Assembly: GCA_903838415.1 (NCBI GenBank)
Contig: CAILYI010000084.1
Span: 1 to 64,000 of the forward strand
DNA: 64,000 nt
Direction of reading: 5' to 3'
Source: an uncultured Anaerolineae bacterium
Lineage (GTDB): Bacteria > Chloroflexota > Anaerolineae > Anaerolineales > Villigracilaceae
Shown: positions 1-64,000 of the stretch, piece after piece
Position numbering within the stretch: the first letter of the stretch is position 1
Layout: every line of letters starts with the position of its first letter
Position numbers and translations under genes: made by a program
Notes under the pieces: model-generated
Database searches by the model: none
Told to the model about the DNA's origin: nothing
Seen by the model: the letters and a program-made list of their open reading frames with translations, nothing else

Positions 1-73
1 AATAAATAAAAAATAATTATAATTAATTTAAATACTTTAACGATAATTGAAAAACCGACAAGGATAGTTCGTT

Positions 74-1384
74 ATGGATCTCTTTACCGTTTCCGCCCAG
101 GAATTTCAATCTCACTGGAAATCAAAATTCTTTACCATTTTTACCGGCCAGGCGTTTTCGTTGTTTGGTTCGTCACTTGTGCAGTTTGCGCTGATCTGGT
201 ATCTGACCCGTCAAACCGGTTCCGCCACCATGTTGGCGATGGCCACCCTGGTGGCGATGCTGCCGCAGATCGTGCTGGGGCCATTCGTTGGCGCCCTGGT
301 CGATCGTTGGAATCGGCGTTTCGTAATGGTCGTGGCCGATGGAGCGATTGCCGCGTCCACCCTGGTTTTGGCGGCGCTTTTTTACTTTGGCGTGGTACAG
401 GTCTGGCACATTTACGTTATTCTGTTCCTGCGTTCGCTGGGCGGCGCCTTCCATTGGCCCGCCATGCAGGCTTCCACGTCGCTGATGGTTCCCAAAGAGC
501 AGCTCTCGCGCGTGGCCGGGCTGCAGCAAACCTTGCAGGGATTGGTCGGCATCGTTGCTCCGCCCACCGGGGCCGTCCTGATCGGTCTGCTGCCGACTCA
601 GAGCGTCTTGATGATCGATGTCGTCACGGCGCTGATGGCGATCCTGCCGCTGCTCTTTATCTCCATTCCCCAGCCGGTGCGCCAACAAACCGAAACCGGC
701 GACCATGCCACATCCTACTGGCAGGATGTGCGTGAAGGTTTTGCCTACGTGCTGGCCTGGCCCGGGCTGATGGCAATTCTATTCCTGGCGGTGCTGATCA
801 ATTTTCTGCTGACCCCAGCGGGTTCGCTGATGCCCTTGCTGGTGACCAAATACTTTGGTTTGGGCGCCATAGAATTCGGCCTGACCGATTCCCTGTTCGG
901 GATCGGCATGATCATCGGCGGCCTTTTGCTCAGTATCTGGGGCGGATTTAAACGGCGGGTCTTCACGGCTATGTTGGGCATCATTGGTTTGGGAGTGGGA
1001 GTCCTGGCGGTTGGCTTTGCGCCTGCCAATATGTTCTGGCTGGCTCTGGTCGGAATGGCCGTGATGGGTTTCATGAACCCGATGACGAATGGCCCCCTGC
1101 ACGCCATCATCCAGACCTCCGTCAAGCCGGAAATGCAGGGACGGGTCATGTCCCTGATTTCCAGCGCCGCAACCGCCATGACGCCGCTTTCCCTGGCAGT
1201 CGCCGGGCCAGTTTCAGATCTGGTTGGCATCCGGACCTGGTACGTTTTCGGCGGCTTGTTTTGCCTGCTGGTGGGCGCTGGCGCGCTTTTCATCCCGGCG
1301 ATCATGAACATCGAATCCAACCAAAATGGACCAACAACCGGGTCGCCTGCCAGCGCGGTCATAAATGCATCCGTCATTGACTGA
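74..1384 (+). CDS. MFS transporter (DHA3-like efflux family)
   Basis: 436 aa, multiple TM helices, MFS-like motif DRWNRR; typical MFS_3 sequence. Confidence 0.85.
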   Translation: MDLFTVSAQEFQSHWKSKFFTIFTGQAFSLFGSSLVQFALIWYLTRQTGSATMLAMATLVAMLPQIVLGPFVGALVDRWNRRFVMVVADGAIAASTLVLAALFYFGVVQVWHIYVILFLRSLGGAFHWPAMQASTSLMVPKEQLSRVAGLQQTLQGLVGIVAPPTGAVLIGLLPTQSVLMIDVVTALMAILPLLFISIPQPVRQQTETGDHATSYWQDVREGFAYVLAWPGLMAILFLAVLINFLLTPAGSLMPLLVTKYFGLGAIEFGLTDSLFGIGMIIGGLLLSIWGGFKRRVFTAMLGIIGLGVGVLAVGFAPANMFWLALVGMAVMGFMNPMTNGPLHAIIQTSVKPEMQGRVMSLISSAATAMTPLSLAVAGPVSDLVGIRTWYVFGGLFCLLVGAGALFIPAIMNIESNQNGPTTGSPASAVINASVID

Positions 1385-1431
1385 CCTGTTTTTAAATTGC
1401 CCGATCGATTTCGGTATGGTATATTGACGGC

Positions 1432-2589
1432 ATGCGACTCTTATTCGTGGCCGATGGCCGCTCCCCAACTGCCCTGAGCTGGATGCAATACTTCGTGGAT
1501 CGCGGCGATGAAGTTCACCTCGCCTCCACGTTTGCCTGCCAGCCAAACCTGAAATTAAGTAGCCTGGAAATTGTGCCGGTCGCTTTTTCGGGGATGAAAT
1601 CCGCCTCGACGGCTTCATCCAAACCCCGCAGCGGAATCTGGGGCGCTTCGACCCTGATCCTGCGTACCGTTATGAGACAGTGGCTCGGCCCGGTGACCAT
1701 TTCCCGCTCCGCTCAGCGCCTGCGTGGACTGATCGAACGCATCCAGCCGGACCTGGTGCATGCCATGCGCATCCCCTATGAAGGCATGCTGGCTGCTGAC
1801 GCCGCCGGACTGGCTCCGCTGTTGGTGACCATCTGGGGCAACGACCTGACCCTGCATGCGCCCTCCACTCCGTTGATGCGGCACTACACCGAATGGACTC
1901 TAAAAACTGCTGACGCCCTGCACGCCGACTGTCAGCGCGATATTCGGCTGGCGAAAAAATGGGGTTTTGCCACCAACAAAGCCAGCCTGGTCGCGCCCGG
2001 CAGCGGCGGGATTCGCACCGACATTTTCAATCCGCCCGCCGAACCAGTTGAAACGCCGCTGGTGATTAATCCGCGCGGATTTCGGGCTTACGTTCGCAAC
2101 GACACTTTTTTTCAAGCCATCCCGCTCGTTCTGAAGTTCAGACCCGATGCGCGCTTTGCCTGCGCCTCCATGGCGGGCGAACGGCAGGTGCTCGAATGGA
2201 TTGAAAAGCTGGGCATCGGCCCTTCTGTGGAACTGCTGCCCGCCCGCCCGCATGCCGAAATGGCCGAATTATTCCGCGCGGCGCAGGTGGTGGTTTCTCC
2301 CACCACGCATGACGGCACGCCCAACAGCCTGCTCGAAGCCATGGCCTGCGGCTGTTTCCCCGTCGCTGGGGACTTGGAATCGATCCGTGAGTGGATTACG
2401 CCGGGGCAAAATGGCCTGCTGGTCGATGCTAGTGACCCTGTCGCGCTGGCCGCCGCCATCCTGCGCGGATTAAACGAATCCGCCCTGCGAAGGCAGGCCG
2501 CGCAGCAAAACGCGGCGATCATCGCAGGACGGGCAGAATATTCGCGCAACATGGCGCGCGCGGCGGAATTTTACGAAAAAATTCGTTAA
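1432..2589 (+). CDS. Glycosyltransferase family 4-like (GT-B)
   Basis: C-terminal PTTHDGTPNSLLEAMACGCFPVAGDLESIREWI..GLLVDASDP is typical of GT4 glycosyltransferases. Confidence 0.88.
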   Translation: MRLLFVADGRSPTALSWMQYFVDRGDEVHLASTFACQPNLKLSSLEIVPVAFSGMKSASTASSKPRSGIWGASTLILRTVMRQWLGPVTISRSAQRLRGLIERIQPDLVHAMRIPYEGMLAADAAGLAPLLVTIWGNDLTLHAPSTPLMRHYTEWTLKTADALHADCQRDIRLAKKWGFATNKASLVAPGSGGIRTDIFNPPAEPVETPLVINPRGFRAYVRNDTFFQAIPLVLKFRPDARFACASMAGERQVLEWIEKLGIGPSVELLPARPHAEMAELFRAAQVVVSPTTHDGTPNSLLEAMACGCFPVAGDLESIREWITPGQNGLLVDASDPVALAAAILRGLNESALRRQAAQQNAAIIAGRAEYSRNMARAAEFYEKIR

Positions 2590-2598
2590 CCGGGCGCT

Positions 2599-2829
2599 TT
2601 ATTCGCTTTTTGTAGGCATGCGCGGAGCGCGCAAAGCCGCCAGCTGATCTTCCAATTGCTTGCGGCGCGCATCTGCGGCAGACTTGACTTCGTCCACAAA
2701 GCCACCGGAGCGTGAGCGCAATTCTCCGCGCAGTTTTTCGCCGGATTCAGGCGCCAGCAATAACGCAATGGTCGAGCCCGCCATCCAGCCCACAAAAATT
2801 CCAATTAAAAAGCCAAACACTCGTCGCAT
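2599..2829 (-). CDS. YtxH-like small membrane protein
   Basis: MRRVFGFLIGIFVGWMAGSTIALLLAPESGEKLRGEL: one TM plus APxSGxxxR motif of YtxH/GvpP-like proteins. Confidence 0.65.
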   Translation of the reverse strand: MRRVFGFLIGIFVGWMAGSTIALLLAPESGEKLRGELRSRSGGFVDEVKSAADARRKQLEDQLAALRAPRMPTKSE

Positions 2830-2981
2830 AAGCCTCTCCTTGATTGGGGTTCTTTACTCATTATACTGCTCGTTACCTGAAAAAATACCCATCCATTCCT
2901 GAAATTATACGGGAATATTCTGTCGTAAACCTGACCGATTTTCAAACCGTTTGCGCCGAAAGATTGACGTATAATCGTTTT

Positions 2982-3009
2982 GCCGCACGTATCGCAAGAA
3001 CGTGACGGC
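2982..3009 (+). ncRNA. pan-motif-like 5' UTR hairpin upstream of panB
   Basis: GCCG-CACGT-[A]-TC-GCAA-GA-ACGTG-[A]-CGGC: stem of 4+5+2 bp with one bulged A on each side and a GNRA loop, 7 nt after a TATAAT box (2970-2975), upstream of panB. Confidence 0.6.
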
Positions 3010-3087
3010 GTCAAGAATTCCAAATTAGAACTTCCAGCGCAGGGGTTTTCCTGCTGGATCGGACTCTACCATTTATCGGAGGGTACC

Positions 3088-3984
3088 ATGTCAACCGTTA
3101 GTGTTTTCCCTGTTGTTTCAGCCCGTAAAAAAGTGACCGTGCTCACGTTCCGCGAGAAAAAGGAACGCGGCGAACCCATCACCATGCTGACCGCTTACGA
3201 CTATCCCACCGCCCTGGCCCTGGATCAGGCTGGTGTTGATTCGATTCTCGTCGGCGATTCGCTGGGAATGGTGGTGCTTGGCTATGAAAATACTTTACCC
3301 GTCACCATGGAAGAGATGCTGCATCACAGCCGCGCCGTTTCACGCGGCGCCAAATCGGCTTTGCTGGTGGGCGACATGCCGTTCATGTCTTACCAGGTTT
3401 CGGTGGAAGAGGCCGTGCGTAATGCCGGGCGCTTTCTGCAAAATGGCGGCATGGATGCCATCAAGCTGGAAGGCGGACGCGAGCGCATCGAGGCCATTCG
3501 CTCCATCGTCAGCGCCGGAATTCCGGTGATGGGACACCTGGGATTGACCCCGCAGTCCGTTCACCAGTTGGGCGGATTCCGCGCCCAGGGCAAAACCGTC
3601 GCTGCTGCCCGCCGCCTGCTCGAAGACGCGCGGCTGCTGGAAGAAGCCGGATGCTTCAGCCTGGTGCTGGAATCCATCCCGGCGCAGCTGGCGGAATACA
3701 TTTCATTGCAGATTTCCATCCCAACGATCGGAATCGGGGCCGGAGCCGGATGCGACGGTCAGGTGCTGGTAACGCACGATCTGCTCGGATTGTTTGAGCG
3801 TTTCACGCCCAAGTTCGTCAAAAAATATGCCGATTTGCACGACGAAATGCAAAAAGCTTTCAGCGATTACATCGCCGACGTGCAAACACAGCAATTCCCG
3901 GCGGCGCAGCATACCGTCAGCATGGCCGAAGTCGAATGGCGCGAATTCCTGCAGGCGGCTGAACAGGAAATTTCCCCGTTGTGA
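3088..3984 (+). CDS. panB: 3-methyl-2-oxobutanoate hydroxymethyltransferase
   Basis: MLTAYDYPTALALDQAGVDSILVGDSLGMVVLGYENTLPVTMEEMLHHSRAV is the PanB signature; ATG 3088 preceded by GGAGGGTACC. Confidence 0.97.
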   Translation: MSTVSVFPVVSARKKVTVLTFREKKERGEPITMLTAYDYPTALALDQAGVDSILVGDSLGMVVLGYENTLPVTMEEMLHHSRAVSRGAKSALLVGDMPFMSYQVSVEEAVRNAGRFLQNGGMDAIKLEGGRERIEAIRSIVSAGIPVMGHLGLTPQSVHQLGGFRAQGKTVAAARRLLEDARLLEEAGCFSLVLESIPAQLAEYISLQISIPTIGIGAGAGCDGQVLVTHDLLGLFERFTPKFVKKYADLHDEMQKAFSDYIADVQTQQFPAAQHTVSMAEVEWREFLQAAEQEISPL

Positions 3985-4898
3985 GCAGGCCCAGCATGCA
4001 GAATATCCTCATCGTCGGGACGGGCGCGCTTGGCACGCTGTTCGCCGCGCGTTTGGCGGCCGCCGGGGCAAACGTCACTTTGTTGGGAACGTGGAAAAAC
4101 GCGCTTGAAACGCTCAATACTGATGGCGTGGGCATAATCTGGGCGGATGGCACGCGCGCGCAGTATCCGGTGCGGGCCACGGATGACCCCTCCGCGTGTG
4201 GACAGGTTGATCTGGCGCTGGTGCTTGTCAAGGCCTGGCAAACGGAACGGGCGGCGCGTCAGCTTGAAAAATGCCTGGATCTGAATGGATTGGCCGTCAC
4301 CTTGCAGAATGGCCTGGGAAACCGGGAAATCCTGGCGGCGCGGCTGGGTGCGTGGCGCGTGGCGCTGGGGGTGACCACCAGCGGGGCGACTCTGCTGGGG
4401 CCCGGGTTGGCAAGAGTCGGTGGGGAAGGGTTGATCTCGCTCGAAGCGCATACCCGCAGCAGCGAGGTTGGCGGCCTGTTACGCGGCGCCGGATTCCAGG
4501 TGGAGCTTGTCCCGGATGCCAATACTTTCGTCTGGAGCAAGCTGGTGGTCAACGCGGCCATCAACCCCTTGACGGCGCTTTTGCGCATCCCCAACGGCGT
4601 TCTGCTCGAACGGCCAGCGGCGCGGCTGCTGATGGCGGCGCTGGCACGCGAGACGGCGGATGTGGCCTCGGCGCTGGCCGTTCGCCTGCCGTTTGATGAC
4701 CCGGTGGCGCTGGTCGAAAGCGTGGCGCGCAGCACGGCGACCAACCGCTCGTCGATGTTTCAAGATGTGGAGCGCGGCGCCTCGACCGAAATTGATGCGA
4801 TTTGCGGGGCGGTGGTGCGCGCCGGGGAGGCGTGCGGCGTGCCCACGCCGGTTAATTGGTCGATGTGGCAGTTGATGAATGCCCTGCCTGCGAGTTGA
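3981..4898 (+). CDS. panE: 2-dehydropantoate 2-reductase
   Basis: N-terminal Rossmann ILIVGTGALGTLFAARLAAAGANVTLLG, PanE/ApbA C-terminal domain; overlaps the panB stop (GTG start at 3981; ATG at 3996 is an alternative). Confidence 0.88.
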   Translation: MSRPSMQNILIVGTGALGTLFAARLAAAGANVTLLGTWKNALETLNTDGVGIIWADGTRAQYPVRATDDPSACGQVDLALVLVKAWQTERAARQLEKCLDLNGLAVTLQNGLGNREILAARLGAWRVALGVTTSGATLLGPGLARVGGEGLISLEAHTRSSEVGGLLRGAGFQVELVPDANTFVWSKLVVNAAINPLTALLRIPNGVLLERPAARLLMAALARETADVASALAVRLPFDDPVALVESVARSTATNRSSMFQDVERGASTEIDAICGAVVRAGEACGVPTPVNWSMWQLMNALPAS

Positions 4899-4990
4899 CG
4901 AATGACAGCGGTTTTTGTGCTTTTCGGGGGCGGTAATCGGATGAAATTCATGGTAATATCTTGAAGGAATTTTCCCTTCGGAGGTTTTTG

Positions 4991-5914
4991 ATGCATAAAT
5001 GGTTTGCTATTTTCGCGTTGTTGGCGATCATGTTGTTGCCGGCCCGGGCCAATGCCCAGAGTGCTGTCAGTCTTGACCAGGTGGATATTGCCGTTTGGCC
5101 TGAATATGACACCGCTGATGTGCTGGTGATTTACAAAATCGCGCTTTCGCCCCAGACACCTTTGCCCGCTGAAATCACGCTGCGTCTGCCTGCCAGCGTC
5201 CAAAAGACCGCCGTGGTGGCGGTGGGCACCAGCGCGGAGGCTGTTTCGGATAAGGATGTCGTTTCGAGCGTGGTGCCTGGCGCCGATTTCACCCGTGTGA
5301 CCATCAAAGCCAATGGTCAATTTATCCAGGTGGAATATTATGATTCGAATCTGACGAAGACCGGTAACGAACGTCAATATGCCTTCGATTGGCTCGGGGA
5401 TTTTGCGGTAAAGCAATTCCGTTTTGGGCTGCGTGAACCGTTGAAATCGAGCAATGTCAAGGTCGATCCGGCTCTCCCGGCTGCGGGGACGGATACTGAG
5501 GGTTTTCGTTTTGGTGAATTTACCCAGGCTGATGTCAAAGAAGGGCAGAAACTGAGTTTCGCCATAAGCTATCAGCGCGACACCGATTCTCCCAGCACAT
5601 CTTTCCTGCAAGTGCAGTCGAGCACACCGCTTACTCAGCCTGTTCCCGGCCAATCCACGTGGACGACAACTTATCTGCCCTGGGCCTTGGGCGGATTGGG
5701 TTTGATTTTATTGCTGATTGCGGGTGGAGTTTATCTGGCGTCTGGCAAGGCCAATCGCGCTTCGGCGAAATCTCGCAAGCGACATGTGGCGCGCAGCGAA
5801 GAAGATGACGGCGACAATGGACCGATACATTGTTCGCAATGTGGCAAGCGCGCCCAGCCCGGCGACCGTTTCTGTCGCGTTTGTGGCGCGCGTATTCGAC
5901 GGAGTGATGCGTAG
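4991..5914 (+). CDS. Secreted/membrane protein with C-terminal zinc ribbon
   Basis: Signal peptide, one TM near residue 240, C-terminal CSQCGKRAQPGDRFCRVCG zinc ribbon. Confidence 0.6.
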   Translation: MHKWFAIFALLAIMLLPARANAQSAVSLDQVDIAVWPEYDTADVLVIYKIALSPQTPLPAEITLRLPASVQKTAVVAVGTSAEAVSDKDVVSSVVPGADFTRVTIKANGQFIQVEYYDSNLTKTGNERQYAFDWLGDFAVKQFRFGLREPLKSSNVKVDPALPAAGTDTEGFRFGEFTQADVKEGQKLSFAISYQRDTDSPSTSFLQVQSSTPLTQPVPGQSTWTTTYLPWALGGLGLILLLIAGGVYLASGKANRASAKSRKRHVARSEEDDGDNGPIHCSQCGKRAQPGDRFCRVCGARIRRSDA

Positions 5915-5963
5915 CTTTCGGTTTTAGCGCGAAGAGCTGGTTGACATCGTTTCAAAATAAAAA

Positions 5964-5985
5964 GGGACGCCCAACCGGGCGTCCC
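5964..5985. terminator. Bidirectional hairpin terminator between convergent genes
   Basis: GGGACGCCC-AACC-GGGCGTCCC flanked by A- and T-rich tracts. Confidence 0.8.
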
Positions 5986-6008
5986 CTTTGTTATCTTTTA
6001 CAGCAACG

Positions 6009-7997
6009 TTATTTTTCCACTGCGCCCGCATCGATCCATTGCGTGAAGAGCGCCAGTTCATCGACGGTCAGGTTCATGGCATGAGCCTTGCTCTGAACCT
6101 CAATCAGCTTGCTATCGGCTGATTTTCCGGCGACGATCACCGGGCCATCCGCGCTGCCTTTCATCAAGTTAGCATAGCTGGTCAAATCCAGGCCTTTGGG
6201 GGCGGCGGCGTCTTTATGGCACATGGTGCATTTGGTGGTCAACATGGCAGCGATGGCGGCATCGTAGGTGGGGGCACTGCTGCTGGATGAAGCCGCTGGA
6301 GCAGGTGCGCCCGCGTCGATCCACTGCTTCACCAGGGCCAATTCATCCGTTGTCAGGTTGGCAAAATGCTGGGTGGTTTGCTTGGTAATCAGCATGCTGT
6401 TGGCTGAATCGTTCGGCGTGACGACGGAACCATCTTTGCCGCCCTTCATCAGGCTTTCATAACTGCTGAGATCGAGTCCGCCGGTGAGCGCCGTGGCGTT
6501 ATGGCAGGCAGCGCACTTGGCAAACAGCGGTTCGATGTTTGCTTTATAGTCTGGGGCTGTGCCGGAGGCTGGCGTGGGGGCTGGGATGGGCGTGGGAGCC
6601 GGAGTCGGCAGTTGGGCCTGGATGACTTCGCGGAGTTTCGGTGCATCGAATCCGGCGTAGGTGAAGGTGGATCCATGGCAGGCGCTGTTGGAGCAGAACG
6701 AGGTGTTGGTGGTCGATCCGGCATCGGCAGTATTGTGGCAGGCCGAGCAGCTTTGATCAAAGACCTTGTTGTGCATGCTGATCCAGTTCGGATTGTGGTG
6801 CGAATCCGGTTCAGGTCCGCGGCTGAGTTCGATTTTGGCGACAAAGTCGGCTTTGCTGGCGACCACCGGGATGGAATGACACAGGTTGCATTCCAGGCGG
6901 ATGGCTTGCTGATTGGCATCGAGGTGTTTTCCGTCATGACAGCGGAAGCAGCCAGGGCTTTGGAAGTGTCCAATGTTATTCGGGTGAGTGTCCCAGTTGA
7001 TTTTTTGATCGATGAAAACCGAATCGGCGTAGATCGACTGCAATTTTACAACCGCTGCTGTAACTTTATCCTGATTGGCTGCATAGAAATCTGGATAAGT
7101 GGTTTTGTAAAAATTATCCAGCGCAGTAATTCCGGCCTGGGCATCCGCCTGGGTGGCATAATTTCCGCGCAGGGTCTCAACGCTCTGTTTTCGAATTTCC
7201 GGGATGGTGGATGAGATTATTCCAAGCGATAAGGCTTGATCCACAGAGTCTTCGGGGGCGTAAATGCGGTGCGTGATGCGGTTGTGGCAGGTCATGCAGT
7301 CCATTTGCTTGAGTTTGCTCGGGTCAATCTGGGCTGGATCCACGCCCGCCTGAACATCCACATAGTCAACGGTGCTGCCATCATCCTTGACCACGCGCAC
7401 AAAGGGGATTGTCTGGTCAAGTTCATCAGTGGAGTAGTAAGAGACCTTGTTCATGATGTGCCAGTGAATTCCAAGTCCCTGGCCTTCGCGCTTGGCGCCG
7501 CCACCTGTTTTTAGCACCAGGTAGGTGTAATAGGGGGTATTTTCGGCATCATCCTTGAAATGGGTGATGAGACGCAGGCTGTCATCCGAAAACTTTTCTG
7601 GCGTATGGCACTGTTCGCAGATTTCGCGTGCCGGGCGCATGCTTTCAGCCATGATCGGGTATTCGTAGGTGGTAAAAGTCATGGCCACCAGATGCTTCAA
7701 GTCTCCAGCTTTTCGGAAAAGCTGATTGCCAATAAACTCGCGTCCAATGTGGCATTCCACACAGGCCACGCGGGCATGCGGCGAAGCCTCATAAGCCGCA
7801 TATTCCGGAGGCATGGTGTGACAACTCGTCCCGCAGAATGGGGATGAGTTGGTATAGGCCCAGCCATAGGCGCCTCCCACCAAAACCAAGGCGGATAATA
7901 ACCCAAGCACAGCATATGGCAAAATCAATAAACTGCGCGGAGAACCGGGTGGGGGGAAGAAAAATTTACGTAGAGATGTTCGTAATTGCTTTAGCAT
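6009..7997 (-). CDS. NapC/NirT-like multiheme cytochrome c (10 heme motifs) with two C-terminal cytochrome c modules
   Basis: Start ATG at 7997 (MLKQLRTSLRKFF). Motifs CGTSCH (CX3CH), CVECH, CEQCH, CMTCH, CFRCH, CNLCH, CSACH, CSNSACH (CX4CH), CAACH, CTMCH; N-terminal TM anchor. Confidence 0.85.
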   Translation of the reverse strand: MLKQLRTSLRKFFFPPPGSPRSLLILPYAVLGLLSALVLVGGAYGWAYTNSSPFCGTSCHTMPPEYAAYEASPHARVACVECHIGREFIGNQLFRKAGDLKHLVAMTFTTYEYPIMAESMRPAREICEQCHTPEKFSDDSLRLITHFKDDAENTPYYTYLVLKTGGGAKREGQGLGIHWHIMNKVSYYSTDELDQTIPFVRVVKDDGSTVDYVDVQAGVDPAQIDPSKLKQMDCMTCHNRITHRIYAPEDSVDQALSLGIISSTIPEIRKQSVETLRGNYATQADAQAGITALDNFYKTTYPDFYAANQDKVTAAVVKLQSIYADSVFIDQKINWDTHPNNIGHFQSPGCFRCHDGKHLDANQQAIRLECNLCHSIPVVASKADFVAKIELSRGPEPDSHHNPNWISMHNKVFDQSCSACHNTADAGSTTNTSFCSNSACHGSTFTYAGFDAPKLREVIQAQLPTPAPTPIPAPTPASGTAPDYKANIEPLFAKCAACHNATALTGGLDLSSYESLMKGGKDGSVVTPNDSANSMLITKQTTQHFANLTTDELALVKQWIDAGAPAPAASSSSSAPTYDAAIAAMLTTKCTMCHKDAAAPKGLDLTSYANLMKGSADGPVIVAGKSADSKLIEVQSKAHAMNLTVDELALFTQWIDAGAVEK

Positions 7998-8021
7998 AAC
8001 CGTTTGTCCTGTTGTGGAATT

Positions 8022-8071
8022 GGTTATTGGGACGGAATCTTTCCTTTTGGTCTGATCCCGTCCCAATAACC
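8022..8071 (-). repeat. Intercistronic stem-loop
   Basis: GGTTATTGGGACGGAATC / GATCCCGTCCCAATAACC inverted repeat (17/18 complementary), 14-nt loop, between two operon genes. Confidence 0.8.
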
Positions 8072-8095
8072 CTTCAGTTCTGGTACGGATGGCTT

Positions 8096-9967
8096 TTACG
8101 GATTAGCACCAGCAGAGATCCAATCCAAAATGATTTGGGTTTCTTCTGCAGGCAACTTGCCTCCCGGCGGCATCGACATTCCATTGACGCCTTGCAGGAG
8201 CTTGGCGATTGAACTATTGGTGATATCACCGGCGACCAGAGCCGGACCTTCCTCTGTCGACCCGGTAATGGTTTCGTATGAGGTTGCATCCCAGCCGCCC
8301 AGCTTTGTGGAAGAATTGTGACAGATGAGGCATTTTGTCTGGAAGATCGGCAGGACATTCTGGGTGAATGTCGTTTGGCTGGCAGAACTGCTCGGGGTTG
8401 CGGTTGGCTGCACCGGGGCAGGGGTGGCAGTCGGCAGCGCCGGGGGTGGGTTGGCTTCCCAGCTGCGGATGTATGTCACAATGGCATCCACCTGATCGTC
8501 GCTGAGGGGGCCGCCATTTGCGGAAGAAAAGGCCGTCATGCCAGAATCGGGCAAGCCCAAAGCGATGATATTCCGAAGCGTGATGTTATCGCGCGTTTTT
8601 AGGAAATCAGAAGAACTGATGGTGGTAATCATATCACCAGAACGTCCTGGGATAGGGCCACCCTGCCCGAATTGTCCGTGGCAAGGAGAACAATTCTGGG
8701 TAAAGAGCTGCGCCCCGGCTTCGAGTCCCTGGCCCGTGCTGGCAACCAGGGTGTATTTCGTGAGGGCATCGAGCTGTTCGGGGGTAAGAATTTTACCCCA
8801 AACTGGCATGGTCACATGCGCGCCGCCCGTGCTGATCATTTTTTGGGCAGTCTCAAGGTCAGGGGAGGTTGGTACCTTGTCACCATGACAGGCTGCGCAA
8901 TGCTGATCAAACAATGGCTTGCCTGCCGGGGTTCCCGAGGGATTCATGACATAAGCAGCCAGGGTTTCGAGATCGGCCTTGCTCAGTGATCCTTGCCAGG
9001 CGGGCATCGTGACGTGCTGTCCACCCTTGCTGATTAAGGCGCGCAATTCGCTTTCTGTGCCAGAGAAGGCCACGCCAACACCGTGACAACTGGAACAGTT
9101 AATTTCAAAAAGGCGTTGACCATCTGGCGCAGCCAGGAAGTTCAACAAAGAGTTGTGTTCATCACTTGAGAGCACAGAATTCCAATCTGGAACGTTCTGG
9201 CCTTTGTGAGCCGCATAGTTTGGACCTTGTTGGAGAACCAGTTGCAGTTCTTGAAGGTTTCCTGAAGCAAACACGGTTACATTATGGCATTTGCCGCACT
9301 GCGCAGTGTAAAGAGCGCTGCCTTTTTGCGAGGTGATGAACCCGGCCAGGGCGTCAATTTCGTCGGTGCTCAAGTCACCGCCCCAGGCGGGCATGCCGGT
9401 ATGACCGCCCTGCGCAATCAGTTTGTGCAAATCTGTCCCGGCTGGGACGACAATGCTGGGGCCATGACAATTGGAGCAGTTTTTGGTATACAAAGCGGCA
9501 GCCTTATCAACTGGAGCCGCGGCTTGGGGTGGTGGCGCTTCCCGCACGGACAGAACGCTCAAGGTGATTATCCCGCCGACCACCAAAATAGCCGCCAGGC
9601 TGGCGTAGGGCCGGTTAAGAAAATGGCGCTTTGGGCTTTTGTCAAGAAATGGCAGCAGGATCAGCAGCAGGATGAAAAGTCCCGGGATCACCATGACGCC
9701 GATAACTTCCAGGTTGCCCGGAAAGTATTTGAGCAGTTGGAATAGAAACAGGAAATACCATTCTGGCCGCGGGGTATAGGCTGTATCGTTTGGATTGGCG
9801 CGAGCTTCCATGGGAATTCCCACAAAGTAAGCGAGCGCAACCAGCACGATAAATACCAGCAAAACGACAATTGTGTCCTTGAAAATGATGTCCGGGAAAA
9901 AAGGGACGCCTTTTTCTTTGGCTTTTTTGTATTGTTCTAGATAGTCTTTCTTTTCCTGGTCGTTCAT
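8096..9967 (-). CDS. Cytochrome b6/f subunit IV-like protein fused to six c-type heme motifs
   Basis: N-terminal PetD-like region (ARANPNDTAYTPRPEWYFLFLFQLLKYFPG) then CSNCH, CGKCH, CSSCH, CAACH, CSPCH, CLICH. Confidence 0.85.
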   Translation of the reverse strand: MNDQEKKDYLEQYKKAKEKGVPFFPDIIFKDTIVVLLVFIVLVALAYFVGIPMEARANPNDTAYTPRPEWYFLFLFQLLKYFPGNLEVIGVMVIPGLFILLLILLPFLDKSPKRHFLNRPYASLAAILVVGGIITLSVLSVREAPPPQAAAPVDKAAALYTKNCSNCHGPSIVVPAGTDLHKLIAQGGHTGMPAWGGDLSTDEIDALAGFITSQKGSALYTAQCGKCHNVTVFASGNLQELQLVLQQGPNYAAHKGQNVPDWNSVLSSDEHNSLLNFLAAPDGQRLFEINCSSCHGVGVAFSGTESELRALISKGGQHVTMPAWQGSLSKADLETLAAYVMNPSGTPAGKPLFDQHCAACHGDKVPTSPDLETAQKMISTGGAHVTMPVWGKILTPEQLDALTKYTLVASTGQGLEAGAQLFTQNCSPCHGQFGQGGPIPGRSGDMITTISSSDFLKTRDNITLRNIIALGLPDSGMTAFSSANGGPLSDDQVDAIVTYIRSWEANPPPALPTATPAPVQPTATPSSSASQTTFTQNVLPIFQTKCLICHNSSTKLGGWDATSYETITGSTEEGPALVAGDITNSSIAKLLQGVNGMSMPPGGKLPAEETQIILDWISAGANP

Positions 9968-9969
9968 GA

Positions 9970-10632
9970 CTATTCCTCTTTCTTTTCTGGCACCGCAGAA
10001 ATGCCAATCCGGATGATCAGATAAAGGTGAACGAAAATCAAACCGAATAAAGAGGCCGGTAATACCCAGATGTGTGTACCGAAGAAGCGCGCCAGGGTTA
10101 CAGCCGAGAGATTATCTCCACCGCGCGCAACGCGCAGCAGCCAATCTCCAATGAAAGGCGCAACCCCAATAATGCGAGTTCCAACTGTTGTTGCCCAGTA
10201 AGACTTTTGATCCCATGGGAGCAAATAACCTGTGAAGCCAAAGCCAATTACCAGGATGAACAGAATTACGCCGGTAATCCAGGTTGCTTCGCGTGGAAAT
10301 TTGTACGCGCCGTAGAAAAACACGCGCAAAAGGTGAAGGACAGTCAGCACGACCATGGCGCTTGCGCCCCAATGGTGTAAACCACGAATGAGCCAGCCTC
10401 CCGGCAGTTGAGTCGTGATGTACATCACGCTGTCATAGGCGTGGTCTGGGGTTGGAACATAATATAACGTGAGCAAAATACCGGTGACTGCTTGAATCAT
10501 CGCTACAAACAGGGTTGCGCTCCCCAGCGTGTAGAACCAATTTACATGCGGTATTTTACGCAGAAAAATGGCTTCATTAACTGAACGCCATCCAAATCGA
10601 TCATCGAGCCAATTTCCAAGTTTTTCCAACAT
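9970..10632 (-). CDS. Cytochrome b6 (N-terminal cytochrome b)
   Basis: GGWLIRGLHHWGASAMVVLTVLHLLRVFFYGAYKFPREATWITGV ... GFTGYLLPWDQKSYWATTVGT: cytochrome b/b6 heme-ligand regions. Confidence 0.95.
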   Translation of the reverse strand: MLEKLGNWLDDRFGWRSVNEAIFLRKIPHVNWFYTLGSATLFVAMIQAVTGILLTLYYVPTPDHAYDSVMYITTQLPGGWLIRGLHHWGASAMVVLTVLHLLRVFFYGAYKFPREATWITGVILFILVIGFGFTGYLLPWDQKSYWATTVGTRIIGVAPFIGDWLLRVARGGDNLSAVTLARFFGTHIWVLPASLFGLIFVHLYLIIRIGISAVPEKKEE

Positions 10633-10635
10633 TGT

Positions 10636-11118
10636 TTATCCTCGCTTAATGAACAAGATGCCATTTTCGACTTTGGTTTCAAAGCGGTCCAATGGACGAG
10701 GCGGTGGCCCGGCTTTGACGGTGCCATCCTTGGCAAAAACGCCATTGTGGCACGGACAATAGAAACCTTCCAAATCGGCAATCCAACGGATGCGACACCC
10801 TAGGTGTGTGCAAACATTGGACATGGCAACAAAATCCTGCCCATTTTCTGTCATAACGTAGGCTGAAACATCCTCTTGCGTATTGATCCAGCCGGTTTGA
10901 GTGTCAATGGTGGCTTTAAACAAAGTGGGAGTATTTAATTCCACTTTACTGATTGCGCCCAAGCGAATCCACGCATTGGTTTCTTGTTGGGATGCTGGCC
11001 CAATAATATAACCAATAGCAGGTATACCAATTGCCACGGCAATAGTGCCACCCATCCCGGCAATGGCTACCTTCATGAAGTCGCGGCGGGTCACTTTCTC
11101 ATCCTGTGACTCACTCAT
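10636..11118 (-). CDS. Rieske 2Fe-2S protein of bc complex (Tat signal)
   Basis: TRRDFMKVA twin-arginine signal; CTHLGCRIRW...FYCPCHNGVF Rieske motifs. Confidence 0.95.
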   Translation of the reverse strand: MSESQDEKVTRRDFMKVAIAGMGGTIAVAIGIPAIGYIIGPASQQETNAWIRLGAISKVELNTPTLFKATIDTQTGWINTQEDVSAYVMTENGQDFVAMSNVCTHLGCRIRWIADLEGFYCPCHNGVFAKDGTVKAGPPPRPLDRFETKVENGILFIKRG

Positions 11119-11283
11119 AGATCTCTTTCTCCTTTGGCGATTTTTTGTAACTGCTTTCGTTTATTGATTCTATCACCCGGAAACTGCGCAGCTTTTGCAT
11201 CATTTGGCGGTGCCGGATGATTTTTCATGATTTAATGGGCATCCTTGCGTGTCACCAGACATTTTTCGGAAGCCCGTACAGAA

Positions 11284-11340
11284 ACGATAAACAATCTTCA
11301 AAAAGAAACAGGAAGTTTCAATTTGGAGATTGCTTATCGT
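11284..11340. repeat. Long intergenic hairpin
   Basis: 26-bp stem with 3 mismatches and one wobble, loop AGGAA: ACGATAAACAATCTTCAAAAAGAAAC-AGGAA-GTTTCAATTTGGAGATTGCTTATCGT. Confidence 0.8.
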
Positions 11341-11440
11341 AAATTGAGTATTGCAACCCGAAAAGGATTGCAATTACACCAATAAAAAATCAAACACAAG
11401 ACTTTGGTTAGCGGTACCAACAAAACTTACTACAGCGTGA

Positions 11441-12607
11441 TTATTTTTCAGGCGCACCTGCGTCAATCCACTGTTTGACCATATCAAGCTCTTCGGGCGT
11501 CAACTGACCTGGATGCCCACCCGCTGCTTGCTTTTGGATTAATTTGCTATTGGCGCTGTCTTTGGCGACGATGACAGGACCGTTAGTGCTACCCTTCAGT
11601 GTAGTTGCATAAGTCGACAGATTCAACCCGGCCATCGCCGTTGCACCATGACAGGCCGCACATTTTTGCTGGAATAAGGGCCCGGCGAAAGCGTCCCAAG
11701 TCAGCGCGGCGACTGGCGGCGATGTGGGGGTCGGAGGAGCTGGTGTGGGAGTCAGGGGCGCAAATACGGGAACCGTTTCACCCGTCGGCAGGGTGGTGAC
11801 CGCGGTTGTTTCAGAACTGATGAAATTATACAAGCCAAACCCAAAAACGACTGTAATAATTACCGCAACCGGGGCATAGATGATTTGTCGTGTGCGTAAT
11901 ACAGCTGGGGGAATCGGCTTGGCATGTTTGCCAGATTCTATCGTGGCAAGTTCCGCAGGGTGCTCATGTTCCATTTCTTCGTGAGTGAGCTTCCCCGTAA
12001 ACATGCTCGGGTTCAGGGTTTTGATGTGGACATGGTAGAAGTGCCAGATGATAATGGCCAGCACCGCCAGTACCGCTTCGCCGCCATGCGCCGCTTTGGC
12101 AGCCGGAATGGCTTCGCCCGGCAGCATGCGCAGCGTGGAAAGCGGATTCCACATCATAAAACCCGTCAGCCCCATCACAACCGTTCCCCAAATCAGCGCC
12201 AGATACTCGGCTTTCTCTGCGTAGGAGTAACGTCCGTAATAGGCTTTGTGCTTTCGTCGCCCGATGTAATAAAGTACATCATCAAAAACGTGCTGAATAT
12301 CGTTAATCCAGGGGATCATGCTGATGGGAGTGCGCAGCACAAAGATGCGATACAACAATTCCAGCACATGCACCAGGCTGACAATCATCATCACAATTGC
12401 GGACGAATGGTGGATTAATCGAGCATTTTCCACGCCACCCAGCAAGTTGAACAACCCTACGCTGATTGGCGAGAGCGGAAATTTCTGCGGCAAACCGGTG
12501 AAACCCAGCGTTGAGAAAGACACCAAAAATATGATGTGCTGGAGTCGTTGCAGGAGATCAAAACGCACGTAGATCTTGGATGGCGAGTTGCTGGCGGGCT
12601 TAGTCAC
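11441..12607 (-). CDS. Membrane cytochrome b (HydC/FdnI-like) with C-terminal c-type cytochrome module
   Basis: Paralogous to 13967..14695; C-terminal KCAACHGATAMAGLNLSTYATTLKGSTNGPVIVAKDSANSKLI...QWIDAGAPEK. Confidence 0.82.
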   Translation of the reverse strand: MTKPASNSPSKIYVRFDLLQRLQHIIFLVSFSTLGFTGLPQKFPLSPISVGLFNLLGGVENARLIHHSSAIVMMIVSLVHVLELLYRIFVLRTPISMIPWINDIQHVFDDVLYYIGRRKHKAYYGRYSYAEKAEYLALIWGTVVMGLTGFMMWNPLSTLRMLPGEAIPAAKAAHGGEAVLAVLAIIIWHFYHVHIKTLNPSMFTGKLTHEEMEHEHPAELATIESGKHAKPIPPAVLRTRQIIYAPVAVIITVVFGFGLYNFISSETTAVTTLPTGETVPVFAPLTPTPAPPTPTSPPVAALTWDAFAGPLFQQKCAACHGATAMAGLNLSTYATTLKGSTNGPVIVAKDSANSKLIQKQAAGGHPGQLTPEELDMVKQWIDAGAPEK

Positions 12608-13967
12608 GGCGAGCCTCCTCGTCGGTGGATTCGGCTGAATCAGGCTTTTCGGCGGGCGCGGATTCTTGGTCCGTTTCCGGTTCAGCAGGTGGTTCTGGGA
12701 TATTGGCCTCTTCAGCCACTGAAGCTTCTTCGGTGGATTCTGTTGATTCTTCGGTCTCTTCGACTAATTCGCCGGTTTTGGGATGTTTCAACTTTTTGTG
12801 AATCTTTGTCAGCTGCGGTTTTCTGAAACGGTTAATCATCATCCGGCTGAAATCCATCACAACCAGCACGCCCATCGGAATCAGCACGCCGGGAATCAGG
12901 AATTTGTAAAACAGGTTGATGTAATAAACCATCGGATACTTGTCTGGCGACGGGATATAGTGCGACAGCCAAGCTTCAGGGAAGTTGGTGTTTGCATCCG
13001 GATGGCATTTTTGGCACTTGGTCAGCAGGTTTGCTTTGACTTGCAACCCCTTGACGGGATCATCCACGCGGGTAATGTCGTGAATTCCGTGGCAGTCGTA
13101 GCAGACTGGCTTATTCGTGATGGCATCCGGGGATACCTTTTCAAAAATTGTGACGGTTGTGCCGTGAAAATCTGCCACATAAGTGTTCAACACCTGTGTG
13201 GAGATATTATACTTATCCATGCGCTTGGGATCAGTATGGCACTTGGCGCAAATTTGTGGAGAGAACAAACGGAAAGTTGACGTGGTTGGGTTTTCAATGA
13301 TGTGGACGCCGTGACAGTCAATGCAGGTGGGCACATCCGGGTTATTTCCATCAGTCAGCGCGGCCCCATGCACGCTGTTTCGGTATTTTTCGTAAATTGC
13401 GCTGTGGCATTTCTGACAGGTCGTCGGAATCCAGATGCGCGTGGTCGGTAAAAGCTGATGGGTGGTTGGATCTTTTATGCGCTGCACCGCATGAGAAGTG
13501 TGACAGTCAGTACAAATTGCCGCCTTTAACTGGCCCACGGAGCGCGCCGCGGCGTGAACGCTGTCTTTTTCCTGGTCAGCCTGTTGCTTATGGCATTGAC
13601 CGCAGGTTGTATTAAGCTGAAGGGTGGCTTCACGACGGCTGCCAAATTTCAACCCATGACCTGCCCCCGGTTCAAAACCCACGTGACACTGAACACAGGC
13701 TATTTTGGTTTCGCCATGAACAGAGTGATTGAATTCATCAGGGTTGACACTTAAGTCGAACAAATCACCGTTTCCAAGGGTTACGCTGAACTGCGGATTC
13801 TGGTGACAGGCCAGGCAGGCCTCATTATTGGCCGCCGCAGGGCGCGGCGCATCTGAACCGTTCGCCCCGGAAAAAGTGGGCCTAGCGGCAGCCGGCGAAA
13901 CGGTATAGCCAAGGGCGATGATGAACACCATCAACCCGGCGATTAGAAAATAGTAGCGTGGGCGCAT
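12600..13967 (-). CDS. Nonaheme c-type cytochrome, membrane anchored
   Basis: Nine CXXCH motifs (CLACH, CVQCH, CGQCH, CTDCH, CQKCH, CIDCH, CAKCH, CYDCH, CQKCH), signal peptide, C-terminal TM and acidic tail. Confidence 0.88.
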   Translation of the reverse strand: MRPRYYFLIAGLMVFIIALGYTVSPAAARPTFSGANGSDAPRPAAANNEACLACHQNPQFSVTLGNGDLFDLSVNPDEFNHSVHGETKIACVQCHVGFEPGAGHGLKFGSRREATLQLNTTCGQCHKQQADQEKDSVHAAARSVGQLKAAICTDCHTSHAVQRIKDPTTHQLLPTTRIWIPTTCQKCHSAIYEKYRNSVHGAALTDGNNPDVPTCIDCHGVHIIENPTTSTFRLFSPQICAKCHTDPKRMDKYNISTQVLNTYVADFHGTTVTIFEKVSPDAITNKPVCYDCHGIHDITRVDDPVKGLQVKANLLTKCQKCHPDANTNFPEAWLSHYIPSPDKYPMVYYINLFYKFLIPGVLIPMGVLVVMDFSRMMINRFRKPQLTKIHKKLKHPKTGELVEETEESTESTEEASVAEEANIPEPPAEPETDQESAPAEKPDSAESTDEEARRD

Positions 13968-14695
13968 TACTTTTTCTCCCCCGCTTGAGTTTTGTTGGCG
14001 ACCTGACCTATTTGCTGCTCGTAATCTTTTGTGTGGAATTCCCGCATCTCTGGCTCACTTAACCGGCCTGTAAAGATGCTCAGATTTAATCTCTCGATGT
14101 GGACGTGATAGATATGCCAGATCAATACAAAGACTGCCGCCACAATTGATTCGGTGCTGTGGGCAAGTTTTGAAGCTGGAACCACTCCGCCCGGCAGGAA
14201 CTGGGTAAACTGTTCCGGGAACCAGATAACAAAGCCCGTGATTCCCATCATGGCAATTCCAAAGAACAGGAACCAATAGGTGACTTTTTGCTCAAAATTG
14301 TATTTGCCGAATTTGGGCTTATCGTTGCGCAAGAAGAACAGGTATTGCAGCATGTGCCCGGCATCGAGCACATCTTGCCACACCGGCAGGATGTTTCCTG
14401 GTAACTTTCGGCGTGCGAGTAAAACGAGCGCCCGTCCGATGTGATACACAGCCTCGAGCGCCAGGATAAGCGCGGCGATGTGGTGGATTTGACGGATAAG
14501 CCCCAGCCGCTCAGGCGTCGAAAGCAAATCCTGGCTCCAGGAAAAATCACGGTACTTCTGCGGGAGGCCGGTTAACAACAAAACGGTGAAACTTAATATC
14601 AAAATCAAATGCTCCCAACGTTGCCCAAGCTTAAAGCGCAGGAACATCTTCTCTTCTTTGACATGTGCAGTGGTATTTTTTTGTTTTGCGGTCAT
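13967..14695 (-). CDS. Membrane cytochrome b subunit (HydC/FdnI-like)
   Basis: LRFKLGQRWEHLILILSFTVLLLTGLPQKY...IHHIAALILALEAVYHIGRAL...HSTESIVAAVFVLIWHIYHVHIE: conserved His and TM pattern. Confidence 0.82.
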   Translation of the reverse strand: MTAKQKNTTAHVKEEKMFLRFKLGQRWEHLILILSFTVLLLTGLPQKYRDFSWSQDLLSTPERLGLIRQIHHIAALILALEAVYHIGRALVLLARRKLPGNILPVWQDVLDAGHMLQYLFFLRNDKPKFGKYNFEQKVTYWFLFFGIAMMGITGFVIWFPEQFTQFLPGGVVPASKLAHSTESIVAAVFVLIWHIYHVHIERLNLSIFTGRLSEPEMREFHTKDYEQQIGQVANKTQAGEKK

Positions 14696-15816
14696 CGCAG
14701 GCTACTCCTCACGCGGTCAACAATGGAGCGAATTATTTGTAATACCACGTAGATGATGCAGGCCCATAGTACAAATGGCGTAAAGGATGTATAGAACGTG
14801 TTCACGTAAAACAGGAAGGGAGTCCGTTCCAGGCTGATTTCATTGTGCCCGGTCCAGGCACCTGTCCAGTTAGGTCCGGCGCCGGGATGGCATTTCTGGC
14901 AGGTTTTTAAAAGATTCTGCGGATTTACCTTGGATGCCGGGTCCTTGGTGTTGAGAATATCGTGAATTCCATGACAATCGGTGCAAACGGCGCTATCATG
15001 CCAGATGGTTGGCCAGCGAGATTTGTAAACCGAGAGATCGACGCCATGCCAGGAGCGCTTATAGATGCTATAGACATCTGCAGAAAGCCCATACTTGCCC
15101 ATCAGTTCTTTGTTGGCATGGCAGCCAGCACACATTTCAGGGCTTTCCATGCGGAATTGGATGGTGCGAGGATCCTGAATATTGTGGACGCCGTGACAAT
15201 CGGTGCAAACCGGTACATCCGGGTTATTTTCATCAATCAGGGCTTTGCCGTGAACGCTTTGTTTATAAGCATCCACAATTTCGGCATGGCACTTGCTGCA
15301 GGTTGTTGAAATGAGAGAACGGGGTTGATCGGGAGCCTGAACGTTGTGGGCGCCGTGACAATCTGTACAAATGGGGGCATTCAGGTTGCCGCCGTCAGCC
15401 GCCTTGGCATGCATGCTATCCAGGGTTTTTTGATAATTGCCTGGATGGCACTTTTGGCAAGCCTGATAATAGGAACGTGAAAGCTCTCTCTTGGTCTGGA
15501 AAGTTTGTGTGGGGTGAGGGTAGCTTTGGATATCAGTATGGCAGGCTACGCACTCAATTCCCAAGGGGCTATGGACTGAGTGACTGATTACATCCTGTGA
15601 AACGTAAAGCGACAGAGTCTCTCCGCTTGGTAAAGCCATACTCAGCGAGGAGTTTCCGTGGCAGGAAAGACAGTATTTTTCTGTTTCCTGAGTAGGCTGG
15701 CCTGCCCTGGCTGGTGTTACCAGCAACAGGCTCAACAGCAGGACAAGAGCGCCTGCCGCAATCAAGCCAATTTTCTGACCTGACAGGAACATCCGGTGCA
15801 GGGTGCGCGTTGTCAT
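14692..15816 (-). CDS. Nonaheme c-type cytochrome, membrane anchored
   Basis: Nine CXXCH motifs (CLSCH, CVACH, CQKCH, CTDCH, CSKCH, CTDCH, CAGCH, CTDCH, CQKCH); paralog of 12600..13967. Confidence 0.88.
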   Translation of the reverse strand: MTTRTLHRMFLSGQKIGLIAAGALVLLLSLLLVTPARAGQPTQETEKYCLSCHGNSSLSMALPSGETLSLYVSQDVISHSVHSPLGIECVACHTDIQSYPHPTQTFQTKRELSRSYYQACQKCHPGNYQKTLDSMHAKAADGGNLNAPICTDCHGAHNVQAPDQPRSLISTTCSKCHAEIVDAYKQSVHGKALIDENNPDVPVCTDCHGVHNIQDPRTIQFRMESPEMCAGCHANKELMGKYGLSADVYSIYKRSWHGVDLSVYKSRWPTIWHDSAVCTDCHGIHDILNTKDPASKVNPQNLLKTCQKCHPGAGPNWTGAWTGHNEISLERTPFLFYVNTFYTSFTPFVLWACIIYVVLQIIRSIVDRVRSSLR

Positions 15817-15819
15817 GAA

Positions 15820-16014
15820 CTATGACTCCTTCGTATTGTTGTGGGGGCTGTCATCTTGCTTATCTGATTCTTCGGGTGGTTCCGGGTTTTCAATCACCAC
15901 CCAGCCCATACGCCGGAGCAGGTAAGAAATCCCAAATAATATGGCGAGTGGAACCAGACACCGCAAGATAAATAGCAAAGCCACAAAGACTGGATTGGCA
16001 ACAGTCTCGCTCAT
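15820..16014 (-). CDS. Small single-TM protein, first gene of nonaheme operon
   Basis: MSETVANPVFVALLFILRCLVPLAILFGISYLLRRMGW...; ATG 16014 with GGAGGGAATAACG upstream; ends 4 nt before the next gene. Confidence 0.6.
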   Translation of the reverse strand: MSETVANPVFVALLFILRCLVPLAILFGISYLLRRMGWVVIENPEPPEESDKQDDSPHNNTKES

Positions 16015-16095
16015 CGTTATTCCCTCCGCGACAGTGTATTCTTGCTGTTCGCAACGTGTGATATAGGCATTGCAACTCCGTAACACGATTATTTT

Positions 16096-16109
16096 GGTTA
16101 AGTATAACC
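16096..16109. promoter_or_regulatory. Candidate operator dyad in divergent promoter region
   Basis: GGTTA-AGTA-TAACC inverted repeat. Confidence 0.35.
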
Positions 16110-16147
16110 TAAACGCGAGATTAAAATATCAGCAGCGTCTTATTGAT

Positions 16148-16164
16148 AAGTATTGGTAATACTT
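16148..16164. promoter_or_regulatory. Candidate operator dyad in divergent promoter region
   Basis: AAGTATT-GGT-AATACTT perfect inverted repeat between divergent respiratory operons. Confidence 0.45.
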
Positions 16165-16210
16165 GCGGTGACATTTGTTCTCGTTATTAATGACAGGCAA
16201 CACTTACTAG

Positions 16211-16239
16211 TTGATAGGATTTTTATTAACATGTAATCT
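16211..16239 (+). promoter_or_regulatory. Candidate sigma70-type promoter for the heptaheme/FeS/NrfD operon
   Basis: TTGATA - 17 nt - TAATCT upstream of ATG 16271. Confidence 0.45.
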
Positions 16240-16270
16240 TGAACCTATCTATTCATCGGGAGAATGAAAA

Positions 16271-17074
16271 ATGACGAAACAAACTTATATGAAAGTATTG
16301 TTGTTTTTGTCTCTTGTGCTGATTGCTGTAACGTTTGGCGTTCTGGTGGCGGCCCCCACCCAGCACGCTGCAGCGGCAGAGAAGAGTCAAGATATTGAAA
16401 CCTGCAAAAATTGTCACGCTAAGGCAGTAACGCCCTGGTCAACCAGCAAGCACAGCACGGGTAACGTCAACTGCCTTGTTTGTCATAAATTGGGAGCAGG
16501 GGAAGGCGCTCATCCTATGTTGAAGTACACCGTGGAATCTGAAGAAACCACCTGCCTGGTGTGCCATACTGAGGTATTCGGGGAGAATATTGCCGGACAG
16601 ATGAAACTTAGCCAGCATGGCAAAGTTGGTCTTAAGTGCATTACCTGTCATGAGCCGCATTCCCAGGGCCCGGTTCTCGCCCCCGGATCCACGATTGTTT
16701 GCGAAAATTGTCATAAGGAACAAATGGAAGGTAGCCTCAAATCAACCCATACCGCGGCAGGTTTGAACTGTATCAACTGCCACATGGGATCTGACAAGAG
16801 TCACACCCTGAAGGTTGCGGGCGAAACGTGCGGAAACTGCCATAACGATATCCATGAGGCCAATCGCATTGTCAGCGCCGGAATGCAGGTTCAGGTCCTG
16901 GCAACTCCGGCAGATGTCGTTGCAAAGGCGGCTGAACCGGAAAATGTGACTGAGCCGGTTGTTGCGGGTGGCGTTCACTTGCCGAGTTGGGCGCTTTTGC
17001 TGGCTGGCTTATTAATTGGTGGCATCATTACGTGGGTATTGCTCGGCAGAGACCCCGGTACGCCAGTTAAATAG
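16271..17074 (+). CDS. Heptaheme c-type cytochrome with C-terminal TM anchor
   Basis: CKNCH, CLVCH, CLVCH, CITCH, CENCH, CINCH, CGNCH; signal peptide; C-terminal TM. Confidence 0.88.
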   Translation: MTKQTYMKVLLFLSLVLIAVTFGVLVAAPTQHAAAAEKSQDIETCKNCHAKAVTPWSTSKHSTGNVNCLVCHKLGAGEGAHPMLKYTVESEETTCLVCHTEVFGENIAGQMKLSQHGKVGLKCITCHEPHSQGPVLAPGSTIVCENCHKEQMEGSLKSTHTAAGLNCINCHMGSDKSHTLKVAGETCGNCHNDIHEANRIVSAGMQVQVLATPADVVAKAAEPENVTEPVVAGGVHLPSWALLLAGLLIGGIITWVLLGRDPGTPVK

Positions 17075-17133
17075 CGGCGAGATTCTTGGGAAATACTTAT
17101 TAATTCCCATCCGCCAATTTTTGGAGGCTTATT

Positions 17134-17976
17134 ATGGATGAAACTCAAGAAAATCAGCCAGTCCCTGAAAAGCGCAGCACTGCACGACGCGACTTTGTGA
17201 AAGTCGCTGGCGCGCTTGCGGGAGCTGCTGCGATGGCTCAGTTTATCAGTACTGCCACGCTTGCCAGTCGTACAAAACCCTCTGGTACTGGCGAATCGAC
17301 CGCAGGGCCGCAATGGGGCATGTCGATCGATATAAACAAATGCATCGGCTGTAAATATTGCACTTATGCCTGCCAGGCTGTGAATAACCTGGCCGACAAC
17401 ATGATTTACAACATTGTGACGACCGAAACAATGCAAAACGGCAAAGAATACTTCCTTTCGAAGCCCTGCATGCATTGCACTGAAGCGCCCTGTGTGCACG
17501 TCTGCCCGGTCAAGGCCACTTACCATCGCCCCGATGGTATTGTGGTTATGGATTACACCCGCTGTATTGGCTGCCGGTACTGTCAGGTGGCCTGTCCGTA
17601 TGACGCTCGCGTTTTCAACTGGGGTGATCCGATTGAAACCAGCCCCAAATCACCGAATTTTGGTTTCCAGGAAGTTCCCAATCGTCCCCGCGGTGTTGTG
17701 GAAAAATGTTCCTTCTGCTCCCATCGCATAGACGGGGGACTGGCTCGTGGGATGGTTCCCGGAGTTGATGCGATGGCGACTCCAGCCTGCGTGGTGGCTT
17801 GTCCCACCGGCGCGCGCGCATTTGGTGATCTGACGGATCCGGAAAGCCCGGTTTCGAAAGTTTTGGCCGAATCCAAAGCAGTCTTGCGTTTGCGCGAAGA
17901 AGAGCTCAGCACCGAGCCAAGCGTCTATTACGTGCCCCCCGATGCCCATACCAATAATCCTTTCCAGAAGGGGTAG
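17134..17976 (+). CDS. Tat-exported 4Fe-4S ferredoxin-type electron transfer subunit
   Basis: ARRDFVKVAGAL Tat signal; CIGCKYCTYACQ, CMHCTEAPCVHVCP, CIGCRYCQVACP, CSFCSHRID...CVVACP cluster motifs. Confidence 0.93.
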   Translation: MDETQENQPVPEKRSTARRDFVKVAGALAGAAAMAQFISTATLASRTKPSGTGESTAGPQWGMSIDINKCIGCKYCTYACQAVNNLADNMIYNIVTTETMQNGKEYFLSKPCMHCTEAPCVHVCPVKATYHRPDGIVVMDYTRCIGCRYCQVACPYDARVFNWGDPIETSPKSPNFGFQEVPNRPRGVVEKCSFCSHRIDGGLARGMVPGVDAMATPACVVACPTGARAFGDLTDPESPVSKVLAESKAVLRLREEELSTEPSVYYVPPDAHTNNPFQKG

Positions 17977-17979
17977 GCC

Positions 17980-19248
17980 ATGCAAATATCTATACATTAC
18001 CCTAAGTTACACCTTGGCAAACGCTCTGTCGATATCTTTCCGTATTGGATTAGCCTGTTAATTGCGGGCATCCTGTTTGGGCTGACGGGCGCATTCTTCG
18101 TTTTCCGTGATGGCTTGAAGGTGACCGGTCTTTCCAACCAGGTTCCCTGGGGCTTGTGGATTTCCATTGACCTGTCATCGATCGCCCTTGGTGGCTGCGC
18201 CTTCGTTTTCGGCGCCATCATCTACCTGCTGCAAATAAAGCGCTTTGAATCGATCGGTAAGTTGGCCGTTCTGCTTGGGTTCTTGGGATATTCCACAGCG
18301 GGGATGGTTCTGCTGATGGATCTCGGTCAACCGCTGCGCTTCTGGCATCCGATTGTTTACTGGCAGCCGCACTCCCTGCTGTGGGAAATTACCATGTGCG
18401 TGGTGCTCTACCTGACCGTGCTGTTGGCTGAGCTTATCCCGGTAGTGGTGGAACATCCCCATTTTGACTCCCATCCCTGGCAGGATCGTATTCCGCTTTT
18501 GAAAACGCTGGCAAAGTTCGCCAAAACCTTATCTGTCTGGCTGCATAAGGCCGGGCCCGTACTGGCGATTATTGGCATGACACTTTCCCTGCTCCACCAG
18601 GCTTCGCTGGGCGCTACTTATTCAGTGCTATATGGTCGCGGGGTGTGGTTCAATCAGAGTGCGCCAACACAATTTGTATTCTCAGCCATGAGCGGCGGCA
18701 TTGCGCTTTTGTTCATCGCCAGCGTGTTTGTGTTCCGTGTCATGCGCCCTGGTCTGGTGACAGACGATGCGCTGTATGACGTAGCCCGCCTTGCGGGTGG
18801 CGCCACGCTGCTGCTGACTTACTTGCGCTTTTGGGATTGGGCTGTCACCAACTATTACAGCTTCGATCAACAAATTGCCCTGCAAACCCAACTGCTCGAC
18901 ACGGTCGCGCCGTATTCGGCAACGTTTTGGATCGGACAGGCGCTCTTGCCGGTGATTGCGGGCACGATATTGTTATCTGCCAACAGTGTGCGTAATTTCC
19001 GCTTCTTGATGGGGACCGCGATCATTCCTGTTTTTGCCACCGTCCTGACGCGTTGGAACTACAACTTCGTCGGTTTGATTGCTGCCACCTCCTATGATCC
19101 CTATACCCCTTCTGTGCGCCTTTTCTCTTACACGCCCACCTGGGTGGAATTTGCGGTAGGCACGCTGGTGATTTCTTACTGGTTGTTGATGTTCAGCCTG
19201 GCCACACGTTTCCTGCCTTTCCACGGAGAAAGACACACCGAGCATTAG
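17980..19248 (+). CDS. NrfD/PsrC-like integral membrane quinone-interacting subunit
   Basis: PolyTM protein directly downstream of FeS subunit; NrfD-like sequence (LHQASLGATYSVLYGRGVWFNQ). Confidence 0.88.
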   Translation: MQISIHYPKLHLGKRSVDIFPYWISLLIAGILFGLTGAFFVFRDGLKVTGLSNQVPWGLWISIDLSSIALGGCAFVFGAIIYLLQIKRFESIGKLAVLLGFLGYSTAGMVLLMDLGQPLRFWHPIVYWQPHSLLWEITMCVVLYLTVLLAELIPVVVEHPHFDSHPWQDRIPLLKTLAKFAKTLSVWLHKAGPVLAIIGMTLSLLHQASLGATYSVLYGRGVWFNQSAPTQFVFSAMSGGIALLFIASVFVFRVMRPGLVTDDALYDVARLAGGATLLLTYLRFWDWAVTNYYSFDQQIALQTQLLDTVAPYSATFWIGQALLPVIAGTILLSANSVRNFRFLMGTAIIPVFATVLTRWNYNFVGLIAATSYDPYTPSVRLFSYTPTWVEFAVGTLVISYWLLMFSLATRFLPFHGERHTEH

Positions 19249-19262
19249 CATCCGTTCTTTCA

Positions 19263-19311
19263 GGCTAAAAAACGACCCCGGAAATGCACCTTCCGGGGTC
19301 GTTTTTTAGCC
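19263..19311. terminator. Intrinsic terminator
   Basis: 21-bp perfect stem GGCTAAAAAACGACCCCGGAA / TTCCGGGGTCGTTTTTTAGCC, 7-nt loop. Confidence 0.93.
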
Positions 19312-19378
19312 TTTGGCGCCCTCGTTATTGCCAAATAGGACCATATGGATAATTTAGGATAAATATGGTGTGTTTAAG

Positions 19379-19390
19379 TGACATTTGTCA
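19379..19390. promoter_or_regulatory. Candidate operator upstream of ccmE
   Basis: TGACATTTGTCA dyad; the word GTGACATTTGT also occurs at 16169 upstream of the heptaheme operon. Confidence 0.35.
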
Positions 19391-19481
19391 TGTGAATTTA
19401 GCCGCCCGTTTTCAGCATATCTTAATCTAAATGTGTAGAATCTAGGATAGTTACAAGCTTAATCAATCCTAGGAGGTACTT

Positions 19482-19970
19482 ATGACATCGCCACGCATCA
19501 AATTTTTACTTGGCGGCTTGTTGATTGTCGCTGCTGTGGTTTATTTAATCGCTTCATCCACTCAGGCAAGCGCTCAATATTTCATGACCATTGACGAATT
19601 AAATGCAAAAAGCAAGAGTGTTGTAGAGAAAAACATCCGTGTTTCGGGCGCCGTCATTGGCGACACGATTACCTACGACGCTGCTACGCTGACTCTCAGT
19701 TTCACCGTGGCTCACGTCTCTGGTGACAATGCTGAGATCGAAAAAGAAGGTGGACTGGCTGTGGTGCTTCATCAGGCAGTTATCGATCCCAAACGATCGA
19801 AGTTGAAAGTTGTCTACGTTGGCGTCAAACCCGACCTGATGCGTAACGAAGCCCAGGCCATTATGACCGGCCATCTGGACGCAGAAGGTGTTTTCCATGC
19901 CGATGAACTTTTGTTAAAATGTCCAACAAAATATGAGGAAGCCGTTCCCCAGCAAGCACAAGGGAACTAA
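19482..19970 (+). CDS. ccmE: Heme chaperone CcmE (CXXXY type)
   Basis: TM anchor, OB-fold-like sequence, C-terminal HADELLLKCPTKYEE with Cys in place of the usual His; precedes ccmF. Confidence 0.9.
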   Translation: MTSPRIKFLLGGLLIVAAVVYLIASSTQASAQYFMTIDELNAKSKSVVEKNIRVSGAVIGDTITYDAATLTLSFTVAHVSGDNAEIEKEGGLAVVLHQAVIDPKRSKLKVVYVGVKPDLMRNEAQAIMTGHLDAEGVFHADELLLKCPTKYEEAVPQQAQGN

Positions 19971-19977
19971 TCGCCCC

Positions 19978-20003
19978 GTAGTAACGACTGAAGTCGTTAC
20001 TAC
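19978..20003. repeat. Intercistronic palindromic hairpin (ccmE-ccmF)
   Basis: GTAGTAACGAC-TGAA-GTCGTTACTAC perfect 11-bp stem followed by TTTTGTT. Confidence 0.85.
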
Positions 20004-20024
20004 TTTTGTTAACGGAGAATATCC

Positions 20025-22097
20025 ATGTTTGCAGATTTTGGTTATGGCATATTAATAATCTCGTTTTTACTGGCAATCTATGCCATTGGCGCGGCCATCT
20101 ACGGATACACTAGCAAATCCCAAAAGTGGGTGGAAAGCTCCCGCCTGGCGATGCAGCTTACCTTCCCGCTGATTTCGCTGGCGGCGCTCACGCTGATTTA
20201 TCTGCTGGTGACCGACCAATATCACGTAGCTTTTGTCTATGAAGTCACCAGCCGTTCCATGCCGATGTATCTCAAGATCACCGCTCTCTGGGGCGGACAA
20301 TCGGGCTCGCTGGTATTTTGGGGTTGGTTGATGTCGGCCTTTGCAACCGCCGTCACTCTGCGCAAATGGGACCGCGACCAGGAATTTTTGCCCTGGGTGG
20401 TGGTGGTTTCAAGCGTTACGCTGGCTTTCTTTATCGGACTGGTAATTTTTTACGAAAATCCCTTTGTCAAATACTGGCAAACCATTAGCGGAGAAGTAAT
20501 CAGCGCGATGTTGGCGCCCGCCGGGGCAATTCCGTTCACGCCTCCAGATGGACGGGGCCTCAATCCGCTGCTGCGTCATCCCGGGATGGTCATTCATCCC
20601 CCGATGCTGTACCTCGGTTTCGTCAGTTTTGTCATCCCGTTTGCTTTTGCGATTGCCGCGCTGGTGACGGGTCGCACCGATGACCGTTGGATTCGCATCA
20701 CCCGTCGCTGGACGATCGTGGCCTGGCTGTTTCTTTCGCTTGGTCTGGTGCTTGGCGGACGTTGGGCTTATGACGTGCTCGGTTGGGGTGGTTACTGGGG
20801 TTGGGATCCGGTGGAAATCGCGGCTTTCATGCCGTGGCTTTCCGGCACCGCTTTCCTGCACTCGGTCATGATCCAGGAAAAACGCGGCATGCTCAAGTAC
20901 TGGAATATGATCCTGATCATTGTGACGTATGCGCTGGTCATTTTCGGTACCTTCCTGACGCGTTCCGGGGTGCTTTCCTCGGTGCATGCTTTTGCCCAAA
21001 GTGCCATTGGCCCATCGTTTTTCATCTTTATCGGATTTACATTTGTCACGTCAGTTGCCCTGCTCATTTACCGCTGGGAAGACCTGAAATCTGAAGCGCA
21101 GATGACTTCCTTGCTTTCGCGCGAGGCGCTTTTCCTGCTCAATAACCTGTTGTTCATGAGCATCCTGGTAGTTTGCTTCTGGGGCGTGATTTTCCCGCTG
21201 ATTTCTGAACTGGCAACCGGGCAAAAAGTGACCGTTGGTCCGCCGTTCTATGAACGCGCCACCGGTCCATTGTTTGCCGCGCTCGTTTTGCTGATGGGTA
21301 TCGCGCCGCTTTCAGCCTGGGGTCATTCCACGCTCAAAACCCTTGGAAAAGCAATGTGGAAGCCGTTGATTGTGGCTTTGGTGGCGCTGCTGGCCGTGGT
21401 ATTTGTCGCGGGCATTCACGAACCGTATGCGTTGGTGGGCTTCTTTGTCATTTTCGCCAGCGCCTCCATCACCCTGTATGAATTTTGGCGTGCGGCGCGC
21501 GCCCGCGGACATGCCCAGCACGAAAACCTGTTGCTCGCTCTGTGGCGTTTGGCGGGACGCAATCGTCGCCGCTATGGTGGATATCTGATCCATCTTTCGA
21601 TTGTGTTCATGGCGATCGGCATCATCGGTATCGAGATGTTCCAGACCGAGACGCAGGGTACCATTGCGCAGGGACAGTCGCTCAAATTGGGTGGTTATGT
21701 GATCACTTACAAGGACCTGGCGGTCTTCGATACGGCTGACAATCGCAATGTGGCCCGCGCCGTGGTCGGCATCGAACGCGACGGGCAATTCCTGGGTGAT
21801 CTGCACCCGCGCCGTGACTATTTTTACGAATCCCAACAACCGATGACCATTCCAGGCGTCCGTTCCACGATGGCCGATGACTTGTATATCATCCTGGTGG
21901 ATTGGCAGCCGATCCTGTCTACTGGCGCCACTTTCAAGATTTACCATAACCCACTGGTCAACTGGTTATGGCTGGGCGCAATCATGATGATTCTTGGCTC
22001 TGTCGTCGCCGCCTGGCCCGATAAGGACCCGGAATACCTGCCTGTGCGCGTGCGTCGCGGACAGAAAGCGGCTTACCAACCCGGTCCGGTGAAATAA
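20025..22097 (+). CDS. ccmF: Heme lyase CcmF
   Basis: WWD-type region GGRWAYDVLGWGGYWGWDPVEIAAFMPWLSGTAFLHS; 690 aa polytopic. Confidence 0.96.
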   Translation: MFADFGYGILIISFLLAIYAIGAAIYGYTSKSQKWVESSRLAMQLTFPLISLAALTLIYLLVTDQYHVAFVYEVTSRSMPMYLKITALWGGQSGSLVFWGWLMSAFATAVTLRKWDRDQEFLPWVVVVSSVTLAFFIGLVIFYENPFVKYWQTISGEVISAMLAPAGAIPFTPPDGRGLNPLLRHPGMVIHPPMLYLGFVSFVIPFAFAIAALVTGRTDDRWIRITRRWTIVAWLFLSLGLVLGGRWAYDVLGWGGYWGWDPVEIAAFMPWLSGTAFLHSVMIQEKRGMLKYWNMILIIVTYALVIFGTFLTRSGVLSSVHAFAQSAIGPSFFIFIGFTFVTSVALLIYRWEDLKSEAQMTSLLSREALFLLNNLLFMSILVVCFWGVIFPLISELATGQKVTVGPPFYERATGPLFAALVLLMGIAPLSAWGHSTLKTLGKAMWKPLIVALVALLAVVFVAGIHEPYALVGFFVIFASASITLYEFWRAARARGHAQHENLLLALWRLAGRNRRRYGGYLIHLSIVFMAIGIIGIEMFQTETQGTIAQGQSLKLGGYVITYKDLAVFDTADNRNVARAVVGIERDGQFLGDLHPRRDYFYESQQPMTIPGVRSTMADDLYIILVDWQPILSTGATFKIYHNPLVNWLWLGAIMMILGSVVAAWPDKDPEYLPVRVRRGQKAAYQPGPVK

Positions 22098-22125
22098 CAT
22101 CCCAAGGAAATCTGCAGTTACGGGC

Positions 22126-22184
22126 AGTGCGCCGCGCCATCGATAAAGTGATGGATGTTTGCCAGAGCTTTGGCGCGGCGCACT
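22126..22184. repeat. Intercistronic GC-rich stem-loop (ccmF-ccmH)
   Basis: AGTGCGCCGCGCCA / TGGCGCGGCGCACT perfect 14-bp stem, 31-nt loop. Confidence 0.8.
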
Positions 22185-22219
22185 TGCTCTTGAAAAGTCC
22201 TACGAATCGGAGAAGTGCG

Positions 22220-22699
22220 ATGAAACGCAATGTATTGATTTTTTTGGCAATCACTGTTCTGGCACTGGGCTTTGCAAGCCGGGTTTTGGCGCAGGGACCG
22301 ACCCCGTCAGATGACGATGTCAACGCTGTCGCCAAGCAGCTCTTTTGCCCGGTGTGCGAAAACACCCCTCTTGACGTTTGTCCCACACAGGCCTGTGCCC
22401 AATGGCGTGAACTGATTCGCACAAAACTGTCTGAAGGCTGGTCCGCTGAGCAGATCAAGCAATATTTCGCCACGCAATACGGCGCCCGGGTGCTTTCTGA
22501 ACCGCCACGCCAGGGATTGAACTGGTTGGTTTACGTAATCCCGCCGGTATTGATGCTGATCGGTGTTTATATTCTGTTCCGCGCCTATCAATCCATGCGC
22601 AAACCGGTCCTTGCTGATGTGGATGAAGAAGAATCAGTCGCGGCAAATTCTGATAATTACCTGGCCCGAGTGGAAGAAGAACTGAAAAAGAGAAAATAA
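22220..22699 (+). CDS. ccmH: Cytochrome c maturation protein CcmH (four-Cys variant)
   Basis: LFCPVCENTPLDVCPTQACAQWRELIRTKLSEGWSAEQIKQYF; signal peptide and C-terminal TM. Confidence 0.88.
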   Translation: MKRNVLIFLAITVLALGFASRVLAQGPTPSDDDVNAVAKQLFCPVCENTPLDVCPTQACAQWRELIRTKLSEGWSAEQIKQYFATQYGARVLSEPPRQGLNWLVYVIPPVLMLIGVYILFRAYQSMRKPVLADVDEEESVAANSDNYLARVEEELKKRK

Positions 22700-22744
22700 A
22701 TTTTCTGGACTGTTGCTATTTCCAGAAATCTGAGGAGAATTTTT

Positions 22745-23341
22745 ATGTCTGAAATAAATTCCGCCCCAAAGCCAGAAGTACAGGAAGCACCCAAGCGCGG
22801 CGTTCCAGTTTGGGCGCAGGTGATTGTCTGGGTGGCGCTGCTGGGCTTACTGACGGTGATGGCCTTGGGTCTGCGCCGTACCCAACAGAAACCGATTCAA
22901 GTTGGTGATGTGCTCCCCGATTTCACGCTTTCGTTTTTTGACGGTTATCAACAACAGGGAAAATCGGAAATCCAACTCTCCGCGCTGAAGGGCAAAGTGG
23001 TGGTAATCAACTTCTGGGCTTCGTGGTGCAAACCCTGCGAACAGGAAGCCGCGGAAATGGAAGCCGCCTGGCGTTCGTATTTGCCGGGCGAACAGGTCGT
23101 TTTTGTGGGCGTGGATTATGTCGATACCGAGCCGGAAGCCCGCGGATATCTCAAGAAATTTGAAATTACCTATCCAAACGGCCCTGATCTCGGAACACGC
23201 ATTTCGCAAATGTTTCGCATTACTGGCGTGCCAGAAACGTACTTCGTCGATAAAGACGGCAAACTGGCTTATGCCCAGATTGGCCCGTTCACGTCCGAAG
23301 CTGAAATTCACGCCATCATCGACCCGCTGATAAAGAAATAG
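22745..23341 (+). CDS. ccmG: Thioredoxin-like TlpA/CcmG (DsbE)
   Basis: INFWASWCKPCEQEAAEMEAAW active site, N-terminal TM, in ccm operon. Confidence 0.88.
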   Translation: MSEINSAPKPEVQEAPKRGVPVWAQVIVWVALLGLLTVMALGLRRTQQKPIQVGDVLPDFTLSFFDGYQQQGKSEIQLSALKGKVVVINFWASWCKPCEQEAAEMEAAWRSYLPGEQVVFVGVDYVDTEPEARGYLKKFEITYPNGPDLGTRISQMFRITGVPETYFVDKDGKLAYAQIGPFTSEAEIHAIIDPLIKK

Positions 23342-23348
23342 AGAAACC

Positions 23349-23867
23349 ATGGACATCGGTGCAATTTTTCTACTACTCACAGTACTCGTGCTGATTGGGC
23401 TGTTTGTAACCCGCCCATTTTTTGCAAACCGTCGCATGCCGATTATTTCTGGCAGTGACCAGGAACTCTCAACACTCCTGGCGGAACGCGATCGCCTGAT
23501 TACGGCGCTGCAGGAACTTGATTTTGACCACACTTTGGGGAAAATCCCAACCGAAGACTATTCCGGCATGCGCTCTGATTTGTTACTGCGCGCCTCCAAC
23601 GTGCTGCGTAAACTGGATGTACTCCAACCCCAGAATTCCGGCGTGGTGGATGCTGAAAGCCGCGTGGAGGCTGTTATTGCCGCCCGCCGGGCCGATGCCG
23701 CCATCGAAAAAACTGATCAGAAGGCCGCCTCTGATGATGACCTGGAAGAATTAATCGCTTCGCGTCGGGCCGCTCGTAAAGAGCGCTCTGCGGGCTTCTG
23801 CCCCAAGTGCGGGAAACCTGTACTTCGTTCTGATCGATTCTGTCCACATTGCGGTAAATCCATCTAG
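23349..23867 (+). CDS. CcmI N-terminal-like protein with C-terminal zinc ribbon
   Basis: ELSTLLAERDRLITALQELDFDHTLGKIPTEDYSGMR is CcmI-like; C-terminus CPKCGKPVLRSDRFCPHCGKS. Confidence 0.7.
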   Translation: MDIGAIFLLLTVLVLIGLFVTRPFFANRRMPIISGSDQELSTLLAERDRLITALQELDFDHTLGKIPTEDYSGMRSDLLLRASNVLRKLDVLQPQNSGVVDAESRVEAVIAARRADAAIEKTDQKAASDDDLEELIASRRAARKERSAGFCPKCGKPVLRSDRFCPHCGKSI

Positions 23868-23882
23868 AGTCAGAACTGTAAC

Positions 23883-25859
23883 GTGCTTTTCAATCCACCA
23901 AAGGACTATTTAATGAAATCTCGCTTCATCATTCTCATGGCGGTACTGTCAATTTTGCTCAGCGCCTGCACGCTTTCACTCGCTGACGACATCACGCCTC
24001 CGCCAGATTACAAATCGCCAACTCCCGGACCCACTATGAGTCCGCTGTTTCCCCAAAACCCGCCATCGCTGGCCTCCGGTGCAGCCATCTTCGCTGAAAA
24101 ATGCGCTCCCTGTCATGGTGACAAGGGCCTCGGGGATGGTCCCATGGCCGCCCAGTTGCAAAAGGTGCCTGCTGCCGTTGGCAAGCCTGAAATTGCGCGT
24201 GTGGCTGCGCCTGCCAATTGGTACACCACTGTCACGCAAGGCAACATCAACTCCTTTATGCCGCCATTCAGCGGAAGCCTGAGTGACCAACAACGCTGGG
24301 ATGTGGTGGCTTATACGCTTTCACTGGGCGGCAGCACATTTGCCGAAGCGCAAAAAGGCAAAGTCATTTTTGAGGCCAACTGCGTCAAGTGCCACGATCC
24401 AAACAGCACCACTCCTTCGCCCGTCACTTTCACGGATCAGGGCATGATGGCGAAGCTGACTCAAACTGACATTGCCAACTTCGTCAATAAAGGCGTTGGC
24501 AAGATGCCCGGCTTTGGCGGGCTGATCCCCGATGAAGATATCTTTGCGGTCGCCGCTTATGTGCGCACATTCTCCGTGGTAGCGGGTGAAGTCGCTGCAG
24601 CCGCCACGCCCGTTCCCCCCACTGCCACATCCGCTCCAGATGCGAATGCCACCCCGAGCGTTGATGCCGGTACCCCCGCAGCGACTGAATCTTCCGCAGC
24701 TGCAACCACTCCCACTGAAACAACTGGCGTCGTCCAGGGCAAAGTGGTCAATGGCTCGGATGGCTCAGACCCATCCACGTTGAAGGCCGTCTTGCACGTT
24801 TTCGAGCACGACCCCGCCACGCAGCAATTCAGCGAAGTTTCCACGCAGGAAGCTCCCATCGCCGCGGATGGCGCCTACAGTTTCAAAGATGTGCGCATGC
24901 TTGCCAACCAGGCTTTTTATGTTTCGGTTGATTATGCCGACACCACCTACGAATCTGAACCAGCCTTCCCCAAAGAAGGTGAATCGACGATTGAGCTGCC
25001 GGTGACGATCTATTCCACCACCACCGATACCTCCGCTTTGGTGGCCGATCAGATGCATATTCTGCTGGATTACAGCAAGCCGAATATCGTCCAGGTGGTG
25101 GAATTCCTGGTTGTCAGCAATCCGGGCACCAAAAGCGTTGTCGCTGCTGAAAAGGGCGGCCCGGTAGTCAAGGTTTCGCTGCCCAAGGGTTATACCAACC
25201 TGCAGTTTGACCAGGGCGCTATCGGTGATCGCTACATCAAGACGGATGACGGCTTTGCCGATACCACTTCGGTCGTCCCAGGGACGGGAAAATACCAGCT
25301 TGTCTTTGCGATTGACCTGCCTCTGCCCAAGCCCGGCCTGTTCGGCGGTCAACAATTGACCTTCAGCCAGCCCATTGCCTTAAAAGCCGCTGCCGCCTCT
25401 GTCCTTGTTCCAGAAGGTGTCACATTGCAAGGCGCAAACTTTACCCCCGGTGGTACGCAGAGTATGGGGACAGCCGCCAAATACCAGGTATATACCACTG
25501 GTGTGCTTGAACCCGGCAAAATCCTGGATGTCAGCGCGAGCGGCGCGCCGAAAAGCGCCACGACAACTGACACATCCACCAATTCTTCGCAGAATATTAT
25601 TATCGGCGTGGGCGCTTTTGGCCTGCTGTTGATCGTGATTGGTGTGTACCTGTTTTGGCGCGACCGCCAAAAGCTGGCGGATGAAGACGATGAAGAAGAT
25701 GATGATGACAACGATGATGATGCGGATGAAACCGAGAAGGAAGAAATCATGGATGCCATCGTCGCTCTCGATGATCAGTACAAAGCGGGCAATATTACAG
25801 AATCGGCTTACAAGGATCGCCGCGCTGAACTGAAAGCGAAACTTAAGGCCCTCAACTAA
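23883..25859 (+). CDS. Lipoprotein-like diheme cytochrome c with Ig/carboxypeptidase-regulatory-like region
   Basis: CAPCHGDKG and CVKCHDP heme motifs; lipobox-like LLSACT; C-terminal TM and acidic SHOCT-like tail (DAIVALDDQYKAGNITESAYKDRRAELKAKL). Confidence 0.8.
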   Translation: MLFNPPKDYLMKSRFIILMAVLSILLSACTLSLADDITPPPDYKSPTPGPTMSPLFPQNPPSLASGAAIFAEKCAPCHGDKGLGDGPMAAQLQKVPAAVGKPEIARVAAPANWYTTVTQGNINSFMPPFSGSLSDQQRWDVVAYTLSLGGSTFAEAQKGKVIFEANCVKCHDPNSTTPSPVTFTDQGMMAKLTQTDIANFVNKGVGKMPGFGGLIPDEDIFAVAAYVRTFSVVAGEVAAAATPVPPTATSAPDANATPSVDAGTPAATESSAAATTPTETTGVVQGKVVNGSDGSDPSTLKAVLHVFEHDPATQQFSEVSTQEAPIAADGAYSFKDVRMLANQAFYVSVDYADTTYESEPAFPKEGESTIELPVTIYSTTTDTSALVADQMHILLDYSKPNIVQVVEFLVVSNPGTKSVVAAEKGGPVVKVSLPKGYTNLQFDQGAIGDRYIKTDDGFADTTSVVPGTGKYQLVFAIDLPLPKPGLFGGQQLTFSQPIALKAAAASVLVPEGVTLQGANFTPGGTQSMGTAAKYQVYTTGVLEPGKILDVSASGAPKSATTTDTSTNSSQNIIIGVGAFGLLLIVIGVYLFWRDRQKLADEDDEEDDDDNDDDADETEKEEIMDAIVALDDQYKAGNITESAYKDRRAELKAKLKALN

Positions 25860-25871
25860 TCTACTCAAAAC

Positions 25872-25910
25872 GCGGAACACGCAATACCAAATCAATATTG
25901 CGTGTTCCGC
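25872..25910. repeat. Intercistronic hairpin
   Basis: GCGGAACACGCAATA / TATTGCGTGTTCCGC perfect 15-bp stem, 9-nt loop. Confidence 0.88.
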
Positions 25911-25937
25911 CCTTGAAAGCGTACCTCGAAAGCCTGT

Positions 25938-26636
25938 ATGATTGAAGTCAAAAAACTTGTCAAACGATTTGGCATGAAAGCCGTTTTGCGCGGAGTGGAT
26001 TTCCAGGTTGAGCCGGGTGAATTTGTGGCTCTGTTGGGGCCCAATGGGGCCGGGAAAACCACTTTCCTGCGCATTCTGTCCTCGCTTTCGCGCCCATCCA
26101 TGGGATTGGTAAAAGTCGCCGGGTTTGCGCTCCCCGCCCATTCAGCGTCAGTCAGGCAGCGGCTGGGGGTGGTCTCGCATATGCCCCTTTTATACGGTGA
26201 TCTGACCGCCGAGGAGAATCTCCAGTTTTACGGGCGCATCTATAACATTCCCGCTTTGAATGAGCGCATCAGCGAAGTGCTGGATATGGTTGGGCTTGCC
26301 ACCCGCCGCCGCGATATGGTGCGGACGTTTTCGCGTGGCATGCAGCAGCGCCTGGCGATTGGGCGCGCGGTTCTGCATGACCCGGATGTGATGCTTTTTG
26401 ATGAACCCTATACCGGACTCGACCAGGATGCCTCGGAAATGCTCGATGGCGTGCTGAAAAACGTGGCGGCGGTTGGCCGGACGGTTGTGATGACATCCCA
26501 CGATCTCGCTCGCGCCGAAGAGCTGGCCACACGGTTCGATATTCTCTCGCGCGGTGTGATCGCCGCCTCCGCCACGCACGCGGAATTGGGCAACAGCAAT
26601 CTGCTCACTTTCTACAAACAGGCATTGGCGGGTTAG
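25938..26636 (+). CDS. ccmA: Heme exporter ATP-binding protein CcmA
   Basis: Walker A GPNGAGKTT, signature-region FSRGMQQRLAIGRAVLHDPDVMLFDEPYTGLD; followed by ccmB/ccmC. Confidence 0.92.
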   Translation: MIEVKKLVKRFGMKAVLRGVDFQVEPGEFVALLGPNGAGKTTFLRILSSLSRPSMGLVKVAGFALPAHSASVRQRLGVVSHMPLLYGDLTAEENLQFYGRIYNIPALNERISEVLDMVGLATRRRDMVRTFSRGMQQRLAIGRAVLHDPDVMLFDEPYTGLDQDASEMLDGVLKNVAAVGRTVVMTSHDLARAEELATRFDILSRGVIAASATHAELGNSNLLTFYKQALAG

Positions 26637-26639
26637 CAG

Positions 26640-27368
26640 ATGGATAAATTACCTTTGACCACCTTGCGCACACCCTTCACCAATCAGCGCCCGCAGTCCA
26701 ATTATCTGCGCGCGGTTTTGGCCATCGCCTGGAAGGATTTGGCGGCTGAACTGCGCTCGCGCGAATTGCTCTCGTCGATGCTGGTGTTTTCGTTGCTCGT
26801 AATTTTGATTTTCTACTTCGCCCTTGAGCTGGATGTGAAAGCCCGCGAGGGCATCACCGCTGGAGCGTTGTGGGTCACCTTTGCCTTTGCCGGAACGCTC
26901 GGCCTCAACCGCTCCATGGCTGTGGAAAAAGACCGCGGCTGTCTTGACGGTTTGTTGCTCGCCCCGGTCGATCGTTCCGCCATTTATTTTGGCAAGGCCA
27001 TCAGCAACCTGGCTTTTATGTTGATCGTTGAAGCCGTCGTCCTGCCAGTGTACAGCGTGATGTACAACATCAACCTGTTCAACCTGGGATTGATCGGCGT
27101 CACGCTGCTCGGTTCGGTTGGTTATATCGCCGTCGGCACGCTGCTGGCCGCCATGTCGGTGCAGACCCGCACCCGCGACGTGCTGCTGCCCATTTTGCTT
27201 TTTCCGCTTGTGATCCCTGTGCTGGTAGCCGCGGTCAAGGCCAGCAGTGGTTTCTTGTTGGCCCTGGAAATGAGCGAAATCCTGCCCTGGCTCAATATAC
27301 TGATTGTCTATGACGTGATCTTTATCGCCGTAGCATTTATGGTTTTCGATTACGTGGTGGAAGAATAG
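26640..27368 (+). CDS. ccmB: Heme exporter permease CcmB
   Basis: Polytopic; FAGTLGLNRSMAVEKDRGCLDGLLLAPVDRSAIYFGKAISN typical of CcmB. Confidence 0.93.
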   Translation: MDKLPLTTLRTPFTNQRPQSNYLRAVLAIAWKDLAAELRSRELLSSMLVFSLLVILIFYFALELDVKAREGITAGALWVTFAFAGTLGLNRSMAVEKDRGCLDGLLLAPVDRSAIYFGKAISNLAFMLIVEAVVLPVYSVMYNINLFNLGLIGVTLLGSVGYIAVGTLLAAMSVQTRTRDVLLPILLFPLVIPVLVAAVKASSGFLLALEMSEILPWLNILIVYDVIFIAVAFMVFDYVVEE

Positions 27369-27418
27369 CCACGCGAGCATCAAGCTTTATTTCAAAAATC
27401 GCAAAATAAGGAGATTCT

Positions 27419-28108
27419 ATGTCCCCTCAACCCCGAGTTTTAAAAGTATTGAACGTTCTCTCTGCGCTGCTGGTACTGGTGGCCTTCCTCATGGCGATGT
27501 TTTACGCCCCGCTTGAAAAAGTGATGGGGGAAGTCCAGCGCGTCTTTTACTTCCACGTGGCCACGGCCTGGGTGGGAATGTTGGGTTTCATCGCCGCCGC
27601 TGTCGTCGCTGTCATCTTTCTGCGCACCCAGGATCTGAAATGGGATGTGATCGGTCTCGCGGCCGTGGAAATCAGCCTGGTGTTTTTCCTAGTTGCCATC
27701 GTGCTTGGTTCGATCTGGGCGCGTCCGGCCTGGGGCACCTGGTGGACCTGGGAGCCGCGCCTGACCACCGCCGCCATTCTTGAGATGGTGTATCTGGCGT
27801 ATCTGCTCTTGCGGCAAGGCATCGAAGACCCCGATCGTCGCGCCCGTTTTGGCGCCGTCTACACCCTGTTGGGCGGATTGAGCGTACCGCTTACATTCAT
27901 CTCCATCCGTATTTTCCGCACCATTCATCCGGTGGTGATCGGCGGAGGCGGCAGCGAAAAAATGGGCATGACCGGCTCGATGGTTGCCACCATGCTGTTC
28001 AGCATTGCCGTTTTCTCGATTGTATTTGTTACGTTATTCTGGCACCGCATCCGCCTCGGACAATTCTCCGATAAAGTTGAACAACTCAAACTTAAAGTGA
28101 CACAGTAA
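27419..28108 (+). CDS. ccmC: Heme exporter CcmC
   Basis: WWD-type GSIWARPAWGTWWTWEPRLTTAAILEMVYLAYLLLR. Confidence 0.95.
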   Translation: MSPQPRVLKVLNVLSALLVLVAFLMAMFYAPLEKVMGEVQRVFYFHVATAWVGMLGFIAAAVVAVIFLRTQDLKWDVIGLAAVEISLVFFLVAIVLGSIWARPAWGTWWTWEPRLTTAAILEMVYLAYLLLRQGIEDPDRRARFGAVYTLLGGLSVPLTFISIRIFRTIHPVVIGGGGSEKMGMTGSMVATMLFSIAVFSIVFVTLFWHRIRLGQFSDKVEQLKLKVTQ

Positions 28109-28118
28109 GGAGTCTTTC

Positions 28119-28274
28119 ATGGATATCCCCAATACTTTTAACTATATGGTTGGCGGCTACGTCGTTTTCGCCGTTGTCATGCTGGTTTATATCGCCAGCC
28201 TGGTTTCGCGTTGGAACAACCTCAAACTAGAACAGCAAATGCTTGAAGAAAGTGAAATAAACAGCCACAAATAA
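28119..28274 (+). CDS. ccmD: Small CcmD-like membrane protein (51 aa, absent from supplied ORF track)
   Basis: MDIPNTFNYMVGGYVVFAVVMLVYIASLVSRWNNLKLEQQMLEESEINSHK: single TM; AAGGAG upstream; position right after ccmC. Confidence 0.75.
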   Translation: MDIPNTFNYMVGGYVVFAVVMLVYIASLVSRWNNLKLEQQMLEESEINSHK

Positions 28275-28321
28275 TTCCGAATCTGCTATACTGATATAGT
28301 GGATAAGGATACTATTCTTTG

Positions 28322-29983
28322 ATGGTGCTACAGCTTTTTACGAGACGGACGCTGCCGTTTTTTGCCGCTTTGGGATTGGTGCTGTTATCAGTGCTTTTGT
28401 CCTCCCCCCGAACGGTGAGTGCGGCTGCGCCTGCACCCTTGCCGTCTCCGGAAGGCCCGGATCGTTTCACCAGCATGGTAGTGGATATTACCCTGCACGA
28501 ATGGTGGCTTGCCGCCTGGAGAGATAATTCAGTCGCCTGCTCCTTTTTTGTCGATCACGAAGGCCTGCCCGACTATACCGACATCTTTTCGGCCTGCGGA
28601 CAGGACCTGTACAACGAATGGGTCGCTTACTCCACTCCTTGTGGCGCTGAAGACATCAACACCTGCCCGGGTTACTACTTTGTTGAAGTTTCCAGCAAAC
28701 CCTCCACGCGTGATGTGACCGTGAAACTGCCTCCACCCCAGGTCTGGGTTTCCCTGGAAGATTGTGAGCTAGATTCCGATGGCTGGTGTATTACACAGCC
28801 ATCGTTGGTTTTAACCGGCGAGGAGCCGCTGCCTAACGAATCCATCACGGCGATCAGCGGTACCGTCGGTAATGATTCTTTCACCTGCAGCGAAAATCCC
28901 TGCAAATTCAAGCTTGATGCAACCAAACCGGAAGGCATCCGCCTGAAATTCTGGGTATATTCCACTCACGGCGATTCCAGCCAGGTTTTTGATGCGCTGG
29001 TGCGCGTGCTTGGCGATCAAAACGATCAGCGTTTGACTCCGCGCTGGTATGTGAACGTGATCTCCCAGCAATGGCAGGGCCCTCCGATCGCATCCTGCGC
29101 CGCCGCTTGGGAAGCTTTTCCGCCGCCCGGAGATTTGCCGCAGTGGCTGACCACGCCCCAATCCAGTTCTGACTTGTACTCCAATATTCCGTACGCTTAC
29201 CTGGCCGCCAATCTGATCTCTGAGGGCGCGGTGGATGTCACTAGCTGCGGTGATGATGGTTTGCTTCCCGATGGTTCTGCCAGCGCCTGTGGCATGGATT
29301 CAGCCGCTGGTGCCGTAAGTGAGTGGCAGAATCGCTTTGACAATTTGATTTTCTCCGTTGCGCAGGATAGCAGCGTCCCGGCGCAGCTGCTCAAAAACCT
29401 GTTCAGCCGCGAGAGCCAGTTTTGGCCCGGCGTAATCCATAACGGGCAGGATGTGGGCCTGGGCCAAATGACCGAAGGCGGCGCAGATACAACCCTGCTC
29501 TGGAATCCATCTTTTTATCAACAATTCTGCCCCCTGGTGTTGGACCAAAATGCTTGCGAAGCCAATGGTTTTGCAAACCTGACGCCGGAGCGGCAAAATA
29601 TGTTGCGCGGCGCGCTCGTCAGCAGCGTGGATGCGCGCTGTGCTGACTGTCCGCTTGGCCTGGATCTTTCGCGCGCCAATTTCAGCGTGGATGTGTTTGC
29701 CCATACCCTGCTGGCCAACTGTGAACAGGCCGGGAAAATCGTGGCGGATGTCACCGGGAAAGAACCGGGGCTGACCGTTGACTATGAAACGATGTGGCGC
29801 TTCACGCTGGTCAACTACAATGCCGGGTCCGGCTGTCTGGCAATCGCAATAAATCAGGCTTATAACCCCGCGGCAGAGACTCCGCTGGATTGGACTGGAG
29901 CCGCGGGCATTCTGGATCAAGCTTGCCCCGGTTCCGTCGGTTACGTGGACGATATCAGCCGCGGAACTGAATCATCTCCGTAG
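28322..29983 (+). CDS. Secreted lytic transglycosylase-like protein
   Basis: Signal peptide; LLKNLFSRESQFWPGVIHNGQDVGLGQMTEGGADTTL resembles an SLT/lysozyme-like active-site region. Confidence 0.6.
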   Translation: MVLQLFTRRTLPFFAALGLVLLSVLLSSPRTVSAAAPAPLPSPEGPDRFTSMVVDITLHEWWLAAWRDNSVACSFFVDHEGLPDYTDIFSACGQDLYNEWVAYSTPCGAEDINTCPGYYFVEVSSKPSTRDVTVKLPPPQVWVSLEDCELDSDGWCITQPSLVLTGEEPLPNESITAISGTVGNDSFTCSENPCKFKLDATKPEGIRLKFWVYSTHGDSSQVFDALVRVLGDQNDQRLTPRWYVNVISQQWQGPPIASCAAAWEAFPPPGDLPQWLTTPQSSSDLYSNIPYAYLAANLISEGAVDVTSCGDDGLLPDGSASACGMDSAAGAVSEWQNRFDNLIFSVAQDSSVPAQLLKNLFSRESQFWPGVIHNGQDVGLGQMTEGGADTTLLWNPSFYQQFCPLVLDQNACEANGFANLTPERQNMLRGALVSSVDARCADCPLGLDLSRANFSVDVFAHTLLANCEQAGKIVADVTGKEPGLTVDYETMWRFTLVNYNAGSGCLAIAINQAYNPAAETPLDWTGAAGILDQACPGSVGYVDDISRGTESSP

Positions 29984-30028
29984 GCTATTGGCATAAAAAG
30001 TCAAATCTCATTAGAAGAATGGCCCTTT

Positions 30029-30060
30029 CGAGTTGGATAATGATCCAGCTCGTCTTTTTT
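30029..30060 (+). terminator. Intrinsic terminator
   Basis: CGAGTTGGAT-AATG-ATCCAGCTCG followed by TCTTTTTT. Confidence 0.75.
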
Positions 30061-30186
30061 AAGCAAATGGTCACACCACTTCGTGATAAACGTTACTAAT
30101 AAGATTATTCAGAGTTGCTTATACTATAGGGTAATCTCATTGTATTTTCTGATATACCTTTATTGGAGCTTCGGAGGGATGACCCA

Positions 30187-31131
30187 ATGGTGAATGTGCA
30201 TGAAATAAAAGTGTTTGTTACCGCAGCAGAAGAACTAAACTTCAGCCGTGCCGCGCAGCGATTGCATCTTTCGCAATCAGCTGTCAGTCAGAATATTCAG
30301 GCCATTGAACGGACCTACCAGGTGGAGTTGTTTGTGCGCCATGGGCGCTCGGTGCAGTTGAGTGAAGCTGGTCTGGCAATTTTGCCGATGGCGCGCGAAA
30401 TGCTCAGTGCGGCGCGCTTGTTGGAAGATGTGCTGGTTAATGTCAATGGCGATGTGGCGGGAGAACTGGCGATTGGTTGCGCGACAACTTCAGGTCGTTA
30501 CTTCATTCCAAATCTGTTGGCATCGTTTCAGCGTGATTTTCCTCATGTACGCACGCGCGTCGGCTTGATGTCACGGCATGCCGTCATGGATGGCGTGCTC
30601 GACCAGACATTGAACCTGGGTGTGGTCGGTCGCTGCGTGGAACATCGCGAAATTGAATGCCAGCCGATCTTTGAAGATCGGGTGGTTTTGATCGTGCCTG
30701 CCAATCATCCCTGGGCCAATTTGAAACAGGTTAAACCGGCCGATGTTTTGGAACAACCCTTCATCAGCCGCGAGTCCGCTTCCGGCACATTTGAGATGTT
30801 GTTCGACAAAATGCGCGCCCACGGAATTGATCCCGATAACTTTAATGTCGTCATGCAGTTGGGTGACGCCGAGGCCGTCCAAATGGCCGTCGAAAATGGG
30901 ATCGGTATCACCTTCATTTCTGAGATGATGGCCGCCCGCAGCCTGGCGCTGGGACGCGTCAAAAAAGTGGAAGTGGAAGGGTTCAGCTTAACCCAGCCGG
31001 TCTTCATGATCCGCCACGTGGCCAGGGTTTTCACTCGCGCCGAGGCCAAACTATGGGAGTATGTCCAACTGCATCGTGTTGAACTGACGGCTGATTTGTT
31101 GCACAATCTGGCAAACGTGACGCCCGCTTAG
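30187..31131 (+). CDS. LysR-family transcriptional regulator
   Basis: N-terminal HTH MVNVHEIKVFVTAAEELNFSRAAQRLHLSQSAVSQNIQAIERTYQVELFVRHGRSVQLSEAG. Confidence 0.94.
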   Translation: MVNVHEIKVFVTAAEELNFSRAAQRLHLSQSAVSQNIQAIERTYQVELFVRHGRSVQLSEAGLAILPMAREMLSAARLLEDVLVNVNGDVAGELAIGCATTSGRYFIPNLLASFQRDFPHVRTRVGLMSRHAVMDGVLDQTLNLGVVGRCVEHREIECQPIFEDRVVLIVPANHPWANLKQVKPADVLEQPFISRESASGTFEMLFDKMRAHGIDPDNFNVVMQLGDAEAVQMAVENGIGITFISEMMAARSLALGRVKKVEVEGFSLTQPVFMIRHVARVFTRAEAKLWEYVQLHRVELTADLLHNLANVTPA

Positions 31132-31249
31132 GCGCAATCGTCATAGGTACCTTGGCATGCAATGGCTTTGATTGAATTACGGCAGTCTCCGCAGCACAGC
31201 GAGATTGCCGTTTCACTTTTGCGCACCCGAACCAACCATAGGAGACAGT

Positions 31250-33247
31250 ATGCTGACCCTCGTTGAAAAAATTCTGTTCGCTTTGGCAGTGGTGATTTCG
31301 TTGTATTTCACCTGGAAAGGCGTTGAACGCATCATCAAAAATATTGCCAGTGGCAGCGGAAAACCCGATTGGAATGTCGTAACGCGCAAAGCCGGTGGCG
31401 CAATCATCAATTTCTTCACTTTTCAGCCGGTCTTTCGCTTTCGACTGATCCCGAGTATTTTGCATGGCCTGATCGGTTGGGGTTTTATCTCCTTTTTGCT
31501 GATCAATCTGGGAGATTTAATTTACGCTTACACTGGCTGGCGTTTACTGAACAATACCGGGATTTTTGGCGACTTATACCGTTTCCTGGCGGATTTCGTC
31601 AATGTGGCGATTTTGGTGGGGGTCGTGGCGATGGCGGTGCGCCGGTTTATCATCCGCCCCGCAACGCTTTCCACGCGCGCGACGACTTTACTCGACCCGC
31701 AGGCGCGATTCGGCATCAACCGCGATTCCGCCATCGTGGCGGGATTTATCTTCCTGCACAACTCCGGCCGTTTGTTGGGCGAATCCTTCAATGTGGCGTT
31801 GAGCGGTCACGCTGACAGTTGGCAACCGTTCATTTCAACGCTGGCCAGGCTGTGGGCGGGGACGAATGAGACAACCCTGGTGGCGGGGGAACATGTCATG
31901 TTCTGGCTGTCGATCGGTGCGGTGGTGGCCTTCCTGCCTTATTTCCCTTATTCAAAACATCTTCACCTGTTTTTTGCGCCGATTAATTTTGCGCTGAAAC
32001 CCGAGCGAAAATCGATCGGGCAGTTGAGCTTTGTAAATCTGGACGATCAGTCGATTGAGCAGTTTGGCGCGGCCAAAGTCAGCGATTTGGGCTACGAGCA
32101 AATCATCGATTCGTATGCCTGCATCATGTGTTTCCGCTGCCAGGAAGTTTGCCCGGCCTATAACACCGGCAAGCTGCTCTCTCCGGCGGCGCTGGAAATC
32201 AACAAACGCTACAATTTCAATCATGGCGGCGGGACGGACCGGCCGCTGAGCGAACTGATCAGCGAAGAAGCGGTCTGGGCCTGCACCTCCTGCGGCGCCT
32301 GTGTGGACATTTGCCCGGTGGGAAATGAGCCGATGCGCGATATTCTCGATATTCGTCGCAACCTGGCGATGATGGAAAGCGCCTTCCCGAAGCAGTTCGA
32401 AACGGCTTTCCGCGGCATGGAACGCAACATGAATCCGTGGAATGTGCCGCAGGCCGACCGCATGAAGTGGGCGGCGGGCTTGAACGTGCCGACCATTGAG
32501 CAGAATCCCGAACCGGAGATTTTGTGGTGGGTGGGCTGTGCCCCGGCGACGGATGCGCGCGCGCAGAAAACGGCGCAGGCTTTTGCAAAGATTTTGAACG
32601 CGGCTGGAGTCAATTATGCCGTTTTGGGCAAGAACGAATCCTGCACCGGCGATTCGGCCCGCCGCGCCGGGCGCGAGGACATTTTCTTTGGGCTGGCGAT
32701 GGGCAACGTGGAGTTGTTGAACGAAGTCAAGCCACAGCGCATTGTGACCACCTGCCCACACTGCCTGCACACCATCAAGAACGAATATCCGGCCTTTGGC
32801 GGCAACTATGAAGTAATTCATCATACCCAGCTGATCAACGAACTGGTGGGTGCGGGGAAAATCCAGTTATCGGAGGCCGCTGACGAAACTGCCCAGGGCA
32901 AAACGGTGACTTTCCACGATCCGTGTTATCTGGGGCGGCACAACGGCGTGATTGACGCGCCGCGCGTGGCGCTCAAATCTGCCGGGCTGGCGACGGTGGA
33001 AATGCCGCGCAACAGCGCAAAATCATTCTGCTGCGGCGCAGGCGGCGCGCAAATGTGGAAGGAAGAAGAAGCGGGCACGGGCAAGGTCAATAACGTGCGC
33101 TTTGCCGAGGCTAAAGCCAGCGGCGCGGAAATGCTCGCCGTTGGCTGTCCGTTCTGCCTGACGATGATGGAAGATGCATCGAAGGCCGATAACACGTCCA
33201 TGCAGGTGCGGGATGTGGCCGAGTTGGTGGCGGCGAGATTGAAATAA
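31250..33247 (+). CDS. Fe-S oxidoreductase: NarI-like membrane domain + 2x4Fe-4S + CCG domains (HdrD/GlpC-like)
   Basis: N-terminal TM region; CIMCFRCQEVCPAY and CTSCGACVDICPVG; CCG-type motifs DPCYLGRHNGVIDAPR...SFCCGAGG. Confidence 0.9.
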   Translation: MLTLVEKILFALAVVISLYFTWKGVERIIKNIASGSGKPDWNVVTRKAGGAIINFFTFQPVFRFRLIPSILHGLIGWGFISFLLINLGDLIYAYTGWRLLNNTGIFGDLYRFLADFVNVAILVGVVAMAVRRFIIRPATLSTRATTLLDPQARFGINRDSAIVAGFIFLHNSGRLLGESFNVALSGHADSWQPFISTLARLWAGTNETTLVAGEHVMFWLSIGAVVAFLPYFPYSKHLHLFFAPINFALKPERKSIGQLSFVNLDDQSIEQFGAAKVSDLGYEQIIDSYACIMCFRCQEVCPAYNTGKLLSPAALEINKRYNFNHGGGTDRPLSELISEEAVWACTSCGACVDICPVGNEPMRDILDIRRNLAMMESAFPKQFETAFRGMERNMNPWNVPQADRMKWAAGLNVPTIEQNPEPEILWWVGCAPATDARAQKTAQAFAKILNAAGVNYAVLGKNESCTGDSARRAGREDIFFGLAMGNVELLNEVKPQRIVTTCPHCLHTIKNEYPAFGGNYEVIHHTQLINELVGAGKIQLSEAADETAQGKTVTFHDPCYLGRHNGVIDAPRVALKSAGLATVEMPRNSAKSFCCGAGGAQMWKEEEAGTGKVNNVRFAEAKASGAEMLAVGCPFCLTMMEDASKADNTSMQVRDVAELVAARLK

Positions 33248-33261
33248 TTCCCCAAAAACAG

Positions 33262-33304
33262 AAACGGAGCGCGCAACCTGTTTGTCAGGTTGCGCGCTCC
33301 GTTT
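33262..33304. terminator. Bidirectional terminator
   Basis: AAACGGAGCGCGCAACCTG / CAGGTTGCGCGCTCCGTTT perfect 19-bp stem, 5-nt loop. Confidence 0.92.
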
Positions 33305-33315
33305 TTATATCCAAA

Positions 33316-34554
33316 TCATAGCGCCTGCGCCAGTTTTTCACCAAATTCGGCGGGCTGGCTTTTTTCAATGACCAGGTCGTGGGCTTTGTGGAAATCCATG
33401 AAATCGCGCAGGGCGGCGGCCACGTCAGAAACCAGTTCCTCGTCCGGTTCGATGCCAGGTTCGAGATAAAGCGCCTTGAGCCGCCAAAGGCCGGTTTTCC
33501 GTTCCAGCTTGGGGTCGAAGCGCCCCACCAGACGGTCTTTGTGCAAAATTGGCAGGCAGAAGTAGCCGTAGACGCGCTTTTCAGCGGGATAATACGCTTC
33601 CAGCCGCTGACGGAAGCCCCAGAAAGCCTCGTCGCGGCCCTGCGCCCACCACAAATTGTCAAACGGATTCAGAAAAGTCGTCCGCTGCGGGCGGATTTCG
33701 CCAGCGGCGGCTTTTTCCAATAAATCCAGCTGCGTGTGGTGGACGATGAGCGTTTTCTCACCGGCCAGGGTTTCGCCCTGCACCTCCAGCAGTGTGCCAG
33801 CCTTGACCAATTCGGCGATCAGCGGGCGCGCTTTGCCCAGCTTCATCCAGGTGTAATCGGCGGCGTTGCGCGGAAAACTGATCCCCAGCGCTTTTGCGCC
33901 GCGTTCCAGCCAGAAACGGTCGCGTTCTTCGGCGGTCGGCTCAGTTTGATCGACCCAGGCGGGCAAAACCCGTCCGGTTAAATCGTAAACGCGCTGAAAA
34001 TTGACTCGCTTGGCGATCATTAACTCGCCAAAGCTGAAAAGGTGTTCCAGCGCCATTTTTTCGGGCCGCCAGTTCCACCAGGTGCCGTGCTGAAGTTTTT
34101 CGCCATCAATGCTGCTGGCGCGCAGCCCGCCTTCCGCGCGGATGCGCTCCAGGATACCCGCCATCAACTCGCGGTTGCCGGGACTGGCATTCCATTCGGT
34201 GTACCAGCGATGTCCATTCTCGCGCAGGTGACGCTGCTGCGGCATCTGGTAGCGATATTCGTGCATCGGGAGATAGCAGGCGGCGTGGTACCAGCCTTCG
34301 AAAACCTGTCGATTCTCAGCGTCAAAGGCCAGATTGTCAAAAATGGATTGGGGATAATTGCCGTGCCTGGACCAAATCGTGACGTAATGGGCGCGCGCTA
34401 CCATCTGGAGTGTGTCGATCTGGACTGCCCCGAGCCGGTCTACCGTTTCGAAAACGGAATCAGGGCTGGGGGCGGGCTCTGCTCCATTGGCGGTATCCAG
34501 TCCAGTGGCGTGTAAGGCCAGGGCGCGCAGGGCGGACAAAGGGTAAACCGTCAT
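33316..34554 (-). CDS. Winged-helix DNA-binding protein (YcaQ/HTH_42 family)
   Basis: VDRLGAVQIDTLQMVARAHYVTIWSRHGNY...HAACYLPMHEYRYQMPQQ...LNPFDNLWW typical of the family. Confidence 0.82.
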   Translation of the reverse strand: MTVYPLSALRALALHATGLDTANGAEPAPSPDSVFETVDRLGAVQIDTLQMVARAHYVTIWSRHGNYPQSIFDNLAFDAENRQVFEGWYHAACYLPMHEYRYQMPQQRHLRENGHRWYTEWNASPGNRELMAGILERIRAEGGLRASSIDGEKLQHGTWWNWRPEKMALEHLFSFGELMIAKRVNFQRVYDLTGRVLPAWVDQTEPTAEERDRFWLERGAKALGISFPRNAADYTWMKLGKARPLIAELVKAGTLLEVQGETLAGEKTLIVHHTQLDLLEKAAAGEIRPQRTTFLNPFDNLWWAQGRDEAFWGFRQRLEAYYPAEKRVYGYFCLPILHKDRLVGRFDPKLERKTGLWRLKALYLEPGIEPDEELVSDVAAALRDFMDFHKAHDLVIEKSQPAEFGEKLAQAL

Positions 34555-34561
34555 TTTTATC

Positions 34562-35464
34562 CTATTTCAAAAACAACAAGGCTACGCCGCCGATCGCCAC
34601 CAGTGTTCCGGCGACAGACTGCCAGCCAAAGCGTTCTTTGAACACAAAATAGCTGATCGGCAGCATGAATACCGGCGGCAGCGCCATCAGCGTGGAGGCG
34701 ACGCCAACTTCGGCGTGCTGGATGGCCAGCAGTGAAGACGAAACGCCGATCACCGGGCCAAACAACGCTCCAAAAGCGGCCCAACCCAAACCGCTCGGGT
34801 GCTCACGGGCAGCGTTTACCGTACTGCCGACCTGTTTCTGGAAAATGGCGGTGATCCATAAAAATAGGATGGCGGCCGTCATGCGGATGACCGTCCCAGC
34901 GAAGGGCGGAAAATTGCCCGACATGCCTTGTTTGGAAAGCACCAATCCGCCCGCCTGCCCCATAGCGGCGAAAATGCCGAATAAAACGCCGCGTATGGAA
35001 AGCCGGGCGTGTTCCTCGCCCGCTTGCAGCTCCGGGCGGGTCAGCACCACCCAGCCGATACCCACCAGTGTGATAAACATGCCCACAAACTGCATGGCCT
35101 TCAGGTTTTCACCGAAAAACATCCAGGCAATCGCCGCGCTGAAAATGGGGGCCAGGCTGAGCAGCAGCAGCCCAATCCGTGGGCCCACCAGCTGATAGGA
35201 GCGGAATAAAAACGCATCGCCAATGGCGAGCCCAACAATGCCGGAAAACATCAGCCAGAACCAGCGCGTCGGCCCGGCGTTGAACGGAATTGGCTGTCCA
35301 TACAGCAGGCCGTTAATCAGCAGTAAGGCCAAGAATGCCAACGTCACACGGACGCGATTGATGACTTGTGAACTAAACTGGCGCCCAGCCAGGGAAAAGC
35401 CGATCGCTGATAATGACCAGCAAAAGGAGGTAAAGAGTGCCGCGATTTCACCGATGAAAGTCAT
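34562..35464 (-). CDS. EamA-type DMT transporter
   Basis: Ten-TM EamA pattern, two repeats; ATG at 35464 (MTFIGEIAALFTSFCWS). Confidence 0.88.
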   Translation of the reverse strand: MTFIGEIAALFTSFCWSLSAIGFSLAGRQFSSQVINRVRVTLAFLALLLINGLLYGQPIPFNAGPTRWFWLMFSGIVGLAIGDAFLFRSYQLVGPRIGLLLLSLAPIFSAAIAWMFFGENLKAMQFVGMFITLVGIGWVVLTRPELQAGEEHARLSIRGVLFGIFAAMGQAGGLVLSKQGMSGNFPPFAGTVIRMTAAILFLWITAIFQKQVGSTVNAAREHPSGLGWAAFGALFGPVIGVSSSLLAIQHAEVGVASTLMALPPVFMLPISYFVFKERFGWQSVAGTLVAIGGVALLFLK

Positions 35465-35541
35465 TGTTCTCCTCAAAAAGCAAGCCGGGAGCACCGCTCC
35501 CGGCAAGAGTATATCCGAAAATCCAGGCCTGAATTTTGATT

Positions 35542-36888
35542 TTAGACGAAGGTTCCCGTCCAGGCCTCGAAGTTCCGTTCGCCGCGTTCTTCCCGATCAT
35601 AAAACGTCAAATATGTCATGGATTGGTAGGGCACGAACTTCTGCGATTCGAGGTTTTTCACGGCCAGGTCAAAGTAGGAATGCCAGGTGCCGGTGTTGAA
35701 GTAAACCTGGTTTTCCTCGTCCGGCGGCACGCCCTCGGCATCCAATGGGATGACTTCGTGGTGGTGGGTATGTCCGTAAATGATATAACGGGCCGAACTA
35801 TCCACAAAAGCGGGTTCGAGCAGGGCATGATTGGTGTAGGAGATTTGACCCTCCCACATTTTCTCGCGCACCCAGACCACCACATCGTTGATGGTGTTGA
35901 AGGAAGCCCGTTTTGAGATTTTTACCACCAGCTCCATGGCATCGACGATGTCAAATTGGAAGGCTTTATCGGCCTGGCGCACGAAATCGATTTGCAGAAA
36001 ATCGTCGCTGAGCTGATCCCAAATTTTCTTAAGCTGACGTTCGAGCGCTTTTGAACCGGCGTGCTGGCGGATCTGACCGCTGATCCATAACGAAGTGGCC
36101 AGCGCCGGGCGGACGTTAGTCAATTTGCGCAGACTGTCGAGAATGGCGGGCGGCAGATCGGTGCCCACATCACGCGCCACCACTACCGGGTAGCGGTTGA
36201 GCACTTCCATCGCGAAGACGTCGCCCAGGGTGCTGAAGTTGCGTCCCTTTTCGCGATCGTAATTGAATTTGTCATATTTATCGCCGTGATGGCCATAGGC
36301 GTTGTAACGCGCAAAAAGATTCTGCAGTGGCTCGTGCTCGGCTAGTTCCCAGGGAAAGTTATCGGCCGGATTGCTCAAGCCCATTGCGTCGATCATTTCC
36401 TGGCGGATGGCGTCGAAGGCCGGGCCGGGCAGGTGGTAGTACCAGTCGTGGTTGCCGACCATGTAATGGATGTTGACGTGCGGGACGGCGTGTTCGCGTG
36501 AATTGAAATCGGGAACGCCCTTGACGGCGGGCGGCAGGAAGACGATCTCTTCCAACGCCAGGCGCTTGAGTGTGTTGACCGCTTCCGCGTTTTCTCTCAG
36601 GATGGCGCGCGTGACTTGCAATAATTTGGCCGCAAATTCGGGCCTGGATGAATCGGTCCAGGGGCGAACATTCCCGTCTAACCATAACGTGGAGTGCAGC
36701 GGGTCGAGAATATCGCCCATCAGCACCAGGTCAATTTGTTTCACCGGATCATAATGACCGTCGCGGCGAAAGGATGAGTGAAAGGCCAGTTCGCGGACTC
36801 GTTCGGAAAACAGGGTAAAAGCATTTGGAGAAATGGACTTGGCACAGGTGCCATCGACCAGATGGATGTCACTGGCAAAAATAAGCAT
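35542..36888 (-). CDS. Metallophosphoesterase
   Basis: FASDIHLVDG, VLMGDILDP, YMVGNHDWYYH, YIIYGHTHHHE motifs. Confidence 0.85.
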   Translation of the reverse strand: MLIFASDIHLVDGTCAKSISPNAFTLFSERVRELAFHSSFRRDGHYDPVKQIDLVLMGDILDPLHSTLWLDGNVRPWTDSSRPEFAAKLLQVTRAILRENAEAVNTLKRLALEEIVFLPPAVKGVPDFNSREHAVPHVNIHYMVGNHDWYYHLPGPAFDAIRQEMIDAMGLSNPADNFPWELAEHEPLQNLFARYNAYGHHGDKYDKFNYDREKGRNFSTLGDVFAMEVLNRYPVVVARDVGTDLPPAILDSLRKLTNVRPALATSLWISGQIRQHAGSKALERQLKKIWDQLSDDFLQIDFVRQADKAFQFDIVDAMELVVKISKRASFNTINDVVVWVREKMWEGQISYTNHALLEPAFVDSSARYIIYGHTHHHEVIPLDAEGVPPDEENQVYFNTGTWHSYFDLAVKNLESQKFVPYQSMTYLTFYDREERGERNFEAWTGTFV

Positions 36889-36933
36889 GGAAAACCTCCA
36901 GTCCCAGCGCCCAGAACAGGGCGCTCATCATCA

Positions 36934-37380
36934 TTATAACTTCTTCGCAAAATGCACCAGGTGTTCCTTGATTTCATAGCCCAGGCTGACGTGCGCTGTA
37001 ATACTGGTTCCATTGTCCAGCCAGGTATCGGAGCCCATTTCGGTCAGACCGCGCTCTTTGGCCCAGTTTTCCATAGCCTGGATGAGCCTGCCGCCGACAC
37101 CGGCGCGGCGCAGATCCTGATCCACGTACCAGCCTTCGATGTAGCCGACCGGGCCGGTTTCACAGCCGTCCGCGTATTTGCGGGTGCCGCCTTCCAGGAA
37201 GCCGGCCAGTTTGCCGGTGGGCAGCGCCGCCACAAAGACCGGGGCCTCTGCGGAATTGGCCAGGATTTCATCCATTTCGGCCAGTAACTCTGTGGCGAGG
37301 TGATGTGGCCAGAGCAGCAGGCGCATTCTCAGCCACTCGGGCTTGTCTGCGGCGCAGATTCGACGAATCAAGACAGTCAT
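36934..37380 (-). CDS. GNAT acetyltransferase, AAC(6')-like
   Basis: MRLLLWPHH...GGTRKYADGCETGPVGYIEGWYVDQDLRRAGVGGRLIQAMENWAKERGLTEMGSDTWLDNGTSITAHVSLGYE mirrors the AAC(6')-I layout. Confidence 0.75.
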   Translation of the reverse strand: MTVLIRRICAADKPEWLRMRLLLWPHHLATELLAEMDEILANSAEAPVFVAALPTGKLAGFLEGGTRKYADGCETGPVGYIEGWYVDQDLRRAGVGGRLIQAMENWAKERGLTEMGSDTWLDNGTSITAHVSLGYEIKEHLVHFAKKL

Positions 37381-37404
37381 ACCGTCTCCGGGTTAAATCA
37401 AAGA

Positions 37405-37427
37405 CCCCAAAGGAGATTCCTTCGGGG
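37405..37427 (-). terminator. Ferritin terminator hairpin
   Basis: CCCCAAAGGA-GAT-TCCTTCGGGG (9/10). Confidence 0.65.
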
Positions 37428-37446
37428 CCTGCTGTCAATTGAATAT

Positions 37447-37938
37447 CTACTTGCCGCGTTTGGCCAGCTGGTGATCGAGCTGGAGCACAGCGGTTTCATG
37501 CGCTTCGATGCGCTTCATGCTTTCGATTACACCCGCAGCATTCTTTTCCTCTTCGACTTGCTCGTTGATGAACCATTGCAGCAAGATCTGGGCGGCGTAA
37601 TCTTTCTCTTTCTGGGCTACTTCGTACAGCTCGTGGATGGAGCGGGTGATAAGTTGTTCGTGCTCGTAAACGGCTTTGAAGGCGGCCATTGGGCCATTCC
37701 ACTCGGTTTCAGGGGCGGCGATCGCTTTTAGCGTTACTTTGCCGCCGCGATCGACGAGATGCGCGAACAATTTCATGGCATGTTCGTGCTCCTCGCCAGC
37801 CTGGACGTGCATCCATTGGGCTGCGCCTGGCAGTCCGCTGCCTTCAAAATAGGCTGCCATCGAGAGATACAAATGCGACGAAAACATTTCCTTGTTAATC
37901 TGGTCGTTGAACGCGTCAATCATCGGTTTACTGATCAT
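37447..37938 (-). CDS. Ferritin (FtnA-like)
   Basis: MISKPMIDAFNDQINKEMFSSHLYLSMAAYFEGSGLPGAAQWMHVQAGEEHEHAMKLF. Confidence 0.95.
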   Translation of the reverse strand: MISKPMIDAFNDQINKEMFSSHLYLSMAAYFEGSGLPGAAQWMHVQAGEEHEHAMKLFAHLVDRGGKVTLKAIAAPETEWNGPMAAFKAVYEHEQLITRSIHELYEVAQKEKDYAAQILLQWFINEQVEEEKNAAGVIESMKRIEAHETAVLQLDHQLAKRGK

Positions 37939-37986
37939 AATTCGCTCCTTTTTCAATAATAGTAAATTCGTACGATTTCATTATAC

Positions 37987-38027
37987 AACGGCAGTCCGGT
38001 TTCGTTACCCGAAATCGGACTGCCGTT
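37987..38027. terminator. Hairpin terminator-like element downstream of SDR gene
   Basis: AACGGCAGTCCGGTTTCG / CGAAATCGGACTGCCGTT (17/18), 5-nt loop. Confidence 0.7.
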
Positions 38028-38057
38028 GACCAAATTCAATTTATCTGCTGTCGGTTG

Positions 38058-38657
38058 CTAACGCGGGCTTTTTTCGTCAAGACAGAGCGCTAGCACTTCA
38101 GCGACGGGATTTTCAGCGGTCACCGCAAAAACACGAATGCCATATTGGCGCAATTCAGCGTCCGCGCTCTGGCTCATGGTGGCGATGCCGGCTCGGCTGG
38201 CGATAAAGGAGGCGGGCGAGGCGGGGCTGGTTTTCACCACGTTGATCATGATCCCGGCGCTTTGGGCGCGCATCACCCGTCCTACGGATTGCATCATCAG
38301 GAAGGTGCCGATGGCGTTGACTTCAAAGACGCGGTGCAAATCCCATTCGTCCAGATCGAGCAGGGGCGTGTGTGGTTCGACATGGGCGCAGTTGACCAGA
38401 ATGTCGATGCGGGCAAACTCGTCGATCAGGTCGTTAGCCATGGCCTGCACATCCACTTTTTTGGCGATGTCATGGACATAGGCGCGGGCCAGGCCTCCAG
38501 TGGCGGTGATTCCATCCACAACGGGTTCAAGGTTGATGGGTGAGATGTCGTTCGCGGCGACAAAGGCCCCTCGCATGGCAAAGGCCTGCGCGATTTTCCG
38601 TCCAGCGCCTTTGCCAGCGCCAGTAACCAGTACAATTTTCCCTGTCAGATTTTCCAT
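38058..38657 (-). CDS. SDR-family oxidoreductase
   Basis: MENLTGKIVLVTGAGKGAGRKIAQAFAMRGAFVAANDI Rossmann TGxxxGxG. Confidence 0.88.
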   Translation of the reverse strand: MENLTGKIVLVTGAGKGAGRKIAQAFAMRGAFVAANDISPINLEPVVDGITATGGLARAYVHDIAKKVDVQAMANDLIDEFARIDILVNCAHVEPHTPLLDLDEWDLHRVFEVNAIGTFLMMQSVGRVMRAQSAGIMINVVKTSPASPASFIASRAGIATMSQSADAELRQYGIRVFAVTAENPVAEVLALCLDEKSPR

Positions 38658-38658
38658 G

Positions 38659-39360
38659 TCAGTTCTCACAAATCGGAATTCGGTCGAAGTTTTCGTTGGC
38701 ATTCAGGGGCAAGCCCAAATATGGTGAGGGGTCGTAGGTGTTGCTAATGTCGAGTTCGTTGGTGAAATGACCGGCGCCATCGTCGCGCACCACTGAAAAG
38801 TGCAGATGGACGCCGACCGGGTTGTTGGGATCGCCGGAATAATTGCCCTGACGCCCGAGCAGGGTGCCCGCTTCGATCAACTTCTCAGTCGTCCCGGCCG
38901 GGAAATCTGCGGAGATGAAGGAGTTGCCGTTTGAATCGGCCATGTGGGTGTAATAAAGCCAGATCTGGCGGCCAGCTTGCAAGGGATCCTCGGGAACGCG
39001 TACAATGACGGTGGATTTCCACTCGGGCAGGCGGGTGAGATAGCCGGGATAAGCCGCGATGACGGGCGTGATGTTGACGTCCGTCCCGGTGAAGACGTCG
39101 ATGCCTTGGTGACGGTGGCCGGGGCGGAAAGAATCGTCCCACAGAAAACCGACCATGCCGGTGGTGGGAAAGATAAACGGCGCATTGCCGCAGCGCGTCC
39201 CGGGCTGGATGACGAGATTCTGGCTGGCTGCCGGGTTTTTCAAATAGGTCCAAACGGATTGGCCGCGCGCCGAAACCGGGCGGAATTCGCGATAAGCGTA
39301 AATTCCCAGGCCCAGCAGCAGGCCCAAAACAAGGATTCCGATCAGTGTTTTTTGTGGCAT
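38659..39360 (-). CDS. M23-like metallopeptidase/LysM-less secreted protein
   Basis: Signal/TM; HRHQGIDVFTG...GTLLGRQGNYSGDPNNPVGVHLHFSV resembles M23 HxxxD...HxH. Confidence 0.72.
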   Translation of the reverse strand: MPQKTLIGILVLGLLLGLGIYAYREFRPVSARGQSVWTYLKNPAASQNLVIQPGTRCGNAPFIFPTTGMVGFLWDDSFRPGHRHQGIDVFTGTDVNITPVIAAYPGYLTRLPEWKSTVIVRVPEDPLQAGRQIWLYYTHMADSNGNSFISADFPAGTTEKLIEAGTLLGRQGNYSGDPNNPVGVHLHFSVVRDDGAGHFTNELDISNTYDPSPYLGLPLNANENFDRIPICEN

Positions 39361-39505
39361 GGGCGCAATTATACCTGTCTGCGTGCGTTGACATTTCTCA
39401 TATTCAGATTTAACCCAAATCCGACCTGTTTCTTTTCTTTTTCTAATGGCCGCGCAATATCATAAAGCCATCAATTGACCCGTACAAACACGAAAGGAAA
39501 ATACC

Positions 39506-39898
39506 ATGAGCTTCTATGTAACCACCACTCCGCATCACCTGGCCCGCCGCTGGGCTGCTCACATCCCCAATAATGAGGCAGTTCGTTCCCTGCCGGTTGA
39601 CATCCGCGATGAAGGTCAGGATTATGTGCTGACCGCCTATGTGCCCGGCATGAAGGCCGAAGAGTTGAACATCCAGATTGTGGAAGATGTGCTTTCCATT
39701 GAAGGTACCATCGGCCAGCATGAAGGCGAATACCTGATGAGCGAACTATCCGCGGGCGCCTTCCGCCGCACGCTGCGCCTGCCGGCTGCGCTGAACGCTG
39801 ATAAGGCCGAAGCCAGCATCGAAAACGGCGTGCTGCGCCTGCGCCTGCCCAAGGCCGAGTCAGCTCTGCCCAAGACCATCAAGGTTGCCAGCAAGTAA
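39506..39898 (+). CDS. Hsp20/alpha-crystallin small heat shock protein
   Basis: PVDIRDEGQDYVLTAYVPGMKAEELNIQIVEDVLSIEG...FRRTLRLPAALNADKAEASIENGVLRLRLPKAE. Confidence 0.95.
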   Translation: MSFYVTTTPHHLARRWAAHIPNNEAVRSLPVDIRDEGQDYVLTAYVPGMKAEELNIQIVEDVLSIEGTIGQHEGEYLMSELSAGAFRRTLRLPAALNADKAEASIENGVLRLRLPKAESALPKTIKVASK

Positions 39899-39915
39899 AT
39901 CATCCGCTCCATTTC

Positions 39916-39944
39916 GCAGAGACGCCATCCCGCGGCGTCTCTGC
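39916..39944 (+). terminator. Hairpin terminator after hsp20
   Basis: GCAGAGACGCC / GGCGTCTCTGC. Confidence 0.75.
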
Positions 39945-39989
39945 TCGTTTAAGGTAAAATACTTCACAAACTCTTTGTGGAGATAAACT

Positions 39990-41003
39990 GTGCGCGCTCG
40001 CTTTACCCTTCTGCTTTCCCTTATCCTGTTGACATCCTGCACCTTTGGCGCGCCCGCCGCTGGTGAAGTGACATCCACGCCCGTCCCAACGGCCTCGCCC
40101 GTGCCGACGGCCGGCCCCTCCGCCACGCCCGCCGTGCCGCTGGTTATGCTCGTCATCCCGGCAGATATGAACGTGGCGCAGTCCAAAGCCTACCAGAAAG
40201 CCGTCTACGATTTAGCCCAGGCGCAAAGCTATCGCTTTGTGGTGCTCAACAAGCTGACAACTTCCGAGCTGGAACCGGCACTGAAACTGGTCATCGCCCT
40301 GACTCCCGATACCGAGATTGCGGCGCTGGCCGCCGCCGCCCCGCAGGCGCAGTTTTTGGCGGTCAACCTTGCCGGGGTTCAACCCGGCGGCAACGTCAGT
40401 GTTTTAGGCGGCGAAGCCACCCGCATCGACCAGGTGGCCTTCATGGCCGGTTATATCGCCGCCACGATCAGCCAGGATTATCATACCGGCGTCCTTTTTC
40501 GAAAAGATTCGCCGGATGCCGCCGCCATTACCACCGCTTTTCGCGCCGGGCAGCAATATTACTGCGGATTGTGCGTGCGCTACGCCGGGCCGTTTGAAGA
40601 TTATCCGCTCGTGCAGGATATCCCGGCTGACGCCAAGGAGAGCGAATACGGCGCTTATGCCGATATTCTGATCCGCAAGAAAGTGGACACCTTATTCCTT
40701 GAACCGGGCGTGGATGTTCCTGATTTGCTGAAATATCTGCCCAGTGTGGGCGTGCTGATGATTGGCACGCAAACCCCTACACAGAAAGTCAGCGGCTGGG
40801 TGGTGACTCTCCAGCCCAACTATCTCGAAGCGTTAAAGGCGGCTTTCCCAGACCTGGTGGCGGGACAGGGCGGCAAGGCTTTCCCCGCGCCCTTATCCTT
40901 CAATGATGCCAATCCAGACTTGTTCGGGCTTGGAAAACAGGACAATGCCCGCCGTGTCCTGAACGATCTGCTGGCCGGGCTGATTTCCACCAGCGTCAAA
41001 TAA
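39990..41003 (+). CDS. Lipoprotein, BMP-family-like substrate-binding protein
   Basis: Lipobox LLTSCT; AFMAGYIAATISQDYHTGVLFRKDSPDAAAITTAFRAGQQYYCG resembles the Bmp/Med domain. Confidence 0.65.
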   Translation: MRARFTLLLSLILLTSCTFGAPAAGEVTSTPVPTASPVPTAGPSATPAVPLVMLVIPADMNVAQSKAYQKAVYDLAQAQSYRFVVLNKLTTSELEPALKLVIALTPDTEIAALAAAAPQAQFLAVNLAGVQPGGNVSVLGGEATRIDQVAFMAGYIAATISQDYHTGVLFRKDSPDAAAITTAFRAGQQYYCGLCVRYAGPFEDYPLVQDIPADAKESEYGAYADILIRKKVDTLFLEPGVDVPDLLKYLPSVGVLMIGTQTPTQKVSGWVVTLQPNYLEALKAAFPDLVAGQGGKAFPAPLSFNDANPDLFGLGKQDNARRVLNDLLAGLISTSVK

Positions 41004-41016
41004 CCTGACAGGTCAC

Positions 41017-41059
41017 AAAACAAAAAGGGATGTCCTTTGTGGACATCCCTTTTTGTTTT
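41017..41059 (+). terminator. Intrinsic terminator
   Basis: AAAACAAAAAGGGATGTCC-TTTGT-GGACATCCCTTTTTGTTTT. Confidence 0.92.
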
Positions 41060-41296
41060 CAGTGACGAAACTCATCGATTCCTGATCTGATTGAAACTAC
41101 CTGAAGGTACATGACGCAGGCGTGACGGGCAGGACTGTTTTGCGCCATGAATCCTTACCGCGGCTGTAGAATATCATTGGTGGTCTGTTTTTTGCAGGGT
41201 TGTAACAGCTGCAAAGATTATTGATTATCCATGAATTGATTACAAAAATACCCGGCTCTCAGGGTTTTTAGGATCAGGATCCGGAACACGGAACCT

Positions 41297-41485
41297 CTAC
41301 AGGCGGCAAATTATTACACTAAGCAAGGCAATTCCAATAAGGAGATAGATCACCTTGGTTCTTCCCATATTCTTCATCGCAAGAGTCTCGGCAATCTGCC
41401 TCATTGGGATTTGGGTAATAACAGGTTTTCCCCACCCGCAAATTCGTGCGCACGCCAACCGATTATTTACATTTTTGATTTTCAT
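41297..41485 (-). CDS. Small orphan protein (62 aa) with C-terminal TM
   Basis: MKIKNVNNRLACARICGWGKPVITQIPMRQIAETLAMKNMGRTKVIYLLIGIALLSVIICRL; good SD (GAGAGGAGAAAAT) upstream of ATG 41485. Confidence 0.5.
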   Translation of the reverse strand: MKIKNVNNRLACARICGWGKPVITQIPMRQIAETLAMKNMGRTKVIYLLIGIALLSVIICRL

Positions 41486-41615
41486 CGTATTTTCTCCTCT
41501 CGAATACTTCTGACATGGCAAGCCTATGAATATCTTACACCCAGGGCGTGACGTAAGCGTGACGGGAGAGCCGGTTTTAAGTTGAATTTCGCGCAAAGAG
41601 AATATTCATGCGCAT

Positions 41616-41654
41616 GAAGACAGGCCTGCGGGATTTTCCCGCAGGCCTGTCTTC
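41616..41654 (-). terminator. Perfect hairpin
   Basis: GAAGACAGGCCTGCGGGA-TTT-TCCCGCAGGCCTGTCTTC, 18-bp stem. Confidence 0.85.
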
Positions 41655-41720
41655 AAAATTGGACGATATACCCTGCGCGGTCACAAATTGCGACCAGGGT
41701 CATTATGGTTCTTTGGCTGT

Positions 41721-42653
41721 TTACTTCCCGTCAGCGGCGCAGCGGAAACCTGTCCGGCTGTTGGCATCGCCCAGATAAGCAGCGGATTTGCTGTCTGCGG
41801 TCAAGTCTGGAGATTGGGCAAACCCACGGTTCGAGACGCGAATCTCTTTGAAACCATCCGCCCAGGAACCGCCCCGGATGCCTTTTTGGCCGCCATCCTT
41901 GCCATTCGGCCCGGTCGGGTTTTGCTCCCCGGTCTGATTGTAGTATTCCGCATTGAAATAATCGGCGACCCACTCCCAGACGTTGCCCGCCATATCGAGC
42001 GCGCCAAACGGGCTGGCGCCTTTCGGGAAACTACCCACGCGCGAAGTGTCGCGGGACTGGTAATCATAATTGGCCAGGCTGTTATCCGGGCTTTGATCGC
42101 CCCACGGAAAGCGCCGATAATCGGCATTGCCGCGCGCGGCATATTCCCACTCGGCCTCTGTGGGCAAACGGCGCCCGGCCCATTGACAATAATTGGTGGC
42201 ATCCTTCCAGCTGACATAAATCACCGGATAATCGGCAAATTCCTTGTTGGCATAATAGTTCGCGCGCGATTCGGACTTAAGTTCGCGCGGCGGCTGACAG
42301 GCCCCGGCCTGCACGCATAACTGGAACATGCCGTTGGTCACTTCCAGCTTGTCAATCCAAAAAGGGCTCAGGGTAACGGCATGAGCTGGGTGCTCATCCT
42401 TTTGGGCGTCGCCGTCAAAACCGCCCATCTGAAACTTTCCGCCCGGCACAAATACCTGCACCATGCCGTCACCCGCGGAAGTGCGCTCGCTGCCCGTCTT
42501 GCCGCTTTGCGCAGCCAGGGTGGGGTTGGTTGTGATAGTTTCTGGGATGGCGGTGGGTACACTCACGGCTGTCGGTTTGGCCGTTGACCCGGGCAGGCCG
42601 CAGGCACTCAGCGCAAACGAAAATAGGATAAAAATCGGTAATAGTTTTTTCAC
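41721..42653 (-). CDS. Formylglycine-generating-enzyme (SUMF1)-like lipoprotein
   Basis: GTG start at 42653 with AAGGAG; VFVPGGKFQMGGFDGDAQKDEHPAHAVTLSPFWIDKLEVTN...RRLPTEAEWEYAARG...VWEWVADYF. Confidence 0.88.
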   Translation of the reverse strand: MKKLLPIFILFSFALSACGLPGSTAKPTAVSVPTAIPETITTNPTLAAQSGKTGSERTSAGDGMVQVFVPGGKFQMGGFDGDAQKDEHPAHAVTLSPFWIDKLEVTNGMFQLCVQAGACQPPRELKSESRANYYANKEFADYPVIYVSWKDATNYCQWAGRRLPTEAEWEYAARGNADYRRFPWGDQSPDNSLANYDYQSRDTSRVGSFPKGASPFGALDMAGNVWEWVADYFNAEYYNQTGEQNPTGPNGKDGGQKGIRGGSWADGFKEIRVSNRGFAQSPDLTADSKSAAYLGDANSRTGFRCAADGK

Positions 42654-42762
42654 AGTAAGTCTCCTTGTATGTCCCCCAAGTATATGGAAATTAGAAATTC
42701 GCTGCATCACCCAAAAGTACTTGCACGGTATAATACGCCATTCTTTTTCGGAGGTTGTAGAG

Positions 42763-43101
42763 ATGAAATTGGAAAACTTTGACAATTACCAGCGCGAATC
42801 CCGTAAAACGTGGACTCTGATTCATACTGACCATCCGATTGTCTACCCCACGCTTGGTCTCGTTAACGAGGCCGGAGAACTGGCTGGCAAGGTGAAGAAA
42901 ATCTTCCGTGATAAGGATGGCAAAATTTCCGAGGAAGATCGCAAGGCGCTGAAATACGAACTCGGCGACGTGCTCTGGTATATGGCCCAGATCGCCACCG
43001 AGTTGGATTTGTCGCTGCAAGAAGTGGCTGAAGCCAATCTCGAGAAGTTATTTTCCCGCCTTGAGCGCGGACAGATCAAAGGCGAGGGCGATTACCGCTG
43101 A
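42763..43101 (+). CDS. MazG-like nucleotide pyrophosphohydrolase
   Basis: GLVNEAGELAGKVKKIFRDKDGK...ALKYELGDVLWYMAQIATELDLSLQEVAEANLEKLFSR. Confidence 0.92.
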   Translation: MKLENFDNYQRESRKTWTLIHTDHPIVYPTLGLVNEAGELAGKVKKIFRDKDGKISEEDRKALKYELGDVLWYMAQIATELDLSLQEVAEANLEKLFSRLERGQIKGEGDYR

Positions 43102-43103
43102 TT

Positions 43104-43748
43104 TTAGCGCCAGAACATAAACTGGCTCTGTCCTAAAATGGCCAGATCGAGTGGAATACCCGCCAGTTGAGCGATAAAGCCCACCAGCCGCCAGAACAGG
43201 CTGCTGACTACAGGGATATACCAGAATACCGCCAGCACCACCCACATGGAAACCTGCGCGAAAGCGTCCATTCGTTCGCGCCATTCCGGGCTGAGGTGCG
43301 GACGAATGGCTCCGTACCCGTCAAATGGCGGGACGGGCAGCAGGTTGAATAAGGCCGCAGTCACCTGCAACAATCCCAAAAATGCCAGCGCGGGCCAGAT
43401 TCCATCCACTGAAAGCGGCGCAAAACGCAGGAAAGCACCCAAAATAACGGCCAGCGCCAGGTTTGAAATCGGACCAGCCAACGAAACGGCTGAAACCCAT
43501 TTGCGGGAGTAAATCCGCCAGGTTTCGATATACACTGCGCCGCCGGGAAGTCCGATCCCGCCCAGGAGCAGGAAAACGAGCGGGAGCAGGATTGAATAGA
43601 CCGGGTGGGTATATTTCAAGGGGTTAAAGGTCAGGTATCCTTTTTCGCGCACGGTATAGTCGCCGCCGCGATAGGCTACCAGCGCATGGGAAAATTCGTG
43701 CAGTGTGAGTGAGAAAACCCAGCCGATCAGTACGATGATAAAAGTCAT
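43104..43748 (-). CDS. Site-2 protease family (M50) membrane metalloprotease
   Basis: SLTLHEFSHALVAYRGGD and LLPVPPFDGYGAI motifs. Confidence 0.9.
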   Translation of the reverse strand: MTFIIVLIGWVFSLTLHEFSHALVAYRGGDYTVREKGYLTFNPLKYTHPVYSILLPLVFLLLGGIGLPGGAVYIETWRIYSRKWVSAVSLAGPISNLALAVILGAFLRFAPLSVDGIWPALAFLGLLQVTAALFNLLPVPPFDGYGAIRPHLSPEWRERMDAFAQVSMWVVLAVFWYIPVVSSLFWRLVGFIAQLAGIPLDLAILGQSQFMFWR

Positions 43749-43803
43749 TTTGTCTCCAGCCTGATGCCACTACTGTTTCAAATCGGGTATAATGTGCGTC
43801 GTT

Positions 43804-43877
<74 letters not shown>

Positions 43878-43881
43878 CAGA

Positions 43882-43906
43882 ACAGGATGCTTTGCGTCCT
43901 GTTTTT
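43882..43906 (+). terminator. tRNA-Val terminator
   Basis: ACAGGATGC-TTT-GCGTCCTGT followed by TTTTATTT. Confidence 0.8.
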
Positions 43907-43932
43907 ATTTAACCGTTCACTGGGCAAGGTTT

Positions 43933-44070
43933 CATCGCCAAGATGCCAAGAAAACCGTCAAGTTCGCCAAGTTTTTATAAAACAGTCCGCTTTGCAGGTA
44001 ATCAGGCGCACCGGAATTCAGGCCCAAAGTTTTAATTTGAAATTTTGGTGTTTTGAGCCACTTGGCGGTG
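43933..44070. repeat. MITE-like/intergenic repeat debris (CGCCAAG family)
   Basis: CATCGCCAAGATGCCAAG...TCGCCAAG at left and CTTGGCGGTG at right in inverted orientation. Confidence 0.45.
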
Positions 44071-44157
44071 AGTGGGTCTGAGCGATTACTTTATATTTTT
44101 TATTGAAACCTTTAGCCACGAATTCCGCGAATGGACGCGAAAAAGTTTGAGAAAATC

Positions 44158-44241
44158 CTACCGCGCGATATGTTTTTCCTACTGCGTAATATGTGCTTCC
44201 TACCGCGTTATGTGTCTTTCCTACTGCGCTATATGTGCTTC
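44158..44241 (+). repeat. 21-bp tandem repeat, 4 copies plus partial
   Basis: CTACCGCGCGATATGTTTTTC, CTACTGCGTAATATGTGCTTC, CTACCGCGTTATGTGTCTTTC, CTACTGCGCTATATGTGCTTC, then CTACCGGGTAT. Confidence 0.9.
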
Positions 44242-44251
44242 CTACCGGGTA

Positions 44252-44962
44252 TTACAGTGGTTTTTTTGCCGGGATGCCCGCTTTTCGGGGATAGGCCGGT
44301 GGTGTGGCTGCGGATTTGTCGACGACGACCAGGTAGCGTTCGTCGGCCACACCTGGCAATTCCACTTTGACCAGTTGGCGCATCCTTCCACCCAGCAGTT
44401 TGAGCGCTTTTTCAGCGGATTGGGTTTCAGCCGGGCCGCTTTCGCCTTTTTGGGCGAGCATGCCGCCTCCTAACCTGACCAGCGGCAGCAGGTACTCCAC
44501 CAGAACCGGCATGGCAGCCACGGCGCGCGCCACGGCCCAATCATATTTTTCACGGTGAGCCGGATTTTGCCCCACATCTTCGGCGCGCGCTGACAGGATT
44601 TCCACGTTTTCCAGTTCGAGCGTCTGAACCATGTGCGCGCAGAAATTGGCTTTCTTGCCAACCGATTCGACCAGGGTCAGTTTCATGCCCGGGTAAAGCA
44701 GCTTGAGCACGATTCCGGGGAAGCCAGCGCCCGTTCCCACGTCGATCAGGCGGCGGGGAGTCTGTTCCTTCCAGGCCAGGGTGCAGGAAAAAGAATCCAA
44801 AAAGTGCTTGGCCCGGATGCTGCTCACATCCCGGATGGCGGTCAGGTTAAATTTATCGTTCCATTCCAGCAGTTCCCGTTCGTAGACTGCCAGCTGCGCC
44901 ATCTGCCTGGGGGAAAGTGAAAGGCCAAATAATTGTTGGGCATCGCGGAGTAGTTTTTCCAT
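44252..44962 (-). CDS. rsmG: 16S rRNA (guanine527-N7)-methyltransferase RsmG
   Basis: LLEWNDKFNLTAIRD...HFLDSFSC...LIDVGTGAGFPGIVLKLLYPGMKLTLVESVGKKANFC. Confidence 0.95.
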   Translation of the reverse strand: MEKLLRDAQQLFGLSLSPRQMAQLAVYERELLEWNDKFNLTAIRDVSSIRAKHFLDSFSCTLAWKEQTPRRLIDVGTGAGFPGIVLKLLYPGMKLTLVESVGKKANFCAHMVQTLELENVEILSARAEDVGQNPAHREKYDWAVARAVAAMPVLVEYLLPLVRLGGGMLAQKGESGPAETQSAEKALKLLGGRMRQLVKVELPGVADERYLVVVDKSAATPPAYPRKAGIPAKKPL

Positions 44963-44974
44963 TGGGCAAATTAT

Positions 44975-45004
44975 AGCCCCTCTCCTGTGATCGGGAGAGG
45001 GGCT
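44975..45004. terminator. Intergenic hairpin
   Basis: AGCCCCTCTCC-TGTGATCG-GGAGAGGGGCT. Confidence 0.75.
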
Positions 45005-45013
45005 GGGGAAATT

Positions 45014-45970
45014 TTATCCAACTGCAGCCGGTGGCGGGGTTTTCTTGGGGAAAACCTTGCGCCAGAACCAGCGCAGCAAGCGCCACAGCAGCGCCAGTAA
45101 GACAATCAGGACGGCCGCCACCGGGATAATCAGGATGACCAGCCAGATCAGGAAGCTGGCGAAACCCTGGAAGAAGTTGACCAGCGCCTGAACCGCGTCA
45201 CGCGCCACGCCCTGCGGCTGCCATCCAGCGATTTCGATGGGCTTGATGGTTTGTTCAGCCACCAGACGCACACTGACGGCTGAAAGGGCCGCGGCCTGAT
45301 CGTAATAATTGATCTGGCCCTTCAACACCTCGATCTCACTCTGGATTTGGGTCAGCTGGTTGAAAACCATCAGAGTATCTTCCGCTTTTTCGGTTTTTTG
45401 CAGGATTTCGTACAATTTCGTTTCGGCGGCCTGCTTGGCCTTCAACTGGGACTGTAAATCGACATACTGATCGGTCACATCCTGGCCGGAACGGTTTTCG
45501 GTCTGAACATCCACGGCGTCGGCTTTGATTTCGTTCAGGGCGCTGTCTAAATCGCTGGCGGGGATGCGGATGGTGATCGAGCCTTCGGGCACTTTGATAT
45601 TATCGCCCGTGTAGGTTTCGTACATGTTGGATGAAACCACAAATCCGCCCAGGCGCTGAGCCATCGCGCCGATTGCGAGCATCTTGGCCTGTGGGTCTTT
45701 CACCACGATCGACAAATCCGCGTTTTGGATGACGATGCGCGGCTGGGATGGGTTGGCAGCGGAATTCATGGGCGCTGCTGTGGCAGCGGGCATGGCGGCG
45801 GGCAGGGCCATTTGCTCGGGCGCACCCGGCGCCTGGACAGCATCCTGCGGAGCGCCGCCGCCAAATCCAACCGCGCGGGAATCAGCTATGCTAGGCGATG
45901 CAGCGGACGAGGCGCAGGCCCCCACCAACAGGCTGGCAATCAGAAATAAAAACAGCAGGTTTCTTTTCAT
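45014..45970 (-). CDS. DUF4349-type lipoprotein
   Basis: Lipobox LLVGACAS; RIVIQNADLSIVVKDP...GGFVVSSNMYE...GSITIRIPASDLDSALNEIK typical of DUF4349; C-terminal TM. Confidence 0.85.
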   Translation of the reverse strand: MKRNLLFLFLIASLLVGACASSAASPSIADSRAVGFGGGAPQDAVQAPGAPEQMALPAAMPAATAAPMNSAANPSQPRIVIQNADLSIVVKDPQAKMLAIGAMAQRLGGFVVSSNMYETYTGDNIKVPEGSITIRIPASDLDSALNEIKADAVDVQTENRSGQDVTDQYVDLQSQLKAKQAAETKLYEILQKTEKAEDTLMVFNQLTQIQSEIEVLKGQINYYDQAAALSAVSVRLVAEQTIKPIEIAGWQPQGVARDAVQALVNFFQGFASFLIWLVILIIPVAAVLIVLLALLWRLLRWFWRKVFPKKTPPPAAVG

Positions 45971-46014
45971 GATAATTCTCCTCGTGAACAACCGAATGGC
46001 GTTTCTATCCTTTT

Positions 46015-46040
46015 AACGTTAATCGCCATTCAAAGGTTCC
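46015..46040 (-). promoter_or_regulatory. Candidate ECF-type promoter for the DUF4349 gene
   Basis: Minus strand GGAACC-16 nt-CGTTA, upstream of ATG 45970. Confidence 0.35.
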
Positions 46041-46082
46041 AAAAAAATGCAGGAACATCAGAAACCTGTCCCTGCAAGATCG

Positions 46083-46814
46083 TTACCAACCTTCCGACAA
46101 TCGCGCGGCATGTTTTTCGGGCAATCCGGCCGCCTGGATGCGTTTTTGGACTGCCGAGACATCGTACTCCACCCGGCGTGACTCCCAAGTGCTTGCCAGC
46201 GGATCGTAAATCGCATACGATGAGCGCGGATCGCGGTCGCGCGGCTGTCCCACGCTGCCAGGGTTGAGAATGGCGCGCGGTGTCATCTTCAATACCTCGC
46301 CTGGAAGCAGGATTTCCAACGAAACGTGATCCCTCATATCATCCAGATGAAAAATGCACTGAATATGTGAATGCCCCACGAAACAATAGGGTGTCTTAAA
46401 CGCATCAAAATTCAGTCGCGCCACCAGGGTATTCAAAATATATTCCCAGACCGGGTCGCGTGGACTGCCGTGCGCCAGGGTCACTTTTTCTCGCACCAGG
46501 GCGGCTTGCGATAGGCTTTTGAGATAAGCAAAATTCTCAGGCGAAACGCTTTTTTTCTGCCACGTCAATGATCTGCGCGCCTCAGTATTAAAGACAGCGT
46601 CATCCATCTGCCCCAGCACGGCCACATCGTGATTTCCCAATATGCAAAACAGGTTGGGCAGGCTGCGCATGCGCTCCAGCACTTCGTTCGGATCAGGCCC
46701 GTAGCCGATCATATCGCCCAAACACCAGGTCTCATCCACTGGGCCGGCATCAGCCAGAACGGCTTCCAGCGCTGTCAAATTGGCATGAATATCTGAAATT
46801 ACAAGGATGCGCAT
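46083..46814 (-). CDS. YfcE/Mre11-like metallophosphoesterase
   Basis: MRILVISDIHANLTALEAVLADAG...CLGDMIGYGPDPNE...CILGNHDVAV...FVGHSH. Confidence 0.93.
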   Translation of the reverse strand: MRILVISDIHANLTALEAVLADAGPVDETWCLGDMIGYGPDPNEVLERMRSLPNLFCILGNHDVAVLGQMDDAVFNTEARRSLTWQKKSVSPENFAYLKSLSQAALVREKVTLAHGSPRDPVWEYILNTLVARLNFDAFKTPYCFVGHSHIQCIFHLDDMRDHVSLEILLPGEVLKMTPRAILNPGSVGQPRDRDPRSSYAIYDPLASTWESRRVEYDVSAVQKRIQAAGLPEKHAARLSEGW

Positions 46815-46815
46815 A

Positions 46816-48027
46816 TTACTCCAGGAAACCTGTCAGGCGGGCAACGATGGTTTCAGCTACCTGGTCTTTGCTCATCAGCGGCAAAGCATCTTGCCTGCCA
46901 TCCGCATACAACAGGGTGACGCGATTCGAATCCACGGCGAAACCCGCATCTTGTGCGGAAATGTCGTTCGCGGCAATAAAATTCAGTTGTTTCGACTTCA
47001 ATTTCGCGACGGCATTCTCCTCCAAATCGCGACTTTCCGCAGCGAATCCTACTACAACTTTCAGCTTTTTCAGACTCCCCCGAGCCTGCGCCACCGTACC
47101 CAAAATATCGGGCGCCGCTGAAAGTTCTATCTGCGGAATTCCATCCCGTTTCTTTAACTTGTGTTCTGAGACGTGCTTCATCCGGAAATCCGCCACCGCG
47201 GCTGCCATGATCAGACCATCGGCTGTTTCGCAGGCTTTGAGCACTGCCTCCAGCATCTCCTGGGCTGTGCGCACTTCGACCACATCCGCGCCGATGGGAG
47301 TTGCCAACCCGGTGGGGTGCGTCACCAGCGTGACGGCTGCGCCAGCATCCAGCGCGGCCTGCGCCAGGGCATAGCCCTGCTTGCCAGACGAGCGATTGGT
47401 GATATAACGCACCGGGTCGATCGGTTCTTGCGTGCCACCTGCGGTGACGATAATGCGCCTGCCGTTCAACTTTCCGTTTTTCGCCAGCGCCAGCCGGGCC
47501 TGCCCCAGGATTTCGGCCGGTTCCAACATGCGGCCTTTGCCACTCAGCCCTGAAGCCATGCGTCCATCTGCCGGACCGGCAAACCGCACGCTGCGTTCCT
47601 GTAAAATGCGCACATTTTCCTGGGTGGCCGGGTGTTCATACATCCCGGCATCCATCGCCGGAGCCACCAGAAGGCTGCCATTCATCGCCAGCGCGGTGAT
47701 CGTCAACAGGTTGTCCGCCAGTCCGTGCGCTATTTTTGCCAGCGTGTTGGCCGTGCAGGGCGCGATAATCAGCAAATCAGCCTGATGACCCAGCCCAACG
47801 TGCAGAATATGCGCTTCGCCGCCCCACAAATCGGCATCGACGAAAGCCTTTCGCCCGGTGACCGATTGAAACGTCAGCGCCGTGACGAATTTCTCCGCGC
47901 CGGATGTCAGAATCACATCGACCAGTGCGCCTTGCTGCGTCAGTTTGGATGCCAAATCGGCGGCTTTATAGGCCGCGATCGAACCGGTAACGCCGAGAAG
48001 AATGTGTTTGCCAGATAAAATTGTCAT
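46816..48027 (-). CDS. coaBC: Bifunctional phosphopantothenoylcysteine decarboxylase/synthase
   Basis: GKHILLGVTGSIAAYKAADLASKL...APAMDAGMYEHPA...RIIVTAGGTQEPIDPVRYITNRSSGKQGYALA. Confidence 0.97.
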   Translation of the reverse strand: MTILSGKHILLGVTGSIAAYKAADLASKLTQQGALVDVILTSGAEKFVTALTFQSVTGRKAFVDADLWGGEAHILHVGLGHQADLLIIAPCTANTLAKIAHGLADNLLTITALAMNGSLLVAPAMDAGMYEHPATQENVRILQERSVRFAGPADGRMASGLSGKGRMLEPAEILGQARLALAKNGKLNGRRIIVTAGGTQEPIDPVRYITNRSSGKQGYALAQAALDAGAAVTLVTHPTGLATPIGADVVEVRTAQEMLEAVLKACETADGLIMAAAVADFRMKHVSEHKLKKRDGIPQIELSAAPDILGTVAQARGSLKKLKVVVGFAAESRDLEENAVAKLKSKQLNFIAANDISAQDAGFAVDSNRVTLLYADGRQDALPLMSKDQVAETIVARLTGFLE

Positions 48028-48061
48028 ACCGATTGTATTATACCGTCAAGCCCCGGCTGGA

Positions 48062-48520
48062 TTATCCGTAAAATGTGACCGCATGTCCCAGCATTACTTC
48101 GTTATCGTATTGGAAACGCGCCGAAAAAAACTGATCCGTTTTCAGCCAGGGTAAAAAGATCTGGTCTGACGGCCACAAGTTCAGCGAGGTGACTTCCTCG
48201 TTCTTGATCCATTTCAAATAGCCTTCATCCGAGTCGATCAGGTCTCCGCTGAATTGATCGGCGCTGAAAACCCACACATACCAATCATCCCCCTTGAAAT
48301 CTGCAAAAATCAACAGCCCGTGATAGCGCGGAGCGGAAATCTCCAACCCGGATTCTTCATGCACCTCGCGGATGACGCACTGTTCCGGTGATTCGCCCGG
48401 CTCCAGTTTGCCGCCCAACCCGTTCCATTTGCCCTCGTGGATGTCGTTGGCCTTTTTAATGCGATGCAGCATCAGGGTCTGACCATTATGTTTGAGGTAG
48501 CAGAGCGTGGCAAGTTTCAT
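48062..48520 (-). CDS. NUDIX hydrolase (8-oxo-dGTP-type)
   Basis: GKWNGLGGKLEPGESPEQCVIREVHEESGLE Nudix box. Confidence 0.93.
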   Translation of the reverse strand: MKLATLCYLKHNGQTLMLHRIKKANDIHEGKWNGLGGKLEPGESPEQCVIREVHEESGLEISAPRYHGLLIFADFKGDDWYVWVFSADQFSGDLIDSDEGYLKWIKNEEVTSLNLWPSDQIFLPWLKTDQFFSARFQYDNEVMLGHAVTFYG

Positions 48521-48634
48521 GCGGTTATTATCCTACAAATTCTTGCTGCGGCAGGGCGCAAAAGTTCCTTTTTTTTAAATTCAGCCTGCGTCACAACTGC
48601 CCAATCCACCTGGCTGCCCGCGTTGCCTATCGGA

Positions 48635-49192
48635 TTATTTTTTAGTGAACCACATCCGCCCCAAAAAGTTTTCACCTTTTAAAAATTGATGGAAAATTGC
48701 GACCAACACATGCTGGACGATGAGTAGCATCAGCACGAGTGAAATTGTCCCATGCCAGGTGCGCGTCGGGAAAACATAAAAATTGGCCGGGAGCGACGCG
48801 CCCGAGCGACCAAAAACGATCGGGAACAGGTTCGCTGGCAGGGCAATGGCGACGCCGAGCAGGGCCATCAGAGCGGTAAAAAAATACAACAGCGGGTGGA
48901 CGTATGGGGTGAGTTGGTCGAGAAACAAATTCTTTTTAGCGGAAATGGCCGGGGTGGAAGCCGTCCGCCGAACCGGTTTGTAAATCAACATCCTCATCAG
49001 GAAGCGCAGCGTGACAATCAGCAGAATGGCGAGTCCCAGAGTCATGTGGACGGCTAAGGGCACCAGCTTTTGGCCTGTATTCGAGGTGTTGACAAGGCTG
49101 AGCAGCCCAATCCCGAACGCCGCGAAGATTAGCAGCGCCATCAGCCAGTGCAAGATCACCCAGAGGGGACGGTAACGTTTTTTTGCGGACAT
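48635..49192 (-). CDS. Cytochrome b561-like membrane protein
   Basis: MSAKKRYRPLWVILHWLMALLIFAAFGIG...LAVHMTLGLAIL...TWHGTISLVLMLLIVQHVLVAIFHQFLKGENFLGRM. Confidence 0.82.
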   Translation of the reverse strand: MSAKKRYRPLWVILHWLMALLIFAAFGIGLLSLVNTSNTGQKLVPLAVHMTLGLAILLIVTLRFLMRMLIYKPVRRTASTPAISAKKNLFLDQLTPYVHPLLYFFTALMALLGVAIALPANLFPIVFGRSGASLPANFYVFPTRTWHGTISLVLMLLIVQHVLVAIFHQFLKGENFLGRMWFTKK

Positions 49193-49209
49193 ATTTCCTT
49201 GCATAATAA

Positions 49210-49229
49210 GGGCGGCCAATTGGCCGCCC
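49210..49229. repeat. Palindromic hairpin between cyt b561 paralogs
   Basis: GGGCGGCCAATTGGCCGCCC perfect palindrome. Confidence 0.85.
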
Positions 49230-49235
49230 GGGAAG

Positions 49236-49766
49236 TTAGTCTTTACGGAAGGACATCCTGCCAAGCAAACCATCCCGCAGAATAAATTGATGGTATAAAG
49301 CCGCGCCAATGTGCAGCAAAACCAGCAAGCCCAACGCGATGGAAATAAAGCCGTGTCCCATGCGGGAGGGATATACATAAAAGTCCTGGGGCAAAGAACC
49401 TGCGCCACTGAAGACGCTGGCAAATAACGAGGATTGCATCGCCAGCGCCACTCCGCTCAGGCTCATCCCGAGCGCGCCCAGGTAGAGCAGGTAGTGTGTG
49501 ATGACACCGATTTTATCAAGAATTGCGTTGCCTGCGCTGGCAGGTGTAGGTTTGGGTGTGGTGGCGCGCACGTAGATTCGGACAAGCGTGAGCACAAGAA
49601 TGATAATACCACTGGTCATGTGCCCGGCAAGCGGCATCAGTTTGGCTGAATCATTTGGAAGCCATTTAAGCAGAAATAAGCCAGCCAATAGGTTGAAAAT
49701 GATGAGCAGCGCGCTGATCCAATGGATGGCGACCAACCAGGGATTATATTTTTTTGGGGTGGACAT
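49236..49766 (-). CDS. Cytochrome b561-like membrane protein (paralog)
   Basis: MSTPKKYNPWLVAIHWISALLIIFNLLAGLF...LAGHMTSGIIILVLTLVRIYVR...HIGAALYHQFILRDGLLGRMSF. Confidence 0.82.
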   Translation of the reverse strand: MSTPKKYNPWLVAIHWISALLIIFNLLAGLFLLKWLPNDSAKLMPLAGHMTSGIIILVLTLVRIYVRATTPKPTPASAGNAILDKIGVITHYLLYLGALGMSLSGVALAMQSSLFASVFSGAGSLPQDFYVYPSRMGHGFISIALGLLVLLHIGAALYHQFILRDGLLGRMSFRKD

Positions 49767-49964
49767 GGGCTCTCCTTTTGTTGAATAATCGGATATATTT
49801 GGGTTAGTATAGCGTAAATGTATCTGAAAAACAAGCCGGTTTCTCGAGTTCCGCAGCTTCATTAAATTCGTAACATTCAGTTGTCAAGTAGTGTAAAATT
49901 GATTATCAAACCACTGTCTCCGCCGCATTGCGGCGGTACCTAAACCCTGTAGGAGGATTTCTGT

Positions 49965-50372
49965 ATGTACCACACTTTGATTCTTGTTGGAAACGTAGGC
50001 CGCGACCCTGAAATGCGTTACACGCCTTCCGGTGCGCCGGTCACATCTTTTTCTGTTGCCACCAACCGGCAGTACACTGCCAACAGTGGCGAAAAAGTGA
50101 AAGAGACCATCTGGTTCCGCGTTACCACCTGGGGCAAACAGGCTGAAATTTGCAATCAGTACGTCAAGAAGGGTTCCAAAGTGCTTGTTGAAGGTCGCCT
50201 GACGCCGGATGCCAATGGCGGTCCGCGCATCTGGAATGCGCCAGATGGCGCTCCGCGCGCCTCGTTTGAAGTCACGGCCAACACCGTCCAGTTCTTGTCA
50301 ACACGTGGTGAAGCCGATGGCGGCGGGGGCGGCTCATTTGTCGGTGCGCCCGAAGACGATATTCCATTCTAG
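49965..50372 (+). CDS. ssb: Single-stranded DNA-binding protein
   Basis: MYHTLILVGNVGRDPEMRYTPSGAPVTSFSVATNR...DDIPF acidic C-terminal tip. Confidence 0.96.
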   Translation: MYHTLILVGNVGRDPEMRYTPSGAPVTSFSVATNRQYTANSGEKVKETIWFRVTTWGKQAEICNQYVKKGSKVLVEGRLTPDANGGPRIWNAPDGAPRASFEVTANTVQFLSTRGEADGGGGGSFVGAPEDDIPF

Positions 50373-50379
50373 AGAAAAC

Positions 50380-50409
50380 GGCCCTAAAGGTTCCCAAGCC
50401 TTTAGGGCC
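50380..50409 (+). terminator. Hairpin after ssb
   Basis: GGCCCTAAAGG / CCTTTAGGGCC perfect 11-bp stem. Confidence 0.65.
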
Positions 50410-50431
50410 TATTGAATAAGGAAACTATTTT

Positions 50432-50773
50432 ATGGCCCAGCCCCCAACCCGCCAGCAAACCACGCTCGAAGTCCCGGCAGATATCCAATCGGTGTATGCC
50501 AACCTGGTTCGCATCGCCCACTCTCCGGCTGATCTGGTGTTTGACTTCGCCCATCTGCTGCCAGGCGAATCCAAAGCCCACGTCGGCGCACGGATTATCA
50601 TGTCACCTTTGAGCGCAAAATTACTTTACAAAGCCCTTGGTGAAAACCTGGCACGTTACGAGGCGGCCTTCGGTGAAATCTCGATGCCCACTTCAACGCT
50701 GGCCGATCAATTGTTCAAGCCCATGCAACAACCGCCGGATGCACCCCATCCGCCAGAAGAAGGCAAATCCTGA
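50432..50773 (+). CDS. DUF3467-like small protein
   Basis: VPADIQSVYANLVRIAHSPADLVFDFAHLLPGESKAHVGARIIMSPLSAKLLYKALGENLARYE. Confidence 0.82.
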   Translation: MAQPPTRQQTTLEVPADIQSVYANLVRIAHSPADLVFDFAHLLPGESKAHVGARIIMSPLSAKLLYKALGENLARYEAAFGEISMPTSTLADQLFKPMQQPPDAPHPPEEGKS

Positions 50774-51457
50774 ATGGTTCATCTCGATTCGATTTCCGAA
50801 CTCATCCGCAGCCAATTTGACGCTCGTACCGCCGCCCGTGACTTGGCCCTGACTCAGGCGCGCGCGCTGACCCGTTTCTGCTCACAGGCCATTCGGGCGG
50901 TCCACCGCGACGAGGATGACACCATGAACGAACAGCTGGGCGAAGCCCGCAAGCTCGCCGATTCCTTGCGCACCGCTGTGGCCGGGTTTCCTGATTTATA
51001 TTACGCCGGGTACACTCAGGATGCGCTCAAGGAATTTGTCGAGGCCAACGTGACCTGCGCGCTGATCAAGAATCAGCCATTGATTGGCCCCGTGGAACTG
51101 GGCGTGGAATACAATACTTATCTTAATGGTCTCTCTGAAGTCATTGGCGAACTCCGCCGCCGCTGCCTCGACCTTTTACGTCACGGCTACTCAGCGGAAG
51201 TTGAACGTCTGCTGGTCCAGATGGATGACATCTATGCGGTGTTGGTCACCATGGATTATCCAGATGCCATTACCAACGGTTTGCGCCGTCAGACCGACAT
51301 CGCCCGCAATATCATCGAAAAAACACGCGGCGATATCACCTTCAGCTTGCGCGGCGAACATCTTGAACGCGCTATCGCGCGCCTGAGCGAGCAGATGATC
51401 GGCGAGAGTGGGCCCAGCGGCCCAACCCTGAGCCGCGCGGGAGGCGACGAGGAATAG
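50774..51457 (+). CDS. Translin-family nucleic-acid-binding protein
   Basis: FVEANVTCALI...YLNGLSEVIGELRRRCLDLLRHG...MDDIYAVLVTMDYPDAITNGLRRQTDIARNIIEKTRGDITFSLR matches the translin C-terminal pattern. Confidence 0.85.
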   Translation: MVHLDSISELIRSQFDARTAARDLALTQARALTRFCSQAIRAVHRDEDDTMNEQLGEARKLADSLRTAVAGFPDLYYAGYTQDALKEFVEANVTCALIKNQPLIGPVELGVEYNTYLNGLSEVIGELRRRCLDLLRHGYSAEVERLLVQMDDIYAVLVTMDYPDAITNGLRRQTDIARNIIEKTRGDITFSLRGEHLERAIARLSEQMIGESGPSGPTLSRAGGDEE

Positions 51458-51460
51458 CCC

Positions 51461-52117
51461 ATGGCGGCAAAAGGTGGCCGGAAGTACAGGCTGATCTTGT
51501 ACGAATACATGCTCAACCGCTGGTGGCCGCTCACCCTGCTGATGGCTTTCTTCATTTTTCTCAATGTCGGCGTACTGTGGGGCGCGGAATGGTACTTTAT
51601 CAATCCGGCAGAAAATCCCCTGCCGATCATCTCCAATATTGGCGGCACGATGATGCTCACGATGGGCTTCATCTGCCTGTTGTTTTCGTTATTCCTGCTT
51701 CTCACGCGGAAAATGGCGTATGTCCAGCTTTTTGATGATCATCTGCGGCTGGCGACGCCTTTCCTGCGCTTGAATATCTCCTACAAACGGATTCTGCGCA
51801 CGACCACGGCGCAAGTTCTCAGGTTGTTTCCACCCAAAAGCCTTTCGGGCTGGCGGCGGGATTTGATCGGTCCGATTTCGAACAACACCGCAACCGTCAT
51901 TCACCTGACAGCCTATCCGTTGCCGCGCGTCACGCTCAGCCTGTTCCTTTCCCCGTTTTTCTTTTATGACAAGACATCCCATTTTGTTCTGATCGTCGAC
52001 GATTGGATGGCGTTCAGCCAGGAATTGGACAGCCGCCGGGTGGCTGTAAAGACTCCGCGTCAGCCGCCCAAACCCCGCATTACCTCCGGCTTACTGGATG
52101 ATCTAAACCGGAAATAG
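51461..52117 (+). CDS. Membrane protein of unknown function
   Basis: Two N-terminal TM helices; overlap-free with translin gene (ATG 51461). Confidence 0.6.
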   Translation: MAAKGGRKYRLILYEYMLNRWWPLTLLMAFFIFLNVGVLWGAEWYFINPAENPLPIISNIGGTMMLTMGFICLLFSLFLLLTRKMAYVQLFDDHLRLATPFLRLNISYKRILRTTTAQVLRLFPPKSLSGWRRDLIGPISNNTATVIHLTAYPLPRVTLSLFLSPFFFYDKTSHFVLIVDDWMAFSQELDSRRVAVKTPRQPPKPRITSGLLDDLNRK

Positions 52118-52121
52118 CCCG

Positions 52122-52145
52122 AGGGCGGCCCAGTCTGGTCGCCCT
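52122..52145. repeat. Intergenic hairpin of GGGCGGCC family
   Basis: AGGGCGGCC-CAGTCT-GGTCGCCCT (8/9). Confidence 0.65.
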
Positions 52146-52161
52146 TTATCTTGGAGAGACC

Positions 52162-52587
52162 ATGAATATTTATTTTGCCTGTTCCATCACGGGCGGTCGC
52201 GAGTTTGAATCGAGCTACCTTTCCATTGTCGACGCCATGCTGGCCGATGGGCATGAAGTTCCGACAGCCCACCTGGCGACTCCCAAAGTCCGTGAACTGG
52301 AAATCACCGCTGCCCCTGCCGAAGTTTACGCTCGCGACGTGGACTGGGTCCGCAATTCAGACGTGCTCGTTGCCGAAGTCAGTACGCCCTCGCATGGCGT
52401 TGGCTATGAAATTGGTTTTGCGCTCGGGCTGGGGAAACCGGTACTGGCCTGTCATCGCAGCGACCGCGGAATTTCCAAGATGATTTCGGGCAACCCGGAT
52501 GCCAACCTGACGGTTCGAGACTACGCAACGCCCGCAGAAGCAGTGCAAATCGTCCGGGAATACCTGGGGCGGCCGCAGGTGAGATAG
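52162..52587 (+). CDS. Nucleoside 2-deoxyribosyltransferase / DNPH1-like
   Basis: MNIYFACSITGGREFESSYLSIVDAMLADGHEV...DWVRNSDVLVAEVSTPSHGVGYEIGFALGLGKPVLAC. Confidence 0.88.
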   Translation: MNIYFACSITGGREFESSYLSIVDAMLADGHEVPTAHLATPKVRELEITAAPAEVYARDVDWVRNSDVLVAEVSTPSHGVGYEIGFALGLGKPVLACHRSDRGISKMISGNPDANLTVRDYATPAEAVQIVREYLGRPQVR

Positions 52588-52625
52588 TTGTGAAATTCGT
52601 CACTACCAATGTGTGACATATATCT

Positions 52626-52654
52626 TTGTGCTAATTATCACAAGGTGATATTAT
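52626..52654 (+). promoter_or_regulatory. Promoter with overlapping CRP/FNR-like dyad
   Basis: TTGTGC-17 nt-TATTAT; TTGTG-CTAATTAT-CACAA dyad (TGTG-N8-CACA) overlapping the -35. Confidence 0.5.
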
Positions 52655-52660
52655 TAAGAA

Positions 52661-52808
52661 CGACAAAGGGCAATCAAAAGTTGCTCCTAACTGTCTCCTC
52701 CTTTGGCGAATGCCTGCACCGGGTCCTCCCCCCGGTGCAGGCTGCGTCTCCGGGACAAATCATCAGCTGATAAGAAAAGCAAAACCGAGGGTGAACCCTC
52801 GGTTTTTT
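52661..52808 (+). ncRNA. Candidate small RNA with anti-SD loop
   Basis: Orphan promoter, 12-bp hairpin GCCTGCACCGGG-TCCTCCC-CCCGGTGCAGGC, several CUCCU motifs, terminator ACCGAGGG-TGAA-CCCTCGGTTTTTT; no ORF. Confidence 0.42.
52781..52808. terminator. Intrinsic terminator
   Basis: AAAACCGAGGG-TGAA-CCCTCGGTTTTTT. Confidence 0.9.
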
Positions 52809-52844
52809 GATTCCTCTGCCAAACAGCTTTTCCGCAAACTGGGG

Positions 52845-53327
52845 CTACTTGATGCCGTGCCAGTCTCCGCCGTTGAATTCCGTGAAAAAGACGTCGCGCT
52901 CTTCCAGTTCCTTGATCGATTCTCCGGCTTTTTGCGCCTGTTCGATAAATTTTAAGGCGTTAGCTTGCTCGCCGCTGACGGTATAGGCACGGGCGATGGC
53001 TTCAAACGCAAAAGCATAATCGAAATCTTCCATTTCGTTTCTGTTTTCCATGATGATCTGATAGCAGAGAATGGCGTGCTTCAACGCATGAGCTCCATCT
53101 CCCAGCACGGCATGGACACGTGACACCAGCCATTCTCCGCGCTGCTGACGGACGGCGGTTCCCGCTGCACGCCAGTGAGCCAGCGAGGCGTGGGCGTAGT
53201 CGAGCATGCGCACTTCTTCAAAGGGCGTCCGTTCGGTCTTCTCAAGCAATTCCCAGGTCTTGCGATGAAACTCCACGGCAAAAATATATTGGGCTTGAGA
53301 AACTGTATAGGTTTTATCTTCGCTCAT
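52845..53327 (-). CDS. Conserved hypothetical protein (TPR/HEPN-like helical)
   Basis: ATG 53327 (MSEDKTYTVSQAQYIFAVEFHRKTWELLEK) with GGAGG; helical, YAFAFEAIARAYTVSGEQANALKFIEQAQ. Confidence 0.65.
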   Translation of the reverse strand: MSEDKTYTVSQAQYIFAVEFHRKTWELLEKTERTPFEEVRMLDYAHASLAHWRAAGTAVRQQRGEWLVSRVHAVLGDGAHALKHAILCYQIIMENRNEMEDFDYAFAFEAIARAYTVSGEQANALKFIEQAQKAGESIKELEERDVFFTEFNGGDWHGIK

Positions 53328-53384
53328 ACTCACCTCCGCATAATAACTCAGGGGCAATGACCAGCATTGCCCCTGAGTTCTGAC

Positions 53385-54791
53385 CTAAATGTGGATGGCG
53401 CTGCCTTCTGCAGCGTGTGCCGCTTCCATCAAAGCTTCCGAAATCGTCGGGTGTGCGTGGACGTTGCGGGCAATTTCAGCCGGAGTCAGCTCCAGCATGT
53501 GCGCCAGGGTCAGTTCGGGCAGCAATTCGGTCACTTCAGGCCCGATCATGGATGCGCCCAAAATCTCGCCGTATTTTTCATCCACCACCAGCTTGACCCA
53601 GCCAGCGTAATCGCCCAATCCGAGCGCCTTGCCGTTGGCCTGGAATGGGAATCGGCCAATTTTGACGGTATAACCGCGTTCCTTGGCCTGCGCCTCGGTA
53701 ATCCCAAACGACGCAATTTGCGGCTGGCAGTAAGTGGCGCGCGGCATCATTTCGTAATCGAGCGTCACCGTCTCATGCCCGGCGATGTTCTCAGCGCAGA
53801 TAATGCCCATCGCCGAGCCGACATGCGCCAGCATCAGTTTGCCGGTCACGTCGCCAATCGCCCAAATTCCGGGCACGTTGGTGGCCATCTTCTCGTCAAT
53901 TTCGACAAAGCCGCGTTCGCTGATTTTGACGCCAACTTCATCCAAACCGAGTCCTTTGGAATTGGGACGGAAGCCGATCGCTACGAGAGCCTGATCCGCT
54001 TCGAGGACTTTGGTCTCGCCGCCAGCGGATACTGTGACTTTCACACCCGACTCTGTGGCCTCGACCGCCTCGACCTTGTGCCCGGCTAAAGTCTTGATGC
54101 CGCGCTTCTTAAAAGCCTTCTCCAATTCGGCGCTGACTTCTTCGTCTTCGAGCGGCACAATGCGCGGCAGCATCTCAACGATGGTCACTTCCACGCCATA
54201 CGAACTCCAGACGGTGGAAAATTCCACACCGATGGCGCCCGAACCGATCACCACCACGCTTTTGGGGAGTTTCTCCTGCAAAATGGCTTCCTGGTAGGTG
54301 ACGACTTTCTCGCCGTCCACTTTCCATGCGCCGGGGACGGCGGATGATGCGCCCGTGGCGATGATGATGTTTTTGGCGGATAGCTCTGTCAGCTGGCCGG
54401 TTTTGTCAATGACGGAAAGCGTGGTCGGGGAGCTCAGCTTCGCCGTTCCCATGAAAACGGTGATCGCGTTTTTCTTCATCAAAAAGCCGATGCCCTTGAC
54501 CAGTCGATCCGAGACCTGCCGCGAGCGTTTGACGGCCACGCTATAGTCCAACTTCAGGTTTTCAAAGGAAAAACCAAATTCCTTGCCACGTTCGCGCAGT
54601 GTGTGAGCGATTTCAGCATTGCGCAGCAGCGCTTTTGAAGGAATACAACCCACGTTCAAACAAACGCCGCCCAACCACTGCTTATCGACGATGGCGGTTT
54701 TGAGACCCAACTGCGCGGCGCGGATGGCGGCGACGTATCCGCCGGGGCCCGCACCGATAACAACAACATCAAACGTTTCAGACATGTTCAC
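53385..54791 (-). CDS. lpdA: Dihydrolipoyl dehydrogenase
   Basis: DVVVIGAGPGGYVAAIRAAQLGLKTAIVDKQWLGGVCLNVGCIPSKALL; C-terminal HAHPTISEALMEAAHAA. Confidence 0.97.
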   Translation of the reverse strand: MNMSETFDVVVIGAGPGGYVAAIRAAQLGLKTAIVDKQWLGGVCLNVGCIPSKALLRNAEIAHTLRERGKEFGFSFENLKLDYSVAVKRSRQVSDRLVKGIGFLMKKNAITVFMGTAKLSSPTTLSVIDKTGQLTELSAKNIIIATGASSAVPGAWKVDGEKVVTYQEAILQEKLPKSVVVIGSGAIGVEFSTVWSSYGVEVTIVEMLPRIVPLEDEEVSAELEKAFKKRGIKTLAGHKVEAVEATESGVKVTVSAGGETKVLEADQALVAIGFRPNSKGLGLDEVGVKISERGFVEIDEKMATNVPGIWAIGDVTGKLMLAHVGSAMGIICAENIAGHETVTLDYEMMPRATYCQPQIASFGITEAQAKERGYTVKIGRFPFQANGKALGLGDYAGWVKLVVDEKYGEILGASMIGPEVTELLPELTLAHMLELTPAEIARNVHAHPTISEALMEAAHAAEGSAIHI

Positions 54792-54897
54792 TCCAAAGAG
54801 GATGGATTGGATGATTATTGAGCAGGAAATATTGCGCTCTTGTCTAAATTATACCTTTACATTCATCCAAACGAGACAAGAACAAAAATGGGCGCGC

Positions 54898-55509
54898 TCA
54901 AGGCCTTTTGGCCGTCAGCAAAAATACCGGGAAGGCTTTTCCGATTTTTTGAATGGTGTAGGCGGTTGAGAATATCACATCCCTGAACCCGGCGGCTTCG
55001 ACTTGTTTCTGCAGGGCCGGGCGCGCAAAACCGAGGTGCACGTCAGTTGTGCCATCCGTGTGGAAGGAGCCGTCTTCGGCATCGAGGTCGGCGACACACA
55101 GCCAGCCGCCGGGCGCCAACAGGGCAAAAAATTGCCGCAGAATCTGGTCAGTGTCGGGGATGTGGTGGAGCGTCATCAGCGAGTAGGCCACGTCGAAACG
55201 GGAGGCGGGCAGCGGGTCGACCGACAAGTCCAGGCGGTACGGCAGCATGTTGGGGACAGCGGAATCCGCTATTTTGGCGGTTAGAACATCCAGCATTCCT
55301 TCCGATGTATCCGCCAAAGTGATGGAGGCAAAGTCAGTTTGCAGGGCGAAGCTGAGCAAGCCGGTGCCGCAGCCGTATTCGAGGGCGGTCATGCTGGGCT
55401 GAAGTGGCAGTGCCGCGCGGATGGCGGCCGCCACAGCGCGGGCGCGCTCGATCTTTTTGGGATCAGAATCCCAATCTTTTGCGCGTTCATCGAAGTTTGT
55501 CATGTTCAT
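54898..55509 (-). CDS. Class I SAM-dependent methyltransferase
   Basis: ALEYGCGTGLLSFALQ...SLMTLHHIPDTDQILRQFFALLAPGGWLCVADLD. Confidence 0.9.
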   Translation of the reverse strand: MNMTNFDERAKDWDSDPKKIERARAVAAAIRAALPLQPSMTALEYGCGTGLLSFALQTDFASITLADTSEGMLDVLTAKIADSAVPNMLPYRLDLSVDPLPASRFDVAYSLMTLHHIPDTDQILRQFFALLAPGGWLCVADLDAEDGSFHTDGTTDVHLGFARPALQKQVEAAGFRDVIFSTAYTIQKIGKAFPVFLLTAKRP

Positions 55510-55530
55510 TTCTCCAGTGTTGCTGTCAAT

Positions 55531-57471
55531 TTAATCGCGCACAAAAACGGTCATCGTGGCCGGGCCGCGATTGCCCCATAGCATATATGGGATTAAAGTC
55601 AGCGGCTGGCCGGTTTGAGTTTTTCCCGTTATCTTAACGATGCCGCCCAAAAGGGTTTCATCGTGGATGGGTTGAAGGGAAGCCGGGTCGAGGCTGACGG
55701 CGAAAATATCCAGGCCGGGATTGTCCACGCTTTCGAGGCAGTAGACCAGCGGGCCGCGGGAAACCGCCAGCATGCCGCCACAGCCCGGCAGGCGTTTATC
55801 CTGGCGCAGCAGGCGGATGGGCATCTCGAATTGCAGTGTCAGTTCGTTGGTGGCGCGCCAGTCCTGGCTGATGGAGATGCTGCGCGCGGCGCAGGGATTG
55901 TAGCCGCTGGCGCTTTCAGGGGCCGATTCGGCGGATGAAACGGTTTCAGGCTGAAGCGGCTGTCCGTTTAACATCAGGGAGAAGGCCTCCGCCCAGGACG
56001 GAATCCGCAGGTGCAGGCTGGCGGGTTTTTCTGACGGTTGGTCAAAGGTCAGCTTGACGGTGTTTCCCCAGGGCAGTTGGGATTCCATTCGCAAATTCCA
56101 AGTAGAAGTTTGGCTGGAAATATACTGGTTGATCCACAGGCTGCTTTCATCGGCATCGAAAATGGTTTGACCGAGCGAGGCCCAGGTGCGTGACAGGTTG
56201 GATGGACAGCACGGGACGACGTACCAGCCCGCGCGAGTCAGGCCGCCGCGACAGGTGAGCGGGTTGTTGTAGAAATAGGATTTGCCGTCGCTGGCGATGC
56301 CAACGGAAGCGGCGTTGTACAACTGCCATTCGAACAAATCGGCGTAGCGCGGACGGCGGGTGAGACGTGCCATTTCGTCGCCCCAAAACAGGCTGGCGAG
56401 GGCGGCGCAGGTTTCGGCATAGGCATATTCGGGGTCGAGTTCGTAGTCGCGGCCAAAGCCTTCGGTGAAAGGCAGCGCGCCCAAGCCGCCGGTGACGTAC
56501 ATGCGGCGCGTGACCATGTTGAGCCAGACCGTTTCGAGCGCGGCACGCAGCGAGTCGTCGCCGGTTTCGCGGGCCAGCATGGCAGCGGCGGTTTCGAGAT
56601 AGCCAAACCGGACGGAATGCCCGACGGCATTGGTCTGCTGGCGAATGGGAAGGTTTTGCTGAAAATATTTCCCGCTGTAGTGGTCGAGTTTGCGGCGAAT
56701 ACCGGCAAATGGCGGCCTTTTGGATGGATTATCGCCGGGAAGTTTGAAATCGGCATCTTCCGGGTGTGCGCGCAGATAGGCGACGCGCTGCGCGGCGATG
56801 GTCCGTTTGCGATCGGCGGCGCTGGTGGATTGGCGCCAGTACAGCAGCGGAAAGTCCGGGATGCGTCCGCGGCGCTCCAGCAGGCGGCGAGCCAGTTCGA
56901 GATAGGCCGGTTCGGCGGTGTGACGGTACAGGCGAATCAGCGCCAGTTCGATTTCCTCGTGTCCGTCGGTTTGGGCGGCGGGCGCCTCCATGAAATCGCG
57001 CACGAGCAAATCCGCGGTGCGGCGGACGAGAGTCAGCAGGCGGGTTTCGCCGGTGGCGGTGTGGTGCGCGACTCCGGCTTCGATCAGATGACCCAGGCAA
57101 TAGAATTCATGCTCAATTTGCAAATTGACCCAACGCTGACCGGGGAAATGAATCTGGTTGTAGGTATTGATATAGCCGTCCGGCTGTTGAACGGCATCCA
57201 GCAGGCCAATCAAGTCATCCACCAGGGCTTTCAGGCGAGGATCAGGCGTCTCGTCCAGGATGCGCGCGGCAGCCTCCAGCCATTTGTAGGCGTCAGAATC
57301 GGCGAAATAATAGCCTTCGCGGAAACCGTCAATCTGACCGGCGGCAATGCGGAAATTGTCAATGCAGCGCGAGGCTTCGAGCTGCTCCCACTGGTAAAAA
57401 ATGGCAGTTGCGGCGTTCAGGTCAAGGCGCGTGCGCCAGAATCCGGATGTGATTTTGGGGGAAGAGGACAT
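55531..57471 (-). CDS. GH127-like (beta-L-arabinofuranosidase/DUF1680) glycoside hydrolase
   Basis: ITSGFWRTRL...YKWLEAAARIL...QPDGYINTYNQI...VGHSVRFGYLETAAAMLARETGDDSL...RMYVTGGLGALPFTEGFG...ETCAALASLFW. Confidence 0.9.
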   Translation of the reverse strand: MSSSPKITSGFWRTRLDLNAATAIFYQWEQLEASRCIDNFRIAAGQIDGFREGYYFADSDAYKWLEAAARILDETPDPRLKALVDDLIGLLDAVQQPDGYINTYNQIHFPGQRWVNLQIEHEFYCLGHLIEAGVAHHTATGETRLLTLVRRTADLLVRDFMEAPAAQTDGHEEIELALIRLYRHTAEPAYLELARRLLERRGRIPDFPLLYWRQSTSAADRKRTIAAQRVAYLRAHPEDADFKLPGDNPSKRPPFAGIRRKLDHYSGKYFQQNLPIRQQTNAVGHSVRFGYLETAAAMLARETGDDSLRAALETVWLNMVTRRMYVTGGLGALPFTEGFGRDYELDPEYAYAETCAALASLFWGDEMARLTRRPRYADLFEWQLYNAASVGIASDGKSYFYNNPLTCRGGLTRAGWYVVPCCPSNLSRTWASLGQTIFDADESSLWINQYISSQTSTWNLRMESQLPWGNTVKLTFDQPSEKPASLHLRIPSWAEAFSLMLNGQPLQPETVSSAESAPESASGYNPCAARSISISQDWRATNELTLQFEMPIRLLRQDKRLPGCGGMLAVSRGPLVYCLESVDNPGLDIFAVSLDPASLQPIHDETLLGGIVKITGKTQTGQPLTLIPYMLWGNRGPATMTVFVRD

Positions 57472-57520
57472 GTTGCGATTCTATCACCGCGAGGCGGCAG
57501 GCGTATGGAATAACCTGTTC

Positions 57521-57562
57521 CTGACGAAAATGGGCGGCCAGATGGCCGCCCATTTTCGTCAG
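57521..57562. terminator. Perfect hairpin between genes
   Basis: CTGACGAAAATGGGCGGCCA-GA-TGGCCGCCCATTTTCGTCAG, 20 bp. Confidence 0.85.
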
Positions 57563-57574
57563 ACTATTCAATTG

Positions 57575-58294
57575 TTAGCGCCAGGTCCCTGGGTCTTCAT
57601 CCCGTGATTTGGCCGCCATGCCAAGCGGTTGATAGGTTGGCTCGGGCCGGGTGGGACGCTGTTGGGCGTTGAGCGGCTGAGTTTTTTGGAAGGGCCGCGG
57701 GTTGCTGTTGGTGGATTGATTCACCGTGTGGTTGACTCCGTCAAAACGGGTTTGCGCCGCACGGGTGGATGGTCTGGCATCTGCCATGGAAAATAACCGG
57801 TCACCCGCCATCGAAAACGTCCCGATGATCAAAATCCGGATAATCCAGACCATCACTGCCACGAAGACCGGCACCACTTTGGTGAGAGTCTCGCGCCCGA
57901 TGATGGCTGATCCAAGCGCCGTGTGTCCGTTCGTCGCCACGGCCACACCCCACCAGGTGAGCGTGGCGTTCATGGCCGCGGCCAGCACCCAGGCTCCAAA
58001 CAGATACCAGACTTCGGCGGGTTCATCGGCCGCGGATTTTTCGGGAGTGAACAGGCGCGCGATACCTGCAAAGTCGATGCCACAAAAGGCGATCGACAGG
58101 ATGGTGGCCCAGCGGACGCCCGCGAAGGTCAGATTTGTGCCGAGCAAATCAGTGAGCGCAAAATCAGTGGTGGAGTAGTTGAAAACCTCGAAAGCCAGCA
58201 AAGCTGCCATTAAGATTCCTCCAAACACTGTCCCGCGCCGCAATCCTGTTTTGCGGAGCATGGTCAGTAATTGAAGTGATGATATGTTGTTCAT
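57575..58294 (-). CDS. Membrane protein of unknown function
   Basis: About 4 TM helices followed by a polar Gln/Pro/Thr-rich tail. Confidence 0.6.
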   Translation of the reverse strand: MNNISSLQLLTMLRKTGLRRGTVFGGILMAALLAFEVFNYSTTDFALTDLLGTNLTFAGVRWATILSIAFCGIDFAGIARLFTPEKSAADEPAEVWYLFGAWVLAAAMNATLTWWGVAVATNGHTALGSAIIGRETLTKVVPVFVAVMVWIIRILIIGTFSMAGDRLFSMADARPSTRAAQTRFDGVNHTVNQSTNSNPRPFQKTQPLNAQQRPTRPEPTYQPLGMAAKSRDEDPGTWR

Positions 58295-58342
58295 GAGTTT
58301 CTCCTCGAATCTGGGAAACGCGTAGATCGGATGTCTTTATAT

Positions 58343-58358
58343 TAGAACAAATATTCTA
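58343..58358. promoter_or_regulatory. LexA/SOS-box-like dyad
   Basis: TAGAACAAATATTCTA, about 50 bp upstream of ATG 58294. Confidence 0.3.
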
Positions 58359-58501
58359 TATTGTCAATAGCATACTGTCATGACTTTTTGTGACAATTTG
58401 ATTGCAAATTGGAAGGTAAAAAACCAGCGGGACTTGCCCCGTTCACCTTTTTATTCCCCCGTCAGTTTGGCCTGGATCGTTTCGATGGCAGCCAAAATCC
58501 G

Positions 58502-58565
58502 AAACCGCTGAATGATAAAAAAAGTCCCCGTCAAAACGGGGACTTTTTTTATCATTCAGCGGTTT
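58502..58565. terminator. 29-bp perfect inverted repeat overlapping gene 3' end
   Basis: AAACCGCTGAATGATAAAAAAAGTCCCCG-TCAAAA-CGGGGACTTTTTTTATCATTCAGCGGTTT. Confidence 0.93.
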
Positions 58566-59061
58566 TTGCCAGGGATGGCTCTTTCATGTCTGCGGCGGTT
58601 ATGGTTGGACCGTGCAACCGGTCTTCCTCTATTTTGCGGATGCCGTTGCGTACCTGCGTCAGCGCGCGGGAGATTTCATCTTCCAGGCCCTGCAAGGAGG
58701 CGACAACGTAATCATCCGCATCACGCCGGGTGACCAGGGCATCTTCCCGCGACTGGGCAATGATTTGGGCGGCGCGAGTCTGAGCGCTTTTGACGATGGC
58801 CTCACGCTCGACGATTTGCTCAGCCTTCTCTTTGGCCAGCGCCACGATACGACCGGCTTCTTCTTGCGCCTGGGCGAGAATACGATCCTTTTGTGTAACG
58901 ACTTGCTGGGCCTTTTTGACTTCTTCCGGCACAGTCACGCGCATCTGGTCGATAATATCCAGCATTTTATCTTCATCCACAACGACATTGCGGGTGAAGG
59001 GCACGGCGCGGCTTTCGTTAAACAGTTCTTCGATGCGGTCTACTAAATGCAGAATATCCAT
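58552..59061 (-). CDS. DivIVA/SepIVA-like coiled-coil protein
   Basis: MDILHLVDRIEELFNESRAVPFTRNVVVDEDKMLDIIDQMRVTVPEEVKKA..., long coiled coil; next to coaD. Confidence 0.7.
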   Translation of the reverse strand: MDILHLVDRIEELFNESRAVPFTRNVVVDEDKMLDIIDQMRVTVPEEVKKAQQVVTQKDRILAQAQEEAGRIVALAKEKAEQIVEREAIVKSAQTRAAQIIAQSREDALVTRRDADDYVVASLQGLEDEISRALTQVRNGIRKIEEDRLHGPTITAADMKEPSLAKTAE

Positions 59062-59147
59062 AAGCTCCTCCGCTCATGGGAAAGCGGCAATGTAATTATC
59101 AAAAAAGAATTCCCAGGTTCCACAATATTATATAACAACTATTGAAA

Positions 59148-59669
59148 TTAATCGCGCAACGCATTTGCAGGTCGTTGACTATCATCACTCATTTCTGATA
59201 CCGTATGTTTTAGCGCGGCTTCCACGTGCGGAGGAACCATGCTCGAAACATCGCCATCCAGCATGGCAATTTCGCGCACCGTGGTGGATGAAAGGAATGT
59301 GTGTTCTTCGTTGGTGATGAAGGCCACAATTTCAACATCCTTGGCGAGGCGATGATTGGCAAGCGCCATGCGGAACTCAAATTCAAAATCTGAAAAAACC
59401 CGCAGGCCGCGCACAATGACCTGTGCGTCGATATCATGCGCTTTGTTGACCGTTAATCCGCTGTAGCCGATCACGCGGATTTTGGGGTGGTCTTTGAAGG
59501 ATTGTCTTGCCAATTCAATCCGTTTTTCTGGCGAAAACAGCAGAGATTTGAGCGGTTTATCATACACAGCGATAACGACTTCATCAAACAACCGCGCGGC
59601 ACGTTCAGCAATGTCAATGTGGCCGTAATGAATGGGATCAAACGTGCCGGGGAATAAGGCTCTCACCAT
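59148..59669 (-). CDS. coaD: Phosphopantetheine adenylyltransferase
   Basis: ALFPGTFDPIHYGHIDIAERAARLFDEVVIAVYDKP...VIVRGLRVFSDFEFEFRMALANHRL...EHTFLSSTTVREIA. Confidence 0.97.
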   Translation of the reverse strand: MVRALFPGTFDPIHYGHIDIAERAARLFDEVVIAVYDKPLKSLLFSPEKRIELARQSFKDHPKIRVIGYSGLTVNKAHDIDAQVIVRGLRVFSDFEFEFRMALANHRLAKDVEIVAFITNEEHTFLSSTTVREIAMLDGDVSSMVPPHVEAALKHTVSEMSDDSQRPANALRD

Positions 59670-59751
59670 TAGTTATCAGTCTCCTGATCTAAATGGTCTG
59701 ACAGGTCTTTTCGTTGCAAAAGACCGCAACCAGATCACTAAGTCAAACAAA

Positions 59752-62289
59752 TTAACTCACATCACCCTTGGTGCCCCAGAAACGATTTAACGCTTCCGCG
59801 AGCAGGGCGTGTTCAGGCGCTTTCAGTTCGGCGTCGATTTCGAACATTTTTTGGGCATGTCCGCGGGCTTTTTCGATTAACGCCACATCGGTCAGGGTTG
59901 CCATTTTCAGCGTGGTGGCATAGCCCGATTGTCGCGTTCCCAAGAATTCGCCGGGACCGCGTTGTTTCAGGTCGAGTTCGGCCAGTTTAAAGCCGTCATT
60001 GGTCTCGACCATGGCTTGCAAGCGTTCATTTTCGGCGGAATCGGAATGATCTGGCACCAACAGGCAGAAGGATTCGCCGCCGCCGCGGCCCACACGTCCG
60101 CGCAATTGATGGAGCTGGGCCAGGCCGAAGCGATTGGCGCCCTCAATCAGCATGACCGTCGCGTTAGGCACATCCACGCCCACTTCAATGACCGTGGTGG
60201 AGACCAGAATGTCATATTTTTGATCGCGGAAATCAGCCATGATGCGATCTTTTTCGTCAGGCTTCATCTTTCCGTGCAGCAGACCCAGCTTCAGGTCGCG
60301 GAAAATTTCTTTCGACAGGCGTTCGTGATCGTCCACGGCGGCTTTGAGCGTTTCCAGCTTTTCGCTTTCCTCAATTAACGGATAAACGATAAAGGCCTGC
60401 CGCCCGGCTTCAATCTGACTGCGAATGAGCGAATAGCCGCGCTCGCGTTCCTGCGGCATCAGCACATGCGTCGAAACGGGTTCGCGCCCGGCTGGCATTT
60501 CGTCCATCACCGACAAATCCAGGTCGCCATACAACGTCAGCGCCAGCGAGCGTGGAATGGGCGTGGCGGTCATCACCAACAGGTGCGGGTCGCTGCCCTT
60601 CGCGCGCAGCGCGGAACGCTGTTCCACGCCAAAGCGATGTTGTTCGTCGATCACTACCAATTGCAAATCTTTCAATTGGACCGGTTCTTCAATCAGCGCG
60701 TGTGTGCCGATCAGGACTTTTACCTCGCCCGAAGCGAGTCCTTCCTGAATGGACTGGCGCTCCCCGGCGCCGGTGTCGCCGGTTAATAAGCGCACCTGAC
60801 CCTCGGCCAAAACACCGTCTGCAATCAGGAAATTGGAGAAATTCTTAAAATGCTGTTCGGCCAGGATCGACGTGGGCGCCATGATCGCCACTTGCGATCC
60901 GGCGCGCACCACCATCATCGCCGCCAGCGCAGCGACAACCGTCTTGCCGGAACCAACATCACCCTGAATCAAGCGGTTCATCGGGCGGCCGGAGCCAATA
61001 TCCACGCAAATGTCATCCACGGCGCGTTTTTGCACACCGGTCAGCGTAAACGGCAGCGCCGAGATGCGCTCGCTCAGCCAGTCGTCCGGCACGTCGAAAA
61101 TCCGCCCGACCACGGCTTGCCAGTCGCGTTTTTGGCGCAGCACGCCCATTTGCAGATAGAAAATTTCGTCAAAAGCGAGACGTTCTCGCGCCGATTTGAT
61201 TGATTCTTGTGAATCGGGGAAATGCGCCTGGTGGATGGCTTCGCCCAGCCCCACCAACCCGGCGGCCTGTCTGACCGTTTCGGGGAGCGGATCGGCCACC
61301 CGGGGCGCCCAATACTTAATCACCTGATCCATCAGCTGCCGCAGCCACTTTTGCGTGATACTGGCGGTCAGCGGGTAAATGGGAACAATGCGATTGGTGT
61401 GCAAATGCTCAATTTCGACAGGTTCCCAATCCGGGCTGTTCAAGATCAGGCGGCCCAGGTATTGTTCCACCTTGCCGGCCACGGCGATATTCATGCCCTC
61501 GCTGAGACGGTTTATCAGCCAGGGCTGATTGAACCAGCTTACGCGCAGCGCCCCGGTGCCGTCACTGATGACAGCTTCCACGATTTGCATTTTCCCGCCA
61601 CGAATCGGACGGGCCACTACACTTTGAATTTGTCCAATCACCGTCACCACTTCACCATAAAAAAGTGAGCGGATGGGTTTTAGCATACTGTAATCGTCGT
61701 AACGGCGCGGAAAGTAATACAGCATATCCCCCAGGGTGAACATGCCCAATTTCTCAAGTGACTGCGCGTTTTTCGGGCCGACTCCCTGCAAGACTGTCAG
61801 GCTGGCGTTGAGCGCCACCGGCGTCTGCGAGGTTTGCGCGCCTGGATAGGTTGACGCGCGCGAGGGAGCGGGTTTGCGCTGCGGGGCGGGCGTCGGCTCC
61901 GCAACGGGTGACGGCTGCTGGTGCGGACGCTGCGGCCTGGAGGCAGGTCGCTCTTCGATAACGGGTGCAGATTCGTCGTGAGTCGGGGCTGCTTGTGAGC
62001 CTTCCTGAGCGTAGACGGGAGTCGGGATGTCCGCATCTGGAATCTGGCCCTGTATCCGCTTCCAGACGCCTTTGAGCGTATCGGCGCGCGAAGTGGGGGT
62101 CAAGCGATGGTAATCGCGTAAACGCATGGCCACAAGCTGCACAAGCTCTTCTGGGATACTCTCGTTGCGCGCTTCGGCTTCCCAAAAATCCAGAATTTTG
62201 GCTAGGCCGCCAATGACGGCGGTATTGGCGTATTTGTTTTCGGCTTCGAGACGGAAGAATTTTCGTAGTTTTTCAATAGAAGATTGCAT
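59752..62289 (-). CDS. recG: ATP-dependent DNA helicase RecG
   Basis: LIQGDVGSGKTVVAALAAM...IDEQHRFGVEQR...MTATPIPRSLALTLYGDLDLSVMDEMPAGR...QLHQLRGRVGRG. Confidence 0.97.
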   Translation of the reverse strand: MQSSIEKLRKFFRLEAENKYANTAVIGGLAKILDFWEAEARNESIPEELVQLVAMRLRDYHRLTPTSRADTLKGVWKRIQGQIPDADIPTPVYAQEGSQAAPTHDESAPVIEERPASRPQRPHQQPSPVAEPTPAPQRKPAPSRASTYPGAQTSQTPVALNASLTVLQGVGPKNAQSLEKLGMFTLGDMLYYFPRRYDDYSMLKPIRSLFYGEVVTVIGQIQSVVARPIRGGKMQIVEAVISDGTGALRVSWFNQPWLINRLSEGMNIAVAGKVEQYLGRLILNSPDWEPVEIEHLHTNRIVPIYPLTASITQKWLRQLMDQVIKYWAPRVADPLPETVRQAAGLVGLGEAIHQAHFPDSQESIKSARERLAFDEIFYLQMGVLRQKRDWQAVVGRIFDVPDDWLSERISALPFTLTGVQKRAVDDICVDIGSGRPMNRLIQGDVGSGKTVVAALAAMMVVRAGSQVAIMAPTSILAEQHFKNFSNFLIADGVLAEGQVRLLTGDTGAGERQSIQEGLASGEVKVLIGTHALIEEPVQLKDLQLVVIDEQHRFGVEQRSALRAKGSDPHLLVMTATPIPRSLALTLYGDLDLSVMDEMPAGREPVSTHVLMPQERERGYSLIRSQIEAGRQAFIVYPLIEESEKLETLKAAVDDHERLSKEIFRDLKLGLLHGKMKPDEKDRIMADFRDQKYDILVSTTVIEVGVDVPNATVMLIEGANRFGLAQLHQLRGRVGRGGGESFCLLVPDHSDSAENERLQAMVETNDGFKLAELDLKQRGPGEFLGTRQSGYATTLKMATLTDVALIEKARGHAQKMFEIDAELKAPEHALLAEALNRFWGTKGDVS

Positions 62290-62338
62290 GAGAGTATTTT
62301 ACCCTATGTGAAACACTTGTTGCGTGTTCCACTTTACA

Positions 62339-63181
62339 TTAAGCCTTGATCGCCGCAAAACCCAGCCCATCCGGCCCAACGTGCGTGCCGATGACTGTCG
62401 TGACGTTGATTATGTGAATGTGCGCTGGCAGGAATTTCGCGGAACTGGTGGTCAACCGCTCGATCAAACCGCGGGCGCGGGCTTCGGCATTGGTGTGCAA
62501 AATGGCCAGGCGCTTGAGTTGTCCAAGCGCGACGATCAGAGAATAAAGTTCTTCGGTGGCTTTGCTGGTTGTACGGGGTGTTGTCACGGGTTTGATGACG
62601 CCCTCACGCAGTTCGACCACCGGCTTGATGCTCAATAATCCCCCCAGCGCGGCCACAGCCTGTGGTAATCGTCCCGAGCGGCGCAGATATTCGATGGTAT
62701 CCAGCGCGGCGTAGATGTGCAATTTTTCACGGGTTGCCTGGATGGCGGCCAATACTTCGGGCAGGCGCAGTCCTTTTTCGATGGCTTCCGCGGCCGCCAG
62801 GACCTGGTACCCCATGCCAAGCGAAAGTGAGCCGGATTCGATGACAGTGATTTTTCCACCGAATTCCTCGGCTGCTTTTCGCGCAATATTGGCGATGGCG
62901 GTCAGTTTTTCGGCCGTGAAGATGCCAATCACGTGGTCGCAGCCCGATTCAAGCAGTTTTCGATAGCGCAGGGTGAATTCTTCGCCGGAGGGCGCCGCCG
63001 TGGTGGGAGAGGTGCGCATGGTCGGTAGGCGCGTATAAAACTCTGTCCGGGCGATGTTGACGCCATCGAGATATGGTTGGCCTTCCAGCACAAGAATCGC
63101 GGGCACCACCTCGATTTTGTAACGATTTACAATCTCTTCGGGCAAGTCACACGGGGAATCAGTTACAAGGCCAATCAGCAT
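62339..63181 (-). CDS. DegV family fatty-acid-binding protein
   Basis: IGLVTDSPCDLPEEIVNRYKIEVVPAILVLEGQPYLDGVNIARTEFYTRL...TSPTTAAPSGEEF. Confidence 0.93.
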   Translation of the reverse strand: MLIGLVTDSPCDLPEEIVNRYKIEVVPAILVLEGQPYLDGVNIARTEFYTRLPTMRTSPTTAAPSGEEFTLRYRKLLESGCDHVIGIFTAEKLTAIANIARKAAEEFGGKITVIESGSLSLGMGYQVLAAAEAIEKGLRLPEVLAAIQATREKLHIYAALDTIEYLRRSGRLPQAVAALGGLLSIKPVVELREGVIKPVTTPRTTSKATEELYSLIVALGQLKRLAILHTNAEARARGLIERLTTSSAKFLPAHIHIINVTTVIGTHVGPDGLGFAAIKA

Positions 63182-63197
63182 AGGGTTTGGGGATGAT

Positions 63198-63971
63198 TTA
63201 TTTTTTCTCTGGCATTTCCAACACGGTCAGCCCCAAGGCTTGCGGGCCAAATAGCGCTGCTAATGGAAGATCGAGTTCCAACTCGCTGATCGTTGCGTTT
63301 GGGAATAAGTCGCTGGCGGTCGTTTGCAGGAGACGGAAATTCAAGCTGGCGTTGGTTCCGTGGAAATAGACCAGTTGCTGCGGGAACTCGAATTCTTCAA
63401 TGAAAACTTGCAGGGTTTCGAGCAAATGTCGCTGCGTGCGTACTTTTTTGTGGAGTGTCAGGTCGCCTTCTTCGAGTAAAAAAACCGGGAACATGCCAGG
63501 TTGATCGGTGGCAGAGCCAGTTTGCAGGAGGGTTTGTTCTTCCTTAACCGATTGGAGGCTATCGGGGACGATCAAGGTGAAGAGATGTGGGAGCATGCCC
63601 CGGATGTGGATCTCGATGTCCGATAAAGAAGTATTCTCGTCCGCCAGTTGGGCGGCCGTCTGCGCCAAAATTCCCAGCCCGGGACCTAATTGCTGTGTAT
63701 CCAGCACGGAGATTTTGGCGGTGCCCCCGTGACTTTGGGCTGCCAATTTTGCCGTTTCGGTGATTGGAAGAATTGCTTCAGCGGGAGTCAGCACCATGAT
63801 GGCGCTGAATTCGCGCTCGAGCTCACTGTAGACGCGTTTGAAATCATCCAAATCCGGCAGCTTGAGACCGTCTTTGTCTACGACCAGTTTCATCGTGCGG
63901 ATACGTTGTTCGCTGCTGGATGTGACGGGCGGGAAAAGTGTGGTGGAAAAGGTCAGGATGCAAAGGCTCAT
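63198..63971 (-). CDS. Divergent DegV-like protein
   Basis: FKRVYSELEREFSAIMVLTPAEAILPITETAKLAAQSHGGTAKISVLDTQQLGPGLGILAQTAAQL; follows the DegV gene pattern. Confidence 0.7.
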   Translation of the reverse strand: MSLCILTFSTTLFPPVTSSSEQRIRTMKLVVDKDGLKLPDLDDFKRVYSELEREFSAIMVLTPAEAILPITETAKLAAQSHGGTAKISVLDTQQLGPGLGILAQTAAQLADENTSLSDIEIHIRGMLPHLFTLIVPDSLQSVKEEQTLLQTGSATDQPGMFPVFLLEEGDLTLHKKVRTQRHLLETLQVFIEEFEFPQQLVYFHGTNASLNFRLLQTTASDLFPNATISELELDLPLAALFGPQALGLTVLEMPEKK

Positions 63972-64000
63972 AGCATTTTCTTGCCTATTCTGGTAGCGCA

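Follow-up and report, generated by a model that had tools for sequence, protein, structure and literature searches.

The locus described here, which lies in a 64,000-nucleotide stretch of DNA from an uncultured Anaerolineae bacterium (the window), probably encodes a hub that oxidises menaquinol and serves extracellular electron transfer (EET) in a presumed-monoderm bacterium. Its respiratory genes form two divergent blocks (6009–19248), followed by a Ccm cluster, and comprise five quinone modules of four types, namely two split CbcL-like modules and one module each of the ImcH-like, bc, and Qrc/NrfD-like types. This is a fresh arrangement of known module types.

Multiheme cytochromes of Anaerolineales and EET in Chloroflexi have been reported (PMC7399161, PMC5808234), and extracellular respiration in Chloroflexota was shown by an isolate and by bioanode communities. 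For EET in presumed-monoderm Chloroflexota, we found no published account of a machinery for the quinol-oxidation step. The locus provides concrete candidates for this step and a recognisable neighbourhood usable as a marker in Anaerolineae, and could open an unexamined branch of the Chloroflexota to tests for 'mineral breathing'.

Heme Motifs and Layout of the Locus

A preliminary description of this DNA had reported about 42 c-type heme motifs in six ORFs, and our counts per ORF were identical: 10 (6009–8066), 6 (8096–9967), 1 (11441–12607), 9 (12600–13967), and 9 (14692–15816) on the minus strand, and 7 (16271–17074) on the plus strand. By direct count, they consist of 40 CXXCH, one CX3CH, and one CX4CH. 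Shuffled proteins contained on average 0.00–0.05 CXXCH each, about 0.1 summed over all of them, and the 42 motifs are thus not due to chance. Of 27 full-length homologues of the 10-heme protein, 26 retained the CX3CH and CX4CH motifs, which justifies counting both as putative heme sites.

The Rieske protein, cytochrome b6, two b cytochromes, 4Fe-4S subunit, and NrfD listed in the same description were recovered by Pfam and NCBIfam profile searches. Its three types of quinone module were all found, but not its tally, since the 10-heme protein is a NapC/NirT quinol dehydrogenase and represents a fourth type, bringing the total to five modules; the cytochrome b plus nonaheme module that it had proposed is present as two complete pairs. 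It had overlooked the ImcH-like module, the link to the CbcL architecture, a 64-aa gene, and a shared C-terminal domain.

The two blocks flank a 256-bp intergenic region (16015–16270) which, judging from the layout, presumably contains the promoters of both. A scan for consensus promoters in this region, and for terminators, performed no better than chance, and no RNA element exceeded the gathering score. The plus-strand block continues to 28108 through a Ccm cluster (19482–28108, plus strand), in which Pfam recognised CcmE, CcmF, CcmH, a CcmG-like thioredoxin, a CcmI-like protein, CcmA, CcmB, and CcmC, that is, the CcmABC, E, F, G, and H set of system I, and which also contains a diheme cytochrome c gene (23883–25859).

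Two Split CbcL-Like Pairs and a 64-aa Protein

The genes c9A (14692–15816) and c9B (12600–13967), both on the minus strand, encode nonaheme c cytochromes with a C-terminal membrane anchor. Their nine CXXCH motifs, a number within the 3–23 of CbcL, were invariant (alignments A1/A2 for c9B), as were the distal His residues of c9A across 50 sequences. They are paired on the same strand with the FdnI/HydC-like b cytochromes cytB1 (13967–14695; PF01292, 4.5e-15; FDH gamma, 4.4e-23) and cytB2_c1 (11441–12607; PF01292, PSCyt1, FDH gamma), the latter extended by a C-terminal PSCyt1-like monoheme domain, and the c9B ORF overlaps its neighbouring genes. As expected of the b part of a CbcL-like protein, His residues were conserved in both: His 29, 71, 85, 179, and 194 of cytB1 were kept in at least 90% of 28 sequences, and those of cytB2_c1 were conserved in the alignment.

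Judged by architecture, the pairs resemble CbcL, MtrH, and MtoC of Geobacter, Rhodoferax, and Dechloromonas in combining a diheme FdnI/HydC-type b part with a nonaheme periplasmic-type c part. However, CbcL carries both parts in one chain (PMC9129911, PMC6295460), whereas each module in the window consists of two separate, overlapping genes, the modules stand in tandem, and cytB2 bears the additional monoheme domain. In one deltaproteobacterial homologue (L117), c9 and cytB form a single fused polypeptide, which is the CbcL layout. The c9 family was also present in MAGs labelled Anaeromyxobacter; none of the 78 c9-relative loci kept was a Geobacter-named match, and plasmid records contained no c9 relatives and, for cytB1, matches to formate dehydrogenase cytochromes only. 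In the phylum Chloroflexi, a 2018 genome survey had detected one ImcH but no CbcL homologue (PMC6295460).

The best match of the c9 profile among solved structures was 6r2q_A, the A chain of the Mtr complex (E 2e-13; entry title 'Structure of the Mtr complex'). An AlphaFold2 model of c9A was of good quality (pLDDT 89.9) but matched no PDB fold with E ≤ 0.001, and a structure-based assignment was dropped. The first gene of the minus-strand block (15820–16014), previously unlisted, encodes a 64-aa protein with a single transmembrane (TM) segment. A tblastn search located it immediately upstream of the nonaheme gene in 23 of 25 c9A loci, compared to 1 of 73 other c9 loci.

ImcH-Like, bc, and Qrc-Like Modules

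NapC10 (6009–8066, minus strand), identified by Cytochrom_NNT, two PSCyt1 matches, and its motif count, is an ImcH-like decaheme quinol dehydrogenase. The longer ORF begins with TTG, and the likely start is the in-frame ATG at 7997, where the preliminary description had placed it. The protein contains eight CXXCH, a CX3CH at aa 78, and a CX4CH at aa 458; seven CXXCH were found in 20 of 27 homologues, and both numbers fall within the ImcH range of 5–9. It matches NrfH (PDB 2j7a_C, E 6e-10). The CX3CH motif (CGTSCH) adjoins the only TM helix predicted by hydropathy (aa 43–71, N-terminal), and an atypical CX3CH beside a TM helix marks ImcH (PMC6295460). In architecture, NapC10 shares with Geobacter ImcH a NapC-type N-terminus, this motif, and several CXXCH, but it has one predicted TM helix instead of three, the extra CX4CH, and C-terminal PSCyt1-like monoheme domains, two of which stand in tandem in the window. 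Single-TM ImcH homologues are known from Anaerolinea thermophila and also from Intrasporangium (PMC6295460).

The bc genes follow on the same strand: bIV_c6 (8096–9967; Cytochrom_B_C, CBB3/Cytochrom_C repeats, PSCyt1), cytochrome b6 (9970–10632; PF00033, 1.5e-50), and the Rieske iron-sulfur protein (10636–11118; PF00355). The hallmarks of the bc family are intact, with CTHLGC...CPCHNG in the Rieske protein, all four heme-ligating His in b6 (H86, H100, H187, and H202), and PEWY at aa 68 of subunit IV. The complex resembles a split, b6f-type complex in its Rieske, b6, and subunit IV components, but it lacks cytochrome f/c1, and subunit IV bears six monoheme c domains, the last of which is PSCyt1-like. 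It was the least conserved partner, lying within 10 kb in 3 of the 15 best b6 matches.

The plus-strand block opens with c7 (16271–17074), a heptaheme cytochrome c (7 CXXCH) with a signal peptide and a C-terminal TM anchor by hydropathy, followed by a Tat-type four-cluster ferredoxin subunit of the QrcC/DsrO/NrfC kind (17134–17976; DsrO 209 bits, QrcC 180 bits) and an NrfD-family quinone subunit nearest to QrcD (17980–19248; PF03916; QrcD 195 bits, E 3e-57), in which D114 and R358 were kept in at least 95% of 30 homologues. The set of multiheme c, four-cluster FeS, and NrfD is shared with Qrc and with Nrf/Dsr-type complexes, but a heptaheme cytochrome replaces QrcA, no molybdopterin-like QrcB is present in the locus, and the scores fall short of the curated cut-offs for QrcC (400 bits) and QrcD (570 bits). 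Membership in Dsr was rejected: DsrO alone passed its cut-off (200 bits), DsrP reached 40.6 of 350 bits, and neither DsrJ nor DsrMK was recognised in the locus. A role in Nrf nitrite reduction was likewise rejected, no NrfA scoring above cut-off.

Synteny, Surface Cytochromes, and Genome Context

Synteny across Anaerolineae, set beforehand as a test of the hub proposal, was observed: c9/cytB genes were syntenic with NapC10, NrfD/FeS/c7-8, Ccm, and decaheme lipoproteins, in subsets that varied between relatives. Within 5 kb of the nonaheme gene lay 18 of 30 copies of NapC10, against a random expectation of well under 1% and mostly without Ccm genes in between, 16 of 34 copies of NrfD, and 9 of 18 copies of the decaheme lipoprotein Lip10, whose structural model was of modest quality (pLDDT 70.5) and gave no useful match. 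Surface-type decahemes were present in 20 of 34 c9-containing genomes and in 3 of 27 others (Fisher p = 1.6e-4, phylogeny ignored); 14 of the 34 lacked both surface decahemes searched for.

The absence of molybdopterin and terminal reductase subunits, as first described, holds for the locus but not for the genome; a surface cytochrome is also absent from the window. A family search of the genome for multiheme cytochromes detected a decaheme lipoprotein similar to OmcA/MtrC (TIGR03507, PF22113), scoring 132 bits, below the TIGR03507 cut-off, and differing from them in having no porin partner. Its gene lies on another contig, of 5.3 kb, in a MAG with an estimated contamination of 8.6%; such lipoproteins were found in 5 of the 61 genomes, and each of these 5 carried tandem c9A. 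The genome further encodes a group-1-type [NiFe] hydrogenase, formate dehydrogenase-like proteins, two heme-copper oxidases, and TtrA-like and Phs/Psr-like enzymes (contigs C95 and C3), the oxidases and Ttr/Psr-like enzymes being possible other outlets for electrons.

Proposed Function of the Locus and Alternative Explanations

A branched quinol:cytochrome hub, possibly for EET, is the best-supported reading because of the synteny in relatives, the association with surface decahemes, and the Geobacter EET module types, although this proposal is borne out only in part, and its suggestion of a syntrophic lifestyle found no specific support. The five entry modules would oxidise menaquinol, and the electrons would reach multiheme c cytochromes at the outer side of the cytoplasmic membrane; surface-anchored decahemes might then transfer them to a mineral, a humic substance, an electrode, or a partner cell. 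The bc complex would be proton-motive, the six-heme tail of subunit IV taking the place of c1/f, and several entry points may serve to match the redox potential of the acceptor, as is the case for ImcH and CbcL in Geobacter.

The direction of electron flow cannot be read from sequence, and the modules could run the other way, supplying menaquinone with electrons taken from extracellular Fe(II) or a partner for the oxygen or sulfur-compound reductases encoded at other sites. Both Fe(II) oxidisers and reducers possess homologues of CbcL, MtrH, and MtoC (PMC6295460), cathodic EET is known from Ardenticatena (PMC5808234), Qrc itself reduces menaquinone (PMC6303296), and the heme-copper oxidases could draw on such electrons. 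Electron uptake is nevertheless unlikely: ImcH has been tied to quinol oxidation only (PMC6295460), intact PEWY and Rieske motifs normally indicate the same direction, and the hydrogenase and formate dehydrogenase-like enzymes would feed quinol. The same oxidases, together with the bc complex, the monoheme c domains, and the Ccm-linked diheme cytochrome, might suggest a general distribution of electrons to soluble cytochrome c for aerobic respiration, with no extracellular step. We regard this as quite improbable, given that the oxidase contig (C136) bears its own b, Rieske, and c genes, that another b6-Rieske-bIV set lies beside SDH-like genes on C6, that oxidase genes were not recognised in the conserved neighbourhoods examined, and that the association is with surface-type decahemes.

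Little credence can be given to donation to a dedicated soluble reductase of nitrite, sulfite, tetrathionate, or polysulfide encoded elsewhere in the genome, despite the use of NrfD, FeS, and NapC types by such enzymes in other systems and the TtrA-like and Phs/Psr-like genes. In addition to the missing NrfA, these molybdoenzymes have NrfD and FeS genes of their own, and among relatives no reductase was seen to recur next to the modules. A chance grouping of independent respiratory operons around Ccm genes, which all cytochromes need, would explain why Ccm adjoins NrfD or c9 in many relatives, why NrfD occurs in genomes without c9, and why the bc operon is often elsewhere, but the frequency of NapC10–c9 pairs and the C-terminal domain uniting three module types make it very improbable.

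A Shared C-Terminal Domain

This PSCyt1-like monoheme domain caps NapC10, bIV_c6, and cytB2_c1, which belong to three unrelated types of quinol oxidase; in a set of about 1,400 proteins, it was found on no others. In the domain tree, the bIV copies formed one clade, and the NapC and cytB2 copies grouped by host protein with few changes. Concerted evolution within the genome by recent copying between neighbours is thus unsupported. The domain is plausibly a common exit or docking heme, and together with the 64-aa protein it yields testable predictions for several quinol oxidases sharing one outlet.

A Mtr-type porin conduit was rejected, since MtrB/PioB was found in none of 61 genomes, as expected for cells without an outer membrane. 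We tentatively consider an exchangeable, plug-in supercomplex, a doubtful extension of the hub proposal, in which the b561/nonaheme, NapC/ImcH, and bc modules would deliver electrons through the shared domain to one acceptor, and stalked decahemes would replace the porin. In the homologues of the OmcA-like lipoprotein from four relatives, the lipobox is followed by a collagen-like Gly-Pro-Ala segment.

Gene Content and Heme Motifs

The positions of all open reading frames (ORFs) in the preliminary description were confirmed in the sequence, as was its sum of heme motifs (10 + 6 + 1 + 9 + 9 + 7 = 42). A direct count in the ORFs of the window gave 40 CXXCH, one CX3CH and one CX4CH motif, and the same proteins, when shuffled, contained on average only 0.00–0.05 CXXCH per protein. 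The listed inventory lacked NapC10 as a quinol dehydrogenase, a 64-aa ORF and the cytochrome c maturation (Ccm) cluster. Family searches, including Pfam, identified a NapC/NirT-type protein with two PSCyt1 domains (NapC10, 6009-8066(-)), a b6f-type complex subunit IV fused to six c domains (bIV, 8096-9967(-)), cytochrome b6 (9970-10632(-)), a Rieske protein (10636-11118(-)), and two formate dehydrogenase gamma-like Ni_hydr_CYTB cytochromes (cytB2, 11441-12607(-), and cytB1, 13967-14695(-)), one of which carries a C-terminal monoheme domain. The locus further encodes two nonaheme c cytochromes (c9B, 12600-13967(-), and c9A, 14692-15816(-)), one heptaheme c cytochrome (c7, 16271-17074(+)), a four-cluster ferredoxin whose N-terminus is of the Tat type (17134-17976(+)) and NrfD (17980-19248(+)). 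The system I Ccm cluster begins 3' of NrfD at 19482(+) and reaches CcmC, ending at 28108; a diheme cytochrome c of 658 aa lies within it (23883-25859(+)), and this place is kept in relatives. Transmembrane (TM) helix counts were based on hydropathy, and ORFs of relatives were called mechanically.

Putative Quinol-Oxidizing Modules

The neighbouring genes c9A, cytB1, c9B and cytB2 overlap by 1–8 bases, and they are therefore probably translationally coupled, as judged from the sequence. Their architecture resembles that of CbcL, a nonaheme c joined to a diheme b cytochrome (PMC9129911), with the two parts encoded here by two genes; in a record titled Deltaproteobacteria, one ORF with 27 heme motifs (L117:5398-9396) joins the c9 and cytB parts in a single chain. 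Five histidines are kept in the alignment of the b parts, and all nine motifs and distal histidines in the c9 parts of 50 sequences. The best solved match of the c9 profile was chain A of 6r2q (E 2e-13), named here from its entry title in the fold library, "Structure of the Mtr complex", as the sequence file gives a wrong molecule name. A gene for a single-TM protein of 64 aa (15820-16014(-)) lies three bases ahead of c9A; such an ORF was found directly upstream of c9A in 23 of 25 c9A loci, some of which are one genome fetched twice, and a match in only one of 73 other c9 loci. The protein may be a small subunit that belongs to the c9A/cytB1 module.

NapC10 matches Cytochrom_NNT in Pfam, and NrfH is its sole relative of solved structure. 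Its CX3CH motif adjoins a single N-terminal helix, and 26 of the 27 full-length homologues share both CX3CH and CX4CH. According to a published survey, a CX3CH beside the membrane domain is one mark of ImcH, and the homologue of Anaerolinea thermophila has one TM helix, not three (PMC6295460). NapC10 is likened to ImcH by architecture and represents a separate type of quinol dehydrogenase.

The motifs of the bc complex are intact (PEWY, CTHLGC..CPCHNG, and b6 His 86/100/187/202). The NrfD subunit is closest to QrcD (195 bits); in an alignment of 30 homologues, its D114 and R358 are each conserved in 95% or more. A quinone-binding Asp and a gate-keeping Arg have been described in NrfD proteins (PMC8076601); D114 and R358 probably correspond to them, by our own reading made without alignment to QrcD.

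A profile built from the window's four C-terminal PSCyt1-like domains was used to search the proteins of about 110 loci. The domain was present in 40 of 71 cytB2, 20 of 29 NapC10 and three of five bIV proteins, and in none of about 1,400 other distinct ORFs, among which were 42 further multiheme proteins and all c9, c7 and Lip10 (the decaheme lipoprotein of relatives). This specificity holds for these neighbourhoods only, PSCyt1 being a known Pfam domain present elsewhere. In the domain tree, copies group by host protein (only 4 changes, versus a shuffled mean of 22.8), which argues for old fusions rather than recent copies. The domain may serve as a common exit for the modules that carry it.

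Among relatives, the C-terminal tails of cytB2 carry between 1 and 12 heme motifs (L110, L111, L113, L115, L101), with four exit domains in tandem in L101. Another module, made of a decaheme c and a cytB (c10; L060:13113-15602, L071, L073, L074) and accompanied in some loci by a NapC-type gene, represents a second and more distant b/multiheme kind. The cytB2 gene often has a sensor kinase/response regulator pair on its 3' side (L089, L091, L095, L099 and others), possibly reflecting redox regulation.

Conservation of the Locus

Among 61 genomes (own, genus, family and order), 34 contained c9 relatives. NapC10, NrfD and Lip10 were found within 5 kb of c9 in 18/30, 16/34 and 9/18 copies, respectively, some of the remaining copies being at contig ends; the expectation for random placement is well below 1% (10-kb target per c9 gene, 2–6 Mb genome). 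The bc complex lies beside c9 in the window and in L096, L099, L106, L133 and L151, but only three of the best 15 b6 matches were within 10 kb of c9, suggesting an occasional partner. By record names, relatives were mostly Anaerolineae/Anaerolineales MAGs, and more distant c9 genes occurred in MAGs titled Acidobacteria, Myxococcales/Anaeromyxobacter, Nitrospirae and Deltaproteobacteria. The source genome is itself a MAG of 311 contigs with an estimated contamination of 8.6%; the locus is nevertheless corroborated, since same-genus relatives carry close versions, such as a genome (G010) whose NrfD and c9A are 89% and 79% identical to those of the window.

Surface-Type Cytochromes

Near c9 in several relatives, we found decaheme (~710–780 aa) and hexaheme (~280–350 aa) proteins, the majority of which have a lipobox. 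In the hexaheme proteins, a collagen-like G-P-A stretch comes right behind the lipobox; Gly-Pro-Ala repeats at this place were seen in L063:13244-14242, L064:14583-15626 and the OmcA-like proteins of L171–L174. These stretches are perhaps stalks that keep the cytochrome away from the membrane. A family search found no Lip10 in the window's own genome, which encodes a decaheme lipoprotein of 793 aa on contig C114, scoring 132 bits against TIGR03507 (OmcA/MtrC; cut-off 209). A further protein of this genome (L017:16391-17944), encoded at ~100 kb on the contig of the window and ~80 kb from the locus, contains 17 CX2-4CH motifs and matches no named family. An OmcA-like protein was present in five of the 61 genomes, all with tandem c9A (hypergeometric p = 4e-5), and either surface decaheme in 20/34 genomes with c9 versus 3/27 without (p = 1.6e-4); both p values exaggerate the association, since relatives do not count as independent samples. 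A search of the 61 genomes for an MtrB/PioB porin gave no hit, in agreement with the published remark that Anaerolineales have no porin-cytochrome complexes, probably because they lack a Gram-negative envelope (PMC7399161); a monoderm envelope is assumed here from literature on the phylum.

Proposed Function

The modules of the locus most likely oxidize menaquinol and would most likely pass its electrons through multiheme cytochromes to extracellular acceptors. Geobacter uses ImcH, CbcL and CbcBA for acceptors of differing potential (PMC9129911, PMC6295460), and two CbcL-like modules, one ImcH-like module, a bc complex and a Qrc-like module may offer the same option from one locus. Energy would be conserved by the bc complex and perhaps also by the NrfD module, Qrc being electrogenic (PMC6303296). 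Less probably, the modules might run in reverse. Alternative outlets are encoded elsewhere in the genome, namely two heme-copper oxidases, as well as Ttr-like and Phs/Psr-like molybdoenzymes that have NrfD subunits of their own. A [NiFe] hydrogenase with NrfD on contig C52 could supply quinol.

Every module type of the locus is already known. In the open-licence literature, we found no description of the tandem split CbcL-like pair, of its clustering with modules of the ImcH-like, bc and Qrc-like types, of the shared PSCyt1-like C-terminal domain or of the 64-aa protein, and no paper on ImcH and CbcL in Chloroflexota; none of the open-licence Chloroflexi/Anaerolineae papers, judged by title, dealt with such a locus.

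Finally, an Fe-S oxidoreductase of 691 aa with Fer4 and two CCG domains and a long N-terminal part is encoded at 31172-33247(+), adjoining a LysR regulator, and has paralogues on contig C3. Its family presumably resembles ETF:menaquinone-type oxidoreductases, and the protein could be another quinol input.
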